Shown: positions 1 to 45,606 of the stretch, one piece after another | How the letters are laid out: the number at the start of each line of letters is the position of its first letter | Numbering within the stretch: position 1 is the stretch's first letter | Assembly: GCA_001791325.1 (NCBI GenBank) | Contig: MGEK01000001.1 | Span: forward strand, 1 to 45,606 | DNA length: 45,606 bases | Source: Candidatus Uhrbacteria bacterium RIFCSPLOWO2_01_FULL_47_25 | GTDB lineage: Bacteria; Patescibacteriota; Patescibacteriia; GWA2-46-9 | Reading direction: 5' to 3' | The notes under the pieces: generated by a model | Database searches by the model: none | What the model saw: only the letters and a program-made list of their open reading frames with translations | Told to the model about the DNA's origin: nothing | Position numbers and translations under genes: made by a program

Positions 1-2
1 AT

Positions 3-1874
3 GATTTGATTATAAATTTCTTTAATTACGATACCGGTTATTCCTGCGTTCCTAAAGACGTAAATTTTACGGCGAACTTGGCCGTGCAGGCGGCGGGCGG
101 TACTAGCGGCAATGACGATATTGGCATCGCTTCTAACGTGACGATAAATGGTGATGTCCGTTCCAACGATGAAATAGAAGTTATTGGCGGCGGCGCCAAT
201 CGCACAATCAACGGCAATGCCACGGTTGTGAACACTATTGATGCCGGCATCGTTGTTACAGGCACGACCACTACTGGCGCCGCGTCCGCCTTGCTTCCTG
301 ATGTCATGATTAGCGAGTGGCAGAATCGGGCTCGTGACGGTGGCACGGTCAATGGTAGTTTTACTTTTCCTAACGGCACTGTCGGGTTGGTGTTGGGTCC
401 GTCAGAGATTACGGGCGATCTTACCTTTGGCAGTTCTAACGCCGCGACCTTGAAGGGGCCGCTTTACGTGCATGGCAATTTGGGCGTTGGCAGTAACACG
501 GTTTTGACGCAAGACGCCGCTTTTGGCGACCAATTTGTAACTATTGTGGTTGACGGTACAATTGACATTGATTCCAACGTTTCATTTTTGGGTGCTGGCA
601 GTAGCGGTACTTTCTTGCTTATATCAACTCACGCCGCCGTAGACAGTGATGACGCGGCCATTGAGACTAGCTCCAATAATTCTGACTTGGGCGACGTGGT
701 GCTTTACGCTTCTAACGGGGACATTCACATTCGCTCCAACCGGACGCTGCTCGCCGCTTTTGCCGCGGCTGGCACCGGTGATGACGGCGACGACAACGCC
801 GCGGTGCGCTTGGATTCCAACGTAACCGTCAATTACCGCGCCTTGCCAAACAAGATTTCCTGCGGTCCGCGCCAGCCATACGAAACCACCAGCCACGTTT
901 TGATTAATGAATTTATGCCCAATCCCACTGGCTCTGATCAGGGCACGGCTGGTTTGCCATTAGACGGCGAGTGGGTGGAGCTCTTTAACCCCACGGCGAG
1001 CGACGTGGATGTTAATGGTTGGGTGCTTTATGATGAAATTAATACTCACGCCTTGGTCATTTCTTCCGCCAACACCGATACGGGCGGCACGACCGTGCCC
1101 AGTCTTGGATTTTTAGTGGTTTATCGCGATGGCGACGCAGATTTTGCATTAGATAATAGCGGCGGTGATACCGTGCGTTTATTCAGCGCGCCGATTGGTT
1201 CAGGCGGTGTATTGATAGACAGCCATACTTACACGCGGGGAGCGCCAGATAACAAATCATTTTCGCGCGTGCCTGACGGCGCGGCTAATTGGGTGGATCC
1301 GGACGCCACGCCGGGTGAAGAGAATATAATGCCGTTTGTTGAGCCATCGGCCGGGCCAGGACTGGAGTTATTTGAGCCGCCAGTATTGCCGCCGCTTGTG
1401 GTTAGAAGCGCTGATGATTGGCTGGCTAGACGAGCCAGGCGTCAAGCGCTGGCTGAAGCGCGGAAGCAAGCGAGGCTCGCGGCCGCCGCGGCGGAGGCGG
1501 CCGCTATCGCGGCGGCTGAACAGGCGGCCGAGGACATGGCGAGCAGTGGTGACGACTTAGAGGGAAGAGTAGGCGGTGTGTTCACAGAAGACACTTCTGA
1601 TGTCACCGGAGAAGGAGAAGCTAACGTGCCAGAAGATGAGAGCGGTCAAGCAGAAGTTTTGCCAGAGATAATAACGCCCGATGACAGCGCGCCATTAGAT
1701 CAGCCGCCAGCCGACGCCCCATCTTCAGGTGACAATGAGGCCGTTTCTCCTCCGAAAGAACCGGCGCCGGTTGATGAGCCAGCGCCAACAGAGACAGTCC
1801 CAGATGCGCCAACGCCAGCAGAGGAACCGGTGCCCGCGGCAGAACCACCGCCCGCTGAAACCACACCATCATAA
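3..1874 (+). CDS. Surface protein with lamin-tail domain (5' partial)
   Basis: The reading frame is open to the left edge of the window and no signal peptide is visible, so the true start probably lies upstream; the first possible start inside the window is a TTG at 6. Residues 1-290 (counted from 6) are rich in Gly, Asn, Asp and Thr with short beta-prone repeats such as SNVTING, like a beta-helical surface domain. Residues about 297-440 look like a lamin tail domain (LTD): LINEFMPNP, GEWVELFNP, then a conserved GxWxLxD-like core, a domain common in secreted bacterial proteins. From about 455 the chain is a helical Ala/Arg-rich stretch and then a Pro/Glu/Ala-rich disordered tail. There is no membrane anchor at the C-terminus. 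The next gene starts 4 bases after its stop, so the two are probably co-transcribed. Function beyond a cell-surface or adhesive role is not known. Confidence 0.72.
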   Translation, partial: DLIINFFNYDTGYSCVPKDVNFTANLAVQAAGGTSGNDDIGIASNVTINGDVRSNDEIEVIGGGANRTINGNATVVNTIDAGIVVTGTTTTGAASALLPDVMISEWQNRARDGGTVNGSFTFPNGTVGLVLGPSEITGDLTFGSSNAATLKGPLYVHGNLGVGSNTVLTQDAAFGDQFVTIVVDGTIDIDSNVSFLGAGSSGTFLLISTHAAVDSDDAAIETSSNNSDLGDVVLYASNGDIHIRSNRTLLAAFAAAGTGDDGDDNAAVRLDSNVTVNYRALPNKISCGPRQPYETTSHVLINEFMPNPTGSDQGTAGLPLDGEWVELFNPTASDVDVNGWVLYDEINTHALVISSANTDTGGTTVPSLGFLVVYRDGDADFALDNSGGDTVRLFSAPIGSGGVLIDSHTYTRGAPDNKSFSRVPDGAANWVDPDATPGEENIMPFVEPSAGPGLELFEPPVLPPLVVRSADDWLARRARRQALAEARKQARLAAAAAEAAAIAAAEQAAEDMASSGDDLEGRVGGVFTEDTSDVTGEGEANVPEDESGQAEVLPEIITPDDSAPLDQPPADAPSSGDNEAVSPPKEPAPVDEPAPTETVPDAPTPAEEPVPAAEPPPAETTPS

Positions 1875-1878
1875 GATT

Positions 1879-2985
1879 ATGAAAAAGATTTTACTAATCG
1901 TAGCCGCCGGGGCCATTGGATTAATGGCTTATGCGTTGACGAACTCGCGGCCGGTCAGCGCCTGGAACGTCAACATTGATACTAATTTGTCCGTTAGCCC
2001 CGCGGTAATTTCTTTTGCCACAGTTTTTCCGGGAGAGATTAATTTCAGGCCATTAAACATCAACTTGTCTCAAAATTTTATCCGCAGTTCAATTCATGAC
2101 GATGTTGAATATCGCATCTTGCAAAAAACCAAACCGCGAGAGGACAGCGCGAGCGAACGCGCCTACTGCGCCGAAAATCCCAATGATTATGAGCGCTGCT
2201 ATCCTTCGCTTTGTCCCTATCTTTCCAAAGAGCCGGATGGACAGCCGGCCAATGACACGGGCGTGCCAGCTTTTCATGACCCCAGCGCGCCAACCAGTAT
2301 TGCCCTAGGACGTCTTGCTAAATCAGAAAACGACACGGATGATCATTGGGTTATTGATTTACACAGCCCTTGTTTTCGGGGGCAGTGCGACCAGCGAAAT
2401 GAAGTGCCGCCAGAATATCAGCTTGATCCAAGTTTAAACGGCGAATTGTTTGGCTGCGATTTGGTGGTTGAGGTCACGAACGTAAGTTATGTGTCAGCGC
2501 CGACGCGGACGCAAGGTTTCTGGAAAACGCGTACGGCATTTACCTCACGCATCTTTCAGGATTATCTCGGCGGTACTATGAACGTGGGGAGCGGTTCTCA
2601 CATACGCACGATTACCAATTTGACGGGCAATCGTCAGAGCCGTTTGTTTGGCGCATATTATGCCAGTATCCCCAAAAAAACTAATAACAGCAACCGTTTA
2701 GCTATTGATCAAGCCCGAATGCGCCTGCTTCAGCAGCTGGTTACGGCCAAGCTCAATTGCGCGGCCTTTGGTTGTTCGGCCTCGATACAAACACTGATCA
2801 CAAACGCGGACAGCGCCTATGCCACTGGTACGGTCGCAAGCATGGATGCCCTAGCAGGTCAGCTTGACGCTTACAACAACAGCGGTGACCCCATCCCGAT
2901 TCCCGCTTCTTTGCAGCCCATTGGCAGTTCCACGCCATCGCAGTCATCACAGCGCGCCAATAAAGTTTTTTGGAACAATCCATGA
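1879..2985 (+). CDS. Exported TasA/camelysin-like surface protein
   Basis: A 368-residue protein. I chose the ATG at 1879 because it begins a clear signal peptide (MKKILLIVAAGAIG, cleavage after about residue 28, PVSA) and lies 4 bases after the upstream stop; longer in-frame starts overlap the upstream gene. Residues 30-110 carry the pattern SFATVFPGE, then LSQNF, then DDVEYRI, which is repeated almost point for point in the protein encoded from 3211, so the two genes are paralogues in their N-terminal half. The pattern (a short ATVFPGE step after the signal peptide) resembles TasA/camelysin-type fibre or matrix proteins, but this is a fold-level guess. Residues near 209-218 contain TQGFWKTR, a motif seen in many exported proteins of uncultured bacteria. 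The C-terminus is Ser/Pro-rich without an anchor. Confidence 0.7.
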   Translation: MKKILLIVAAGAIGLMAYALTNSRPVSAWNVNIDTNLSVSPAVISFATVFPGEINFRPLNINLSQNFIRSSIHDDVEYRILQKTKPREDSASERAYCAENPNDYERCYPSLCPYLSKEPDGQPANDTGVPAFHDPSAPTSIALGRLAKSENDTDDHWVIDLHSPCFRGQCDQRNEVPPEYQLDPSLNGELFGCDLVVEVTNVSYVSAPTRTQGFWKTRTAFTSRIFQDYLGGTMNVGSGSHIRTITNLTGNRQSRLFGAYYASIPKKTNNSNRLAIDQARMRLLQQLVTAKLNCAAFGCSASIQTLITNADSAYATGTVASMDALAGQLDAYNNSGDPIPIPASLQPIGSSTPSQSSQRANKVFWNNP

Positions 2986-3119
2986 GACGCGGTCAGACTC
3001 AGGCGACGATGGCTCAATCGGCGTCTGGGTTTGATCACGGCGTTGATGGTGGCAAGCAATGAGAAAAGGGATATCTCATCGCTTAACGCTCTTAACGAAG
3101 AGGTCAGAAAAAAGGTCGT

Positions 3120-3178
3120 CCCCACACTAATCAGCACTTTGCATTCAGTAAGAGTCTTGAGTGCTGATTAGTGTGGGG
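3120..3178. repeat. Perfect 19-bp inverted repeat (intergenic)
   Basis: Arms 3120-3138 and 3160-3178 are perfect reverse complements (CCCCACACTAATCAGCACT and its complement) around a 21-base loop. It lies between two surface-protein genes, 33 bases before the second. There is no T-run, so a classical terminator is only one option. The outer part (TAGTGTGGGGG) recurs before the gene at 43843, which suggests a repeat family. The rest of the 2986-3119 spacer shows no gene I can support. Confidence 0.75.
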
Positions 3179-3210
3179 GGTAGAAAATTAATAAATTAAG
3201 CTTATATCTT

Positions 3211-4578
3211 ATGAAAAAAATACTAATTAGCTTAGCTGCTGCCGGTACAGCGATCGCCATGGTGCCGCTCTTTGCCGCCTTTGAGGCCCACGTTATCAAC
3301 GTCACAGCGCGGATTGAGAACGCCCTGGAAGTGCCAGTGAAGTTCCTGGAGTACGGCACTGTCTTCCCCCAGGAATATCTCCTGAAAGACGTCCCGGTCC
3401 AGCTATCCCGTTCGTTCCTCGCCGAGGACCGGGTGGACGACGTTGAGTACATCATTCGCCAAAAGCCCAAGTGCGCCATCACTTGGCAGGGTCCATCTGG
3501 TTGGGAGTATGACAACACTGTCGGCCCGGATGGCACTCACATCTACACTGCGACCGGGCACGTCACGCTTGATCCGGTGGACCGGCCGGTCACCGATTGC
3601 GGCCCAGCTCCTCGTCAGCTCGACACGTCTAAGGGTGAAACTTGGGGCGTTCTCCCCTTGCTTTGCCCGTACCTCTCAAAAGACGAGAACACAGAAGACG
3701 GGTCGGAGACAAACAACGACGGCAATATGCCAGCGTTCCATGAGCCGTACACGATTGTCGGTCACCAAATCGTCTGGAATGAAGTCAAGGGCCGGCTCTC
3801 CAAGCTCGCTCAAGACATCGCCGACAACTGGGTGATTGATCTCGCCGTGCCGTGCTTTGGCGGGTACTGCGCCCAGGATTGGGCTGACTTCGTCCTCGAC
3901 AAGAATCCCAATGCGGGCGACCCCAACCAGTGGGTTCAACCCATTGAGAACGAGCACAAAGTGTTTGGCTGTGACCTCTGGATTGAGGTCGGTGGCATTA
4001 GCCTGCCGCCAACACTGGGCTGTCAAGAAGAACTGGACGCCATGCTGGTGCTTGATCGGTCTGGCAGTATTGACAGTACCGAATTAGGTGTCCTCAAAAA
4101 CGCGGCTAAAGCGTTCGTTGACGCCTTGGTGCCGTCTGCTGATACGGCTCACATTGGTGAAGTCAGTTTCGCTAGCAGTGCGTCGCTTGATGTTCATCTG
4201 ACTGACGACGGTGCGGCGGTGAAAGCTGCTATTGACCTCTTGGCGTCTAGTGGGCTTACCAACCTGCAGGCGGCAATTGACACGGCCAAGACAGAGTTGG
4301 ATAACCCGGGCGATGGTCATGATCGTGCTGACGCTACTTCGCCAGACTACATGATTATTATCACTGACGGCGCGCCGACAACTGGTGGCGATTCAGCCGC
4401 CGCGGCCGCCGCGGCCAAAGCAGCTGGTATCAAGATTTACGTAGTTGGCGTTGGCGTGACTTCAGGCACTGAAGACTTCTTGAAGAACACGATTGCCACA
4501 AGCCCCGATTACTACTTCTCGGCCGCTGACTTTGACGACCTTCAGACTATTCTTGAAGGATTGGTTAGTTGCGAGTAA
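3211..4578 (+). CDS. Exported vWA-domain surface protein
   Basis: A 455-residue protein with a signal peptide (residues 1-26, MKKILISLAAAGTAIAM... FEA). Residues 27-120 share the TasA/camelysin-like pattern of the preceding gene (YGTVFPQE, VQLSRSF, DDVEYIIRQKP). Both also keep a later core with LCPYLSKE/D, a PAFHEP/D-type segment, DNWVIDL/DHWVIDL and FGCDL, so they are full paralogues over about 230 residues. Residues about 275-455 form a von Willebrand factor A domain: MIDAS motif DRSGS at 282-286, a Thr in the GLTNLQAAI segment, and IIITDGAPTTGG. vWA domains bind ligands through a metal ion, so an adhesive or assembly role outside the cell is likely. No C-terminal anchor. No Shine-Dalgarno sequence is obvious before the ATG. 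Confidence 0.8.
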   Translation: MKKILISLAAAGTAIAMVPLFAAFEAHVINVTARIENALEVPVKFLEYGTVFPQEYLLKDVPVQLSRSFLAEDRVDDVEYIIRQKPKCAITWQGPSGWEYDNTVGPDGTHIYTATGHVTLDPVDRPVTDCGPAPRQLDTSKGETWGVLPLLCPYLSKDENTEDGSETNNDGNMPAFHEPYTIVGHQIVWNEVKGRLSKLAQDIADNWVIDLAVPCFGGYCAQDWADFVLDKNPNAGDPNQWVQPIENEHKVFGCDLWIEVGGISLPPTLGCQEELDAMLVLDRSGSIDSTELGVLKNAAKAFVDALVPSADTAHIGEVSFASSASLDVHLTDDGAAVKAAIDLLASSGLTNLQAAIDTAKTELDNPGDGHDRADATSPDYMIIITDGAPTTGGDSAAAAAAAKAAGIKIYVVGVGVTSGTEDFLKNTIATSPDYYFSAADFDDLQTILEGLVSCE

Positions 4579-4620
4579 GTTCTTTAATCTTTCCTAAAGG
4601 CAGATTATGTAGCTCAAACA

Positions 4621-4651
4621 ACCCCGTTAGAAGCAGGGCTTCTAACGGGGT
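4621..4651. repeat. CCCGTTAGA-family palindromic element
   Basis: A perfect 14-bp stem (ACCCCGTTAGAAGC) with a 3-base loop, 43 bases after the vWA gene stop. It could act as a terminator hairpin, but only a weak T-run follows (AGTTTTG). The same ends (CCCGTTAGA ... TCTAACGGG) recur at 24523-24563 and twice inside comFC at 45014-45155, so this is a dispersed family rather than a simple terminator. Confidence 0.85.
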
Positions 4652-4748
4652 GAAGTTTTGAATGTGTGTTGACGATTATTAAGAAAAGAGTAAGACGAGA
4701 CGGCTTCTCAAAGAGAGTATTTGTCCCCTTTTTTCAAGTTCAAATAAT

Positions 4749-7700
4749 ATGGTTAATAGAATTACTAAAGCGTTTCATGCAATTTGGAGGAGCTTGAAAC
4801 AAGAAAGGACTCACGCTGTGAGTAGTATTATTCAACGATTGCAGGGGGCTTTTGGCGAACCGTCGGGGTTTCTGCCCAATGTGCTGATCCCCCGCCTGTC
4901 ATCTCGTAGAATAAATCGCAAGACAAAGCGCATGACTGTCGGTGTCACCATGGCCACGCTTATTTTGAGCTTAGTGGTGTCGGGAGGTTTTTTTACGCCT
5001 ATGGCGCAGGCGGCCGATAGCGGATTTCAAGTACCTACTTCGACCCATTCACCCAACGGTTGGGATGTAAGAACGGTTGCTAACGTGCAGACGAGTGATG
5101 ATATCTATGCCGCAGACGACGACGAGCTATTAAGTGAGCAGGGGTATTCTAACTTTAATTTTCCTCCTTTGGTCGGCGGCTCAATTGTTAACGGTATTGA
5201 AGTACAGGTTGAGGCCAGGGCTTCGGCTGCCAGTGGCTGTCAACTGGAAGCTCGTCTCTCCTGGAATAACAGAAGGTTTAGTACCAATATCAAAACCGCG
5301 GCCTTAACTGGTGCAGATGCGGTTTATACGCTTGGCGGAGCCGCTGACACGTGGGGGCGCACCTGGGCTGTAGGTGATTTCACCAATGCCAATTTTGTTT
5401 TGAAATTGGCATATGACGACGTGAGCGGCAATAGCTGCTCCAATGGCACCATATTATCTGTTGATCAATTGCAAGCCAAGGTGTATTACACCGAGCCCGC
5501 GCCGCCTGTTGCCAATCCGCCATTGGGGCAATCTTGCGGGTTGGATGTGGCCTTGGTAATTGATAGTTCCGGTTCAATTGATAACACCGAACTTGGACAA
5601 ATGAAAACGGCTTTCAAAGGTCTAGTGGACGCCTTTCTGCCTGGCACGCCTACACAGTTCAGCGTGACTGAATTTGACGACACGGCTACCGTGACCCAAG
5701 TTTTTACTGATGATGCCACGCTGACGAAAAATGCGATTGACTCGGCTGTCAGCGGCGGCTTTACAAACTGGGAAGACGGCCTGGTTAGGGCTTGGTCAAC
5801 TTTTGATCCTCGGCCAGCCAAACCAAATCTGATTTTGTTTGCTTCCGACGGCAATCCTAACCGTAAGGGCAATGGATCCGCTGCCTCAGAAGCCAAAGCC
5901 GTAGCCGCGGCTGCAGTTCAGGCCAATGTCATCAAGACATCTGGTACGCGCATTATGGCTTTAGGGATCGGTGATAATTTGGATGTAGACAACCTTAAGG
6001 CCATCACCGGCTCTACGGCAGCGCCGCCAGCCACCGCTGACGAGAACGCCGATGTTATTACTGCAAACTTTGACACATTGGCCGCCACGTTATCTGACTT
6101 AGCAAAGGGTCTGTGCGGCGGTAAGATTTTAGTGCAAAAGCAATTTGATACCAACGGCGACGGTCAGGCCGCTGTTATGGGTAACGAATTGAACCCTCTG
6201 CTCTCGGGCTACACCTTTGATGTGTCCGGTATTCCTTCCAACTTTGAGCCGCAGACTACGGGTAACACCGGCAGTTTGGAATTCGTCGATGTGCTAATAG
6301 GTACTTATAGTGTTACCGAAACCGACTTGCCAGCCGACACTGTACTGTCGAGTGCGGCGTGTATGAAGGGTCAAAATGAGGTGGGTAACGTTGATCTCCA
6401 GACCCGCACCGTATCAAATCTTGCAATGGGCGAGGGGGACACGATTATGTGTACCTTTGTGAACTCCGCTACCACAGGCACCCTGACTGTCATAAAGGAA
6501 GTGATGAATGGTGAAAATCCAGAACCCAAGCAAGTTTCTGATTTTTCCCTGTTTGTAAACGGCGACCCGGTCACCTCCGGCGCGGTTAGTACGCTTCTGC
6601 CGGGTCAATATACGGTGACTGAAATTGGTCGGGACAACTACAACTCCGCCTTTTCTGGCGATTGCGACGAGAACGGTGCAGTGAATTTAAGCATTGGCCA
6701 GAATTTGACTTGCACTATCACTAATACTTACAGTTCGTCACGGCCGCCTAGACCTGCGCGCCTCACCGTAATCAAGCATGTCATCAATAACAACGGCGGC
6801 CGGGCGGTAGCGTCACAGTTTACTATGAATGTCACCGGCACCAACACGTCCGAGAGTTCATTTGTTGGTGATGAGCGCGGCCACGTCATTACCTTGGACG
6901 CCGGCAGCTACAGCGTGACTGAAATCGGTCCAAACGGCTACCGCGCCGCCTCGGATGGCTGCAGTGGCACAGTTGAGGCTGGCGGTCGGTATTCATGTAC
7001 CATCATCAACGATGACATTCCGCCATATTTGATTCTTGATAAAATTATTGTCAATGACAACGGCGGAAGTCAGTCTGAATCTGCCTGGACGATCACAGCT
7101 TCAGGCCCCACCCCATTGAGCGGGCCCGGTACTGCTGCAAATGACGGTGATGTCTTCAGCGATAGCTCTTTCCGGGCAGGCGCCTACAGTCTATCCGAAT
7201 CCGGCGGGCCACAGGGCTATGCATCCTCCGACTGGGTATGTGATGGCGGTACGCAGGACGGCAGTTCCATAACGCTCGGCCTGGGGGAGAGCGCGTACTG
7301 TGCTATAACCAATGATGATATCGCGCCCAAGCTGACGGTGACTAAGATTGTTTCTGGCGGTGAAGCAGGCATCGGTGACTTTAAACTCTATGTTGGCCAG
7401 TCCGAAGTTACGAGCGGCCGGCAGTATGAGTTCAACGCCGGTGATTATCGGGTGAGCGAGAGCGGTGGTCCAGGCGACTATGTTCCTAGTTTCTCGGGCG
7501 ATTGCAGTGAGAATGGCAGCATTGCACTGAATCTTGGTGATGTAAAAAGCTGCACTATTACAAATACTTACACGTCCACTCACGGAACTCTTAAAGTGGT
7601 GAAAGCAATTGTGAACGGCGGTGAGGGGGATGAGCCTTCCGCCTTCACTATTCACGTATTAGACGAAGGTGAAGACGTTTATAATTCGCCGCAGCCAGGC

Positions 7701-9071
7701 AGCGGTTCAGGCACTGGCTATGCGTTACTGGCTGGTTCCTATCATGTGGAAGAAGAGAGCCCGGGTAGTGAATGGCAGGTGAGCTACTCTGGCGCCTGCG
7801 ACGAAAATGGTAACGTGGACGTAGTGGCTGGAGAAACTTTAACCTGTACCGTTACTAATACCTTCAAGGCATCGTCACTTGGTTCTATTTCAGGACAGAA
7901 GTTCAATGATGTTGATGGTGACGGCACTAAAGATGAGGGCGATTCCGGTCTTTCGGGTTGGATTATTTATCTTGATACGAACGACAATGGTGTACTGGAC
8001 AGCGAAGAGCCCAACACCTTAACTGACTCAAGCGGTAACTATATCTTTACTAATCTAGTGAACGGCACGTATAACGTTCGCGAAGTGCAGCAACCGGGTT
8101 GGACACAGACCAAACCGGTGGATCCCCCTAAATACGTCGCCATTGTGCAGAATAACGATGTGTTTGTTAAGGATTTTGGCAACCATCAGCCAAGCGAGGA
8201 AGAGAATGATGTCTGTCCAAACATTGAAGGTATACAGACTGAAGTGCCACAAGACATGATTCTGGAGAACGGGCAGTGTCGAACGTCCCAAGGCAGCGGC
8301 GGCGGTGGAGGTAGCAGCGGAGGCGGCAGCGGTGGTGGCGGCAGCAGCGGTGGTGGAGGCGGAGGCGGCAGCAGCAGCGGCGGCAGCAGCGGTGGTGGAG
8401 GCGGAGGCGGCGGATTTATTGGCAACATAGGCCCTACCAATGTTGACGTGACAATAGCTGAAGGCAGTCTGGTGCCTAGTCCAAATATCACTCTATTACT
8501 TACCTTTGGCGGTGACGTAACGGGAATAGCCATTAGTAACCTTTCCGACTTGAGTGGCGCAAGTTTTGAACCGCCAGTCACCACTCATCCATGGACATTA
8601 ACATCGGGCGAAGGCCCCAAGACCGTGTATGTTAAGTTTCGTAATGCCGCCGGTGGTACAACTGTTGATTCTGCCAGCACAATAGTACAATGGGCAAGAC
8701 TTCCGCCAACACCTCCTACTGGCGGCGCCGGGCCGGCAGGTGAAATCGCCGGTGTCCAAACAGGCGGCGAAACTGGCGATGAGGCAGGTGGTCAAGCTGG
8801 TGGGCGGGGTGCCAGAGGCGGCGTGCAGGGACGTGTTCTTGGCGAGGACGAAAACGGGACAGGTCAAGATGAACAGCCCAGTGAAGATGCTGGCGAGCAA
8901 CCGACAGAACCTTCTCAGCCGAGTATTCCATCGTCTGGCGGGCCAGAGGTTGCGGTTGGTGGTTCGTGTTACTCGATCCTAAGTCTCTGTTGGTGGTGGT
9001 GGCTGCTTATCATTATTATCATCTTAGTGTTGTCTTGGTGGTCGTTATCAGGTAGATCTGAGCAAGAGTAA
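4749..9071 (+). CDS. Giant vWA/SpaA-repeat surface stalk protein
   Basis: 1440 residues. An extended N-terminus of about 61 residues precedes a signal peptide (MTVGVTMATLIL... MAQA, cleavage near 88); an ATG at 4932 would give a normal-length signal peptide, so the start is uncertain. Residues about 90-255 are a beta-rich domain. Residues 262-455 form a vWA domain with MIDAS motif DSSGSID and LFASDGNP. Residues 458-1040 hold six SpaA/prealbumin-like repeats, each starting near LTVIK and ending with CTITNT or CAITNDD. Residues 1042-1130 resemble an SdrD B-type repeat (GQKFNDVDGDGTKDEGD, a calcium-binding pattern). Residues 1183-1222 are an almost pure Gly/Ser linker, followed by an Ig-like domain. 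Residues about 1406-1434 form a membrane segment (CWWWWLLIIIII) with a short charged end. There is no LPXTG motif, so it is probably anchored by this helix. The layout suggests an adhesin on a stalk. Confidence 0.85.
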   Translation: MVNRITKAFHAIWRSLKQERTHAVSSIIQRLQGAFGEPSGFLPNVLIPRLSSRRINRKTKRMTVGVTMATLILSLVVSGGFFTPMAQAADSGFQVPTSTHSPNGWDVRTVANVQTSDDIYAADDDELLSEQGYSNFNFPPLVGGSIVNGIEVQVEARASAASGCQLEARLSWNNRRFSTNIKTAALTGADAVYTLGGAADTWGRTWAVGDFTNANFVLKLAYDDVSGNSCSNGTILSVDQLQAKVYYTEPAPPVANPPLGQSCGLDVALVIDSSGSIDNTELGQMKTAFKGLVDAFLPGTPTQFSVTEFDDTATVTQVFTDDATLTKNAIDSAVSGGFTNWEDGLVRAWSTFDPRPAKPNLILFASDGNPNRKGNGSAASEAKAVAAAAVQANVIKTSGTRIMALGIGDNLDVDNLKAITGSTAAPPATADENADVITANFDTLAATLSDLAKGLCGGKILVQKQFDTNGDGQAAVMGNELNPLLSGYTFDVSGIPSNFEPQTTGNTGSLEFVDVLIGTYSVTETDLPADTVLSSAACMKGQNEVGNVDLQTRTVSNLAMGEGDTIMCTFVNSATTGTLTVIKEVMNGENPEPKQVSDFSLFVNGDPVTSGAVSTLLPGQYTVTEIGRDNYNSAFSGDCDENGAVNLSIGQNLTCTITNTYSSSRPPRPARLTVIKHVINNNGGRAVASQFTMNVTGTNTSESSFVGDERGHVITLDAGSYSVTEIGPNGYRAASDGCSGTVEAGGRYSCTIINDDIPPYLILDKIIVNDNGGSQSESAWTITASGPTPLSGPGTAANDGDVFSDSSFRAGAYSLSESGGPQGYASSDWVCDGGTQDGSSITLGLGESAYCAITNDDIAPKLTVTKIVSGGEAGIGDFKLYVGQSEVTSGRQYEFNAGDYRVSESGGPGDYVPSFSGDCSENGSIALNLGDVKSCTITNTYTSTHGTLKVVKAIVNGGEGDEPSAFTIHVLDEGEDVYNSPQPGSGSGTGYALLAGSYHVEEESPGSEWQVSYSGACDENGNVDVVAGETLTCTVTNTFKASSLGSISGQKFNDVDGDGTKDEGDSGLSGWIIYLDTNDNGVLDSEEPNTLTDSSGNYIFTNLVNGTYNVREVQQPGWTQTKPVDPPKYVAIVQNNDVFVKDFGNHQPSEEENDVCPNIEGIQTEVPQDMILENGQCRTSQGSGGGGGSSGGGSGGGGSSGGGGGGGSSSGGSSGGGGGGGGFIGNIGPTNVDVTIAEGSLVPSPNITLLLTFGGDVTGIAISNLSDLSGASFEPPVTTHPWTLTSGEGPKTVYVKFRNAAGGTTVDSASTIVQWARLPPTPPTGGAGPAGEIAGVQTGGETGDEAGGQAGGRGARGGVQGRVLGEDENGTGQDEQPSEDAGEQPTEPSQPSIPSSGGPEVAVGGSCYSILSLCWWWWLLIIIIILVLSWWSLSGRSEQE

Positions 9072-9152
9072 AGTAATTATCTAATTAGTTATTTTATATA
9101 GCCTCGCGATATAATTGTTCATATTTTTTTGTTGGTGCTGGAGAGGAGATTC

Positions 9153-9172
9153 GCCCCGTCATGCGACGGGGC
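9153..9172. repeat. Palindrome inserted in a tRNA T-loop
   Basis: GCCCCGTC-ATGC-GACGGGGC, an 8-bp stem with a 4-base loop. It sits inside the T-loop of the split tRNA-Leu: on the minus strand the loop reads TTCG, then 38 extra bases, then CGAAT, so CG appears on both sides as a possible 2-base duplication. A second small hairpin (TCCAG/CTGGA) lies in the same insertion. Confidence 0.75.
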
Positions 9173-9216
9173 ATCCAGTCGAATGGCTGGACGAACTCCC
9201 ACTCTCTTGCGACCAG

Positions 9217-9329
9217 TCCCGCACCAATCTCGGCGTCTCGCCGTTCTCTAATTGTGGGAATGTAAGGCGAAGCCGCCTCACGGCTATCATCATGCCGTCC
9301 CGGTCATTCATGCAAAGATTGGTGCGGGA
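9217..9329. repeat. Long-range inverted repeat of the CCCGCACC family
   Basis: Arms 9217-9230 (TCCCGCACCAATCT) and 9316-9329 are perfect 14-bp reverse complements, about 85 bases apart. Between them are smaller hairpins (AGGCG-AAGC-CGCCT and an ACGGC/GCCGT stem). The arm ends CCCGCACC recur at 9562, 11586, 45327 and 45524. The segment lies between the intact tRNA-Leu and the 3' half of the broken one. No protein gene is supported here. Confidence 0.75.
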
Positions 9330-9345
9330 TGCGTTCCTCTCCAAG

Positions 9346-9432
9346 TGGTGGGCGTGGTGGGACTTGAACCCACATGGACTTGCGTCCATACGCTCCTGAA
9401 GCGTACGCGTATACCAATTCCGCCACACGCCC
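9346..9432 (-). tRNA. tRNA-Leu (anticodon CAG)
   Basis: 87 bases including an encoded CCA. Read on the minus strand: acceptor GGGCGTG pairs with CACGCCC, followed by A and CCA; TG at positions 8-9; D arm starting GCGGAATTGG; anticodon arm TACGC-TTCAGGA-GCGTA giving CAG; long variable arm TGGAC-GCAA-GTCCA typical of class II tRNAs; T arm GTGGG-TTCAAGT-CCCAC. The flanks are unusual: CTCCAAGTGGT before the gene and its complement after it extend the acceptor stem into an 18-bp perfect inverted repeat. The gene lies inside the remains of another tRNA-Leu and would be expressed from that gene's promoter. Confidence 0.95.
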
Positions 9433-9482
9433 ACCACTTGGAGATAACTAAAGAGCAGTTTCGCCACTCCAGCATCATCTGC

Positions 9483-9511
9483 ATTATATTTATTTTCTTC
9501 GCGAGTGTAAA
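9483..9511 (-). promoter_or_regulatory. Promoter for the tRNA-Leu locus
   Basis: On the minus strand: -35 TTTACA (9511-9506), 17-base spacer, -10 TATAAT (9488-9483). The expected start is near 9476, three bases before the 5' part of the split tRNA-Leu and 44 bases before the intact tRNA-Leu. Confidence 0.8.
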
Positions 9512-9561
9512 TTACTGCGCAAATTATAGTGGCGGGGTGAACATACGCGTATGCCAGCTTG

Positions 9562-9597
9562 CCCCGCACCTTCCCGCGAAGTGGGTATGGTGCGGGG
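9562..9597. repeat. CCCCGCACC palindrome inside a tRNA-Leu remnant
   Basis: Arms 9562-9570 (CCCCGCACC) and 9589-9597 (GGTGCGGGG) flank an 18-base loop that holds a weak inner stem. On the minus strand it directly follows GGCGGAA of a tRNA-Leu D arm, and tRNA-like sequence (CTGGCATACGC) follows it, so it appears to be inserted in a D-loop. Confidence 0.75.
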
Positions 9598-9612
9598 TTC
9601 CGCCACCAGGGC
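9598..9612 (-). pseudogene. tRNA-Leu 5' fragment
   Basis: On the minus strand GCCCTGG-TG-GCGGAA matches an acceptor strand, positions 8-9 and the beginning of a Leu D arm. It is cut by the CCCCGCACC palindrome; after the palindrome CTGGCATACGC continues like the rest of a D arm. No anticodon, T arm or matching acceptor was found. Confidence 0.5.
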
Positions 9613-9633
9613 AAATCAATGGGAGGAATTCGT

Positions 9634-9651
9634 CAATTCCGCCACATCCCC
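9634..9651 (-). pseudogene. tRNA-Leu 5' fragment
   Basis: On the minus strand GGGGATG-TG-GCGGAATTG matches a tRNA-Leu 5' end up to the D-loop. It then runs into a small inverted repeat (GGAATT-GACG-AATTCC) instead of the rest of a tRNA. It begins 5 bases after the stop of the solute-binding protein gene, which is on the same strand. Confidence 0.45.
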
Positions 9652-9655
9652 GTAT

Positions 9656-11689
9656 TCACCACTTAAATCGTATTTTGGTTTTAACGTACCATTTGTTTAA
9701 ACCATTAAAGCGATCGGCGGGAGTGGCTATTTCATTAAAATTCAATCCCTTAACTTTGTTGCTGACGGCGTAGCGCCGAACGGGCGTAAATAAAAAAACA
9801 GCCGGCACTTCGTTGGAGATGATTTTTTGGAGTTCGGTATAGGCCTGTTTTTCTATTTCATCGTTAGTGGCTCTGCGTCCGCGTTCAATGGCCGCATCTG
9901 CTTCATGATTACTGAACAGCGACAAGTTTAAACCCGGATCAACTCTTTGTGAAGAGTGCCAGAACGCGTATGGATCGTACGTGGCTCCATAACCTATGGT
10001 GTAGAGTAGCGCTTCGTAAGCGCGCGGGCGCAAAACGGTTCTCTGTACATTATCCGGCGTGGAGGGAGATACCAAATCAATTTTTGTTTCTATGCCGAGA
10101 CGCCGCCATTCGTCCTGAATAAATCGGCCGATGGTTCTATCCGGCTCGCGGTCTATGACCGTGAGAGTGATATTTAGTGTTTCTCCTTTTTTATTTTTGC
10201 GGATAGCGCCAATTTCTTCCCAACCAGCTTTGTTCAATAAAGCCTCGGGGTCTTCTTTCGCGGCAACATCTTTGCCATTTTGTCCCCCCATTTGATTTCC
10301 AATTATCATCGCTTCGTTGATAAATACTTCCGTTACTAGTCGTCGTTTGTCTATGGCATTTTTAAGCGCTCGTCTAACTGTTACGTCTTCAATAGGCGAG
10401 GATTGATTTAGATTAAAAAAGATGACGGTATTTGCGCGAAGCTTAAGTTCACGAATTGTTAATTGTTTGTTGCCCTTAAGTTGCGCCGCGCTAGATTGTG
10501 ATATCATGGACAATCCTTCAACACTTTGGTTACCAAGAGCCTCAAAGGCTTGAGTTTCATCTGGATAGAATTTGAAAGTGAGTCGGTCAATAAACGGTCG
10601 CGCCGTGTCCTCTTGGCCAATGGTATCGGCAGGATTTAGAATATACAATTTTATATTGCCGTTGCTATCTCTTTCCAAGGAATTAAATTGCCACGGGCCG
10701 TTGCCAATCGGTTGTATATTTTCAGTTCGTCCCCGCCACTGGTCGCGCGGTACCTCTTCCCAGATGTGCTCTGGAATAATGCCCGTGGCGAGGAGGTTAA
10801 GAAATCCCTTGTATGGGTCTTTAAGCGTGAAACGAACGGTTCGTTCATCAATTTTTTCAATGGCGATATTTCGGAAACTGGGCCGTAGCGGACTTTTTAC
10901 ATCAGGATCAGAGATACTGGCAAAAGTAAAAACGACATCGTCGGCTGTAAGTGGTTCATTATTGTGCCAATTTAATCCTTCGCGAAGCGTAACAGTATAT
11001 ATTCGTCCGTCTGCGCTAATCGTATAACTCTCGGCCAGGTCAAGTTCTATACCAAGGTTTTCATTGTATCTGAATAATCCGGAGAAAATGAGGCGGGTGA
11101 GATCATTGTCAACAGCCGAATTTGCGGCAAAAATCGGGTTAATGAATTCGGGCTGACCAATCAGCGCTTCAGTGTAGGAACCGCCGCGGGCTGGCAGAGC
11201 CACAATATGCGCGAGGAGGCGGCTGGAGACGAGCCACATTGCCGCCACTACAATTACTATGGCGCAACCAGTAAGAATTTTTTTTTCTAGTTTTGTAAAG
11301 ATTCGTCCGCAGTGCCTAAGTTGTTTTAGGGTTGGCCATTTTTTTGGATTTAAAGAAAATATAAGCTGCCGCTCCAAATCAGCCGTGCTGCGGATGGCCT
11401 GTCCGGAAAGATTCAAAAAACGTTTCAGTTTATCCCGCCAGCCGACAGGCAGGGATTGTTGTTCAGCCGTTGCGTCAGCTTCCGGCTGAAACGTTTCTGT
11501 GGAGTCCCACGGGGGTACCCGCCCGACTGGGTCGTTCGGACGGGTACCTGTGTCACCTTTCGTTTCGTGGTTCCGTGGGGCGGAACCCCGCACCCCGCCG
11601 CGGCGGGGTGCGGGGGTTAATGATTCAGGCGTTAATGGCGATTTGTCATCGTCATTGATGATATTATCTTGTTTTGTTGGCGGCCGCAC
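9656..11689 (-). CDS. Family 5 extracellular solute-binding protein (DppA/OppA type), membrane-anchored
   Basis: 677 residues from a GTG at 11689; no closer ATG exists before residue about 150, so the start is uncertain. Residues 150-175 (ILTGCAIVIVVAAMWLV) form one membrane helix. The rest is a periplasmic-binding-protein type 2 fold of the peptide/nickel family: GGSYTEALIGQPEFINPIF, LAESYTISADGRIYTVTLREGLNWHNNEPLTADDV (shown here in part by its family core TADDVVFTF), and a C-terminal domain ending VKTKIRFKW. The family binds oligopeptides or metals for ABC import, but no permease or ATPase gene is nearby, so in this organism the role is open. The first 90 residues are low-complexity (TPAPRRGGVRG, TGTRPNDPVGRVP) and encoded by several DNA palindromes, so that part looks like inserted repeat sequence. 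secG lies just upstream on the same strand. Confidence 0.88.
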   Translation of the reverse strand: MRPPTKQDNIINDDDKSPLTPESLTPAPRRGGVRGSAPRNHETKGDTGTRPNDPVGRVPPWDSTETFQPEADATAEQQSLPVGWRDKLKRFLNLSGQAIRSTADLERQLIFSLNPKKWPTLKQLRHCGRIFTKLEKKILTGCAIVIVVAAMWLVSSRLLAHIVALPARGGSYTEALIGQPEFINPIFAANSAVDNDLTRLIFSGLFRYNENLGIELDLAESYTISADGRIYTVTLREGLNWHNNEPLTADDVVFTFASISDPDVKSPLRPSFRNIAIEKIDERTVRFTLKDPYKGFLNLLATGIIPEHIWEEVPRDQWRGRTENIQPIGNGPWQFNSLERDSNGNIKLYILNPADTIGQEDTARPFIDRLTFKFYPDETQAFEALGNQSVEGLSMISQSSAAQLKGNKQLTIRELKLRANTVIFFNLNQSSPIEDVTVRRALKNAIDKRRLVTEVFINEAMIIGNQMGGQNGKDVAAKEDPEALLNKAGWEEIGAIRKNKKGETLNITLTVIDREPDRTIGRFIQDEWRRLGIETKIDLVSPSTPDNVQRTVLRPRAYEALLYTIGYGATYDPYAFWHSSQRVDPGLNLSLFSNHEADAAIERGRRATNDEIEKQAYTELQKIISNEVPAVFLFTPVRRYAVSNKVKGLNFNEIATPADRFNGLNKWYVKTKIRFKW
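11514..11548. repeat. Palindrome inside the solute-binding protein gene
   Basis: GGTACCCGCCCGA (11514-11526) pairs with 11536-11548 with one mismatch. It encodes part of the disordered N-terminus (around RPNDPVGRVP), ahead of the membrane helix. Confidence 0.7.
11569..11615. repeat. Two adjoining palindromes inside the solute-binding protein gene
   Basis: A 7-bp hairpin (GGTTCCG-TGGGG-CGGAACC, 11569-11587) abuts a perfect 30-bp palindrome (11586-11615) whose half-site is CCCCGCACCCCGCCG. The outer CCCCGCACC is the same sequence that ends the palindromes in the tRNA loci. It is translated as APRRGGVRG. Confidence 0.8.
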
Positions 11690-11741
11690 AGTAGAAAAGG
11701 TTGCGTTACGCCGATGGCGAAGGTCGCATCCTGGGTATTGG

Positions 11742-11975
11742 CTATGATGCCAAAATTATGCGAAGCAGTGAAACAGCGGTAAAAATAATTCCAATAACAA
11801 TAGTTGCGCGCATCAGCCATTTTTCCATGCCCCGTTTGGTGCGATAAATCGTGCCCGCTCCGCCAAAGGCCGCGCCGACAGCCGTGCCGCGGCTCTGTGG
11901 TAAGATGGTCAAAATTAATAAAACACTGAGAGCTGCTTGAATGGCCGGAAGTAAGATAATAATGCGTGATATCAT
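11742..11975 (-). CDS. secG: Preprotein translocase subunit SecG
   Basis: 77 residues, the usual length. SecG is the small partner of SecYE and helps proteins across the cytoplasmic membrane. Two membrane helices are visible (residues about 2-25 and 53-75) separated by the conserved loop with SRGTAVGAAFGGAG and a KWLMRAT segment before the second helix, the family hallmarks (usually QRGSGLGAAFGG...). The next gene on this strand starts 52 bases downstream. A good sigma70-type promoter lies 37 bases upstream (12012-12040). No Shine-Dalgarno sequence is seen. Confidence 0.93.
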   Translation of the reverse strand: MISRIIILLPAIQAALSVLLILTILPQSRGTAVGAAFGGAGTIYRTKRGMEKWLMRATIVIGIIFTAVSLLRIILAS

Positions 11976-12011
11976 AATGGATGATTAAGTGTAGCTGTTT
12001 ATGACTTCCGG

Positions 12012-12040
12012 AGTTTATCACGAGAAAGATGCTCTGTCAA
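12012..12040 (-). promoter_or_regulatory. Promoter for secG
   Basis: On the minus strand TTGACA (12040-12035), 17-base spacer, TAAACT (12017-12012). Predicted start near 12005, about 30 bases before the secG start codon. Confidence 0.75.
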
Positions 12041-12090
12041 TGCTCCGTTCTCATAGTTGATAAGTTTTATTAGTGTCTATTAGTTAAACA

Positions 12091-12249
12091 TTAGTGTATA
12101 TTAGTGGAATTTTTGTCGGATAATCTTTTTGCCAAGTCTTTTGTTCCTCTGCCATGAACGCGCATTTTTGGTTTGGATTTTTGTTCGCGTCGTCGCCATC
12201 GACCAGGAGCGGTTTCTTGAGCATCTTGTTGGTTATAGTATTTTTTCAT
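12091..12249 (-). CDS. Small basic protein, 52 aa, function unknown
   Basis: Read on the minus strand from the ATG at 12249 to TAA at 12091. The protein starts MKKYYNQQDAQETAPGRWRR and continues with REQKSKPKMRVHGRGTKDLA, then KRLSDKN; it is strongly basic and without membrane segments or cysteines. A Shine-Dalgarno-like AGGAAA lies 8 bases before the ATG (TTTAGGAAACCCAATATG), which is rare in this window and supports a real gene. The charge and size fit a nucleic-acid or ribosome-associated protein, but I do not recognise a family. It precedes secG on the same strand, with the secG promoter between them. Confidence 0.6.
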   Translation of the reverse strand: MKKYYNQQDAQETAPGRWRRREQKSKPKMRVHGRGTKDLAKRLSDKNSTNIH

Positions 12250-12429
12250 ATTGGGTTTCCTAAATAATTTATTCTGTTACTATACTTGAAAGTATGATAG
12301 TATCCGATATTTGGTTTTATCTAGTTTCTAATCCTTGGCAGGCCATTTCTAACTCTTAGCTTTTTTCTTTGACGTCTAGCCCCCAGCTTTTAATCCCCCA
12401 ACTTCACTCCTAACCAGCATTTTCTAGCC

Positions 12430-12493
12430 TTGACAATAGTGCCGGAATGGCTCCTAATTATAGCTGGAAGAATTAAACATCATTAATTATAGT
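12430..12493 (+). promoter_or_regulatory. Possible promoter for the DsbA-like operon
   Basis: TTGACA at 12430-12435 is followed by TAATTA (19-base spacer) and, further on, by TATAGT at 12488-12493, 12 bases before the ATG. TAATTATAG occurs twice (12455 and 12485), so either could supply a -10 element. Apart from this, 12250-12505 holds only a small inverted repeat (ATACTT/AAGTAT near 12281) and no gene. Confidence 0.4.
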
Positions 12494-12505
12494 GAAGCTT
12501 CATCT

Positions 12506-13219
12506 ATGGAGCAACCGGTCGTAAGTTTTAAGGCGCCACGATGGTGGCAAAGGTGGTGGTGGCGCGCGCTCATCGCGGTTGGCGTCGTTGTTTTGCTGTT
12601 TTTTGGATATGTCGCTATCCTTGTGTCCAGAAACCCGCCTGATATTAGTAAGTATCGCGACCGTTTCACTTCTAGCGGGATGGGGGCTCGTGTAGCGGTG
12701 GATTTAAGTATTCTTATCCGCGACGGTGACCCAACACTTGGTTTAGAGAACGCGCCAGTTACAATTGTTGAATTTGGAGATTTTGAGTGTCCTTATTGCC
12801 GTGAAGCATATCCGGTGATCCGCACTCTGGCGGCGGAATTTGGCAACCGCGTTCGTGTCATCTATCGCCATTTTCCCGTGCCCGAGATTCACGAGCAAGC
12901 TGTTGCCGCGGCCGAGGCTTCAATGTGCGCCAATGAACAAGGAAAATTTTGGCCGTATCATGACCGCTTGTTTCAAAATCAGCCGAGGTTTGATAAAGAT
13001 TCTTTGCAGCAATACGCTATGCAAGTCGGCTTGGATATAGAGAAATTTAATACTTGTTTTAATAGCCGTCAGTATAAAGGAATAGTTGAGCGCGACATGC
13101 GTGACGGCAAAGCCCTGGGCGTCAGAGGCACGCCCACTTGGTTTATTAACGGCCGCAAAGAGGAGGGGGCGATTCCGGAAGATAAGTTCAGAGATTACAT
13201 AAACGATTTATTAAAATAA
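12506..13219 (+). CDS. Membrane-anchored DsbA-like thiol oxidoreductase
   Basis: 237 residues. Residues about 20-42 form one membrane helix after a Trp/Arg-rich cytoplasmic end, so the enzyme faces outward. Residues 70-237 are a DsbA/BdbD-type thioredoxin fold: VEFGDFECPYC with the redox pair CPYC at 95-98, RHFPVPEIH, a helical insertion, and the cis-proline loop GTPTWF at 208-213. The family introduces or rearranges disulfides in exported proteins. It is 10 bases upstream of a gene for a membrane protein with a Cys-rich tail, and the region also encodes a 2837-residue Cys-rich surface protein, which are plausible substrates. The start codon is preceded by TATAGT at 12488, giving a very short leader. 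Confidence 0.9.
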   Translation: MEQPVVSFKAPRWWQRWWWRALIAVGVVVLLFFGYVAILVSRNPPDISKYRDRFTSSGMGARVAVDLSILIRDGDPTLGLENAPVTIVEFGDFECPYCREAYPVIRTLAAEFGNRVRVIYRHFPVPEIHEQAVAAAEASMCANEQGKFWPYHDRLFQNQPRFDKDSLQQYAMQVGLDIEKFNTCFNSRQYKGIVERDMRDGKALGVRGTPTWFINGRKEEGAIPEDKFRDYINDLLK

Positions 13220-13229
13220 TTAAATTTAT

Positions 13230-14291
13230 ATGAAAATAACGGGTGAGGGAGAAAAAAAAGTATTAAGTGTTATTTTTTTTATCCTAGCTTTTGGTCTTCT
13301 AATAAATATTTTACCTGTTAACGCGGCAACCAGCGGGTGCGACATTAAATTTATTCCTTCCGTAACTATTCCGGGGTCAAATTTTATAGCGGGTAAGGGA
13401 ATGTCTCTTAACTGTTCTTCGGTCGGAGAATATGTCAAAGCTATTTATACTCTTTCCGTGTATGCCGGCTCAATTTTGGCGGTCGTCGTTTTAATGATTG
13501 GCGGGTTTATTTGGCTGACCGCCGGCGGCAATGTCAGCCAGGTGGGGCAAGCGCGCTCTTACATTGGCGGCGCCATTGCCGGTTTTGTGCTTTTGCTCTT
13601 GTCGTGGACGCTACTGCAGACAGTGAATCCAAAGTTGGTAGAGTTTAGGTCGTTAGTTATAAATTCCGTCGAGAATATCCCATTACCCACAATTAGTTGC
13701 TGCGTTTGTGAGAGCAGTGATATTAGTAAAAACCGTTGTGATGATGTTTCCTATACAACTACAACAACAGATCAGATAGGATCATGTGTTTGTGATTTAG
13801 AAAATGGTCAGCAAAACAAGTTTACTGTCACTGAAGAGAACGATTGTATCATCCAAGGTAATAATTGCAAATTTATACCAGGCACAGGCAAAGATAGTGC
13901 ACTTTTGGTATGTCAACAAAAATATGAAGACTTAAACTGCAAAATAGATTCCGGGGCTTGCACTAAGATTCGTAGCTGCAAGGAGGCATTAATTCTGACT
14001 GGTAAGGCAGGGCCCTGTACAACTCTTTCAAGCAATTGCGCAGCAGGCGAAGGCTATCAGTGCAACTTTGCATATACATGTAGCACCAGTGATCCCAGCG
14101 CTGTTTTGGCTACTACTGTTCAAAATTCTGGATGTTGTGTAAGGGCACTTTCAGAAGGTGCGATATGCGCAAGTGATATTGAGTGCGAAAGTGGTTATTG
14201 CAAGGGTAGAAGCTGTTCAGCTGGCGGGACCCTGGGGAAATGCGGAAGTAGATGGGATCCAGCGCATATGTATGATAGATGTCTTCTTTAA
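13230..14291 (+). CDS. VirB2/TrbC-like membrane protein with Cys-rich C-terminus
   Basis: 353 residues with a signal sequence (residues 1-32, ...LPVNA). Two long hydrophobic helices follow (about 72-94, SVYAGSILAVVVLMIGGFIW, and about 109-131, IGGAIAGFVLLLLSWTLL), separated by the short loop TAGGNVSQVGQARSY. This is the layout of VirB2/TrbC pilin-like proteins encoded beside type IV secretion genes in Patescibacteria. Residues 150-353 form a tail with more than twenty cysteines, including CCVCES and SGCCVRA, and an ending CASDIECESGYCKG. Ordinary VirB2 is about 100 residues, so the tail is an addition. It follows the DsbA-like gene by 10 bases and precedes uvrA by 12, so the three are likely one transcript. 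Confidence 0.72.
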   Translation: MKITGEGEKKVLSVIFFILAFGLLINILPVNAATSGCDIKFIPSVTIPGSNFIAGKGMSLNCSSVGEYVKAIYTLSVYAGSILAVVVLMIGGFIWLTAGGNVSQVGQARSYIGGAIAGFVLLLLSWTLLQTVNPKLVEFRSLVINSVENIPLPTISCCVCESSDISKNRCDDVSYTTTTTDQIGSCVCDLENGQQNKFTVTEENDCIIQGNNCKFIPGTGKDSALLVCQQKYEDLNCKIDSGACTKIRSCKEALILTGKAGPCTTLSSNCAAGEGYQCNFAYTCSTSDPSAVLATTVQNSGCCVRALSEGAICASDIECESGYCKGRSCSAGGTLGKCGSRWDPAHMYDRCLL

Positions 14292-14303
14292 TGTTTATTA
14301 ATC

Positions 14304-17270
14304 ATGTCAACCTACATTCGCATCAAGGGCGCGCGCGTTCATAATTTGAAGAACATTGATGTTGAGATTCCGCGCGATAAGTTAGTCGTGCTTACGGGAA
14401 TTTCCGGCTCGGGCAAATCGTCTCTTGCGTTTGACACGATTTACGCCGAAGGCCAACGCCGTTACGTGGAGTCGCTCTCCGCCTATGCCCGACAATTCTT
14501 GGGGCTTATGGATAAGCCAGATGTTGACCAAATTGACGGTCTCTCCCCAGCCATTTCCATTGACCAAAAATCAGTCTCGCACAATCCGCGCTCCACCGTG
14601 GGCACGGTCACGGAAATTTATGATTATTTGCGACTTCTTTTTGCCCGCGTTGGCCACCCGCATTGCCCCAAATGCGGCAAAGAAATAGCCCGCCAAACAA
14701 TTCCCCAAATGACAGAGAGGATTTTAGCTTTGAGAGAAGGTAAAACCATGATCCTAGCGCCTCTCGTCCGCGACCAAAAAGGAGAGCACAAACGGCTTCT
14801 GAAAGAAGTTGAAAAAGCCGGCTACGCTAGAGTACGTTTTGATGGTTTATTTTATACCATTCCCGAAGCCGAAGCATTAGATATAGACAAGCAAAAGAAG
14901 CACTCGTTGGAAGTCGTTGTTGATAGACTAGAGCTGCCTGCCCCCTCACTTGGGCGTGAGCCCACAGTAGAGGGGGATTTGAAGACCAGACTGCATGAAG
15001 CGTTGGAACAAGCGCTGGAACTTGGCAATGGCCTTGTGATTATTCACCCCGTTACTCCCGAAAGCTCCGACCATTTGGTCAGAAAAGAGGAGGGGAAGGT
15101 CATTAAGCAAGCGACCTTAGGAAAAATTCTGCCTCTTAGGGCGGGGAGTAACGGGGTTCATAATGCAGCCACCGAGGGGGATGTGTTAATGAGTCAGCAC
15201 TTGGCTTGTCCGGATTGCGGCGTGGACGTGCCGGTCCTAGAGCCGCGCGATTTTTCTTTCAACAGTCCGCACGGCGCTTGTCCGGCTTGCACAGGGCTTG
15301 GCACTAAGCTGGAAATTGATCCGACCTTAGTGATTCCTAATCCACGTTTAGCGATTGCCGAAGGAGCTATTCGTCCATGGCAGCGCTCGGCCGCCAGTCA
15401 ATATTGGTATATGGATCGTTTGGGCGAAGTTGCCAAGCGTAATGGTTTTAGTCTTCGCGCGCCGGTTAAAGACTTAACCAAGGAGCAGCTTGACCTTGTA
15501 TTGCACGGGACCCCACTTCGCCGAGGCTTCGAGGGGCAAGCTATCGACGGGCAATTTGAAGGTGTCGTGCCAATACTCATGCGCCGTTATTTTGAAACAG
15601 ATTCAGAATATATGAAGCGCGAAATTGAAAGCTATATGCGCGTTTTACCTTGTCCGGTTTGCCACGGCAAGAGGTTAAAACCAGAACCATTAGCCGTTAT
15701 GGTCAATAAAACATCCATTGCCGAGGTTGTGGCCTTAACCATTGATCGCGCCTTGGATTTTTTTACGTCTCTGGAAAAACCAAACGCGCTTTCCAATCGT
15801 GAGGGGCAAATTGCCAAACAGATTTTAAAAGAAATAAAAAACAGGTTGACGTTCTTGCACAACGTGGGGCTGGATTATCTAACCCTTGATCGCACGGCGA
15901 CCACGCTCTCGGGCGGCGAGGCTCAGCGTATACGCTTGGCTACGCAAATCGGCTCGTCCTTGGTGGGCGTTATCTATATTCTTGATGAGCCTTCCATTGG
16001 GCTTCATCAGCGCGATAACGCCAAGCTCATCACCACCTTGAAACAATTGCGTGATTTGGGAAATACCGTTTTAGTGGTTGAGCATGATGAAGAAATTATG
16101 CGCTCGGCTGACGAGCTCATTGATATTGGTCCGGGCGCGGGAGAGCACGGCGGTCATATTGTGGCGCAAGGATCGCCCGCCGCCGTAAGTCGCAATCCAC
16201 ATTCATTGACCGGGCAATACTTGCTTGGCAAAAAAGAGATTATGCCGCCTGTTAAGTATCGTTCCGGCAACGGCCGCGAGATCGTGGTTGCCGGCGCTCA
16301 TGAATTCAATTTGAAAAATATTAATGTTCACATTCCTTTGGGTAAGTTTGTGGTTGTGACCGGCGTGTCTGGCTCCGGCAAATCAACTTTGATTACAGAA
16401 ATTTTATCCAAAGCTTTGGCTCGTCAGTTTTATCGGTCTAAAGACGTGCCCGGAAAACACAAGGAAATTCGCGGTCTTGAGTATTTGGATAAAGTTATAA
16501 CGATTGATCAATCGCCCATTGGCCGAACGCCGCGCTCCAATCCCGCCACCTACACTGGATTATTTACCCCCATCCGCGATCTTTTTGCCAGTCTGCCCGA
16601 AGCAAAAATTCGTGGGTTTAGGCCCGGGCGTTTTAGCTTTAACGTGAAGGGCGGACGTTGTGAAGCCTGTCGGGGTGAAGGATTAGTCGCTATTGCCATG
16701 CAATTTTTACCCGACGTTTATGTGGAGTGCGAAGAATGTCACGGCACGCGCTATATGCCCGCCGCCATGGAAGTGCATTACAAAGGGAAAAATATCGCCG
16801 AGATTTTGAATATGACCGTGGAGGAGGCGCTGAAATTTTTTGAAAATATTCCAAGCATCAAAGCAAAATTATCTACTCTGTTTGAAGTAGGGCTTGGGTA
16901 TATTAAGCTTGGACAGTCGGCGACAACACTGTCCGGCGGTGAGGCCCAAAGAGTAAAATTAGCGACCGAACTTTCCCGCCGCGCCACCGGCAAGACTTTA
17001 TATATTTTAGACGAGCCAACCACTGGCCTTCATTTTGAAGATGTTAAAAATCTTTTAAATGTTCTGCATAAGCTGGTTGACAAAGGCAATTCACTTATTA
17101 TTATTGAGCATAATTTGGATGTCATTAAAACCGGAGACTGGGTTATTGATCTTGGTCCGGAAGGGGGAGACAAGGGCGGAGAGATTGTGGCCGAAGGTAC
17201 GCCGCGCGATGTTGCCAAGGTGAAAAAATCTTACACGGGGCAGTATCTTAAGAAGCTTTTTAGGAATTAG
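14304..17270 (+). CDS. uvrA: Excinuclease ABC subunit A
   Basis: 988 residues, slightly longer than most UvrA. UvrA is the damage-recognition ATPase of nucleotide excision repair and works with UvrB. Visible motifs: first Walker A GISGSGKS (32-39), CPKCGKE and the CPDC/CPAC zinc module in the first half, first ABC signature [16 protein letters not shown] with Walker [12 protein letters not shown], second Walker [10 protein letters not shown], zinc finger CEACRGEG...CEECHGTRY, second signature [12 protein letters not shown] and Walker [12 protein letters not shown]. All key residues are present. It sits 12 bases after the VirB2-like gene, so it may be read from the same promoter. Confidence 0.98.
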
Positions 17271-17274
17271 CTGG

Positions 17275-17340
17275 TAGCTTCTTAGGTTTTGCCGTATGTT
17301 TTTAGTCTAATAAGCTACAAGCTAAAAAGCTAAGAAGCTA
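17275..17340. repeat. TAGCTTCTTAG inverted repeat before leuS
   Basis: TAGCTTCTTAG (17275-17285) and its complement (17330-17340) are perfect 11-bp arms; the right arm ends on the first base of the leuS ATG. The same 11-mer occurs directly at the end of tsaC (20901-20911). A hairpin here would hold the leuS start in a stem. Confidence 0.65.
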
Positions 17341-20120
17341 TGAGATACGATCATAAGGCCGTAGAAAAAAAGTGGCAGAGTTTTTGGGAAAAGGAAAAAA
17401 CATTTGCCGCGCACGACGAAGCAAGGGGCGAGAGATGTTATGTTCTTGATATGTTCCCCTATCCTTCAGCGCAAGGTCTTCACGTTGGGCATCCCGAAGG
17501 ATACACCGCTACTGACATTTATTGCCGTTATATAAGAATGAAGGGCGTTAATGTTTTACATCCAATGGGCTGGGATGCGTTTGGCTTGCCCACGGAAAAT
17601 TATGCCATTAAGATTAAACGCAATCCCAAAGAAGTAGCCGCTGAAAATATTGACAACTTTAGGCGGCAGGTGAAGTCGTTGGGTTTTTCTTATGACTGGA
17701 GCCGAGAGCTTAATACCAGCGATCCTTCTTATTACAAATGGACCCAGTGGCTGTTCTTGAAATTCTATGAAAAAGGATTGGCTTACCGCAAAGAAGCGCC
17801 GGTTAATTGGTGCCCTTCGTGCCAGACTGTGCTCGCTAACGAACAAGTTGTAGGAGGTGCTTGTGAACGGTGCCACTCTATGGTTGAGCAAAAAGAAATG
17901 GCTCAGTGGTTTTTAAAAATTACTGATTATGCCGAGCGGTTGCTCAAAAATTTGGAAGGACTAGACTGGCCACAAGCCATTATTGAGATGCAAAAAAATT
18001 GGATTGGGAGAAGCGAAGGAGCCACAATAGAATTCGCAATTCGCAATTCGCAATTCGCAATTTCTATTTATACCACGCGACTTGATACTATTTTTGGCGC
18101 AACTTACGTAGTGCTTGCGCCGGAGCATGAATTGCTCATTAAATTAAAGCCCCAAATTACCAACTGGGCTGATGTTGAAAAATATATTGCCAAAGCGCGG
18201 CGCAAGACAGAGCTCGAGCGTAAGGTGGAAGAAAAAGAAAAAACCGGCGTGAGGCTTGAGGGTGTAATGGCGATTAATCCAGCCAACAAGGAGCGCATTC
18301 CAATTTTCATCGCCGACTATGTGCTCGCGTCCTATGGCACCGGCGCCATTATGGCCGTGCCCGCGCATGACAAGAGAGACTTTGAATTTGCCATCAAATA
18401 TGAGCTGCCAATTAGACAAGTGATAAAACCAAAAAATATTTCAAAATCCGTGGTGGTTGGGACAACGGTTAGAGATGGTTTAAAAGAAGAACTCCACAAG
18501 AAGGCCATCAGTTTTGAGGTGGGGCTTAGTAGAAATAAACGAGAGCATATTCGCATATTTTTAAGAGATGATCAAATTAATGATTATATCAAAATTGTCC
18601 AAAATTATCTAAACGACAATGCTTGGGTCGAAATTATTGGCTACCGGAATATCTTTCTTTCCAGAGATAGGGTCATAGACGATTTTTTATCCAAGGGCAG
18701 GGAAATATTCGAAGAATGCAAGCGGTTGGAGCCTTTAGTCCGTGACGATAAAAACATCTGGGAAATGTTAGAAAGTAACTTGTTTTATCAAGGATTCGTT
18801 TGTTATGAAGGCGCAGGTATGGTGGTTAATTCTGGTGAATATGATGGCCTGGATTCGGAAGAGGCCAAATGGAAAATGGTCAAAAAAATCGGTGGCAATC
18901 GGACCGTACATTATAAGTTGCGCGATTGGCTGATTTCACGTCAGCGCTACTGGGGCGCGCCTATTCCTATTATATATTGCGATCCGCCAGCTGGCGGATG
19001 CGGCATTATGCCAGTTCCAGAGAAAGATTTGCCCGTGCTGTTGCCAGACGATGTTGATTTTCGGCCAACCGGTGAGTCGCCCTTGGCACGGTCAAAAAGT
19101 TTCCATAAAGTTAAATGTCCAAAGTGCGGCCAGCTAGCCCGGCGCGAGAACGATACTATGGACACATTTGTGGATTCCTCGTGGTATTTTTTGCGCTTTG
19201 CCGATTCTCACAATGACAAAGAGCCGTTCAATAAAGAGAAAGTAAAACATTGGTTGCCGGTTAATCTCTATGTTGGTGGCGCCGAGCACGCGGTGATGCA
19301 TCTTCTCTATGTTCGCTTCTTTACCAAAGTTCTTGTTGATTTGGGTTACATTGATTTTCAAGAGCCGTTTTTGAAACTGCGCAATCAAGGGTTGATTTTG
19401 GGTGAGGACGGACAAAAAATGTCCAAATCGCGCGGCAATGTGATAAGCCCGGACGAGGTAGTAGCTGTTTATGGGGCCGATACCCTGCGTCTTTATGAAA
19501 TGTTTATGGGGCCATTGGAAGACGCTAAGCCGTGGAACACCCAAAGCATCGCTGGCGCGCGCCGCTTTCTGGAACGCGTGTGGCATATTGTCTTAGAGCC
19601 AACTTCTGATGGCGCCACCGCGTCCACAGCCGAGCAAGAGCAAGAATTGAGATATTGGTCAGCTAGAACAATTAAGAAAGTTACTGAAGATATTGAATCT
19701 TTTCATTTTAATACGGCCATCAGTGCGTTAATGGAATTTGTTAATTTTCTTTATGGTTTGAGGGAAGTGGAAACGCCGCTTAAAGACGAGGCGCGTCAGA
19801 CTTTGCTCTTGCTGGTTTATCCGTTCGCGCCGCATATCACATGTGAGCTGTGGCAAGAGGCGTTTCCGGCGGCTGGCTATATTTGGGAAGAACCCTGGTT
19901 GGAATATGACCCCGAAGCTTTGCAGACCGACACCGTTACCATAGTGATACAGGTAAACGGTAAATTGCGCGGTAATATTATTTGTCAGACCGGAGCCGGT
20001 GATGAAGAAATTAACAAATTAGCCAAGGCCGAACCCAATGTGGCTAAATGGTTAGAGGGGAAGAAGATAATAAAAACCATTGTCAAATCCGGCAAATTGG
20101 TGAACTTTGTGACAAATTGA
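17340..20120 (+). CDS. leuS: Leucyl-tRNA synthetase
   Basis: 926 residues. It charges tRNA-Leu with leucine. Visible: class I signature HVGH at 48-51, WCPSCQTVLANEQV zinc/anticodon-side module, the editing domain with TTRLDTIFGATY and YGTGAIMAVPAHDKRDFEFA, RYWGAPIPIIYC, the tRNA-binding GGAEHAVMHLLY segment, and KMSKS at 693-697, followed by the anticodon-binding domain. Three oddities. First, an extra domain of about 120 residues (366-486) sits between PIRQVIKP and CYEGAGMVVNSGE; it is more AT-rich than its flanks. Second, an (AATTCGC)x4 tandem repeat encodes EFAIRNSQFAIS in the editing domain. Third, an 18-bp palindrome adds DPPAGG between YC and CG. No stop or frameshift results. Confidence 0.98.
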   Translation: MRYDHKAVEKKWQSFWEKEKTFAAHDEARGERCYVLDMFPYPSAQGLHVGHPEGYTATDIYCRYIRMKGVNVLHPMGWDAFGLPTENYAIKIKRNPKEVAAENIDNFRRQVKSLGFSYDWSRELNTSDPSYYKWTQWLFLKFYEKGLAYRKEAPVNWCPSCQTVLANEQVVGGACERCHSMVEQKEMAQWFLKITDYAERLLKNLEGLDWPQAIIEMQKNWIGRSEGATIEFAIRNSQFAISIYTTRLDTIFGATYVVLAPEHELLIKLKPQITNWADVEKYIAKARRKTELERKVEEKEKTGVRLEGVMAINPANKERIPIFIADYVLASYGTGAIMAVPAHDKRDFEFAIKYELPIRQVIKPKNISKSVVVGTTVRDGLKEELHKKAISFEVGLSRNKREHIRIFLRDDQINDYIKIVQNYLNDNAWVEIIGYRNIFLSRDRVIDDFLSKGREIFEECKRLEPLVRDDKNIWEMLESNLFYQGFVCYEGAGMVVNSGEYDGLDSEEAKWKMVKKIGGNRTVHYKLRDWLISRQRYWGAPIPIIYCDPPAGGCGIMPVPEKDLPVLLPDDVDFRPTGESPLARSKSFHKVKCPKCGQLARRENDTMDTFVDSSWYFLRFADSHNDKEPFNKEKVKHWLPVNLYVGGAEHAVMHLLYVRFFTKVLVDLGYIDFQEPFLKLRNQGLILGEDGQKMSKSRGNVISPDEVVAVYGADTLRLYEMFMGPLEDAKPWNTQSIAGARRFLERVWHIVLEPTSDGATASTAEQEQELRYWSARTIKKVTEDIESFHFNTAISALMEFVNFLYGLREVETPLKDEARQTLLLLVYPFAPHITCELWQEAFPAAGYIWEEPWLEYDPEALQTDTVTIVIQVNGKLRGNIICQTGAGDEEINKLAKAEPNVAKWLEGKKIIKTIVKSGKLVNFVTN
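18031..18063 (+). repeat. Heptamer tandem repeat inside leuS
   Basis: AATTCGC repeated four times plus AATTT. Because the unit is 7 bases, each copy is read in a different frame, giving EFAIRNSQFAIS. It lies in the editing domain just before TTRLDTIFGATY. Change by one unit would shift the frame. Confidence 0.85.
18436..18796 (+). other. Extra domain inside leuS
   Basis: Encodes about 120 residues (from NISKSVVVGTTVRDGLKEEL to NLFYQGF) not present at this site in standard LeuRS, where the IRQV.. strand is soon followed by Y-x-G-x-G-x-x-V-N-S-G. Local base composition is more AT-rich than the flanks. It resembles a small alpha/beta domain; similar extensions are, to my memory, found in some Patescibacteria LeuRS, so it may be lineage-typical. 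Confidence 0.55.
18982..18999. repeat. In-frame palindrome in leuS
   Basis: ATCCGCCAGCTGGCGGAT, a perfect 18-bp palindrome. It encodes PPAGG inside YC-DPPAGG-CG, where the family normally has a short YCxxCG. Its 16-bp core TCCGCCAGCTGGCGGA recurs at 45038-45053 in the comFC insertion. Confidence 0.85.
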
Positions 20121-20297
20121 TTGGCAGAAAATTTCTAAGCACGAATATCTAATTTCTAAACAAATCACAAATTCGAAATCACAAATATCAATAGTTTGGA
20201 ACATTGTCTCCCTTCGGGAGATGTCCCGTAGGGACAGAATTTAGAGATTAGAGATTGTTTAGTATTTAGAAATTAAAATTTAGGATTTAATACAATT
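20121..20297. repeat. AT-rich repeat spacer before tsaC
   Basis: No gene. AATTTCTAAAC-like sequence near 20152 is complementary to TTTAGTATTTAGAAATT near 20256, giving an imperfect long stem. Two short hairpins sit in the loop: TCTCCCTTCGGGAGA (about 20207-20221) and GTCCCGTAGGGAC (about 20223-20235). Confidence 0.55.
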
Positions 20298-20903
20298 GTG
20301 CCTCTCGCCATTCTTAAGAGTACAACTGAAGCTGTAAAACGGTTACGCGCCGGTCATCTTGTCATCTATCCCACGGAAACCGCTTATGCTCTCGGCGCCG
20401 ATGCCACCAATCAAAAGGCTACGCGCAAAATTTTTCAGGTGAAAAGCAGAAACAAAAGCAAGTCTTTGTCGCTTATTGTCGCTTCTTTGGCCATGGCTGA
20501 AAAATACGCAAAATTTTCTTCATCCGCAAAGCAATTGGCAAAGAAATATTGGCCCGGGCCGTTGACTATCGTGGTGCCGGCTAAGACGAAATCAATAGCC
20601 GAATCAGTGATTAGCAAAGACAAAACAGTGGCCATACGTGTGAGTTCCCATCCTCTGGCGCGTTTATTATCTCAACGTCTGCGCCATCCTCTCGTGGCCA
20701 CCAGCGCGAATTTAAGCGGACATAGCAATATATATAGCGCAAGATCGCTTAAGAAATCATTCGCCGGCGCACCTGAAACAATATATCTTCTTTTTGGTGG
20801 CACCTTACCTCGCCGCCGGCCATCTACCATAGTCGTCCTCAAAAATGGTAAGCTGATAGTGCTAAGACAGGGGAGTATAAAAGTGAAAGGAATTAGGAAT
20901 TAG
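20298..20903 (+). CDS. tsaC: Threonylcarbamoyl-AMP synthase (Sua5/YrdC family)
   Basis: 201 residues from GTG at 20298; no better start is visible, and the first family motif begins near residue 20. The enzyme makes threonylcarbamoyl-AMP from threonine, bicarbonate and ATP for the t6A modification of tRNAs reading ANN codons. Family motifs: LVIYPTETAYALGADAT, KSRNKSKSLSLIV, YWPGPLTIVVPA, VAIRVSSHPLARLL, and PLVATSANLSG. Length matches the short TsaC form (no Sua5 C-terminal domain). The stop is followed at once by the TAGCTTCTTAG repeat shared with leuS. Confidence 0.93.
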   Translation: MPLAILKSTTEAVKRLRAGHLVIYPTETAYALGADATNQKATRKIFQVKSRNKSKSLSLIVASLAMAEKYAKFSSSAKQLAKKYWPGPLTIVVPAKTKSIAESVISKDKTVAIRVSSHPLARLLSQRLRHPLVATSANLSGHSNIYSARSLKKSFAGAPETIYLLFGGTLPRRRPSTIVVLKNGKLIVLRQGSIKVKGIRN

Positions 20904-21009
20904 CTTCTTAGCTTATTAGTAAATGTATGAGAACAATAATACAATGGCGAGAAGTTAATAAACTAATTCCTAATCAGCTAACTAGCTAACGCCTAATAAG
21001 TTCAAGCAT

Positions 21010-22176
21010 ATGCTTGCTCGTCTTTTCTCTTATCTTTCTCATTACTTCCCCCGTCATTTAGCGCCGCAATTAAGGGAGTTATATGTGGCAATTGGCATTC
21101 AAAATTTAGCCACCGCGGCTGTAATGATTTTTGAGCCAATTTATCTTTTAGAGCGGGGTTATCAACTTTCGGAAGTTATAACTTTTTATTTGGGTATATA
21201 TATAATTTATTTTATAATTATGCCTCTCGGCGCGAAGGTAGCCTTGCGGTTTGGTTATAACAAGAGCATCATTTTGAGTTCTTTCTTTCTCATTGGTTAT
21301 TACCTTTCCCTTTTAGGGCTTGAGAGTTCTCCGTTTTTTCTTCTGACAGCCATTCCCGCCCTGGCCATTCAGAAGGCGCTTTATTGGCCTGGGTATCATT
21401 CCGAGTTTGCTCGTTATGGCGATTCTCATGAAGAAGCGCGCGAGGTGAGCAACCGTGAAGTCATTGACACAATGGGATCAGTGATAGGGCCGTTCTTTGG
21501 CGGGCTAACGCTTTATCTTAGTAATTTTGACACGCTTTTTGGTATTGTTTGTTTACTGATTTTGATTTCCAATCTGCCTCTGCTGATGATGCCAGAAGTT
21601 TTTACTCCCAGTTTTTTTTCTTATTCCGATTCCTATCGTCGCCTATTTAGTCCAGAAAACCGTCGCGTAGTTTTGTCGTTCCTTGGTTACGGTGAAGAGT
21701 TTATTGTTTTAGTTCTCTGGCCAATTTATATGTTTGCCTTTATCGGTGATTTTTTATCTTTGGGATCATTAGTAGCCGCCACTACTTTGCTTACCGCCAC
21801 CATCATTCTTTATGTTGGCCGTTTGACCGATCATACAAACAAGCGCGGTGTTTTAAGAATCGGCAGCGTTCTTTACGCCTTTGGCTGGGGGATGAGGCCT
21901 TTTATCTCCAGTATTACCGGCATTTTTGGAGTAGACGCGTTCTCGCGTCTGACTAAACGCATATTGGCCGTGCCCCAAATGGCCATTATTTATGAACGTG
22001 GTCGCGAGACGCACCATATCATGAGAACATCCGTGCTTTTTGAAATGAGTTTAGTCATTGGCAAGATCATGGCCATGCTCATCATTATTGTTGTATTTAC
22101 TTTTTGGCCATTAAGCGCTTGGTCAGTAATATTTATCGTTGCCGCTCTGTTTTCCTTCCTTTATATGTTGCTCTGA
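21010..22176 (+). CDS. Major facilitator superfamily transporter
   Basis: 388 residues with about 10-12 membrane helices in two halves joined by a loop near residues 195-220 (YSDSYRRLFSPENRR). The first half has the typical helix 2-3 turn GAKVALRFGYNKSI and the second GRLTDHTNKRGVLRIG, both close to the MFS G-x-x-x-D/R-x-x-G-R-R pattern. The substrate cannot be told from sequence. The 106-base spacer upstream is AT-rich with CTAAT/ATTAG repeats, and no clear promoter is seen. Confidence 0.82.
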   Translation: MLARLFSYLSHYFPRHLAPQLRELYVAIGIQNLATAAVMIFEPIYLLERGYQLSEVITFYLGIYIIYFIIMPLGAKVALRFGYNKSIILSSFFLIGYYLSLLGLESSPFFLLTAIPALAIQKALYWPGYHSEFARYGDSHEEAREVSNREVIDTMGSVIGPFFGGLTLYLSNFDTLFGIVCLLILISNLPLLMMPEVFTPSFFSYSDSYRRLFSPENRRVVLSFLGYGEEFIVLVLWPIYMFAFIGDFLSLGSLVAATTLLTATIILYVGRLTDHTNKRGVLRIGSVLYAFGWGMRPFISSITGIFGVDAFSRLTKRILAVPQMAIIYERGRETHHIMRTSVLFEMSLVIGKIMAMLIIIVVFTFWPLSAWSVIFIVAALFSFLYMLL

Positions 22177-22249
22177 CATAAATTATTTTAATCTTTTATT
22201 TTTGGCCGTTGACCTTACCCTCAATGGCCATTTTTAATGGTTGTTTTTC

Positions 22250-22287
22250 TATATACAAATTGTGACGATCGTCACAATTTGTATATA
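22250..22287. promoter_or_regulatory. 38-bp perfect palindrome, probable operator
   Basis: A perfect, loopless palindrome; the half-site ends with TTGTGACGA and the centre is TGACGATCGTCA. It lies 63 bases upstream of a PaaX-like regulator gene. Its right arm supplies the -35 element of that gene's likely promoter. The 26 bases from GACGATCG to ATATATG are repeated exactly at 22988-23013, downstream of the regulator. Confidence 0.85.
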
Positions 22288-22308
22288 TGCTAACAAGTGT
22301 GATATAGT
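22279..22308 (+). promoter_or_regulatory. Promoter of the PaaX-like gene
   Basis: TTGTAT at 22279-22284, 18-base spacer, TATAGT at 22303-22308; start expected near 22315, about 36 bases before the ATG. The -35 element lies inside the palindrome, so protein bound there would block transcription. Confidence 0.55.
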
Positions 22309-22350
22309 TAGTTTGATCATCTTTGCTTGTTATATTAACGTCGCTTAATA

Positions 22351-22950
22351 ATGGCATCTGTTAAATATCAATACCGTCGCGCCCCTCTAGTCAAAACAGT
22401 TACTGGGGAGGCTTTAGCGTGGGGCAAGGTTATTTTGTTGGATCTATTAAAACTTACTGATGAATTGCTCTATACCTATTTTTCCACGAAATATAAAGGA
22501 GTGGCTTGGTTGCCCAAGCGACGGCCGTTGGAATATTATCAAGCCCGTTATCGTTTAGTGCGAGCCAATCTTATTAAAAAATCAGTGAGTTCTCCCAAAG
22601 GTTATGCTTTAACAACCCAGGGTCGGAACCGTGCAATTGAGATCCTTTTGCAATTACGCCCCAAGCAGACTCCTCACTGGGACGGTCGCTGGCGTGTGGT
22701 TATTTTTGACGTTCCGGAACAACGGCGTCATGATCGTCATTTTCTCCGGCGTCAGCTGAAAGCTATGGATTTTCAATTGTTGCATAAAAGTGTGTGGGTT
22801 TCGCCGTATGATCCGCCGCCATTTTTTCACAAACTACTCTCGGCAAGTAAGTTATTGAATAATAGTCGTGTTTTGCTGGTTGAATCCATGGATTATGATC
22901 GCGATTTAAGGCGACATTTTGGTTTGACATTGAAGCGATTTAAGAAATAG
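22351..22950 (+). CDS. PaaX-like transcriptional regulator (winged helix + Cas2-like fold)
   Basis: 199 residues. Residues 1-105 look like an N-terminal helical/winged-helix DNA-binding part (LLYTYFSTKYKG, YYQARYRLVRANLIKK, GYALTTQGRNRAIEILL, the last typical of the wing and its follow-on helix). Residues about 111-199 match the PaaX C-terminal, Cas2-like ferredoxin fold: HWDGRWRVVIFDVPEQRRHDR, RRQLKAMDFQLLHKSVWVSPYD. PaaX is a repressor in other bacteria; such proteins are often mislabelled Cas2. No CRISPR array or other cas gene is present. The gene is framed by two copies of the same operator-like sequence, so autoregulation and control of the next gene, rsmA, are likely. Confidence 0.82.
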   Translation: MASVKYQYRRAPLVKTVTGEALAWGKVILLDLLKLTDELLYTYFSTKYKGVAWLPKRRPLEYYQARYRLVRANLIKKSVSSPKGYALTTQGRNRAIEILLQLRPKQTPHWDGRWRVVIFDVPEQRRHDRHFLRRQLKAMDFQLLHKSVWVSPYDPPPFFHKLLSASKLLNNSRVLLVESMDYDRDLRRHFGLTLKRFKK

Positions 22951-22980
22951 GGGGATAAGCAAGATCAAAGTGTATTAGTC

Positions 22981-23010
22981 AAAATTTGACGATCGTCACA
23001 ATTTGTATAT
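22981..23010 (+). promoter_or_regulatory. Second copy of the operator, overlapping the rsmA start region
   Basis: GACGATCGTCACAATTTGTA and the following TATATG are identical to the right side of the 38-bp palindrome. The left arm is imperfect (CAAAATT in place of CAAATTG), but the TGACGATCGTCA core is intact. The ATG of rsmA is the last part of the shared sequence, so no ribosome-binding site fits between them. Confidence 0.8.
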
Positions 23011-23880
23011 ATGGTTGAAAATATAATAAAGCGAAGGTCGGTGAGTGCGATCAAATCAACGGCGCTAGATCTTTTGCGGCGCTACCGCGTGCGACCCAAT
23101 CATCGTCAAGGGCAGAATTTTTTAATTGATGACAGTGTTTACGAAGATATTATTAGGGCGGCCAAATTGTCGCCAGAAGATGTGGTGCTGGAAATTGGCG
23201 CTGGGCTTGGTACATTAACCGAGCGCTTGTCTCCATTAGTCAAGCGAGTTATGGCCGTGGAGCTAGATCATCGTTTAGCGGCCATTTTAAGACATCGCCT
23301 GTCGCCTTTTCACAACATAGAAATCATAGAAAAAAATATTTTAGCCGTTTCAGTTTCCGACCTTGGTTTAAATCAGCCATACAAAGTTGTGGCTAACATT
23401 CCCTACAATATTACCGGTGCCATTTTTAAAAAGTTTTTGATGCAAGATTTACAACCCGTCGCTATGACCGTTTTGGTGCAACGCGAAGTGGGGGAGCGAA
23501 TTGTGGCGAAATCCGGCAAGATGAGCTTGCTTGCTCTAAGCATTCAGCTTTACGCTACGCCGGTGCTCATTCGTCATGTGCTGGCGTCAAGTTTTTATCC
23601 GACGCCTGAAGTGGATAGCGTAATTTTGAATGTGCTTAATATTCATTCTTTTCCGTTCAGCGACGTTGATGAAAAGTTTTTTTGGCGGGTAGCCCGCGTC
23701 GGTTTTTCTTCCCGTCGCAAACAACTCCACAATAATTTGTCGGCTAGTTTGAATATTCCTGCTATCGCAGCAAGCAACGCACTTAAAGAAGCAGAATTGT
23801 CGCCAGCGGTTCGCGCCGAGAATCTCGCCGTAGTTGATTGGCATAATCTTGCCCAAGCATTGCGGCCGTTGTTGACGTAG
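23011..23880 (+). CDS. rsmA: 16S rRNA dimethyladenosine transferase (KsgA)
   Basis: 289 residues. It dimethylates two adjacent adenines near the 3' end of 16S rRNA, a late step in small-subunit assembly. Motifs: HRQGQNFLIDDSV, SAM-binding LEIGAGLGTLTERL, AVELDHRLA, VVANIPYNITGAIF (NIPY catalytic motif), FYPTPEVDSVIL and GFSSRRKQLHNNL. Length is usual. The ATG at 23011 lies directly after the operator copy with no Shine-Dalgarno; a GTG at 23041 is an alternative start. It is 60 bases downstream of the PaaX-like gene. Confidence 0.96.
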   Translation: MVENIIKRRSVSAIKSTALDLLRRYRVRPNHRQGQNFLIDDSVYEDIIRAAKLSPEDVVLEIGAGLGTLTERLSPLVKRVMAVELDHRLAAILRHRLSPFHNIEIIEKNILAVSVSDLGLNQPYKVVANIPYNITGAIFKKFLMQDLQPVAMTVLVQREVGERIVAKSGKMSLLALSIQLYATPVLIRHVLASSFYPTPEVDSVILNVLNIHSFPFSDVDEKFFWRVARVGFSSRRKQLHNNLSASLNIPAIAASNALKEAELSPAVRAENLAVVDWHNLAQALRPLLT

Positions 23881-23987
23881 CGATAGCTAACGGCGTACTT
23901 TTAGCTTAGCAATATAAATAATTAACTGGAGCTAATTTATCCGCCAAGATTGTAATATCATTCTTTATTTTTGGCTTGACCTCGTTA

Positions 23988-24017
23988 TTGATTTAAACAT
24001 TTATAACGGGGTATACT
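23988..24017 (+). promoter_or_regulatory. Promoter giving a near-leaderless mRNA
   Basis: TTGATT at 23988-23993, 18-base spacer, TATACT at 24012-24017. The start codon at 24024 is only 6 bases after the -10 element, so the transcript should begin at or next to the ATG. Confidence 0.6.
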
Positions 24018-24023
24018 GTATAT

Positions 24024-24470
24024 ATGACACATTTTAGATTATCCAAAAGTATAAAGCATTTTCGTCTAGCCAAGGGATGGAAGCGTGAACTTGAGGGAAT
24101 GTCACTTGGTTTAATTGTCACGATTTTTCTCATCATGAGCGCGAATGCGGTTTGGGCTGGCAGTCAGACTCGCAATATGGCTATTGCCGGCGGCGCCACA
24201 GCGGCTAGTATCTTTTTTTACTACGGTAAAACGATTACATTTGAACAGTGCACGATTCCTCTCACCAACGGGATACTCTGTAATGTGGCAGGTCGAGTGG
24301 CGCCATTCTCTGTAATTTTAACCGACGGGAAACCGCCACTCGCGGCGTACGCGCCAGGTGCGTCACTCGGCGTCGTGCCAGTTCCCATACCAGGAGGATA
24401 CGTCATCGGTTTAGGAATTCCAACCGGCACGGCGTTTCAACTTTCCTTATTTTGGATGTTTCCTAAGTAG
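24024..24470 (+). CDS. Small exported or membrane protein, function unknown
   Basis: 148 residues. A basic N-terminus (residues 1-27) is followed by a hydrophobic helix (about 28-45, SLGLIVTIFLIMSANAVWAG), which may be a signal peptide with cleavage after WAG, and a second hydrophobic stretch (GGATAASIFFYYG). The remainder is Gly/Pro/Val-rich beta-type sequence with two cysteines (about 73 and 83 residues in). I do not recognise the family. It lies upstream of the calcium-repeat and giant surface genes and could be part of the same envelope system. Confidence 0.65.
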   Translation: MTHFRLSKSIKHFRLAKGWKRELEGMSLGLIVTIFLIMSANAVWAGSQTRNMAIAGGATAASIFFYYGKTITFEQCTIPLTNGILCNVAGRVAPFSVILTDGKPPLAAYAPGASLGVVPVPIPGGYVIGLGIPTGTAFQLSLFWMFPK

Positions 24471-24491
24471 CAATAATGAGGAAACAAATTT

Positions 24492-24520
24492 TTGACTTTT
24501 TTCATATTCTCTGCTATAAT
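24492..24520 (+). promoter_or_regulatory. Strong promoter for the giant surface-protein operon
   Basis: TTGACT (24492-24497), exactly 17 bases, TATAAT (24515-24520). The start is expected near 24527, inside the palindromic element that follows, so the mRNA would begin with that hairpin. Confidence 0.8.
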
Positions 24521-24522
24521 TT

Positions 24523-24563
24523 ATCCCGTTAGAAGAATACCCTGCGGGAATTTCTAACGGGAT
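24523..24563. repeat. CCCGTTAGA-family palindromic element at a transcription start
   Basis: Arms ATCCCGTTAGAA (24523-24534) and its complement (24552-24563) with a small CCC-TGC-GGG hairpin in the loop. The loop text GAATACCCTGCGGG matches GAATACCC in the comFC copy. Confidence 0.85.
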
Positions 24564-24576
24564 TTTACCCTCCTTC

Positions 24577-24655
24577 GCAGAAAACCACGGGTGGCCCACT
24601 CCGCCGTAGTAGCCTACGGCTACGAAGGCTGGATAAACCCGTGGGGCTCCACGAG
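24577..24655. repeat. Nested hairpins in the leader before the calcium-repeat gene
   Basis: CCACGGGT near 24583 pairs with ACCCGTGG near 24637, and GTAGCCTACGGCTAC (24611-24625) forms an inner hairpin. A reading frame runs through it from a GTG at 24591, but this part looks like repeat sequence, so I do not count it as coding. Confidence 0.6.
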
Positions 24656-24680
24656 ATTTATAGTTAACTTTTTTGCAATT

Positions 24681-25445
24681 GTGACACAATGGTTTACAGG
24701 ACTTTGGAGTAATTTGTTGGCGGCTATTCAACGCCGCTCGCAAATTTTGCTTTTTGTCCTTGTTCTTTTTATCGGTGTGTCAACGGTTGTACTCGGGTCT
24801 GTAAGCATTAAGCGTTCAATTGAAGCGCCGTTTGCCCAGAACAAGACCAATGCTCTGGCTACCGCGGAACAAACTGGCGCGATTAATATAAAAAAAGACA
24901 CGGATGGAGACGGGCTTCTTGACAGTGATGAATTAAGCGCGTATGGCACAAGCCCGTACTTGGCTGACTCTGATTCTGACGGCGTTTCTGACGGCGAAGA
25001 AATCGCTAAAGGCACTGACCCTAATTGTCCGGCCGGAAAAACCTGCACAACAAGCGCCATTCAGCCGCCCGCAACAAGCGGTAGTTCAATTGGCGATATA
25101 TTGACTGGTAGAATTTCCTCACCCTCTGCCACTCCATCTGTGGCGGAACTTCGCGATATTTTAAAGCAGGGTGGGTTGCCAGCAAACCAAGTTGATGCTC
25201 TGTCTGACGAGCAGATTCTGCAAGCTTATAACGAGTCATTGGCAAAAACACAAGGTAATAATTCTTCCCCAGACACGGCGCCGGCAACTGATACTTCAAG
25301 CAACTTAACCGCCGAACAAATCCGTTCTTTGCTTATTAGTAATGGCGTTCCAGAAGAAAATATTAAAAATGTGTCAGATGAAGACTTAATGCGTATTTAT
25401 GATGAAACAATACAAGAGCTTCAACAAAAGCAGACTAAACCATAG
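24681..25445 (+). CDS. Membrane-anchored protein with calcium-binding (thrombospondin type 3-like) repeats
   Basis: 254 residues from the GTG at 24681. A longer version from GTG 24591 would add 30 residues encoded by hairpin repeats, so I prefer the shorter; TATAGT at 24659-24664 may even start a short-leader transcript. Residues about 20-40 form a membrane helix (ILLFVLVLFIGVSTVVLG). Residues about 72-115 hold D-x-D-x-D-G repeats (DTDGDGLLDSDE, DSDSDGVSDGEE), a calcium-binding pattern common in exported proteins. Two related helical repeats follow (AELRDILKQGGLP...LSDEQILQAY and AEQIRSLLISNGVP...VSDEDLMRIY). It ends 2 bases before the start of the 2837-residue gene, so the two are translationally close and probably work together. 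Confidence 0.75.
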   Translation: MTQWFTGLWSNLLAAIQRRSQILLFVLVLFIGVSTVVLGSVSIKRSIEAPFAQNKTNALATAEQTGAINIKKDTDGDGLLDSDELSAYGTSPYLADSDSDGVSDGEEIAKGTDPNCPAGKTCTTSAIQPPATSGSSIGDILTGRISSPSATPSVAELRDILKQGGLPANQVDALSDEQILQAYNESLAKTQGNNSSPDTAPATDTSSNLTAEQIRSLLISNGVPEENIKNVSDEDLMRIYDETIQELQQKQTKP

Positions 25446-25447
25446 AT

Positions 25448-28400
25448 GTGAAAATAAGTGTGATAACCCCTAGACGTCAACAACAAAAGATAAATTTTGT
25501 TCGGCGTAAAATCGTCGTTGGGATTTTAGTGGTCGCTACCATATTTACTTTTGGACTAGGAACGTCTCGCCCCGCAAGTGCGCAAGTAGGGATTCCAGTC
25601 GTTGATGAGCTTGTAGCACTTATCCTAGAGACAGGGGTCACAATTCGTGAGATAGGCGATGAAGCGCGTGATACAGTGAAACTTTCTTGGAACGAACTTA
25701 TTCAACAGTTGAAGAGAGCCGCCGCAATCAGCGTTCGTCAGGGTGTTAGATTTTTCTTAACGAAATTGGCTACCGATACGTCTACATGGATAGCGAGTGG
25801 CGCTAAGGGGCAAGGTCCTCTTTTTATAACACAGGGTTGGGGCGATTATCTTAAGGACGCGGCTGACGGGGCGGCCGGGGTAATTCTTGATAATTTAACT
25901 CGCTCTACTACTTATGAACAGCGAGCTGGTTCATGCGAGTGTAGTGCCAGTGATGGTTCAAGTTTTTCAAAAAGTGCGGCCAATGAAGCAGAGTGTACAG
26001 GACTAGAAAGCTCTCCCGACGTTCAGTGTACTTGGACTCCGCCAGGAAAAGCCGTGAAGGAAGCAGGCGGTCTTCTTGAGGGCTTCAATATCTGCGCGCC
26101 AGACCTGGATGTGCAATTGAGAATCACTTTAGGACTTACGCCAACGGGACTTGGTCGTCCTAAATGTAGATTTAGTACCTTGAAGCGAAACTGGGAAAGA
26201 GAAATAACTAAAGCCAGTTTTTTGCCGGATTTTCAGCGCACATTTAATCCTGAAGAAAATGATTTAGGAGTCGCCCTGGGCTTGCATACGAATTTGCTAG
26301 CACAGCAAGAGCAAGCACGATTAGAGGCAGTGATGGCCCGTTCAGAGGGGAAGGGTTTTAAGCCCCTTACTGAGAAAATCTCGGAAGCTATTAACCTCCC
26401 GGCGGAGGGAGTAAGGAATATTTTTGGTAGTACCCTGGATGTAAGTTTCGGTGGCGAATTATTTCCTACCGGAGATATCATTGCTGACGCGGTTAGCGCT
26501 TTTACTAATACTTTAGCTACTCAATTTCTTAATAATCTCATCAAAAATGGCCTTGGCGGTGGAGATTATGGGCCATCCGGACGTCGCGCGCGAGGAACAG
26601 CTACTTTAACTAACCCTGAAGCAGAAGTAAGAGTTGAGGGTGTTAATGCAGCCCGTATTCGTTTGGTAAAGGACATTGACCCAAGCTTCAGCACACCCGG
26701 CCGCTATGATGTTTTGTCTTTGCTTGTGAGTTGCGCTAATCCATCCAAGCACGGGCCGAACGATTGCGCCATCACCGACAACATGAGAAATGCCATTAGC
26801 CAGAAAATGACAGTGAAGCAGGCTGTTGAGAAAGGATTATTTAATGCCACCGGGCCATTTGGATTCAGCAGTTGGGATCCACAGCCGATTGAGCCAAGCC
26901 TGACCGATGGCATACCCTATCGCTCAATTTTGTTGATGCGTAAATACCGTATTGTGCCGGTTGGTTGGGAATTGGCTGCCAAATATATTCAGTATTTTGA
27001 TAAGAAACCGCACTCTCTAAGCGAGCTTATTAAAACTGGTGGATGCGATGGTGGCGGAGTATATGACTGTAAAGATAGCCCCTTTTATCACTTCATTGAT
27101 CCCGATTGGGTGCTTTCAGCGCCAGACGCGTTTTGCAAACTGCAAGGGCCGGGGCCAGAGATTATTTCCAGCCAAGTTAGTCAGGGTAGTGATCTTAATA
27201 AAGACGGCAAATATGATGGACCAGACGAAGAGCCGCCGTCTGTGCAGGTGACGCGCAATGAAAATTACTGCGCTGACGAGCAAACTTGTATTCAGAAAGA
27301 TTCAAAGGGCGTTTGTAAATTCTACGGTTATTGTACTGAAGAAAAACGCGTTTGGAATTTTGGCGAAAACAGCTGCCAGCCGGAATTTAACACTTGCGCG
27401 ACATTAGCAAACAAAACAACGGGCGAAACAGTTTCTTATCTTTTGAATACCGTTGATTTTGACAGTTGCGACGCGAAGTCAGTAGGTTGCAAGCAATACA
27501 GCCGCAATCAAGAAGCGAACGGTCTTTGGAGCAGCACCGCCTACCCTGATAGTATTCACTTGAACGCCCAAGCTAAATCCTGTGATGCGGAAAATGCTGG
27601 CTGCCGGGCGTATATTAGGACGGGCTTTGGTCTTCCGGCGGGCGATGTTGTAGGGGTTAACCTGCTTCCAAACGGGAGTTTTGAGGCGTTAGATAGCACA
27701 AATACGAACCAACCTTTGGGCTGGTCTATTACTCATGGTAGTTTACAGCTAGGTGATGCCCGTGACGGGCAACGATTCTATCGTTCTGATGAAGCTGATG
27801 CGATTGTGAATGTTTCCTCGGATCTTATTATACCATTAAACAAAGATGGACTTTATGCGTTGTCGTTTTGGGCTCGCGGTAGCAATGGGGGAGTTCCAAG
27901 TGTTTATTATAATAGTAGTGATGGTGGGGGCGGTCAGTTGCGCCTTTTGTCTGATCTTACACTTACAGGAGAGTGGCAGAAGTATATTGTTGCGATACAG
28001 CTCGGCCAGCTTAATCCATTACTTCAAAAATTGCTTATAAAGATACCGGCTAATTCCGATCTTGATGCTGTGAAACTTGAGGTTGGCGATCAGGCAACAG
28101 GTTACAGTAATTACGGATCGGGCGTAACAGCGGCCTCGCACCTTAAGAGACCGCCCGATTATCTCGGCTGTTTATCAGACCCTGATTCATCAGCCTGTCA
28201 ACCCTACGCGCGCTATTGTAAAGCTGAAGAGGTTGGCTGCCTGCGCTACACGCCAACGCCCAGTGGCGCGCCCATTACTTCTGTGCGTGGCGATGTCTGC
28301 CCCAACGAGTGCGTGGGCTATGATACTTACACGCAAAGCAAGACATTTTTTGAAAGCGCGAGGTTTCAGGATTTAATACCCAAAACGGCCAATAAATGCT

Positions 28401-31400
28401 CGGCCGCTGCTGTTGGCTGTGATGAGTTTACTAATTTGGATATAGAAAAACAGGGCGGCGAAGCCAAAGAATATTATCAGAATTTGCGTTTCTGCCAGAA
28501 GCCCACTGGTGGTACTGACGAAGGTATTTTCTACACTTGGGAAGGGTCGGACACCACTGGCTTCCAGCTAAAGGTGTTCCAGCTGAAAAAGACGAATGCG
28601 GCCACCGAGCCGTGGGCGCCGTGCGTCAGTCTTGATTGGACAGGTTCCAACACAGCGATTTGCGCCGATACTACGAGTAGTCGGCTCGTATCTGGCACCT
28701 GTCTCTCCACTGATCTCGGTTCCAATCCCGATTGCCGTCAGTTCTACGACCCCGACGGTAACATTTCCTACCGCCTTCTCTCGCGCACCATCAGCATTTC
28801 TAACGATTGCCGTCCTTATCGCAAGACTTCATCAACACAATCCGATTGTGCAACGAGTAGCGGTTATTGGAATAGCGCCGCCAGTGCTTGTCTTTATCAA
28901 GCCATTCCCAAAGAAGGACGCCGTTGCAGCGCCGCCGCGGCTGGGTGCCGCGAGTATCGCGGGGGCACGTCAGCTAACTATCGCACTATTTTTAACGACA
29001 CATTTGAATCCGGCACAGGCGGCTGGGCTAACGGCAGCTTGAGCCCAGTGTCCAGTGTTGTTGGCGGACATTCATACAAGCTTCAACTTGCTGGTTCGTC
29101 ATTGTTAAAATCACTATCCTTGACTCAAGGGAACTTGGTTACGGAGACTTCTTATATTATGAGTTTTTGGGCGCGTAGTCAGGAAGATTCGGCGACTATT
29201 AGCGGCAGTTTTGTGCCCGCTGTCGGTAATCCCATTGCATTCTCCGCCTCTGGCGAAGGGTGGACGCTAAGTACGGATTGGACGCCCCGCCACAGTGACC
29301 CCTTTACTATAAGTAAGGGTAGTGAAGGGTATCTCACTTTGTCAGTAACTGGCGACGACGCCTATATTGACAACATTGAACTGAAATCCAACGTCAATAC
29401 TTACTATCTCATCAAAAATTCATGGAATACGCCCGGTTCATGTTTGGCGCCGGAGCAGATGCTGGGATGTCAAGCTTTTAAGGTGAGCGACGGCAAGACG
29501 CGCAATATTTGGCGATTTGGGCCAAGTTGTAATGATAAAGTAGTTGGCTGTGAAGAGCTTGTTGATACACAAAACACTACCATGGGCGACAGTGCGCCGT
29601 TTGAACAATCGTTTGACCTAGATAGGGTCGGTGACAACGAACTGAAGATCCCTGCCGATACTATTGATTATATAGTCAATGATCCGTCCAAACAGTGCCG
29701 CTCTGAATTTCAAGGGTGCGAAGCATTGGGCGCGCCAGGTCAAAGAGTTGATGCCGCTTCGCCAACCCATCTGCGCAACAACCCCGATCAATACGAGCAA
29801 AACGGCGAAATTCTCTGTCGGTCAGAGCAACAAAATTGCGCCGCTTATACGACTAGCAAGAACACAGAAATATACTTCAAAGATCCTGGCAATAATGTGT
29901 GCCGTTATCTTGCCAATCGGCAATATCCTGGCTGGTACCGTGATGTGTGCTCTAACGATGCGGATGAATCTTGCACAACAGCCGCGGATTGTAAAGATAA
30001 TGGCGTGCCTGTTCCAGGAGCCATTTGCGGGCCGCCGCTGTCAAACAGCCAGCCGAACTGTCAAAATCCCAGTACTGGTATGCCCCGCACCTTAGCCTCT
30101 GGCGTTAAAGAGCCGAAGGATAAACGAGTGGGGCTTTGCCCAGCCGAGCAAAATTCTTGCACTGAATTTATAGACCCTCGTTCTGACTCCGAGCGCAATA
30201 TTATTTACAACGGGTCGTTCTTAGATTTGGATGGCAATGGCGAACCAGACGTGTGGGAGAATGACGATCCGCCCGATCCGCCATTTATTGGTTATGATTC
30301 ACCAGGGGGCATTAAAGTTTCGCAAAAAAATGGAAATGGATTAAGGCAAGAGGTGGATCTTGAAGGTCGTCAACTATACATTCTTACTGCTGAAGTGCAA
30401 GCTGGAACTGCCGCGGTGCCAGCCATGATTGGTTTGCGAGATTGTACGGGTGTTATGCCATCGTTGGACGGGTTACAGTCATCTATGGTTGATGTTACTT
30501 ATAAATCAGCGGGAGGTGATGGTGTGGCGGCTTTAATTACTCCAAAAACAGGATCATTCACGCGCTTCAGTGGACAATTCTATATGACAGGCGATGCGAA
30601 ATGCAATGTGGTGTTGGGCACGGCCGATATGTTGAGTTCGCCATCGTCTAGCGGCACCCCTGGCTACCATATTTTTAAAAACATTTCCTTACGTAAAGCG
30701 ATTATAGATTATCAACTTGCCGACAGAGTGGATCGGAAAAGCTGCGCCGGCGTGGTAGATAATAACACTTGCGTGTTATTCAACGAACGCGCCGTTGATT
30801 CTGGTCGCAGTGTGCAGGCTGGTGGCACAATAACTTATAGAAGCCTCACGTCAGATGCTGATACCAGCCCCACTGATGCTAAAATCGCCAACAGTTTAAC
30901 TGATATAACTTGTAATAATGGCACCTGTAGTAATTTTATTTCTCGTTCCTGCGTTTCTAATCAAGACTGTGCTTTGCCGTTTGATTCCAACGCCATTATT
31001 AAAGTCTCGCCTGACCGCGAATGCGCTTCTTGGCTATCTTGCCGTACGGCCCGAACAGTCACGGCAAACGGTGTTACTAAAAACATTTGTTTGGACGTGC
31101 AGAATTGTGAAGAGATGGATCCCAATACTGGTTTTTGTCTAAAGCAAGTATTGAGCGATGCTCCTGATAGCGATCTTACATATAAGCCGGGCAACGTTGA
31201 CCTTCTCAAAAACCGTTCCGGTTATTCGCACGTTGGTTTTGATTGGAGTCATTGTTCTATAACCGTCACGCAGTCATGTAGGCAAAATAGTAACTGCCCG
31301 GCTGGTGAGACTTGCATTAATCAAGTCCTGCAGGGCTATATGTCGCCCGCCTTTATGTCGCAAATTGATGGCGAAGTTACCGTGTATAACGGCAATTTTG

Positions 31401-33961
31401 AAATAGCGAATAGTGTTGGCAAACCTAGTGGCTGGGAAGGCTGGAGGAATGGCGAGAACTTCCGTGTTATTGATGATCCTCTGGCTGCCCAAAAAGCAGG
31501 CGTTACTTATCCAATGGAGGAACGCAAATTTTTGGAAGTGAATGCCAATAATACGGCACCCGCGGACGACAAAACCTACGTTTCTTATGATATTCCAGTT
31601 ACTCCCGCCACTGCCTATGTTATTTCTGCCTATCTAAATACGTTGCATTTCACGGGCAAAAGAGTTGAGGTGCGGGTTTATGAATACCCCGGCCCTACTG
31701 ATTTTGGTCCATATAATGCTACTCTCAACCTTCCGCCCGGTTTAGATTGGACTCTGGCAACTGATTACTTTAAGACCAAAAACAATACGCAGTCAATTAA
31801 AATTCAATTAGCATGGAATGCTTCTGGTAAATGTACAACGGGTGGCGCACAATGTGATAGTAATTCCGCTTGTGGGTTAATAAATGGTCCTTGCATATTT
31901 CCCCCCGTTGGTCTTTGGTACATTGATGACGTTAAAATTCAGCCAGCATTGCAATATCAAAAGAACGAACATCCTTTTGATACTCCCGATTTCCCTGATA
32001 AATCTAGTTACGAGTACGGACTTGTTACAAATGACTATCACTATGCCCCGCAATCCTGTCGGCTTTATCCCGAGCCTGACGCGCTGTCTTGCAGATATTA
32101 CGACGATAAAGGGCTTCGTCAGCGAGGCAAGCTTGGCTACTGCCTAGAATGGGATCCGCAAAATTCCAATTATTGCCTCCAGTGGTGGCCGGTGGATAGC
32201 GTCACTGGAGAAGACACAAATGAAGATAGAGCCGGATACAATGATCGCGCGCCGTTATACTACTGCCTTGATACTAGTGACAATTGGTTGCCGACGTATG
32301 ATCCATATTCAGGAGCTACAGGGTCAGAAGAAGTCAAAAATTTTCAGTGTGCCAATGTTAAAGGTGAGTTGACTGAATGTAAGTTTGTTAAAAACGAAGA
32401 GTATAGTCCCAAGGGCTACCTTCTTTTGGATGGAGCCAGTTCATTTAATATTTATAATTCAGACGTTGGTGATCCAGGTCATCATGTTGTTTATGGTTTA
32501 GTTGATAAGCCTGGAGATTGTGACGTTCATGACGGCGGGCAGGGATGTGAGATTCGTATCGGCGTTGAAGTTCACGACAGCACAGATGGCTATACACTTA
32601 AAGTAAAAAATGAAGCGGGGCAGACGTATCAAATTGGATCATGGAGAGAAGGTGATCCAAACGGCAGTTCCCCACCAGGCCCACCTTCGGAGGACGCCGG
32701 GAAGGGAAACATCATAAACATGGTCAGATACTATGATTTGGCTGACGCAATAGACCAGGATGGAAACCCCATCAAGCTTTCTGGTACATATCGTTATATC
32801 ATCATAGATGAGCTAACAAGTAGTAGTGTTTACATCCATAGTTTATGGTTTAGACCGAACTATAGTTGTAATTACATAATTCAGACGGTTACATCCACTG
32901 GCGAAAATAAAGCTTATGCTTCTCGTTTAGCGCAGGGAAGCAACTATTCAGCTTCTGTTCAAGGGGGCCTGTCGGGTGGTCCATATTTATATAGTCGCAG
33001 TGCTGACTTGACTCCATTTGGTGCTGCTGTGCCACCAGAACCTGTTGATACTCCCAGTGAGTGGGATGCAAAAAGTTTTATTGGTATTCAGCCACTCTTC
33101 CCAGAGCCGCCATTAAGCGATGGCACCATTGGGCAGGCGCGAGCAGGGGTTCCATACTCTTGTCAGCCCCAGAATTTTTTGGATCCCTCTAGTCAGCCAC
33201 AACAGTGCTCTTCATATCTAAGCAAGATTGGCATAGATACACAGCAAGGCGCTATTAATGTTATCCAAAATCTTTTCGTCCAAAGCTATGGTATATGGCA
33301 ATGGCAAGGAGATCAGTATGTTCCAACGACAAGTTTAACCGGCTTGAAAGAGCCATCCACGCAGTGCGGTAGCAGTAGCCCTGATTATCCGCCCCCTCTC
33401 AATGTGCGCCCAACATCTGCTGACGCAAAACCGTGCGGCGTTGCTCCTCAAGTGCCAGAAATTAGAATTAATAATTCAACTAGTTCCGTAACGCTTAATC
33501 GTATCGGCACTGTTACCCTAAGCTTCACGACCGTGGCAGATCCAGACCAGTTGCCGATTACTCACTATGCCGTTGATTGGGGCGATGGCACCAAGAGCAC
33601 ACAGGCCGGACTTCGTTTGCAGAGCCGCCCTTCCATGCAAAACGCCATCACTTTGGTGCATACTTACAGTTATGCTGATGTTGTACGTTGTGTTTCTAGC
33701 GGATTGTGCGCGTGTTTGCCACAACAGCCGGGAGATCCCGCGAATAGCTGTCGTATAAAGCCCCGCGTCCAAATCACCGACAACTGGGGCTGGTGCAATG
33801 GTAATAATCCCGGGCCACCCGCAAATCCTTTAACCAACGGCACCGGCTATTATGGCAGCGATTGCTTGACGAGTCTTTGGAATAGCACTTGCACTGATGA
33901 TGCTGTTAATGGCAACTTCGGTTCCTGTCGTTTAAGCCCCACCATTCAAATCACCGAATAG
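25448..33961 (+). CDS. Giant Cys-rich multidomain surface protein (2837 aa)
   Basis: Starts at GTG 25448, two bases after the upstream stop. Residues about 18-46 form a signal peptide (VGILVVATIFTF...PASA). Residues 47-370 are helical with amphipathic segments, then Cys-rich sequence. Between about residues 674 and 1570 a short motif recurs about ten times, C-x(5-7)-[GN/S]-C-x2-[YFL] (examples CDAKSVGCKQY, CDAENAGCRAY, CKAEEVGCLRY, CSAAAVGCDEF, CSAAAAGCREY, CRSEFQGCEAL). At least four jelly-roll, carbohydrate-binding-like domains are interspersed (openings such as NLLPNGSFE, NDTFESGTGGW, IIYNGSFLD, VYNGNFE). A PKD-like domain lies near the end (ITHYAVDWGDGT). No C-terminal anchor. In this lineage such giants sit beside VirB6/VirB4-like genes. 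A structural or adhesive role outside the cell is likely; disulfides could be made by the DsbA-like enzyme. Confidence 0.82.
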   Translation: MKISVITPRRQQQKINFVRRKIVVGILVVATIFTFGLGTSRPASAQVGIPVVDELVALILETGVTIREIGDEARDTVKLSWNELIQQLKRAAAISVRQGVRFFLTKLATDTSTWIASGAKGQGPLFITQGWGDYLKDAADGAAGVILDNLTRSTTYEQRAGSCECSASDGSSFSKSAANEAECTGLESSPDVQCTWTPPGKAVKEAGGLLEGFNICAPDLDVQLRITLGLTPTGLGRPKCRFSTLKRNWEREITKASFLPDFQRTFNPEENDLGVALGLHTNLLAQQEQARLEAVMARSEGKGFKPLTEKISEAINLPAEGVRNIFGSTLDVSFGGELFPTGDIIADAVSAFTNTLATQFLNNLIKNGLGGGDYGPSGRRARGTATLTNPEAEVRVEGVNAARIRLVKDIDPSFSTPGRYDVLSLLVSCANPSKHGPNDCAITDNMRNAISQKMTVKQAVEKGLFNATGPFGFSSWDPQPIEPSLTDGIPYRSILLMRKYRIVPVGWELAAKYIQYFDKKPHSLSELIKTGGCDGGGVYDCKDSPFYHFIDPDWVLSAPDAFCKLQGPGPEIISSQVSQGSDLNKDGKYDGPDEEPPSVQVTRNENYCADEQTCIQKDSKGVCKFYGYCTEEKRVWNFGENSCQPEFNTCATLANKTTGETVSYLLNTVDFDSCDAKSVGCKQYSRNQEANGLWSSTAYPDSIHLNAQAKSCDAENAGCRAYIRTGFGLPAGDVVGVNLLPNGSFEALDSTNTNQPLGWSITHGSLQLGDARDGQRFYRSDEADAIVNVSSDLIIPLNKDGLYALSFWARGSNGGVPSVYYNSSDGGGGQLRLLSDLTLTGEWQKYIVAIQLGQLNPLLQKLLIKIPANSDLDAVKLEVGDQATGYSNYGSGVTAASHLKRPPDYLGCLSDPDSSACQPYARYCKAEEVGCLRYTPTPSGAPITSVRGDVCPNECVGYDTYTQSKTFFESARFQDLIPKTANKCSAAAVGCDEFTNLDIEKQGGEAKEYYQNLRFCQKPTGGTDEGIFYTWEGSDTTGFQLKVFQLKKTNAATEPWAPCVSLDWTGSNTAICADTTSSRLVSGTCLSTDLGSNPDCRQFYDPDGNISYRLLSRTISISNDCRPYRKTSSTQSDCATSSGYWNSAASACLYQAIPKEGRRCSAAAAGCREYRGGTSANYRTIFNDTFESGTGGWANGSLSPVSSVVGGHSYKLQLAGSSLLKSLSLTQGNLVTETSYIMSFWARSQEDSATISGSFVPAVGNPIAFSASGEGWTLSTDWTPRHSDPFTISKGSEGYLTLSVTGDDAYIDNIELKSNVNTYYLIKNSWNTPGSCLAPEQMLGCQAFKVSDGKTRNIWRFGPSCNDKVVGCEELVDTQNTTMGDSAPFEQSFDLDRVGDNELKIPADTIDYIVNDPSKQCRSEFQGCEALGAPGQRVDAASPTHLRNNPDQYEQNGEILCRSEQQNCAAYTTSKNTEIYFKDPGNNVCRYLANRQYPGWYRDVCSNDADESCTTAADCKDNGVPVPGAICGPPLSNSQPNCQNPSTGMPRTLASGVKEPKDKRVGLCPAEQNSCTEFIDPRSDSERNIIYNGSFLDLDGNGEPDVWENDDPPDPPFIGYDSPGGIKVSQKNGNGLRQEVDLEGRQLYILTAEVQAGTAAVPAMIGLRDCTGVMPSLDGLQSSMVDVTYKSAGGDGVAALITPKTGSFTRFSGQFYMTGDAKCNVVLGTADMLSSPSSSGTPGYHIFKNISLRKAIIDYQLADRVDRKSCAGVVDNNTCVLFNERAVDSGRSVQAGGTITYRSLTSDADTSPTDAKIANSLTDITCNNGTCSNFISRSCVSNQDCALPFDSNAIIKVSPDRECASWLSCRTARTVTANGVTKNICLDVQNCEEMDPNTGFCLKQVLSDAPDSDLTYKPGNVDLLKNRSGYSHVGFDWSHCSITVTQSCRQNSNCPAGETCINQVLQGYMSPAFMSQIDGEVTVYNGNFEIANSVGKPSGWEGWRNGENFRVIDDPLAAQKAGVTYPMEERKFLEVNANNTAPADDKTYVSYDIPVTPATAYVISAYLNTLHFTGKRVEVRVYEYPGPTDFGPYNATLNLPPGLDWTLATDYFKTKNNTQSIKIQLAWNASGKCTTGGAQCDSNSACGLINGPCIFPPVGLWYIDDVKIQPALQYQKNEHPFDTPDFPDKSSYEYGLVTNDYHYAPQSCRLYPEPDALSCRYYDDKGLRQRGKLGYCLEWDPQNSNYCLQWWPVDSVTGEDTNEDRAGYNDRAPLYYCLDTSDNWLPTYDPYSGATGSEEVKNFQCANVKGELTECKFVKNEEYSPKGYLLLDGASSFNIYNSDVGDPGHHVVYGLVDKPGDCDVHDGGQGCEIRIGVEVHDSTDGYTLKVKNEAGQTYQIGSWREGDPNGSSPPGPPSEDAGKGNIINMVRYYDLADAIDQDGNPIKLSGTYRYIIIDELTSSSVYIHSLWFRPNYSCNYIIQTVTSTGENKAYASRLAQGSNYSASVQGGLSGGPYLYSRSADLTPFGAAVPPEPVDTPSEWDAKSFIGIQPLFPEPPLSDGTIGQARAGVPYSCQPQNFLDPSSQPQQCSSYLSKIGIDTQQGAINVIQNLFVQSYGIWQWQGDQYVPTTSLTGLKEPSTQCGSSSPDYPPPLNVRPTSADAKPCGVAPQVPEIRINNSTSSVTLNRIGTVTLSFTTVADPDQLPITHYAVDWGDGTKSTQAGLRLQSRPSMQNAITLVHTYSYADVVRCVSSGLCACLPQQPGDPANSCRIKPRVQITDNWGWCNGNNPGPPANPLTNGTGYYGSDCLTSLWNSTCTDDAVNGNFGSCRLSPTIQITE

Positions 33962-34006
33962 CGTAAGTGGTGAACGGCATGATGAAAAATAGTGCGAACC
34001 TCACTC

Positions 34007-34035
34007 CACCCCTGCCTGTCCGGTAGGCAGGGGTG
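34007..34035. terminator. Hairpin after the giant gene
   Basis: CACCCCTGCCT and its complement (11 bp) with loop GTCCGGT, 46 bases after the stop. No T-run follows, so it may be another dispersed palindrome (its CCTGTCCGGTAGG-type centre is like repeats common in this lineage) or a factor-independent hairpin of unusual type. Confidence 0.5.
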
Positions 34036-34145
34036 AGGGAGGCTAAAACATTAATGGAGAGATCATTGCTATTCAGCAATTATTTAGGATTTTGTGTGAT
34101 TTTGGTGATCGCTAAACATTGTTAGCATTATTATCATTTTGTATC

Positions 34146-34181
34146 TACCACTATCCTGCGCGATCGCGCAGGATAGTGGTA
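34146..34181. repeat. 36-bp perfect palindrome between convergent genes
   Basis: A loopless perfect palindrome with half-site TACCACTATCCTGCGCGA and centre GCGCGATCGCGC. It lies 110 bases past the stop of the second PaaX-like gene and 185 bases past the giant gene. It shares the CGATCG centre and loopless form with the palindrome beside the first PaaX-like gene. The rest of 33962-34290 shows no gene. Confidence 0.85.
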
Positions 34182-34290
34182 ATCATAATCATTGATGTTA
34201 TAAAATCAAACATTAACCGTGGTAACAAATAACTTAAAGGGAGTGTGGACATCACCTTTAAAACAGAAGCAAAAATTTAGAGAGAGAATC

Positions 34291-34914
34291 TTATCGCGGT
34301 TTTAAGTTGAAATGTTTGAGGTATGTTTTAGAATGTTCTATTTTTTCAATTACGGCGTAGTGAAAGTGCGGCTTGATTTGATAAAAATCTTGCATCGCCT
34401 GAATAATCGCGTAACATTCATAAGGGTGCAGGTAAACACTTTTTTGAATTTGTAAAAATCCAAGTTCTTTTAGTTTGCGGCGCATCGCGTCGCGAGTCAG
34501 TCGTTCGTCGTGGGGAATGTCAAAAAAGACCAATCGCCACCTACCATCCCATTTCGCAGGAGTTTTAATACGCGCGTTTTGAAGTTCTATTTCGATAAGT
34601 TTGCGTTTGCCCTCACCTGTGACTTGAATAAAGCTGTTGCCGCGACGCTGTACCTTTTCAACGTATCCTCCATTTAGCAGTCTATCAAGAGCGCGCTCTA
34701 TTTCCCACATGGACATCCGGCGACCTCGCCGACCACTGCCCGGCGTTAGAATTTGTAAGGCATTGGGGGCGATGAGCGCAACTGACAAAATTCCGGCGAC
34801 ACTCAAGGCTATAAGGATAGCCCGTCCAATGTTTCGTCGGCGGTTATGATGTTTATTGGCGGTATTTTCTTTTTTGCGAGTCATAGTTATTTTTGCGTTA
34901 TGACTAGTAGCCAT
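34291..34914 (-). CDS. PaaX-like regulator (second copy), membrane-associated
   Basis: 207 residues from the ATG at 34914; MTRKK at 34884 is an alternative start, and a longer frame to 35067 is low-complexity and unlikely. A hydrophobic helix (about residues 30-55, ILIALSVAGILSVALIA) follows a basic stretch, so this copy may be membrane-bound. Residues 70-120 resemble a winged helix (MSMWEIERALDRLLNGGYVEKVQRRG, shown here as its parts MSMWEIERAL and GGYVEKVQ). The C-terminal part is Cas2-like as in the first copy: WDGRWRLVFFDIPHDERLTR, RRKLKELGFLQIQKSVYLHPYE. It is transcribed toward the giant gene and away from the secretion operon. An AAAGGTGATAGG stretch upstream of the ATG may hold a ribosome site or -10 element. 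Confidence 0.8.
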   Translation of the reverse strand: MATSHNAKITMTRKKENTANKHHNRRRNIGRAILIALSVAGILSVALIAPNALQILTPGSGRRGRRMSMWEIERALDRLLNGGYVEKVQRRGNSFIQVTGEGKRKLIEIELQNARIKTPAKWDGRWRLVFFDIPHDERLTRDAMRRKLKELGFLQIQKSVYLHPYECYAIIQAMQDFYQIKPHFHYAVIEKIEHSKTYLKHFNLKPR

Positions 34915-35153
34915 AGAAAGTATCCTATCACCTTTGTTCACCATGGCGCAAGAAGGTGTATGGGGTTGTAGTGAAGAGTTACGGTTAATAAGAGTTGTGG
35001 TTAAGTGGAAGAAGTTTGGAGTGGAATTGGAGTAGAAGTTGGGAGTGATCTTTAAGGTATGGTTCAAAGTTTGCGAAAAAAGAGTATGTGGATAAGTTTT
35101 AGGTGATTATGCGGCACTTGTTTAGTCCTCTTGAAGCAAGTGTTTGGTTTGTT

Positions 35154-35181
35154 TTGTTGTTTTTCATTTTTCTGGTATAAT
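35154..35181 (+). promoter_or_regulatory. Promoter of the type IV secretion-like operon
   Basis: TTGTTG (35154-35159), 16-base spacer, extended -10 TGGTATAAT (TATAAT at 35176-35181). The start is expected near 35188, about 5 bases before the ATG at 35193, so the mRNA should be nearly leaderless. A CACTTG/CAAGTG hairpin lies at about 35115-35142. Confidence 0.75.
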
Positions 35182-35192
35182 GAAGACAATTT

Positions 35193-35534
35193 ATGGCAAA
35201 TGAATCAGGGCAAAATGTTGACGCACGATTGTTGGGTTTGGGGCAAGATACAACAGGCGGCGATGAAAATATGCGCAGGCGTCAACTTGATGGCGAAAGG
35301 CAGACGATGAAACGCGCCGTCAGTTTAGTTACTGGTGGAGGTATAACTCAAACATTGGCAGGCCAAAAGAAAATGTCAGTGGATAAATTAATTCTATTAG
35401 CAACCGGAGGGACTATATCATTGGTAACCATTTTTTATATGTTCGTGGTTATCTTTACAATCTTTATTGCAACAGCAGTAGTAGTTAATATTATTTACCG
35501 TTTCGTGACAGCCGTAACGAATGTTGTTAAATAG
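35193..35534 (+). CDS. Small membrane protein of the secretion-like operon
   Basis: 113 residues, first gene after the operon promoter. The N-terminal 65 residues are polar (Gly/Asp/Gln/Arg-rich); residues about 68-105 hold one long or two short hydrophobic helices (ILLATGGTISLVTIFYMFVV, IFTIFIATAVVVNIIY). The family is not recognised. It lies 6 bases before the VirB6-like gene, so it probably belongs to the same membrane complex. Confidence 0.7.
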   Translation: MANESGQNVDARLLGLGQDTTGGDENMRRRQLDGERQTMKRAVSLVTGGGITQTLAGQKKMSVDKLILLATGGTISLVTIFYMFVVIFTIFIATAVVVNIIYRFVTAVTNVVK

Positions 35535-35540
35535 CTACGG

Positions 35541-38336
35541 GTGTTTATTATGATTAAGAATCGTCTAAATTTTTTCTGCCAGCGGCGATTTTATATTTCT
35601 TGTTTTGCGGTTCTTGTCAGTTTAGTTTGGTTCGGCATAATCACCGCCCATGCTGCTGACCCACCTGTACAGGTGGGCGGACAAGAGGTGGGTGGGTGTT
35701 CTTGGTACAACATAACTTGTTGGGTCCCTCTTTTAGTGGCAACGCTTGCCTCGGTCATTGTTTATATCCTTGGTCAATTGATAGTTGGTTTAGTTTTTAT
35801 TTTAGTTTGGATAAGTCAATATAACGGTTTTATATCGTCTCCTGTTGTAGTGCAAGGATGGAGCGTGGTACGCGATATATCTAACATGTTTTTTGTTTTA
35901 GTGCTTTTGATTATTTCTTTTGGCACTATTCTGCATGTTCAGCAGTATCAAATGAAAACTTTATTGCCGAAGGTAATACTGATGGCAATATTGGTGAATT
36001 TTAGCAAGGCCATTGCAGGGTTATTTATTGATTTTGCGCAGGTGGTAATGCTGACGTTTGTTGCCGCATATCAGGGAGTGGGCGCAGGGAATTTGTTTGA
36101 TGCTCTCAAGCTACAGAAGATACTTAGTATTAATTCCAGATCCAGTGAGACGATTCAAGGTTTATCAATTGCCGGCGCATATATTTTGGCGCTTATTTAC
36201 ACTATTGTGGCCCTAATTGTAATATTGGCATTTGTGTTGATTTTAATAGTACGAATTGTGATGTTGTGGATTCTGGTTGTGTTTTCTCCTTTGTCTTATG
36301 TTTTGTCAGTAGTTCCGGCTGGACAAAAGTACGCTCAACAATGGTGGGACATGTTCTCCAAGTATGTCATTATTGGTCCGGTGTTGGCATTTTTTTTGTG
36401 GCTTTCTTTAGCCACTCTACCAAATATTACGGAGAGTGGGCCACTCAATCCAGGCAAATCATATAGCGAACAAAGCGGCGAACAGATTAGTGATTTAACG
36501 GTTGGAGGTGTTAGTGTTATTGAGGCAGGGTCACCACAGCAAATGGTTGGCTTTATTATAAGCATAGCTATGCTCATTATGTCTCTCGTTTTTGCCCAGC
36601 AGGTGGGTGGGGCGGTGGGAAAAATCGCTGGGAACGCGTATGGGAAAATTACGAGCGGTGGGGCAAAAATGGCGCTTGCGCCGTTGCGTGGTGCTACGTG
36701 GGCCGGTGGAAAGGCGGTCAACTGGGGTGGCCGTAGGTTTGATGATTTTCAGGCTGGTTTACAAAAAAGGTTCATGAATACCAAATACGGTCAGAAGATT
36801 GCTCAGTCCAAGAGGGGCCAGAGATGGGGGCTAGGAGCGCTTGCCACGGAAGGTGTTCAAATCCGAACACTTAAGACTGCTTGGGAAGAACGCGCCAAAC
36901 GAGTCGAGCGTGATCGTTTGGGGGCGTCCGCTGGTACAGCCGAAGATATTTTAAGCCGTATAATATCTCGTGGGCAAGAACAAGAGACAGCTGGCCTGGA
37001 ACAACATAACGCTCTTGTGGCAGAGGAGCAGAAGAAAATAGCAGTGATGGGTGAAGACCAAGAGGTTTGGGTGAAGAGACTGGCAGATGTTACTGAGGAG
37101 TATGGAGACGTAGATCAGGCAACGGGGAAAAGAAAGAGACGGGTTAAGAAAGGCGATGAAAGAAGAGCTGAAGGGATACTTTTGAACCTGGTGAAAAATC
37201 ATGATTTGAACGAAATCATGAAGCATGAAGAGTTGGGTACAGCCTACAATCACGAGTATACACCAGAAACTACGGTGCAGCTGATAAAGGATTTGTTCGG
37301 TGAGGGACAAGAAAACCAAACTGTTGCTCGGGTAGCTTTCCGTGTGCAAGAGGTGGGTCTGCAGAACGATGAAGGGTTCCTGAAGGGTATTGCGAGTAAC
37401 GGCAAAACAGGGTACAAGTTGAATAACTTCTTTGGGGATGCCGTACAAGCACAAGTGTTTAAAGATCGTTTCAACAGAACCGGAAAACGAGATGAACAAG
37501 TACCCATCACAGAAAGTGAAAGAGCAACAGCAAAGAGCATAGTATTGAATGAACGAAGAACATCGCGCGAACAGCAGCTTGAAGAAGTTAAAAATGTTGA
37601 ATCCCGTGAACTTTACCACGTTGATTATGCGCAAACCACTCAAGCGCAGCAAGCGGTAGTTAATGAAAGTGTAGCTAAGCGGTGGGGTGGTACGAGTGAT
37701 GATGATATTGAAAAATTAATTAAAAAAGAACAGCAAGCAAACTACGCGGCAGTTTACATTGCAAAGCGTAGTTTCCGAAGCGTTGCTCAACAGGCGCGGT
37801 TCCAAGACTTTATGCCCGAGTTTGCCGATGGAGACGGTAATAGGATTGCTGGTCAATTTGGAGATCAAGGGGCGGCAATCTTTAAGGCCTCTGGTGCCGC
37901 ACTTGCTACGCAGTGGGGAGCCATGAACGAAGAAACAAGAAAATATTTGCAGGCGAATATTGATCAATTTGTAAAGTACTTTGAAAATTTCGGTGCAAAT
38001 ATGAAAAAAGAAGAGAAAGAAAGCTTTGCGATGTTGCTCACGTCCATTGCTAGAGGGAAAGCTATAACAAGCGCCGTCGATATAGGTACAATGGATGATC
38101 TTAATGCCGCGATCAAGGCAAACACACCAGGTAGGGTAGAACTAATTAACAAGGTAAACGCAAACCGTAGAACGAAAGGTTTGGAAGTTATTGATGTCCT
38201 TCCGACGGGGTATGAAGCCACGAATAGCGCTTTGTTTAATTCAGTCAGACCACCGCCCAGACCGACTGCTCCCAGTAGTCCAGGCACCGGTGGAACACCT
38301 TCTGGTGGAGGTGGTGGCTCAGTTGGATCGCCATAG
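35541..38336 (+). CDS. VirB6/TrbL-like polytopic membrane protein
   Basis: 931 residues from GTG 35541; an ATG at 35550 is an equally good start. The N-terminus is a signal-like helix (ISCFAVLVSLVWFGIITAHA). About six to seven further helices occupy residues 60-365, including WVPLLVATLASVIVYILGQL, ISNMFFVLVLLIISFGTI, the LILIVRIVMLWILVVFSPLSY segment (given here as IVRIVMLWILVVFSPLSY) and FIISIAMLIMSLVFAQQVGG. This matches the VirB6-like core found with PrgI and VirB4 in this lineage; VirB6 forms part of the channel of type IV secretion systems. Residues about 385-900 are a long charged, Glu/Gln/Lys-rich cytoplasmic domain, and the end is Pro/Gly-rich. An 18-bp palindrome encodes PPVQVGG just after the signal. 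Confidence 0.82.
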   Translation: MFIMIKNRLNFFCQRRFYISCFAVLVSLVWFGIITAHAADPPVQVGGQEVGGCSWYNITCWVPLLVATLASVIVYILGQLIVGLVFILVWISQYNGFISSPVVVQGWSVVRDISNMFFVLVLLIISFGTILHVQQYQMKTLLPKVILMAILVNFSKAIAGLFIDFAQVVMLTFVAAYQGVGAGNLFDALKLQKILSINSRSSETIQGLSIAGAYILALIYTIVALIVILAFVLILIVRIVMLWILVVFSPLSYVLSVVPAGQKYAQQWWDMFSKYVIIGPVLAFFLWLSLATLPNITESGPLNPGKSYSEQSGEQISDLTVGGVSVIEAGSPQQMVGFIISIAMLIMSLVFAQQVGGAVGKIAGNAYGKITSGGAKMALAPLRGATWAGGKAVNWGGRRFDDFQAGLQKRFMNTKYGQKIAQSKRGQRWGLGALATEGVQIRTLKTAWEERAKRVERDRLGASAGTAEDILSRIISRGQEQETAGLEQHNALVAEEQKKIAVMGEDQEVWVKRLADVTEEYGDVDQATGKRKRRVKKGDERRAEGILLNLVKNHDLNEIMKHEELGTAYNHEYTPETTVQLIKDLFGEGQENQTVARVAFRVQEVGLQNDEGFLKGIASNGKTGYKLNNFFGDAVQAQVFKDRFNRTGKRDEQVPITESERATAKSIVLNERRTSREQQLEEVKNVESRELYHVDYAQTTQAQQAVVNESVAKRWGGTSDDDIEKLIKKEQQANYAAVYIAKRSFRSVAQQARFQDFMPEFADGDGNRIAGQFGDQGAAIFKASGAALATQWGAMNEETRKYLQANIDQFVKYFENFGANMKKEEKESFAMLLTSIARGKAITSAVDIGTMDDLNAAIKANTPGRVELINKVNANRRTKGLEVIDVLPTGYEATNSALFNSVRPPPRPTAPSSPGTGGTPSGGGGGSVGSP
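35660..35677. repeat. In-frame palindrome in the VirB6-like gene
   Basis: CCCACCTGTACAGGTGGG, perfect over 18 bp, encoding PPVQVG directly after the signal-like helix. The spot is a flexible linker, like the insertion points in leuS and comFC. Confidence 0.7.
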
Positions 38337-38416
38337 CAGGCACCTTATTGGATCAGTAGGGAAACCGAATGAATCAGCTATAAGTCAATAAGTTTCGATT
38401 AGTTTGAACGAATTAT

Positions 38417-40519
38417 ATGCCCACAACCGACATCATGAATTACATTATTAAGCTTGGGGATAAATCTCTTAAGATTTTTGAGCTTGAGGCGTTGGTGGAA
38501 GAATGCGTCGATGGATTTGATCTTCGGAAAGCCAAGGAATTAGCCAAGCAACTTGCGTCCGTGACGCAGGGGTTGTCATTAGATGTAAGGCCACAAGTGC
38601 AAGGCATGATTGCTCGATTGAAGATATTGGCTCTTCCTTTGTACTATGATCGAGAAGATGTCTTAACCCCATTTCGGGTTGGTCTCGGCCCAGCGCTCCA
38701 TCATGAAACGCCATATGTCATTCAGCGACTTCAAGCGAAGTTCCTTGATTTTGATATTGTTGATCGCGATCAGTGGCGCCAGGATATTGTAACTACTCTT
38801 CATCAAAATAGCGATGTCGTTACGTCGCATGGGCCAGCCGGGACACCCAATGCGGTCGGCACTATTTCGACGTGGTTGATGGATTACGATCGCGCGGAGG
38901 GTAGTGGTATTATTGAAGATGTTAAAATTTCAGGATACCTCTTTCGATCCAAATCAACAACAATGTTGTCGCCCGACGATCGGCAAGCACTAGTGCGATT
39001 GATTCAGCTTTATGAATATTTGAAGCTATCATCAGCCACTTCACTTGGCATTGAAGAATCTTTAGATTTTGAGAAAGACGGTGTGATCTATGATTTAAAT
39101 CGTGGTCATCCGATTCCCATTCTTGATTTGCGAACAGCAACCTCCGATTTAACTAAACTCGTCACACCGGCTGTTACCCCTATTGTTCACAAGACTTCGT
39201 CGACCGTTTCGCCACCATCTTCGCCACCACCACCCAAAATAGAGGCAACATCACCTTTGCCACCTGTTCCGCCCGCGTTCAAAACGCCGACAGTGCCTCC
39301 GCCGCTACCACAACCGGCCGTTGGCGTAGGCAAGGCCGACGTCCACCCTGCTCCGCCGCCAAAAATTTCGCCTCCGCCCACACTAGCGCCAGTTTCTCCC
39401 TTACCTCCGCCGCCCAAATTATCCACGTTGCCAGCCGCCGCACCGCCTAAACAACCTTCAGTCATTTTGCCTCAATTGCTAGCCAAAGAATTGCCTGCGC
39501 CGTCAGCTAAACAAATATCTTCATTGCCCCAAGAGTTTAGCAAGAAGCCATCCACGGCGCCAAGCGCGCCATCTGGCATCGTTGTTGATAAAGTAGAGGA
39601 ATTGACAAAAAAAGTGATGCGCGAAATAAGCGTGCCCAATCTTGACCCCGAACAAAAGACAAGGCTGGAGAATGTTATACGATTGCGTTTGCGGGAAGTT
39701 CGTGACACGGTTGATACGCGCGATGCGTTGCTGAAGAGACGCGTTGAGGGCGGGGTTGAACTCTCTGATCAAATGGCTGATGAAGTTATCACTGTAATTA
39801 TGAAATATTTGCCAGAAGCGCACCGTCCGTTTAGTGGGGTGGTGGCGGCTATTGCGGAGAGTGATGGCTTAACGCCGCCATTACCTCCTCAAGATTTAGA
39901 ATTAGAAAAAGCAAAACAAACAATACCAAAAGCGTTCCAGTCAGTGATGTCAAAAGATACTACTCTAACACCAGTCGCTTCTTCAGGCTCGCCGTCCGCT
40001 GTAAAAACCGTTGAGGCTGATTTAAAGTCCGCCGCACCAGAGCCGCTCCCGTCTCCTCCGCCACTAGTTGATAGTTCCAAGGCGCCGGGCATTGTCCCAA
40101 TGAGTTCTGAACAAAAAATTTTTGAGACGCCGCCGCCAACACCGGTCGGACAAACGCGCAAACCGGCCATGATTGATGTCCGCTCCAAGCCGCCGGTAGT
40201 CGGGCCAATTGATGAATTGCGACTATTTACCTTAGCCGATTTTCGTCGTTTGGACGCCGATCCTCGTCGCGCTACTTCGCGACTGCATGAAAAAATTAAA
40301 CTTCTTGAGGAAGAATCGTACGTTAAAATGGTTGAAGGCATTAGGGCTTGGCGCTTGAGCCCCTTGAATCAGCTTTATCTTTCTATTGGGCACGAGAGTC
40401 TGGAAGCTGGTAAAAATGTTGCCGATGCCATTCGTGAACGACGTGAAGCCGGTAAGGTCGCCCTCACTGAAGAGGAATTTGGGGCTCTGTTGGATTTGAA
40501 TAAACAATTGAGATTTTAG
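38417..40519 (+). CDS. Pro-rich cytoplasmic protein of the secretion-like operon
   Basis: 700 residues without signal peptide or membrane helices; the ATG at 38435 (MNYIIKLGDKSLKIFELE) is an alternative start. Residues 1-240 form a helical domain. Residues about 255-390 are Pro-rich (runs such as SPPSSPPPPKIEA and PPPKISPPPTLAPV), probably an extended linker. Residues about 395-480 form a helical domain (VEELTKKVMREISVPNLDPE, RLRLREVRDTVDTRDALLKR), then a second Pro-rich linker, and a C-terminal helical domain (about 600-700, LFTLADFRRLDADPRRATSR). I do not recognise the family. It lies between the VirB6-like and PrgI genes, so a cytoplasmic regulator or scaffold for the machine is plausible. 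Confidence 0.7.
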   Translation: MPTTDIMNYIIKLGDKSLKIFELEALVEECVDGFDLRKAKELAKQLASVTQGLSLDVRPQVQGMIARLKILALPLYYDREDVLTPFRVGLGPALHHETPYVIQRLQAKFLDFDIVDRDQWRQDIVTTLHQNSDVVTSHGPAGTPNAVGTISTWLMDYDRAEGSGIIEDVKISGYLFRSKSTTMLSPDDRQALVRLIQLYEYLKLSSATSLGIEESLDFEKDGVIYDLNRGHPIPILDLRTATSDLTKLVTPAVTPIVHKTSSTVSPPSSPPPPKIEATSPLPPVPPAFKTPTVPPPLPQPAVGVGKADVHPAPPPKISPPPTLAPVSPLPPPPKLSTLPAAAPPKQPSVILPQLLAKELPAPSAKQISSLPQEFSKKPSTAPSAPSGIVVDKVEELTKKVMREISVPNLDPEQKTRLENVIRLRLREVRDTVDTRDALLKRRVEGGVELSDQMADEVITVIMKYLPEAHRPFSGVVAAIAESDGLTPPLPPQDLELEKAKQTIPKAFQSVMSKDTTLTPVASSGSPSAVKTVEADLKSAAPEPLPSPPPLVDSSKAPGIVPMSSEQKIFETPPPTPVGQTRKPAMIDVRSKPPVVGPIDELRLFTLADFRRLDADPRRATSRLHEKIKLLEEESYVKMVEGIRAWRLSPLNQLYLSIGHESLEAGKNVADAIRERREAGKVALTEEEFGALLDLNKQLRF

Positions 40520-40544
40520 TCCGAGAATATTGAATATAGAATTT

Positions 40545-40624
40545 AGAATATAGAATCAAGTTTATGAAAATCGTCACCAGTCAACAATCATCCCCCATAT
40601 TCCATATTCCATATTCTATATTCT
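40545..40624. repeat. AGAATATAGAAT inverted repeat before the PrgI gene
   Basis: Arms 40545-40556 and 40613-40624 are perfect 12-bp complements within a larger set of GAATAT/ATATTC repeats. The same text recurs directly before the VirB4 gene (41779-41806). It ends 9 bases before the PrgI start codon. Confidence 0.7.
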
Positions 40625-40633
40625 TTCAATGAT

Positions 40634-41068
40634 ATGCAGCAATTCGTCGTTCCACAATTTATTGACATAGAAGATAAAATCATTGGGCCAATTACCACCC
40701 GACAGTTTATTATTACACTGGTGACCGGTTTTTTTATTTTTTTAAGCTATCGCTTCAGTGACTTCAGCTTGTTTATCGTTTTAACTGTTATTTGGTCGCT
40801 TATCGGAGGATCTTTGGCGTTTATAAGAGTTAATGGTCGACCATTTCATTTCTTTTTGCTAAATTTAGTACAAACATTGCGTCGACCTCGCCTGCGCATA
40901 TGGAATAAGCGTTTAACAACCATTGAAGTTAGCAGTGAAATGAAAATGACTACGGCAAGCGTGGCGCATACTCCAGTAGTTTCGGCGAGAACACCGCCGC
41001 CTTCTTCACGCCTTTCCGAACTATCTTTAGTTGTTGATACGGGAGGAGTTTACCGCGGGGAATCATAA
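40634..41068 (+). CDS. PrgI family membrane protein
   Basis: 144 residues. PrgI family proteins are small bitopic or two-helix membrane proteins encoded next to VirB4/TraC in type IV secretion clusters; they correspond to VirB3. Here MQQFVVPQFIDIEDKIIGPI leads into two helices (about 25-42, QFIITLVTGFFIFL, and about 45-68, LFIVLTVIWSLIGGSLAFI), followed by INGRPFHFFLLN-type sequence (VNGRPFHFFLLN) and a polar Ser/Thr-rich tail. The order PrgI, TraC N-domain, VirB4 is the usual one. Confidence 0.88.
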   Translation: MQQFVVPQFIDIEDKIIGPITTRQFIITLVTGFFIFLSYRFSDFSLFIVLTVIWSLIGGSLAFIRVNGRPFHFFLLNLVQTLRRPRLRIWNKRLTTIEVSSEMKMTTASVAHTPVVSARTPPPSSRLSELSLVVDTGGVYRGES

Positions 41069-41097
41069 CCGTTTTTATTCAATAAATTATATATATT

Positions 41098-41775
41098 GTG
41101 GCTCGTAAAGCAACTTCATCAACCAAGAGTACCCAAAGGTTTTTAGAGATAGCTGAAATCAGGGAAGATGTCGTCGTTTTGAAAGACGGCACCTTGCGCG
41201 TTGTCTTGCTTGTTTCTTCAATAAACTTTGCCTTAAAGTCAGATGACGAGCAAACCGCCATTATTCAAGGTTATATGAGTTTTTTGAATTCCCTTGATTT
41301 TCCATTACAAATAATTATTCAATCTCGCAAACTCAATATAGCGAATTATTTGAATAAACTCGGCGGACTGGAAAAAGAGCAAACTAACGATCTATTAAAA
41401 ATGCAAACGGCGGAGTATCGGCAGTACATTAGCGAACTGGTAGAATTAGGCGAGATTATGAATAAAAGATTCTATGTTGTTGTGCCCTATGATCCGTTGT
41501 CAGACAGGCAGAAAGGATTTTTTAAACGTTTTCAAGAGGCCCTGCGGCCAACCATTGTTGTAAAATTGAGCCAGGAGAGATTTCGTCGTCATCGCCACGA
41601 ATTGATGCAGCGGGTGGAACATGTTATTTCCGGCTTGAATTCAATGAGTCTGGAGGTGGCGGTGTTGGATACGCAAAGTTTAATAGAGTTGTACTACAAT
41701 ACTTATAATCCTGAATTAGCCGGCCTTACTCCGTTGGTTGATATGGATAAATTGCAAGTGGAGGGGGCAAGTTGA
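41098..41775 (+). CDS. TraC/VirB4 N-terminal-domain-like protein
   Basis: 225 residues from GTG 41098. It starts near a family-typical core, FLEIAEIREDVVVLKDGTLRVVLLVSS (shown here in part as IREDVVVLKDGTLRVVLLV), then EQTAIIQGYMSFLNSLDFPL, IIIQSRKLNI, and RFYVVVPYDPL. This is the N-terminal domain normally fused to the VirB4/TraC ATPase, here a separate gene directly upstream of the ATPase gene. No Walker motifs. It probably contacts the membrane part (PrgI/VirB6-like). Confidence 0.85.
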   Translation: MARKATSSTKSTQRFLEIAEIREDVVVLKDGTLRVVLLVSSINFALKSDDEQTAIIQGYMSFLNSLDFPLQIIIQSRKLNIANYLNKLGGLEKEQTNDLLKMQTAEYRQYISELVELGEIMNKRFYVVVPYDPLSDRQKGFFKRFQEALRPTIVVKLSQERFRRHRHELMQRVEHVISGLNSMSLEVAVLDTQSLIELYYNTYNPELAGLTPLVDMDKLQVEGAS

Positions 41776-41821
41776 TTGAGAATTTAGAATATGGAATATA
41801 GAATAAAGATTGGAGCCCAAA

Positions 41822-43708
41822 ATGTTTAAACCGGAAAAAATTAAGAAAGAAATGGTTGCCGCGGAGACGCCGAAAACCGCCGTAGCGCCAGTTACAACCG
41901 CCGAAGAGCGGCAGACTATTGAAGAGGCGAAAATCTATCGTCGGGGTGTCGTTAGCCTGCGTGATATTGTTGCTCCCACGGCGCTGGAGGTGGAATCTTC
42001 ATTAATTCGGCTTAATGACCGTTATGTACGGACGATTTTTGTGACTGATTATCCGCGCTATATCAGCGTGGGCTGGTTCGCGCCGATTATTAATTTTAAT
42101 GCCGCCTTGGATATTTCCCTTTATACTTATCCGGTGCGCGCGGAAATTATTTTAAAACAGCTGCGCAACAAGGTGGGCGCGCTGGAAGCTCAAATTATCG
42201 CCGAGCACGACAAGGGCGCGCCGCGCGACCCCATTAAGGAAACGGCCTTAAAAGATATTGAGCGACTGCGTGACGATTTGACGCAGGGCATTGAAAAATT
42301 TTTTCAGTTTGCCCTGTATATCAGCGTTTACGCCAATACCAAAGAAGAGCTTGATCGTTTAACGGATGATATTATCGCTTTGCTGGGAACAAAACTCGTT
42401 TACGCCCGTAAGGTTCTTTATCAGGCTGAACAGGGTTTTACTTCAACCGTGCCTCTTGGCAATGACGAACTGCAGATTACTTTCAATATGAATACCTCGC
42501 CGATATCGTCGGCCTTTCCCTTTGTATCGTCTGAATTAACGTCCGACAACGGCATTTTGTACGGTATTAATCGGCACAACAACAGCTTGATTCTTTTTGA
42601 CCGATTTTCTTTGATGAACGCCAATACGGTGGTGTTTGCCACGGCCGGCGCCGGCAAGAGTTACGCTATTAAATTAGAAGTGTTGCGCTCCCTCATGATG
42701 GGCGTGGATATAATTATTATTGATCCAGAAAAAGAATATCGGCATTTATGCGAAGCGGTGGGAGGAACCTACCTCAACATCTCTTTGAGTTCGGATACTA
42801 AAGTGAATCCGTTTGATTTGCCAAAGTCTACGGGCCAAGACGTGCAAACCGGGGACATTATCAGGAGCGCCGTCATTACCTTAAAGGGGTTACTGCGGAT
42901 CATGCTTGGGCAATTTACTCACGAGGAAGATTCGTTGATGGATCGGGCGCTCTTGGAAACCTATGCCAAGAAAGATATTACGCCGGACGCGGATCTTTCA
43001 AAAGCAGAACCGCCGGTGATGCAGGATCTTGAGGAGGTGCTCAAGGGGATTGAAGGGACCAAGGATTTGGTTGCCAGATTGCAGAAATATACCAACGGCA
43101 CTTTTGCCGGGCTACTTAACAACCCCACCAATGTTACCATGGACAATCAATTGATGGTTTTTTCTGTGCGTGATCTGGAGGACGAACTCCGCCCCATTGC
43201 CATTTATACGATTATTAACTATATCTGGAATATTGTTCGTTCCGAGGTAAAGAAGCGTATTTTAGTAATTGATGAGGCCTGGTGGCTGATGCAGCACGAA
43301 GACAGCGCTAAATTCATTTTTGCTTTAGTGAAGCGTTGTCGAAAGTATTATCTGGGCATTACCACCATCACTCAAGACGTTAATGACTTTTTGACTTCGC
43401 CGTATGGACAGGCTGTGGTAAACAACTCTTCAATGCAGCTGCTTTTAAAGCAGTCCCCGGCGGCCATTGATTTGGTGCAAAAAACTTTTCTTTTAACAGA
43501 AGGTGAGAAATATTTGCTTCTGGAGGGTGGAGTGGGAGAAGGAATTTTCTTTGCCGGACCAAAGCACGCCGCTATTAAGGTGGTTGCTTCTTATACCGAA
43601 GATCAGTTAATTACCACTGACCCCCGCCAGTTGTTAGAGATTGAGGCGGCCAAAAAAGAATTTGCCGCCGCCGAGGCTAAGGCAAAAGATTTGCCGCTGG
43701 CAGGATAG
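41822..43708 (+). CDS. VirB4-like secretion ATPase
   Basis: 628 residues from the ATG at 41822, preferred over a TTG at 41810 because GGAG lies 6 bases upstream. VirB4 ATPases power type IV secretion or pilus assembly. Visible: N-terminal YRRGVVSLRDIVAP, RYISVGWFAP, then Walker A TAGAGKSYAIK (near residue 275), DPEKEYRHLCEAVGG, KVNPFDLP, Walker B KRILVIDEAWWLM, and the conserved C-terminal TTITQDVNDFL, LLLKQSPAAID and LLEGGVGEGIFFAG. All ATPase motifs look intact. The TraC-like gene just upstream supplies the usual N-terminal partner. An AT-rich GAATATAGAAT repeat lies before the start. Confidence 0.93.
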   Translation: MFKPEKIKKEMVAAETPKTAVAPVTTAEERQTIEEAKIYRRGVVSLRDIVAPTALEVESSLIRLNDRYVRTIFVTDYPRYISVGWFAPIINFNAALDISLYTYPVRAEIILKQLRNKVGALEAQIIAEHDKGAPRDPIKETALKDIERLRDDLTQGIEKFFQFALYISVYANTKEELDRLTDDIIALLGTKLVYARKVLYQAEQGFTSTVPLGNDELQITFNMNTSPISSAFPFVSSELTSDNGILYGINRHNNSLILFDRFSLMNANTVVFATAGAGKSYAIKLEVLRSLMMGVDIIIIDPEKEYRHLCEAVGGTYLNISLSSDTKVNPFDLPKSTGQDVQTGDIIRSAVITLKGLLRIMLGQFTHEEDSLMDRALLETYAKKDITPDADLSKAEPPVMQDLEEVLKGIEGTKDLVARLQKYTNGTFAGLLNNPTNVTMDNQLMVFSVRDLEDELRPIAIYTIINYIWNIVRSEVKKRILVIDEAWWLMQHEDSAKFIFALVKRCRKYYLGITTITQDVNDFLTSPYGQAVVNNSSMQLLLKQSPAAIDLVQKTFLLTEGEKYLLLEGGVGEGIFFAGPKHAAIKVVASYTEDQLITTDPRQLLEIEAAKKEFAAAEAKAKDLPLAG

Positions 43709-43837
43709 CCCCCACCACTAGCCGGGCACATATTGCCGAAACTAACGATATTAAAGTTATTGTCAAACTTTTATGAGATTAATCCATAACGAACAACTAA
43801 CTAAACTCTTGGGTCTAGTGCCCGACTAGTGTGGGGG
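43709..43837. repeat. Long imperfect inverted repeat before the anchored protein gene
   Basis: CCCCCACCACTAGCCGGGCA (43709-43728, arm to 43729) pairs with GTGCCCGACTAGTGTGGGGG (43818-43837) with one mismatch and one bulge, loop 88 bases. The right arm ends 5 bases before the ATG at 43843 and supplies the GGGGGTAGG in the ribosome-site position. Its TAGTGTGGGGG end matches the repeat at 3120-3178. Confidence 0.7.
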
Positions 43838-43842
43838 TAGGT

Positions 43843-44427
43843 ATGCAATTAAACATTGATCGTCGCAAAATAATTATAACTGCGGTGGTGGTAATTTTAC
43901 TGCTCATTGCGATTGTTGGCGGTTGGTGGTATTGGCGAAGTTCTGTCAGTCCCATCAGTGGTCCGGCTACCCAGCCGCCACCTTTAGCCAATTCACTGCC
44001 GCCCATAAAACCTACGTCAGTGCCAGTGAGAACACCAGACGAAGAACGGCAAGAGACCGTCAGCCGTTTGGTCAGGCTTTTTGCCGAGCGTTTTGGCACG
44101 TTTTCAAATCAGAGCCGCTATGAGGGTATTAATGATTTGATGGCCGTGACAACTGACAGCTTTCAGCGTTGGCTTCAAGAGAAATACTTGCCAGAGATTA
44201 AACAAAAAAATATCAACACCACTTACGCGGGACAAACGACCAGGGTAATGAGCGTGACAGTTGATGAGATAACGGATGAAGGCGGACAAGCGACGGCGCG
44301 TGTTCAGCAAGTGATTACCGTCGCGGCGGGAGAGGACGAAGTCAGATACCCCATCTTAAAAGTTACGGTGGTGCGTCAAGACAGCATGTGGCTGGTAGAT
44401 AGCGCTTATTGGGAGAAAACGCCATAA
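43843..44427 (+). CDS. Membrane-anchored NTF2-like protein of the secretion-like operon
   Basis: 194 residues from the ATG at 43843; a GTG at 43831 in the same frame would start inside the palindrome and is less likely. A helix (about residues 9-31, IIITAVVVILLLIAIVGGWW) follows a short basic end, so the bulk is outside. A Pro-rich linker (residues 36-65) leads to an alpha+beta domain (TVSRLVRLFAERFGTFSN, SFQRWLQEKYLPEI, VMSVTVDEI, ARVQQVITV, VTVVRQDSMWLVDSAYW) whose order of helices then strands fits the NTF2-like/VirB8-like fold. VirB8 is an NTF2-like bitopic protein of type IV systems; I infer the similarity from layout only. Confidence 0.65.
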   Translation: MQLNIDRRKIIITAVVVILLLIAIVGGWWYWRSSVSPISGPATQPPPLANSLPPIKPTSVPVRTPDEERQETVSRLVRLFAERFGTFSNQSRYEGINDLMAVTTDSFQRWLQEKYLPEIKQKNINTTYAGQTTRVMSVTVDEITDEGGQATARVQQVITVAAGEDEVRYPILKVTVVRQDSMWLVDSAYWEKTP

Positions 44428-44461
44428 TTTATTCATTTCCCCATACAATCGGTTCAGCAGG

Positions 44462-45316
44462 ATGTTATTGCTAGAAAATTTTTGGGAGCAGGCTAAAAGG
44501 TACTTGTTTCCAGTCTATTGTTTGCGTTGCGGTCTGGAGGGCGATTGGTTGTGTCAGTTTTGTGAGTCCTTGTGCCCGCCAGTGCCGATTCAACGTTGTG
44601 TTTTTTGTCGATCAATCGCGAGGTGTGGGGAAACATGCGCTACCTGTCGCCGTCATCACTATCTTGATGGGTTGATTGTACGTGGCATATATGGAAATTG
44701 GATATGGAGGGGTTTAATTCGCGCCTGGAAATACAAAGGAGCCGAAGAACTTAGCGCTAAGTGCGCTCGTTACTTTGAAGAATGTTTGAATTTATTGCCT
44801 TTAGATAAAGCAATTACCATTATTCCGATACCATTAGCGCGCCTACGAGAACGTGAGAGAGGATTTAATCAGGCAGCCGTGCTGGCCGAATCCATTAGCG
44901 AACGGCTATCCTTGCCCATGGTTCTTGCGCTGAAACGCGTTAGGGAAACCGCCCCTCAATCAAAACTGACCCCCGACAAACGTTTGGAGAACGTTAGAGA
45001 TTGTTTTAAATTTACCCCGTTAGAGAATACCCATCGCTCCGCCAGCTGGCGGAGTGCCGCGGGGTGCAATTCTCCCATACGAGTCCCGTTAGAGACACAG
45101 TCTCTAACGGGACGAGCACGGAGTCTAATGCCCCGTGCAAGTTCTCTAACGGGGTTTATTGGCACCGCCGAGATTAAAGATAAAACCTGTCTTATCATTG
45201 ATGATATAGTTACTACCGGTGCGACGATGGATGCCGCCGCCAAAGAATTGAAACGAGTCGGCGCTTTAAAAGTTTGGGGCTTAGCACTCGTTCGCAGTGA
45301 AGCAAATAGTTATTGA
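44462..45316 (+). CDS. comFC: ComFC-type phosphoribosyltransferase with an in-frame repeat insertion
   Basis: 284 residues. ComF-family proteins carry an N-terminal zinc finger and a PRTase fold and are linked to DNA uptake. Visible: CLRC...CQFC and CVFC...CATC zinc modules, YGNWIWRGLIRAWKYKG, IIPIPLARLRERERGFNQA, LKRVRETAPQSKLTPDKRLENVRDCF (given as VRETAPQSKLTPDKRL), and the PRPP loop CLIIDDIVTTGATM. Between FKFT and FIGTAEIKDKT about 45 residues are encoded by nested palindromes (45014-45155), where the family has only a few residues. The frame is kept and no key residue is lost, so the protein may still work, with an extra loop before the PRPP-binding strand. It is followed by tRNA-Ser sequences. 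Confidence 0.92.
   Translation: MLLLENFWEQAKRYLFPVYCLRCGLEGDWLCQFCESLCPPVPIQRCVFCRSIARCGETCATCRRHHYLDGLIVRGIYGNWIWRGLIRAWKYKGAEELSAKCARYFEECLNLLPLDKAITIIPIPLARLRERERGFNQAAVLAESISERLSLPMVLALKRVRETAPQSKLTPDKRLENVRDCFKFTPLENTHRSASWRSAAGCNSPIRVPLETQSLTGRARSLMPRASSLTGFIGTAEIKDKTCLIIDDIVTTGATMDAAAKELKRVGALKVWGLALVRSEANSY
45014..45155. repeat. Nested CCCGTTAGA-family palindromes inside comFC
   Basis: Outer arms ACCCCGTTAGAGAAT (45014-45028) and 45141-45155 (14 of 15 match). Inside: an 18-bp palindrome CTCCGCCAGCTGGCGGAG (45037-45054, core shared with leuS), a 13-bp stem TCCCGTTAGAGAC/complement (45084-45096 and 45100-45112), and a GCACGG/CCGTGC hairpin. AATTCTC (45069) and AGTTCTC (45140) frame the inner part, as if one element was inserted into another. 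Confidence 0.9.
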
Positions 45317-45390
45317 TTTATCCCGCACCTTCCAGAATACCCGACGGGGTTGATTTAGATTTGGCATAAGTTCTGGGCGAACTTAGGAGC

Positions 45391-45418
45391 TTGCCTGGTG
45401 CTGTTATTGTGGTAAAAT
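45391..45418 (+). promoter_or_regulatory. Promoter for the tRNA-Ser region
   Basis: TTGCCT (45391-45396), 16-base spacer, extended -10 TGGTAAAAT (TAAAAT at 45413-45418). Expected start near 45425, 11 bases before the first tRNA-Ser-like 5' half. Confidence 0.6.
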
Positions 45419-45435
45419 ACGCTGGACAATGAAGT

Positions 45436-45472
45436 GGTGGGGTGGCAGAGTGGTTGAATGGGACGGGTCTTG
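45436..45472 (+). pseudogene. tRNA-Ser 5' half, broken at the anticodon loop
   Basis: GGTGGGG-TG-GCAGAGTGGTTGAATGG is an acceptor strand, positions 8-9 and a Ser-type D arm. The anticodon arm starts CGGGTCTTG and then runs into TCCCGCAG instead of the normal AAAACCG. No variable or T arm follows before the next 5' half at 45487. Confidence 0.65.
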
Positions 45473-45486
45473 TCCCGCAGTACGGC

Positions 45487-45523
45487 GGAGAGGTGACAGA
45501 GCGGTTTAATGTACCGGTCTTGA
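45487..45523 (+). pseudogene. tRNA-Ser(UGA) 5' half, broken at the anticodon loop
   Basis: GGAGAGG-TG-ACAGAGCGGTTTAATG then TACCGGTCTTGAA: acceptor strand, D arm and the anticodon stem through TGA. It then switches to CCCCGCACC, the end of the palindrome family seen at 9562 and 11586. No 3' half is found in the window. Confidence 0.7.
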
Positions 45524-45565
45524 ACCCCGCACCTTTGTAAATCTAAAAGACGTTGGACTTCAGGC

Positions 45566-45606
45566 GGTGGGTTGGCAGAGTGGTTGAATGCACCGGTCTT
45601 GAAAAC
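45566..45606 (+). tRNA. tRNA-Ser(UGA), cut by the window end
   Basis: GGTGGGT-TG-GCAGAGTGGTTGAATG then CACCGGTCTTGAAAAC: acceptor strand, D arm, and anticodon stem CCGGT with loop CTTGAAA (anticodon TGA). Unlike the two copies before it, the sequence continues past the anticodon loop into the expected AC, so this copy may be the intact gene. Confidence 0.8.

Follow-up and report, generated by a model that had tools for sequence, protein, structure and literature searches.

Here, we identify nested tRNA genes in Candidatus Uhrbacteria bacterium RIFCSPLOWO2_01_FULL_47_25 (G000), in which an intact tRNA gene lies within the broken halves of tRNA genes of the same type. The explanation that we favor, and consider likely, is that palindrome-bounded tRNA cassettes insert into the loops of resident tRNA genes of their own type, inactivate and replace them, and that the dead residents pile up as rings. 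The nesting of the pieces, their order, the pairing of the halves, the inverted arms and the before/after pairs between species are direct observations. The window, i.e., the whole stretch of 45,606 nucleotides of contig MGEK01000001.1 analyzed here, contains a tRNA-Leu locus of this kind; an earlier note saw this one locus, which is in fact one of many across the class and not a single-gene accident.

In the proposed mechanism, a cassette would consist of an intact tRNA gene and, on either side of it, inverted arms that extend the acceptor stem into a long hairpin. It would enter a loop of a resident tRNA gene that matches it in type and orientation, killing the resident; the inserted tRNA would take over the resident's job, so that cells with the insert would survive. 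After repeated rounds, 5' halves would be stacked concentrically upstream and 3' halves downstream, and the dead halves would also gather small palindromes in their D-, anticodon- and T-loops. Selection may explain the match in type and orientation, because inserts of another type, or inserts in reverse that lack a promoter, would be lethal in a single-copy gene.

The tRNA-Leu locus is located on the minus strand from 9473 to 9133 (Table 1). The outer tRNA-Leu, ring B, is recognizable from its two ends: GCTGGAG (9473-9467) and CTCCAGC-ACCA (9143-9133) pair 7/7, at exactly the coordinates described before. The T stem GGGAG/CTCCT (9200-9196 and 9148-9144), also reported previously, is rebuilt, with four Watson-Crick pairs and a G.T as the fifth. 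Three inserts split ring B, i.e., the cassette with the inner tRNA-Leu(CAG), insert E and, in the T-loop, a double hairpin of 38 nt. Two of these had been recognized: the whole tRNA-Leu(CAG) between the halves is found by both ARAGORN and Rfam, and the T-loop insertion with CG on both sides is a double hairpin (9191-9154) preceded by TTCG and followed by CGAA. The arms said to extend the inner acceptor stem by 11 bp are present, but are 12 bp long; the full arms (9444-9426 and 9356-9338) span 19 bp and are 100% complementary. The third insert (9329-9217) had not been told apart before, and the rings begin farther upstream than described, with two more tRNA-Leu 5' fragments (9651-9634 and 9607-9538). 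Insert E occupies the expected place of the anticodon arm of ring B, and a Rfam search of its cargo at a relaxed threshold found no recognizable or decayed tRNA. In the tRNA census, the inner gene (9432-9346) is the sole intact Leu(CAG) gene in the genome.

Table 1. Features of the tRNA-Leu and tRNA-Ser loci in the window
Feature	Position	Strand	Evidence or remark
SBP_bac_5 (extracellular solute-binding protein, family 5), anchor gene	9656..11689	-	Pfam 8.8e-58
Ring fragment A, tRNA-Leu 5' end GGGGATGTGGCGGAATTG	9634..9651	-	18/18 identity with 5' end of intact tRNA-Leu(CAG) of G001
Ring fragment C, tRNA-Leu D-arm GGTGGCGGAA ... CTGGCATACGCGTATGTTCA	9538..9607	-	D-loop split by palindrome
Palindrome in D-loop of ring C, CCCCGCACC..GGTGCGGGG and CAAG tag	9597-9562	-	
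Ring B 5' part, acceptor and start of D-arm, GCTGGAGTGGCGAAACTG	9456..9473	-	7/7 pairing with 9143-9137
Inner tRNA cassette, upstream arm TCTCCAAGTGGT	9433..9444	-	With acceptor stem, 19-bp perfect inverted repeat
Intact tRNA-Leu(CAG), living innermost gene	9346..9432	-	ARAGORN; Rfam tRNA 58.5 bits; genome tRNA census
Inner tRNA cassette, downstream arm CTTGGAGA	9338..9345	-	Partner of upstream arm
AACGCATC, between inner cassette and insert E	9335-9328	-	
Insert E, palindrome-bounded, TCCCGCACCAATCT / AGATTGGTGCGGGA	9217..9329	-	14-bp perfect arms; cargo ~85 nt
Ring B variable and T-stem 5' part ACTGGTCGCAAGAGAGTGGGAGTTCG	9192..9217	-	21/21 identity with intact tRNA-Leu(CAG) of G001
Double-hairpin element, 38 nt, in T-loop TTCG^CGAA	9154..9191	-	Related elements elsewhere
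Ring B 3' end CGAATCTCCTCTCCAGC-ACCA	9133..9153	-	Acceptor pairs with 5' part
Nested tRNA-Ser locus, right end of window	45436..45606	+	Rings and start of intact gene
Two broken tRNA-Ser 5' rings	45436-45472, 45487-45529	+	
tRNA-Ser(TGA), first 41 nt, continues in contig C30	45566-45606	+	

The window contains 57 cases of a 7-mer with its complement before NCCA at a distance of 60-400 nt. Thus, the acceptor match of ring B by itself means little, and the case rests on context. The locus as a whole folds more stably than shuffled sequences (z = -9.5), and, given the rings genome-wide and the orthologous comparisons described below, the pattern at the Leu locus is far beyond chance. Relatives of the double hairpin are found in T-loop-like sequence in G044 (tRNA-Ser) and in G026. 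A copy of the double hairpin in the opposite orientation is present in a tRNA-like 3' end adjacent to tRNA-Leu(TAA) (L041, G026:C2:803889-803940). At 11586-11615, in the predicted SBP_bac_5 frame near its start, there is a perfect CCCCGCACCCCGCCGCGGCGGGGTGCGGGG palindrome that belongs to the palindrome family of these loci and is located within a coding gene or just ahead of one.

Using tblastn with the C-terminus of the SBP, we found tRNA-Leu(CAG) directly downstream of the same SBP_bac_5 gene in 12 genomes. In G021, G002 and G047, the gene is uninterrupted and has no D-loop palindromes ahead of it; thus, an unbroken gene is one of the normal states here. G031, G378 and others have rings or interrupted 5' pieces at the site. 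In G001, which belongs to the same genus as G000, the element in the C piece is 96% identical and in the same place, and an intact tRNA-Leu(CAG), with acceptor strands that differ from those of ring B, occupies the position of ring B. Comparison with relatives, as proposed in the earlier note, thus reveals an uninterrupted gene at the same site, after the same SBP gene, while the outer halves are dead here, in agreement with the earlier reading of this locus as a graveyard of insertions.

The genome-wide pattern is the same. G000 has 48 tRNA matches with one intact gene per isoacceptor found, two weak duplicate calls (Gly and Arg) having been set aside; a tRNA-Pyl call was also set aside as an ARAGORN false positive. 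For the ring census, which was built from loci fetched around tRNAs, the 450-nt flanks of 86 intact tRNAs in G000 and G001 were searched for pieces of the same amino-acid type. Concentric order, i.e., 5' parts upstream and 3' parts downstream on the same strand, applies to 71 of the 78 fragments (32 5'-pieces upstream and 39 3'-pieces downstream). The exceptions are one 3'-piece upstream, which is the middle piece of a nested ring, four 5'-pieces downstream and two pieces on the opposite strand; among same-strand pieces, 71/76 are concentric (p ~3e-16 against 1/2). The halves also belong together: 13 split acceptors pair at a mean of 6.5/7 positions compared to 3.2 for cross-locus pairs, and the pieces of a ring often add up to a whole, as in Thr(CGT) (1-35 and 35-73), Val(CAC) (2-39 and 37-74), Gln(TTG) of G001 (1-34, 38-56 and 57-73) and Lys(CTT) (1-30, 26-52 and 50-72). 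The Thr(TGT) locus has four readable layers in which acceptor types alternate. At the right end of the window, the last 85 nt of the contig (C1) overlap exactly with the end of contig C30, and the two contigs probably join at the tRNA-Ser(TGA) locus.

Inverted arms scoring at least 10 frame 20 of 85 tRNAs, compared to 0.3% after shuffling. Many intact tRNAs lie between inverted arms, often CCCCGCACCTT/AAGGTGCGGGG, and Thr, Met, Ile, Val, Pro, Cys and Gly genes have one arm type in common, CCCCGCACCTTT / AAAGGTGCGGGG. Cassettes with the terminal inverted repeats CCCGCACCTT / AAGGTGCGGG are present, with none in the reversed control. Small palindromes lie in the D-, anticodon- and T-loops of dead halves, and short GC-rich imperfect palindromes (CCCCGCAC..GTGCGGGG) are dispersed in 21/57 genomes (four in G000 and three in G001, each read on both strands). 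Among 83 palindrome listings, in which every palindrome is counted on both strands, 17 have CTTG or CCTG before the palindrome (CAAG or CAGG after it on the other strand); directly upstream of the arm, CTTG occurs nine times, CCTG eight times and GTAG twice. GTAG, at only 2/83, was rejected as the tag of the elements; the double hairpin in the T-loop does contain CGTC.

Several lines of evidence bear on whether the rings are dead. Folded as RNA, the 351-nt Leu locus has a z of -9.5 relative to shuffles, and this strong fold counts in favor of functional split tRNAs, in which the nested transcript would be processed, the insert and inner tRNA removed and the outer halves joined. Moreover, removal of the inserts regenerates a tRNA with a normal anticodon that is recognized by ARAGORN in four of eight tested rings (Thr outer, Thr middle, Lys outer and Leu of G156). 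However, the intact tRNA set is already complete, and ring B without its inserts lacks an anticodon arm and is not recognized as a tRNA by ARAGORN. In several rings elsewhere, bases of the anticodon or of a stem are missing at the junction, including the Gln ring of G001 (anticodon bases) and the Thr rings of G068 and G091 (the segment from D-stem to anticodon loop); acceptor mismatches are present in several rings, and truncation is frequent among the outermost ones. We, therefore, regard functional split tRNAs as highly improbable, and the same findings speak against the odd tRNA precursor that the earlier note offered as its other reading. Archaeal tRNA introns and split and permuted tRNAs also involve inserts in tRNA loops, several per gene. 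The loci described here share these loop inserts, but differ in that the complete intact set makes splicing needless and in that junctions have lost bases.

Three comparisons within genera capture loci before and after interruption; dates and direction of replacement in these comparisons rest on two species in a genus, and the genomes compared are mostly fragmented assemblies. First, Gln(TTG) is intact in G000, and its flanks align with those of G001 at 71-73%. In G001, the same gene, with 70/70 remaining bases identical, is split twice. A CCCCGCACCTT hairpin element without a tRNA interrupts its anticodon loop, and a cassette with a different Gln(TTG) interrupts its T-loop (TTCG^AATCC); compared to the intact gene in G000, the T-loop insertion has no target-site duplication. 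Second, Thr(CGT) is intact in G001, while in the ortholog in G000, with aligned flanks, a cassette that carries another Thr(CGT) interrupts the anticodon (TATCG^TAAACC); the outermost D-loop split at this locus is common to both genomes. Third, in genus g51, a dead Thr ring of G052 has a T-loop palindrome that is lacking in the same ring of G110. Altogether, these comparisons favor insertion over tandem duplication of tRNA genes with subsequent random decay of the surplus copies. Some neighboring copies in G112 (Ile) and G029 (Val) are in tandem rather than nested, as tandem duplication would have it, and this counts against insertion of cassettes. However, decay of tandem copies predicts 5' and 3' pieces on either side, whereas a 3' piece lies upstream in only one of 78 cases; it also leaves unexplained that arms pair across the inner gene, that the halves of one ring pair, and that the Gln and Thr splits lie inside an orthologous gene. 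This scenario is, thus, highly unlikely.

Alternatively, the nested genes could have been copied in situ, with template switching during replication at tRNA hairpins or cruciforms making perfect inverted repeats and inner copies without a mobile cassette. In RNA genes, hairpins are known to arise and grow longer through template switching (PMC8794818), and the ring equals the inner gene at Lys (30/30 in the 5' half) and at Pro of G112 (36/36). Because some rings are nearly identical to the inner gene, local copying also occurs. However, inner and outer acceptor stems often differ while each is well paired, as at Leu (GGGCGTG/GCTGGAG), Thr (GCCAGGG/GCCGAGG) and Gln (TTGGGAG/CTCGGGG), unlike a local copy, suggesting that many inner genes were not copied locally. 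Moreover, the same arm sequence is common to unrelated tRNAs and families. Template switching could account for the perfect arms, but not for foreign inner genes, and is unlikely to explain the pattern.

Integrative elements at tRNA genes encode an integrase along with kilobases of other genes, and one end is restored by the attachment repeat. The loci resemble those of integrative elements in that a tRNA gene is targeted and interrupted, the site retains an intact tRNA and displaced pieces remain. The rings might, therefore, be scars of phages or ICEs with tRNA attachment sites, the tRNA having been restored and the bodies deleted. Such elements leave displaced 3' tRNA pieces downstream, two of which were detected in other classes of the phylum. 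However, their pieces would be left on one side, rather than as paired 5' and 3' halves that flank a single gene; the complementary arms on both sides would be unexplained, and the junctions here lie at loops with palindromes. In addition, the unit here measures ~100 nt and consists of a whole tRNA flanked by inverted arms; the inserts between rings, at ~100-300 nt, leave no room for an integrase gene, and inspection by eye of these 100-300 nt revealed no integrase remnants. We consider such scars very unlikely as the origin of the rings.

The tRNA cassettes extend beyond the genus. Cassettes of the form CCCGCACCTT-N72..102-AAGGTGCGGG were found in 14 of 192 genomes of the class and none in the reversed control, and these cassettes are also present in other families of the class. 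Eight of the 16 cassette loci fetched have a tRNA inside (Thr, Arg or Ala), mostly within halves of the same type, e.g., Arg(CCG) in G118, Ala(TGC) in the T-loop in G148 and Thr(GGT) in G052 and G110; for the Thr(CGT) cassettes, the junctions are the same in G068 and G091 (GGTAG^ and ^TTCGTAAAG). In 6/381 class genomes, D-loop palindromes are present at GTGGNGGAA, with none in the reversed control. Ten further class genomes have pieces at 17/58 tRNAs, a biased rate because four of them were picked after a positive pattern match, and 22/27 pieces are concentric. In other classes of the phylum, pieces are found at 3/49 tRNAs, and three regions of E. coli K-12 have no real tRNA pieces, some matches being ARAGORN false positives. 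Scans of IMG/VR yielded no double hairpin and no tRNA cassette; the D-loop pattern was found in one contig, and these scans showed no viral carrier.

Two further observations concern elements of these families in other settings. G000 has CCCGCACCTT/AAGGTGCGGG cassettes with 80-100 nt of non-tRNA cargo away from tRNA loci (L212 and others: G000:C3:15999, C15:1895, C19:292, C19:24747, C23:28859 and C39:58373), and those at C15 and C23 have a cargo sequence in common. In tRNA-Ile of G112 (L228) and tRNA-Val of G029 (L247), the tandem copies share one disabling palindrome, inserted at an identical loop position (D-loop GGTTA^GAGC; T-loop GGTT^AAATCC).

The cassettes may move as hairpin-prone DNA and may be mobilized by a trans-acting enzyme that is lost or unrecognized here; cleavage of a hairpin loop and capture of a hairpin-ended fragment is a possible alternative. 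A Y1 transposase domain (Y1_Tnp, PF01797) gave no matches in G000, G001, G002 and G156. It is present in G026, G043, G044, G110 and G378, with a weak match in G115, and the five Y1-positive class genomes carry such elements. Several findings count against the proposed mechanism: the Y1 domain is absent from G000, G001 and G002, no target-site duplication was seen, the tRNA cassettes are at tRNA loci and not present as the dispersed extra intact copies that free transposition would predict, and some junctions have lost bases.

The elements share features with several known systems. Rickettsia palindromic elements lie inside genes and are tolerated by the host gene. Here, palindromes also lie within genes, but the host tRNA is broken and replaced by the intact inner tRNA that the insert carries. 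As for MITE-type elements, terminal inverted repeats are present, whereas the Gln(TTG) T-loop insertion has no target-site duplication. REP/REPIN palindromes with RAYT (Y1, HUH) transposases are short tagged palindromes that spread as miniature elements (PMC3733652). The likeness lies in hairpin DNA, short tagged palindromes, differing stems in one genome and presumed mobilization in trans; however, the tag here is mostly CYTG/CARG rather than GTAG or CGTC, the elements occupy tRNA loops, in some cases with a whole tRNA as cargo, and the genus lacks a Y1 gene. Mitochondrial double-hairpin and repetitive hairpin elements of fungi and sponges are GC-rich single and double hairpins that spread in small genomes (PMC2800124). 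The T-loop insert is likewise a double hairpin; by contrast, those elements are not known to have tRNA cargo or to replace the host gene (PMC2800124). Among open-access papers, we found no description of nested tRNA genes of the same type. As far as the open-access literature search reaches, the system is, therefore, categorically new in its architecture and replacement logic, but not in its parts.

We tentatively suggest, at somewhat less than even chances, that the cassettes represent a new minimal selfish element with a tRNA gene as its sole cargo. Such an element would insert into the essential tRNA gene that its cargo duplicates, destroy this target and become indispensable; successive invaders would stack as rings, and the element would spread between lineages of the class by DNA uptake or a hairpin-loop-targeting recombinase. 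For annotation, a practical warning follows: tRNA finders report the innermost gene only, and rings break assemblies, as at the right end of the window. If our interpretation is correct, essential tRNA genes across a class of bacteria with reduced genomes turn over via invading cassettes of their own type, a process that would have no counterpart among the known kinds compared here. The rings would then be a layered, readable record of gene replacement, would provide a mechanism for near-neutral, non-homologous replacement of an essential gene, and would pose a concrete search for an enzyme that targets hairpin loops.

What the first reader, a model, noticed from the sequence alone, without database searches (positions are those of the whole stretch)
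25448..33961. 2837-residue surface protein with a repeated C-x5-7-GC-x2-Y motif
About ten copies of this short double-cysteine motif alternate with carbohydrate-binding-like jelly rolls. I do not know a named family with this repeat. It may define a new disulfide-rich structural unit of the cell surface in this lineage.
Basis: partly seen in the sequence, partly recalled or inferred. Interest (0 to 1): 0.7.

Follow-up and report, generated by a model that had tools for sequence, protein, structure and literature searches.

The report
Giant cysteine-stapled secretion-locus surface protein
Nearly every sampled species of one class of tiny, probably host-dependent bacteria carries one giant, cysteine-rich exported protein next to its type IV secretion genes, and it may be the part that touches the host cell.

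Summary
The 2837-residue ORF has ten C-x6-8-[G/N/S]C-x2-[Y/F/L] motifs (0.5 expected) and 98 cysteines. They are not a loose tandem repeat. Across 42 orthologs from about 40 families of one Patescibacteria class, the ten cysteine pairs sit at fixed positions and are 95-100% conserved. The gene was found in 54 of 57 sampled relatives. A profile of its cysteine region matches 34/34 class genomes and 0/346 other genomes of the phylum, although VirB4 is in 365/380. No Pfam, NCBIfam, PHROGs or PDB sequence profile matches the cysteine units. The two intervening jelly rolls are ordinary CBM_4_9/CBM22-type domains.

The new point is context. The gene lies in the type IV secretion locus, just downstream of a TSP3-repeat protein (36/38) and usually upstream of a VirB6-like gene (26/33). 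Its N-terminal ~250 residues recur in short proteins occupying the same slot in other classes. My reading: a secretion-system surface component that grew a roughly 2200-residue disulfide-stapled, carbohydrate-binding extension in one class and acts in host contact. Locus association and conservation are shown; disulfides, surface position and adhesion are inferred. A 2025 survey of this secretion system found no PrgB-like adhesin.

The parts
25448..33961 (+). Giant exported protein, 2837 aa, 98 Cys
   Evidence: orthologs
25448..25585 (+). Signal peptide, only clear hydrophobic segment; Ala at the presumed cleavage site 98% conserved
   Evidence: hydropathy scan; cleavage is inference
25589..26482 (+). 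N-terminal domain (res 48-345), shared with short proteins of the same locus slot in other classes
26645..27247 (+). Second conserved N-terminal region (res 400-600, LRKxRIIPVGWELAA, W554 invariant)
27260..27412 (+). Six-cysteine cluster (Cys 608-650), near-invariant
27467..27499 (+). Motif copy 1 (Cys 674/681)
27581..27613 (+). Motif copy 2 (Cys 712/719)
27653..28087 (+). Jelly roll 1, CBM_4_9-type (res ~736-880)
28217..28249 (+). Motif copy 3 (Cys 924/931)
28298..28330 (+). Variant copy (Cys 951/955, C-x3-C-x-G-Y; C-x5-GC-x2-Y/F in 7 species)
28397..28429 (+). Motif copy 4 (Cys 984/991)
28925..28957 (+). Motif copy 5 (Cys 1160/1167)
28973..29398 (+). Jelly roll 2, CBM22/CBM_4_9-type (res ~1176-1317), Z 17 to CBM22
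29441..29479 (+). Motif copy 6 (Cys 1332/1341)
29528..29560 (+). Motif copy 7 (Cys 1361/1368)
29696..29728 (+). Motif copy 8 (Cys 1417/1424)
29816..29848 (+). Motif copy 9 (Cys 1457/1464)
30137..30169 (+). Motif copy 10 (Cys 1564/1571)
33425..33817 (+). C-terminal PKD-like segment (DWGDGT ... DNWG), by eye, no Pfam hit
24591..25445 (+). TSP3-repeat membrane protein, immediately upstream in 36/38 class loci
35193..35534 (+). 113-aa protein with two TM segments, between giant and VirB6-like gene
35541..38336 (+). VirB6-like polytopic membrane protein (8 TM)
   Evidence: downstream in 26/33 loci; the VirB6 label is inference
38417..40519 (+). 700-aa protein without TM, conserved in the locus
40634..41068 (+). 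PrgI/VirB3-like
41098..41775 (+). TrsD-like (VirB4 N-terminal half)
41810..43708 (+). VirB4 ATPase
43831..44427 (+). Membrane protein, VirB8-like by eye
   Evidence: label is inference
12506..13219 (+). DsbA-like thiol oxidoreductase, adjacent to a T4SS pilin gene
13230..14291 (+). T4SS pilin (PF18895) with Cys-rich tail (26 Cys)

Best explanation
The protein is an exported component of the class's chromosomal type IV secretion system. Its N-terminal domain (about residues 48-345) is the part common to the locus across the phylum and probably docks on the membrane translocon near the VirB6-like protein. The remaining roughly 2200 residues are a class-specific extension. In it, repeated C-x5-GC-x2-Y units, each most likely closed by its own disulfide, and two carbohydrate-binding jelly rolls form a long, protease-resistant structure that reaches out and binds the surface of the host cell before or during translocation. 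Shown: export signal, locus membership, shared N-terminal domain, near-invariant cysteines, CBM fold. Inferred: disulfides, docking partner, extended shape, surface location, host adhesion.
For: Gene order TSP3 - giant - VirB6-like - 700-aa protein - PrgI - TrsD - VirB4 on one strand across many families. N-terminal profile A2, built only from giants, finds short proteins in 8 genomes of other classes, and all 8 lie in the slot upstream of the VirB6-like gene, three with a TSP3 protein just upstream. With those added, 23 genomes outside the class match. VirB4 in 365/380, cysteine-region profile in 34/34 class genomes and 0/346 others. Ten motif pairs 95-100% conserved in 42 orthologs. Segments related to each other by hhalign (B-E 94%, B-C 91%, A-B 87%). 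Second cysteine of the copy at 951 moves from +4 to +7 in seven species while the first stays, which fits a local bond; partly conserved cysteines are lost in sequence-near pairs (1134/1148 r=1.0, 908/917 r=0.93). CBM fold Z 17 and 13. VirB4, TrsD, PrgI, the VirB6-like and the 700-aa protein hold 0-0.43% Cys against 3.45%. DsbA-like in the window, VKOR in the genome. No second TM or C-terminal anchor in most orthologs. The published survey reports no PrgB-like adhesin in Patescibacteria (PMC12102498).
Against: No experiment shows surface location, adhesion or disulfides. The N-terminal domain has no recognised homolog or fold (model confidence 70, pTM 0.37), so docking is positional inference. 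In 7 of 33 loci no VirB6-like gene was seen within the sequence held. VKOR is not universal in the class (22/34; DsbB in 3 of the other 12), though a DsbA-like protein is in 12/12 of those lacking VKOR. One 97%-complete class genome (G054) has no match. Sugar-binding residues of the CBM folds were not examined.
Confidence: 0.6

Rival explanations
1. It is a general cell-envelope or surface-layer structural protein that merely shares an operon with the secretion genes.
For: Size, single copy, near-universal in the class, no known adhesin domain.
Against: Its N-terminal domain marks the same secretion-locus slot in other classes, in short proteins without the cysteine rod.
Confidence: 0.2
2. It is a carbohydrate-scavenging or scaffolding protein: the CBMs hold polysaccharide for uptake.
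For: Two CBM_4_9/CBM22-type folds; dockerin hits in two orthologs.
Against: No catalytic domain found; no sugar-use genes recognised among the window proteins scanned; secretion-locus position.
Confidence: 0.1
3. It is a substrate of the secretion system, passed to or released near the host.
For: Encoded in the locus; no membrane anchor beyond the N-terminal signal.
Against: Sec-type signal peptide with conserved cleavage Ala; N-terminal domain conserved as a locus part in other classes.
Confidence: 0.07
4. The cysteine units are a diverged known family (EGF-like, growth-factor-receptor type or similar).
For: Whole-model Foldseek list includes Reelin and Elapor1.
Against: No sequence-profile match in Pfam or PDB; those structural hits have rmsd over 30 A and probably reflect the jelly rolls.
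Confidence: 0.1

Closest known systems
PrgB-type adhesins of Gram-positive conjugation systems (MPF-FATA)
   Same: Large exported surface protein encoded with a FATA-like VirB4/PrgI system; works like it in the proposed role
   Different: No sequence match seen; no cell-wall anchor; cysteine-rich with CBM folds; general knowledge plus PMC12102498, PrgB itself was not compared here
TraN, Cys-rich mating-pair stabilisation protein of F-like systems
   Same: Cysteine-rich secretion-associated surface protein (from general knowledge)
   Different: Far smaller and outer-membrane bound in Gram-negatives; not compared here
CBM_4_9 / CBM22 carbohydrate-binding modules
   Same: Jelly rolls at 736-880 and 1176-1317 match above Pfam cut-off and at Z 13-17
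   Different: Here embedded between cysteine units and not attached to an enzyme
Short N-terminal-domain proteins of other Patescibacteria classes (L113-L120)
   Same: Homologous N-terminal domain, same slot before the VirB6-like gene
   Different: 280-823 aa, 2-12 Cys, no cysteine rod
FhaB/DUF2341 giant proteins of Patescibacterium danicum (PMC11809585)
   Same: Giant proteins in Patescibacteria, proposed adhesins
   Different: Reported as patchy and FhaB-type; the paper does not describe a cysteine-rich secretion-locus protein in the passages read

Membership tests
CBM_4_9 (PF02018), jelly rolls only | Score above curated cut-off | tested here: met
   40.4 bits vs 25.9; 29/42 orthologs match at E<=0.1
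CBM_4_9 (PF02018), jelly rolls only | Beta-jelly-roll fold | tested here: met
   CBM22 Z 17.1, rmsd 2.2, 134 aligned; CBM4-2 Z 13.1
CBM_4_9 (PF02018), jelly rolls only | Sugar-binding residues | not tested
   -
FATA-like type IV secretion locus | VirB4 of the CD1110 type | tested here: met
   NF045971 350 bits vs 325
FATA-like type IV secretion locus | PrgI/VirB3 | tested here: met
   PF12666 32.9 bits vs 27
FATA-like type IV secretion locus | VirB6 | tested here: inconclusive
   8 TM segments, NF045848 E 0.021 only
FATA-like type IV secretion locus | Relaxase nearby (conjugation) | not tested
   none recognised among the window proteins scanned; no dedicated search
PrgB-type adhesin | Sequence homology to PrgB/antigen I-II domains | tested here: inconclusive
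   no such Pfam or NCBIfam match for the giant; PrgB not compared directly
Known cysteine-rich families (EGF and others) | Sequence-profile match of the cysteine units | tested here: not met
   Pfam over 42 members; PDB profile searches A3 and A4 empty at E<=5
Known cysteine-rich families (EGF and others) | Fold match of the cysteine units | tested here: inconclusive
   units barely tested by the structural search
VirB5 pilus-tip protein | Fold or sequence match of the N-terminal domain | tested here: inconclusive
   no Pfam hit, no structural match above Z 4.3, low-confidence model

The most novel reading that the evidence does not exclude
One bacterial class has turned a small type IV secretion component, found in several classes of the phylum, into a giant host-contact device built from a new, self-closing two-cysteine unit, present in practically all its members; it would be the missing adhesin of the Patescibacteria secretion system in that class.
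Probability: 0.4. Interest if true: 0.8.

Novelty: new variant of a known kind. Interest (0 to 1): 0.62.

Why it matters
How Patescibacteria recognise and hold their hosts, and what their near-universal type IV secretion system does, are open questions; a 2024 review calls the system's role in Saccharibacteria 'completely unknown' (PMC11665869), and the 2025 survey found no PrgB-like adhesin (PMC12102498). A single-copy, class-wide giant protein in that locus with conserved cysteines and carbohydrate-binding folds gives a concrete, testable candidate. The cysteine unit is also a candidate new domain family with a profile now available from 42 species.

Tried and rejected
Tandem-repeat reading: rejected, since the copies are orthologous fixed positions. 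Universality of VKOR as support for disulfides: expected, not met (22/34 in class, 140/346 outside), so oxidative folding rests on DsbA-like proteins, which are present in 12/12 genomes lacking VKOR. Giant cysteine-rich proteins near VirB4 in 20 genomes of other classes: none over 950 aa with more than 10 Cys, none with the motif. Plasmid search with a short N-terminal-domain protein: no match. Structure search with the N-terminal model: nothing above Z 4.3. Viral fold library: mostly phage tail proteins, which probably match through the CBM-like folds. Naming the class: not possible with the tools; ABY1 is a guess from its share of the sample (34/380) and from the published note that VirB8 homologs sit mainly in ABY1 (PMC12102498). 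The genome-contig scan returned one locus (L021, 'Patescibacteria group bacterium').

Full report
Observation. The frame at 25448-33961 (+) codes for 2837 residues with 98 cysteines. Ten copies of C-x6-8-[G/N/S]C-x2-[Y/F/L] occur, against about 0.5 in shuffled sequence; 42 orthologs average 8.8 against 0.49.

Conservation. A search of 57 related genomes with the whole protein found it in 54, as open frames of about 1200-3900 residues, some cut by contig ends. I fetched 41 loci and aligned 42 proteins. All ten motif pairs lie at orthologous positions and are 95-100% conserved. Eight or nine of them have a spacing of exactly six residues in nearly every species, Gly before the second cysteine is the commonest residue at most copies, and an aromatic at +3 is usual. 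In all, 48 columns are at least 90% cysteine, 33 of them within residues 590-1580. So the motif is a constant of one protein family and not a variable repeat array.

Relationship among units. Profile-profile comparison of segments 660-735, 905-1050, 1050-1175, 1318-1400, 1400-1515 and 1550-1600 gives probabilities up to 94%, and 98% between the two jelly rolls. This fits growth by internal duplication of a cysteine module and a jelly roll.

Disulfides (inferred). At the variant copy (residue 951) most species have C-x3-C-x-G-Y, but seven have C-x5-GC-x2-[YF]: the second cysteine moves by three positions while the first stays. Cysteines that are only partly conserved are lost in pairs near in sequence (1134/1148, 908/917, 1059/1085). 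Both fit local bonds. L059 keeps Cys 924 but lacks its partner, an exception. A DsbA-like protein lies in the window and VKOR in the genome, but VKOR is in only 22/34 class genomes.

Structure. A model of residues 590-1580 built on 42 sequences has mean pLDDT 79.5 and pTM 0.66; it is all-beta, with short three-residue helices at several motifs followed by a strand. The jelly rolls match CBM22, CBM16 and CBM4 modules with Z 13-17. The cysteine units themselves were barely tested by the fold search, as the tool notes.

Distribution. A profile of residues 920-1050 matches 34/34 genomes of the class and none of 346 from the rest of the phylum; VirB4 is in 365/380 of the same sample. Three class genomes have no match: two are 73% and 88% complete, one 97%.

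Locus. Downstream in the window are a small two-TM protein, a VirB6-like protein, a 700-aa protein, PrgI, TrsD-like, VirB4 and a VirB8-like protein. In 36 of 38 loci with enough upstream sequence a TSP3-repeat protein lies directly upstream on the same strand; in 26 of 33 with at least 5 kb downstream a VirB6-like gene follows.

Origin of the N-terminus. A profile of residues 48-600 built from giants alone finds eight short proteins in other classes (E 1e-5 to 3e-17). All eight lie on the same strand upstream of a VirB6-like gene, six of them within 80 bases, three with a TSP3 protein just upstream. Adding them raises the count to 23 genomes outside the class; this second figure rests on an iterated profile, while the first eight are supported independently by position. 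The reading is that a small secretion component acquired the cysteine rod in one class; the reverse, loss of the rod elsewhere, was not tested with a tree.

Function. Export follows from the signal peptide; most orthologs have no other hydrophobic segment. Host contact is inferred from locus, size, CBM folds and the published absence of a PrgB-like adhesin (PMC12102498). It is a proposal, not a result.

Novelty. No library searched names the family, and in the papers searched I found no description of it; the paper library is limited to open-licence papers. I file it as a new variant of a known kind (secretion-associated surface protein) with a candidate new domain.

Noticed in passing
13230-14291 and giant residues 163-196 (25934-26035): The T4SS pilin has a Cys-rich tail (26 Cys); a stretch of it looks like the small Cys segment near the giant's N-terminus. 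By eye only; most orthologs lack it there.
   Followed up: no
4749-9071: 1440-aa protein with VWA and several SpaA prealbumin-like domains, another large surface protein candidate.
   Followed up: no
22351-22950 and 34291-35067: Two PaaX_M (Cas2-like) proteins on either side of the giant gene.
   Followed up: no
L093 2813-4801, L099 1941-4772, L103 17631-20000, L106 9419-11764, L107 10589-12796: Near VirB4 in other classes there are Cys-rich proteins of 660-940 aa (18-28 Cys) without the motif; possible functional counterparts.
   Followed up: partly
G035 contig C2, 644560-651574 and 688972-695986: The giant's matches appear twice, in inverted orientation with identical scores; a duplicated locus or an assembly artefact.
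   Followed up: no
L114 13238-14737: The short N-terminal-domain protein seems to match the profile twice (residues 47-335 and 408-487).
   Followed up: no
A1 members: Two orthologs carry a dockerin type I match inside the conserved region.
   Followed up: no

Follow-up and report, generated by a model that had tools for sequence, protein, structure and literature searches.

Genomic islands and prophages that sit at tRNA genes target the loops of the tRNA; their integrases act at anticodon and T-loops, and a partial copy of the gene at the recombinase site repairs the tRNA. The palindromic elements of Rickettsia are short hairpin-forming repeats scattered through the genome, including genes. 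To our knowledge, no mobile palindrome carries a tRNA between its arms or replaces the gene that it strikes. In fungal mitochondria (atp6 of Allomyces; atp6, atp9, cox2 and nad3 of Glomus) mobile endonuclease ORFs carry replacement gene ends (PMC3630166). The fungal double-hairpin elements and the sponge mitochondrial hairpin elements are short hairpin repeats found between genes and within RNA or protein genes (PMC2800124). The rRNA genes of CPR bacteria contain insertion sequences and introns, many of them at the tops or bases of stem-loops, and the GIY-YIG proteins found among them are confined to insertions that resemble neither class of intron (PMC11270868). In Cleave-and-Rescue gene drives an essential gene is broken by a nuclease, and carriers survive through a linked rescue copy (PMC7951863).

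We analysed a window of 45,606 nucleotides, contig C1 (1-45606) of a genome of 1.197 Mb in 40 contigs that is rated 100% complete (G000). Its size, together with the class-wide survey described below, makes the host probably a CPR (Patescibacteria) bacterium. At its right end lie three tRNA-Ser copies forming a 41-nt direct-repeat family. The outermost, copy 1, is a 5' half of tRNA-Ser(UGA) (45436-45472, forward strand), identical to the intact gene at 33 of 36 aligned positions; its break, read to the exact position, follows CTTG in the anticodon loop, where ...GGGTCTTG gives way to TCCCGCAGTAC. The latter (45473-45483, forward) is the left end of a level-2 insertion, with an imperfect inverted partner, GTGAGACGGGA, at C30:34773-34763(-). 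Copy 2 is a second 5' half (45484-45523, forward) broken after CTTGA in the anticodon loop, which ends in ...GGTCTTGA and continues into ACCCCGCACCTTTGT. The innermost element begins with the left inverted repeat CCCCGCACCTTTGT (45525-45538, forward), a member of a repeat family, whose right partner ACAAAGGTTGCGGGG is found at C30:34808-34794(-). Next comes the start of an intact tRNA-Ser(UGA) (45566-45606, forward), cut by the contig end and continued at C30:34934-34849(-). The original prediction of two 5' halves broken in the anticodon loop and running into CCCGCA-type ends is thus borne out by the letters, except that the second half, placed at 45487, starts at 45484; the third copy, said to be normal, is completed by C30 as an intact gene.

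The end of C30 is the exact reverse complement of the last 85 nt of the window, and from this overlap we infer that the two contigs join. Rightward of the intact tRNA, C30 carries ACAAAGGTTGCGGGG followed by CGAATCTCACCCTCTCCGCC, the 3' end of copy 2, and about 110 nt further on GAATCCTGCACCCACC, the 3' end of copy 1. The acceptor of copy 2, GGCGGAG, pairs at 7/7 positions with CTCCGCC of the 3' half at C30:34793-34774(-), and the 5' half of copy 1 is matched by the 3' end at C30:34662-34647(-). Extension to the right therefore recovers both missing 3' halves on the far side of the intact tRNA and in reverse order, giving half 1, half 2, intact tRNA, half 2', half 1', that is, a nest. The genome has no tRNA-Ser(UGA) besides the intact gene, which must therefore be the working copy. 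The window does end within a repeat, and the two contigs have exactly 85 nt in common, as might be expected of an assembly artefact; such an artefact is hardly credible, however, for nests found at many loci within contigs, also in two other genomes, each with locus-specific sequences. In one of these genomes, G001, several contigs have a tRNA within about 200 bp of their ends, as do C1 and C30 (L101, L160), and nests may therefore often break assemblies.

A second nest in the window surrounds tRNA-Leu(CAG), whose intact inner copy occupies 9346-9432 on the reverse strand. Beside it lies a dead tRNA-Leu on the same strand: a part at 9538-9561 (CAAGCTGGCATACGCGTATGTTCA), between a D-loop palindrome and the broken anticodon arm; the palindrome itself, CCCCGCACC...GGTGCGGGG, at 9562-9597; and the piece that precedes it (GGTGGCGGAA) at 9598-9607. 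Both the part and the palindrome also occur in G002, of the same genus, in the same dead tRNA (locus L232, compared by eye). Another dead tRNA-Leu has left its 5' piece GGGGATGTGGCGGAATTGACG at 9631-9651 (reverse strand), of which the first 18 nt equal the start of the working tRNA-Leu(CAG) of G002. A further palindrome, at 11586-11615, falls within a long ORF on the reverse strand (9656-11689). As had been proposed, the palindromes at 9562 and 11586 have a repeat end in common with the tRNA-Ser nest: CCCCGCACC is present in 6 copies in the window, these palindromes included, where 0.22 would be expected.

Two other repeats lie near the right end of the window. The palindrome at 45009-45160, with ends CCCCGTTAGAGAA/TTCTCTAACGGGG, contains a smaller palindrome of the same family (45083-45113) and sits inside a ComF-like phosphoribosyltransferase gene (44462-45316) whose reading frame stays open. 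TCCCGCACCTTCCAGAATACCC, at 45318-45342 just after that gene, has about nine further copies elsewhere in the genome and represents a further repeat family.

Across the genome, insertions in tRNA genes usually have inverted repeats at their borders; these belong to a few families, CCCCGCACC, CCCCGTTAG, CCCGCCTGCC and CCCGCCTGCCAT, with others seen at a single locus. CCCCGCACCTT is found at 59 exact sites across the genome and its reversed control at none; these sites, and 64 of GGTGCGGGGT, form inverted-repeat pairs with a spacing of about 100-220 bp. The repeat is tied to tRNA genes elsewhere as well, 14 of the 59 CCCCGCACCTT sites lying within 200 bp of one against 1.1 expected, so the association on which the original prediction depended holds. 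Common terminal inverted repeats and many copies give these sequences the form of MITE-like or palindromic elements. About a dozen members of about 205 bp without a tRNA lie elsewhere, and one of 105 bp lies in a dead anticodon loop; the repeat family is thus broader than the tRNA carriers.

The elements of about 205 bp (L090, L092, L096-L100, L104, L106 and others) have ends CCCCGCACCTTT/AAAGGTGCGGGG, a conserved length, conserved internal inverted repeats and a diverged middle, and are often flanked by CATA or TATG, in some copies on both sides. The three tested had no Rfam match. When named genomes were scanned for the end of this element, three single matches in unrelated taxa came up, which we take as chance, and a scan of viral contigs with another protein of the window returned nothing. 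A Y1 (HUH) transposase, the mark of IS200/IS605 or REP/RAYT systems, was sought with PF01797, which has no match in G000. A 1.1-kb stretch between two inverted repeats on contig C7 (L091) was considered as an autonomous element and rejected, as it contains, judged by eye, a ribosomal protein S5-like gene and not a transposase; two further members of the 205-bp family flank that gene.

We next asked how widespread the nests are. ARAGORN reported 48 tRNA genes, about one per anticodon, in the stretches read around tRNAs and repeats; others may lie outside these. The flanks of 44 tRNAs of G000 were compared with each tRNA's own halves. An own 5' half was found on the left of 13/44 and an own 3' half on the right of 14/44, with one or the other at 18/44; debris on the wrong side was found once for each half, and on the reverse strand never. 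When flanks were exchanged among tRNAs, the observed total was never reached in 20,000 permutations (p < 5e-5). Same-tRNA debris is thus present at roughly 40% of tRNA genes (at least 18 of 44) in G000. It is also present at many tRNA genes of the sister species G002, with the same specificity for side and strand. G001, of the same family, holds one nest only, again at tRNA-Ser(UGA), which places the burst mainly in this genus; a search at the level of the order covered the same three genomes and added nothing.

Inner and outer copies are always of the same tRNA kind, and in most nests the anticodon is served by no gene other than the intact copy. Breaks, placed by eye, fall mainly in anticodon loops and some in T-loops and D-arms. 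When the two sides of an insertion are rejoined, Glu-ctc and Gln-ctg of G002 each yield a perfect 5-bp stem and 7-nt loop, with no duplication; at three other loci an extra TGAA and an 11-nt loop result. At Thr-cgt the inverted repeats seem to be paired across levels. In dead copies whole arms have been swapped for GC-rich hairpins of similar size, as in the T-arms of the dead Phe and Asp tRNAs, an exchange that goes beyond what simple insertion explains.

Could the outer tRNAs be functional genes interrupted by introns? The anticodon-loop position and the complementary ends would suit introns, and the tRNA-Asn of G000 does contain a group I intron. Outer copies, however, lack anticodon bases or whole arms, each kind has an intact copy, and none of the nests tested has an intron recognised by Rfam, whose sole find is the group I intron in tRNA-Asn. 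Since essential parts have been lost, we do not read the outer tRNAs as spliced, and consider introns a very improbable explanation. The tRNA-Asn in question, the only one found, lies at G000:C6:35835-36535 (L164; Rfam).

Integration by a tRNA-site recombinase that rebuilds the gene with its attachment-site copy, as genomic islands do, would account for positions in anticodon and T-loops, where such integrases act, and for loci with only 5' debris to the left of an intact tRNA (Ser-gct and Val-gac of G002, and others). Against it, the inserts measure about 100-500 bp, carry a whole tRNA and displace both halves of the host gene, and at the loci read there is neither island-sized cargo nor a recombinase recognisable by eye. 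We therefore judge this unlikely in the extreme, if somewhat less so than introns. The original prediction of a mobile palindrome or integrase that targets the anticodon loop and restores a 5' half holds in that inverted-repeat insertion is repeated and many breaks fall in that loop; T-loops and D-arms are struck as well, it is a whole tRNA that is restored and not merely a 5' half, and nothing in these small insertions indicates an integrase of the usual kind.

Some smaller features of tRNA flanks were also recorded. Downstream of tRNA-Met (L253, L162) a reversed copy of the T-arm and 3' end stands just behind a terminator-like hairpin, and similar reversed T-arm pieces follow other tRNAs. 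In G002, three dead tRNAs, Met, Ile and Val (L242, L239, L245), share one long palindrome (CCAGACAAAAGCGC...GGCGGG), placed in the D-loop between GGTTA and GAGCG, which suggests a D-loop-specific palindrome.

A locus that is empty in one genome and filled in the other is given by tRNA-Gln(UUG). In G000 the gene is plain; its orthologue in G002 lies in three pieces of 34 + 19 + 17 nt, and all 70 nt are identical to the functional gene of G000, in upstream surroundings that are only about 73% identical. Two separate loop insertions divide the G002 gene: the one in the anticodon loop is without a tRNA, and the one in the T-loop carries an intact tRNA-Gln that matches the native gene at 64/71 aligned positions and shows paired differences in both the acceptor and the T stem. 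The identity of the outer pieces to the G000 gene indicates that the old G002 gene was functional until recently. The inner copy has diverged while the outer pieces still match the sister's working gene, and it is thus not a fresh duplicate, the same argument as that used for the fungal atp6 elements (PMC3630166). Gly-gcc of G002 is similar and less sharp, its inner copy being identical to the G000 gene at 48/72 positions. Gln-ttg is the one fully resolved locus at which the inserted copy is diverged and the displaced native part is that of the sister.

These data bear on the strongest alternative, local duplication, in which slippage or template switching at hairpins copies a tRNA, one copy decays and gains palindromes, without any tRNA being carried by a mobile element. 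It would explain why inner and outer copies are always of one kind, why some pairs are near-identical (Thr-tgt, Lys-ctt, Val-cac) and why dead arms are full of palindromes; likewise, the inner Ser-gct of G000 equals the G002 copy, which fits local duplication at that locus. It does not explain the diverged inner copy of Gln-ttg within outer pieces still identical to the sister's working gene. Furthermore, tandem copying does not yield half, whole and half with matched inverted repeats in loops, and elements of the same family without a tRNA are also found in tRNA loops. Local duplication as a general explanation is in our view rather unlikely, while deserving more weight than the other alternatives.

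We therefore favour, with a probability of about 0.62, the reading that the nests are small mobile elements inserted in the hairpin loops of tRNA genes, each carrying a complete, functional tRNA of the same kind between inverted repeats. Insertion, mostly in the anticodon loop and sometimes in the T-loop or D-arm, would kill the host gene and the cargo tRNA would take over, and because the killed gene is replaced, the cell would survive and could not lose the element. Later elements would strike the new copy or the dead halves, building shells within shells. Elements without a tRNA would be lethal unless the target gene were already dead, and carriers of the same tRNA would survive and become indispensable. 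The incoming elements would have come from other lineages, and the self-in-self pattern would reflect selection, since only same-tRNA cargo is viable. Copies from other strains may be brought in by repair that spans the tRNA halves. Against this reading, no tRNA-carrying element was seen outside a broken tRNA, and movement of the cargo itself is putative.

Genes for single-domain GIY-YIG proteins (PF01541) lie within 150 bp of a tRNA in 4/6 cases in G000, 4/6 in G002 and 2/2 in G001 (one degenerate), in total 10/14. Class-wide, 6 of the 29 best GIY-YIG matches lie within 150 bp of a tRNA (P about 3e-6), and most are not near one; about 1.4% would be expected. At Val-cac, Phe and Ile-gat of G002 the nuclease gene has a dead 5' part on one side and, on the other, an intact tRNA of that kind, beyond which lies 3' debris. 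In G002 the GIY-YIG ORF at Val-gac stops at a TAG within the tRNA itself, and at Val-cac the ORF also ends inside the tRNA. The nuclease gene is absent from most inverted-repeat nests, including those of tRNA-Ser and Gln-ttg. By this association the GIY-YIG proteins are likely candidates for the cutting enzyme; those next to tRNAs or inside some nests would make the cut and the element would be copied in by repair. The fuller picture, a natural bacterial break-and-replace selfish element in which a single-domain GIY-YIG nuclease cuts tRNA genes in their loops and is copied in alongside a substitute tRNA on which the host survives, and a cell's own tRNA genes are replaced one by one, repeatedly, by parasite-borne copies, is a tentative one, to which we give less than even odds.

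If our favoured reading is true, mobile elements in these bacteria repeatedly displace essential single-copy tRNA genes and bring the substitute with them, and selfish DNA gains a route to indispensability that requires neither splicing nor an integrase. The unusual surroundings of many tRNA genes here would be explained, and a role would be suggested for the small GIY-YIG proteins that most genomes of the class encode. At empty and filled loci the mechanism of insertion can be read directly. A search of the open-access literature for insertions in tRNA genes that are nested or bear a tRNA gave no account of either.

Fungal replacement gene ends, CPR rRNA insertions and mobile palindromes are already known. 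As in the fungal ORFs, an insert in an essential gene would bring a foreign copy of the disrupted part, and at Gln-ttg the displaced native part remains and matches the sister species, the inserted part having diverged (PMC3630166). Unlike those ORFs, which replace the 3' end of a protein gene only, the elements described here are bacterial, place a whole tRNA between inverted repeats and are repeatedly nested, and most nests are now without a nuclease gene. The CPR rRNA insertions likewise occupy structured RNA genes, yet they are thought to be removed from the RNA, whereas here the host tRNA is dead and replaced (PMC11270868). The likeness to mobile palindromes lies in short hairpin-forming repeats dispersed in the genome, between genes and in RNA or protein genes (PMC2800124). 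In contrast to genomic islands and prophages, a whole tRNA is brought in and both halves are displaced. The logic proposed here is that of Cleave-and-Rescue (PMC7951863); there it is engineered and in animals, here natural and bacterial, with the cutting putative. A bacterial element of the proposed kind, which would bring in a complete substitute tRNA and form nests at a large part of the tRNA gene set, was not found in the open-access literature.
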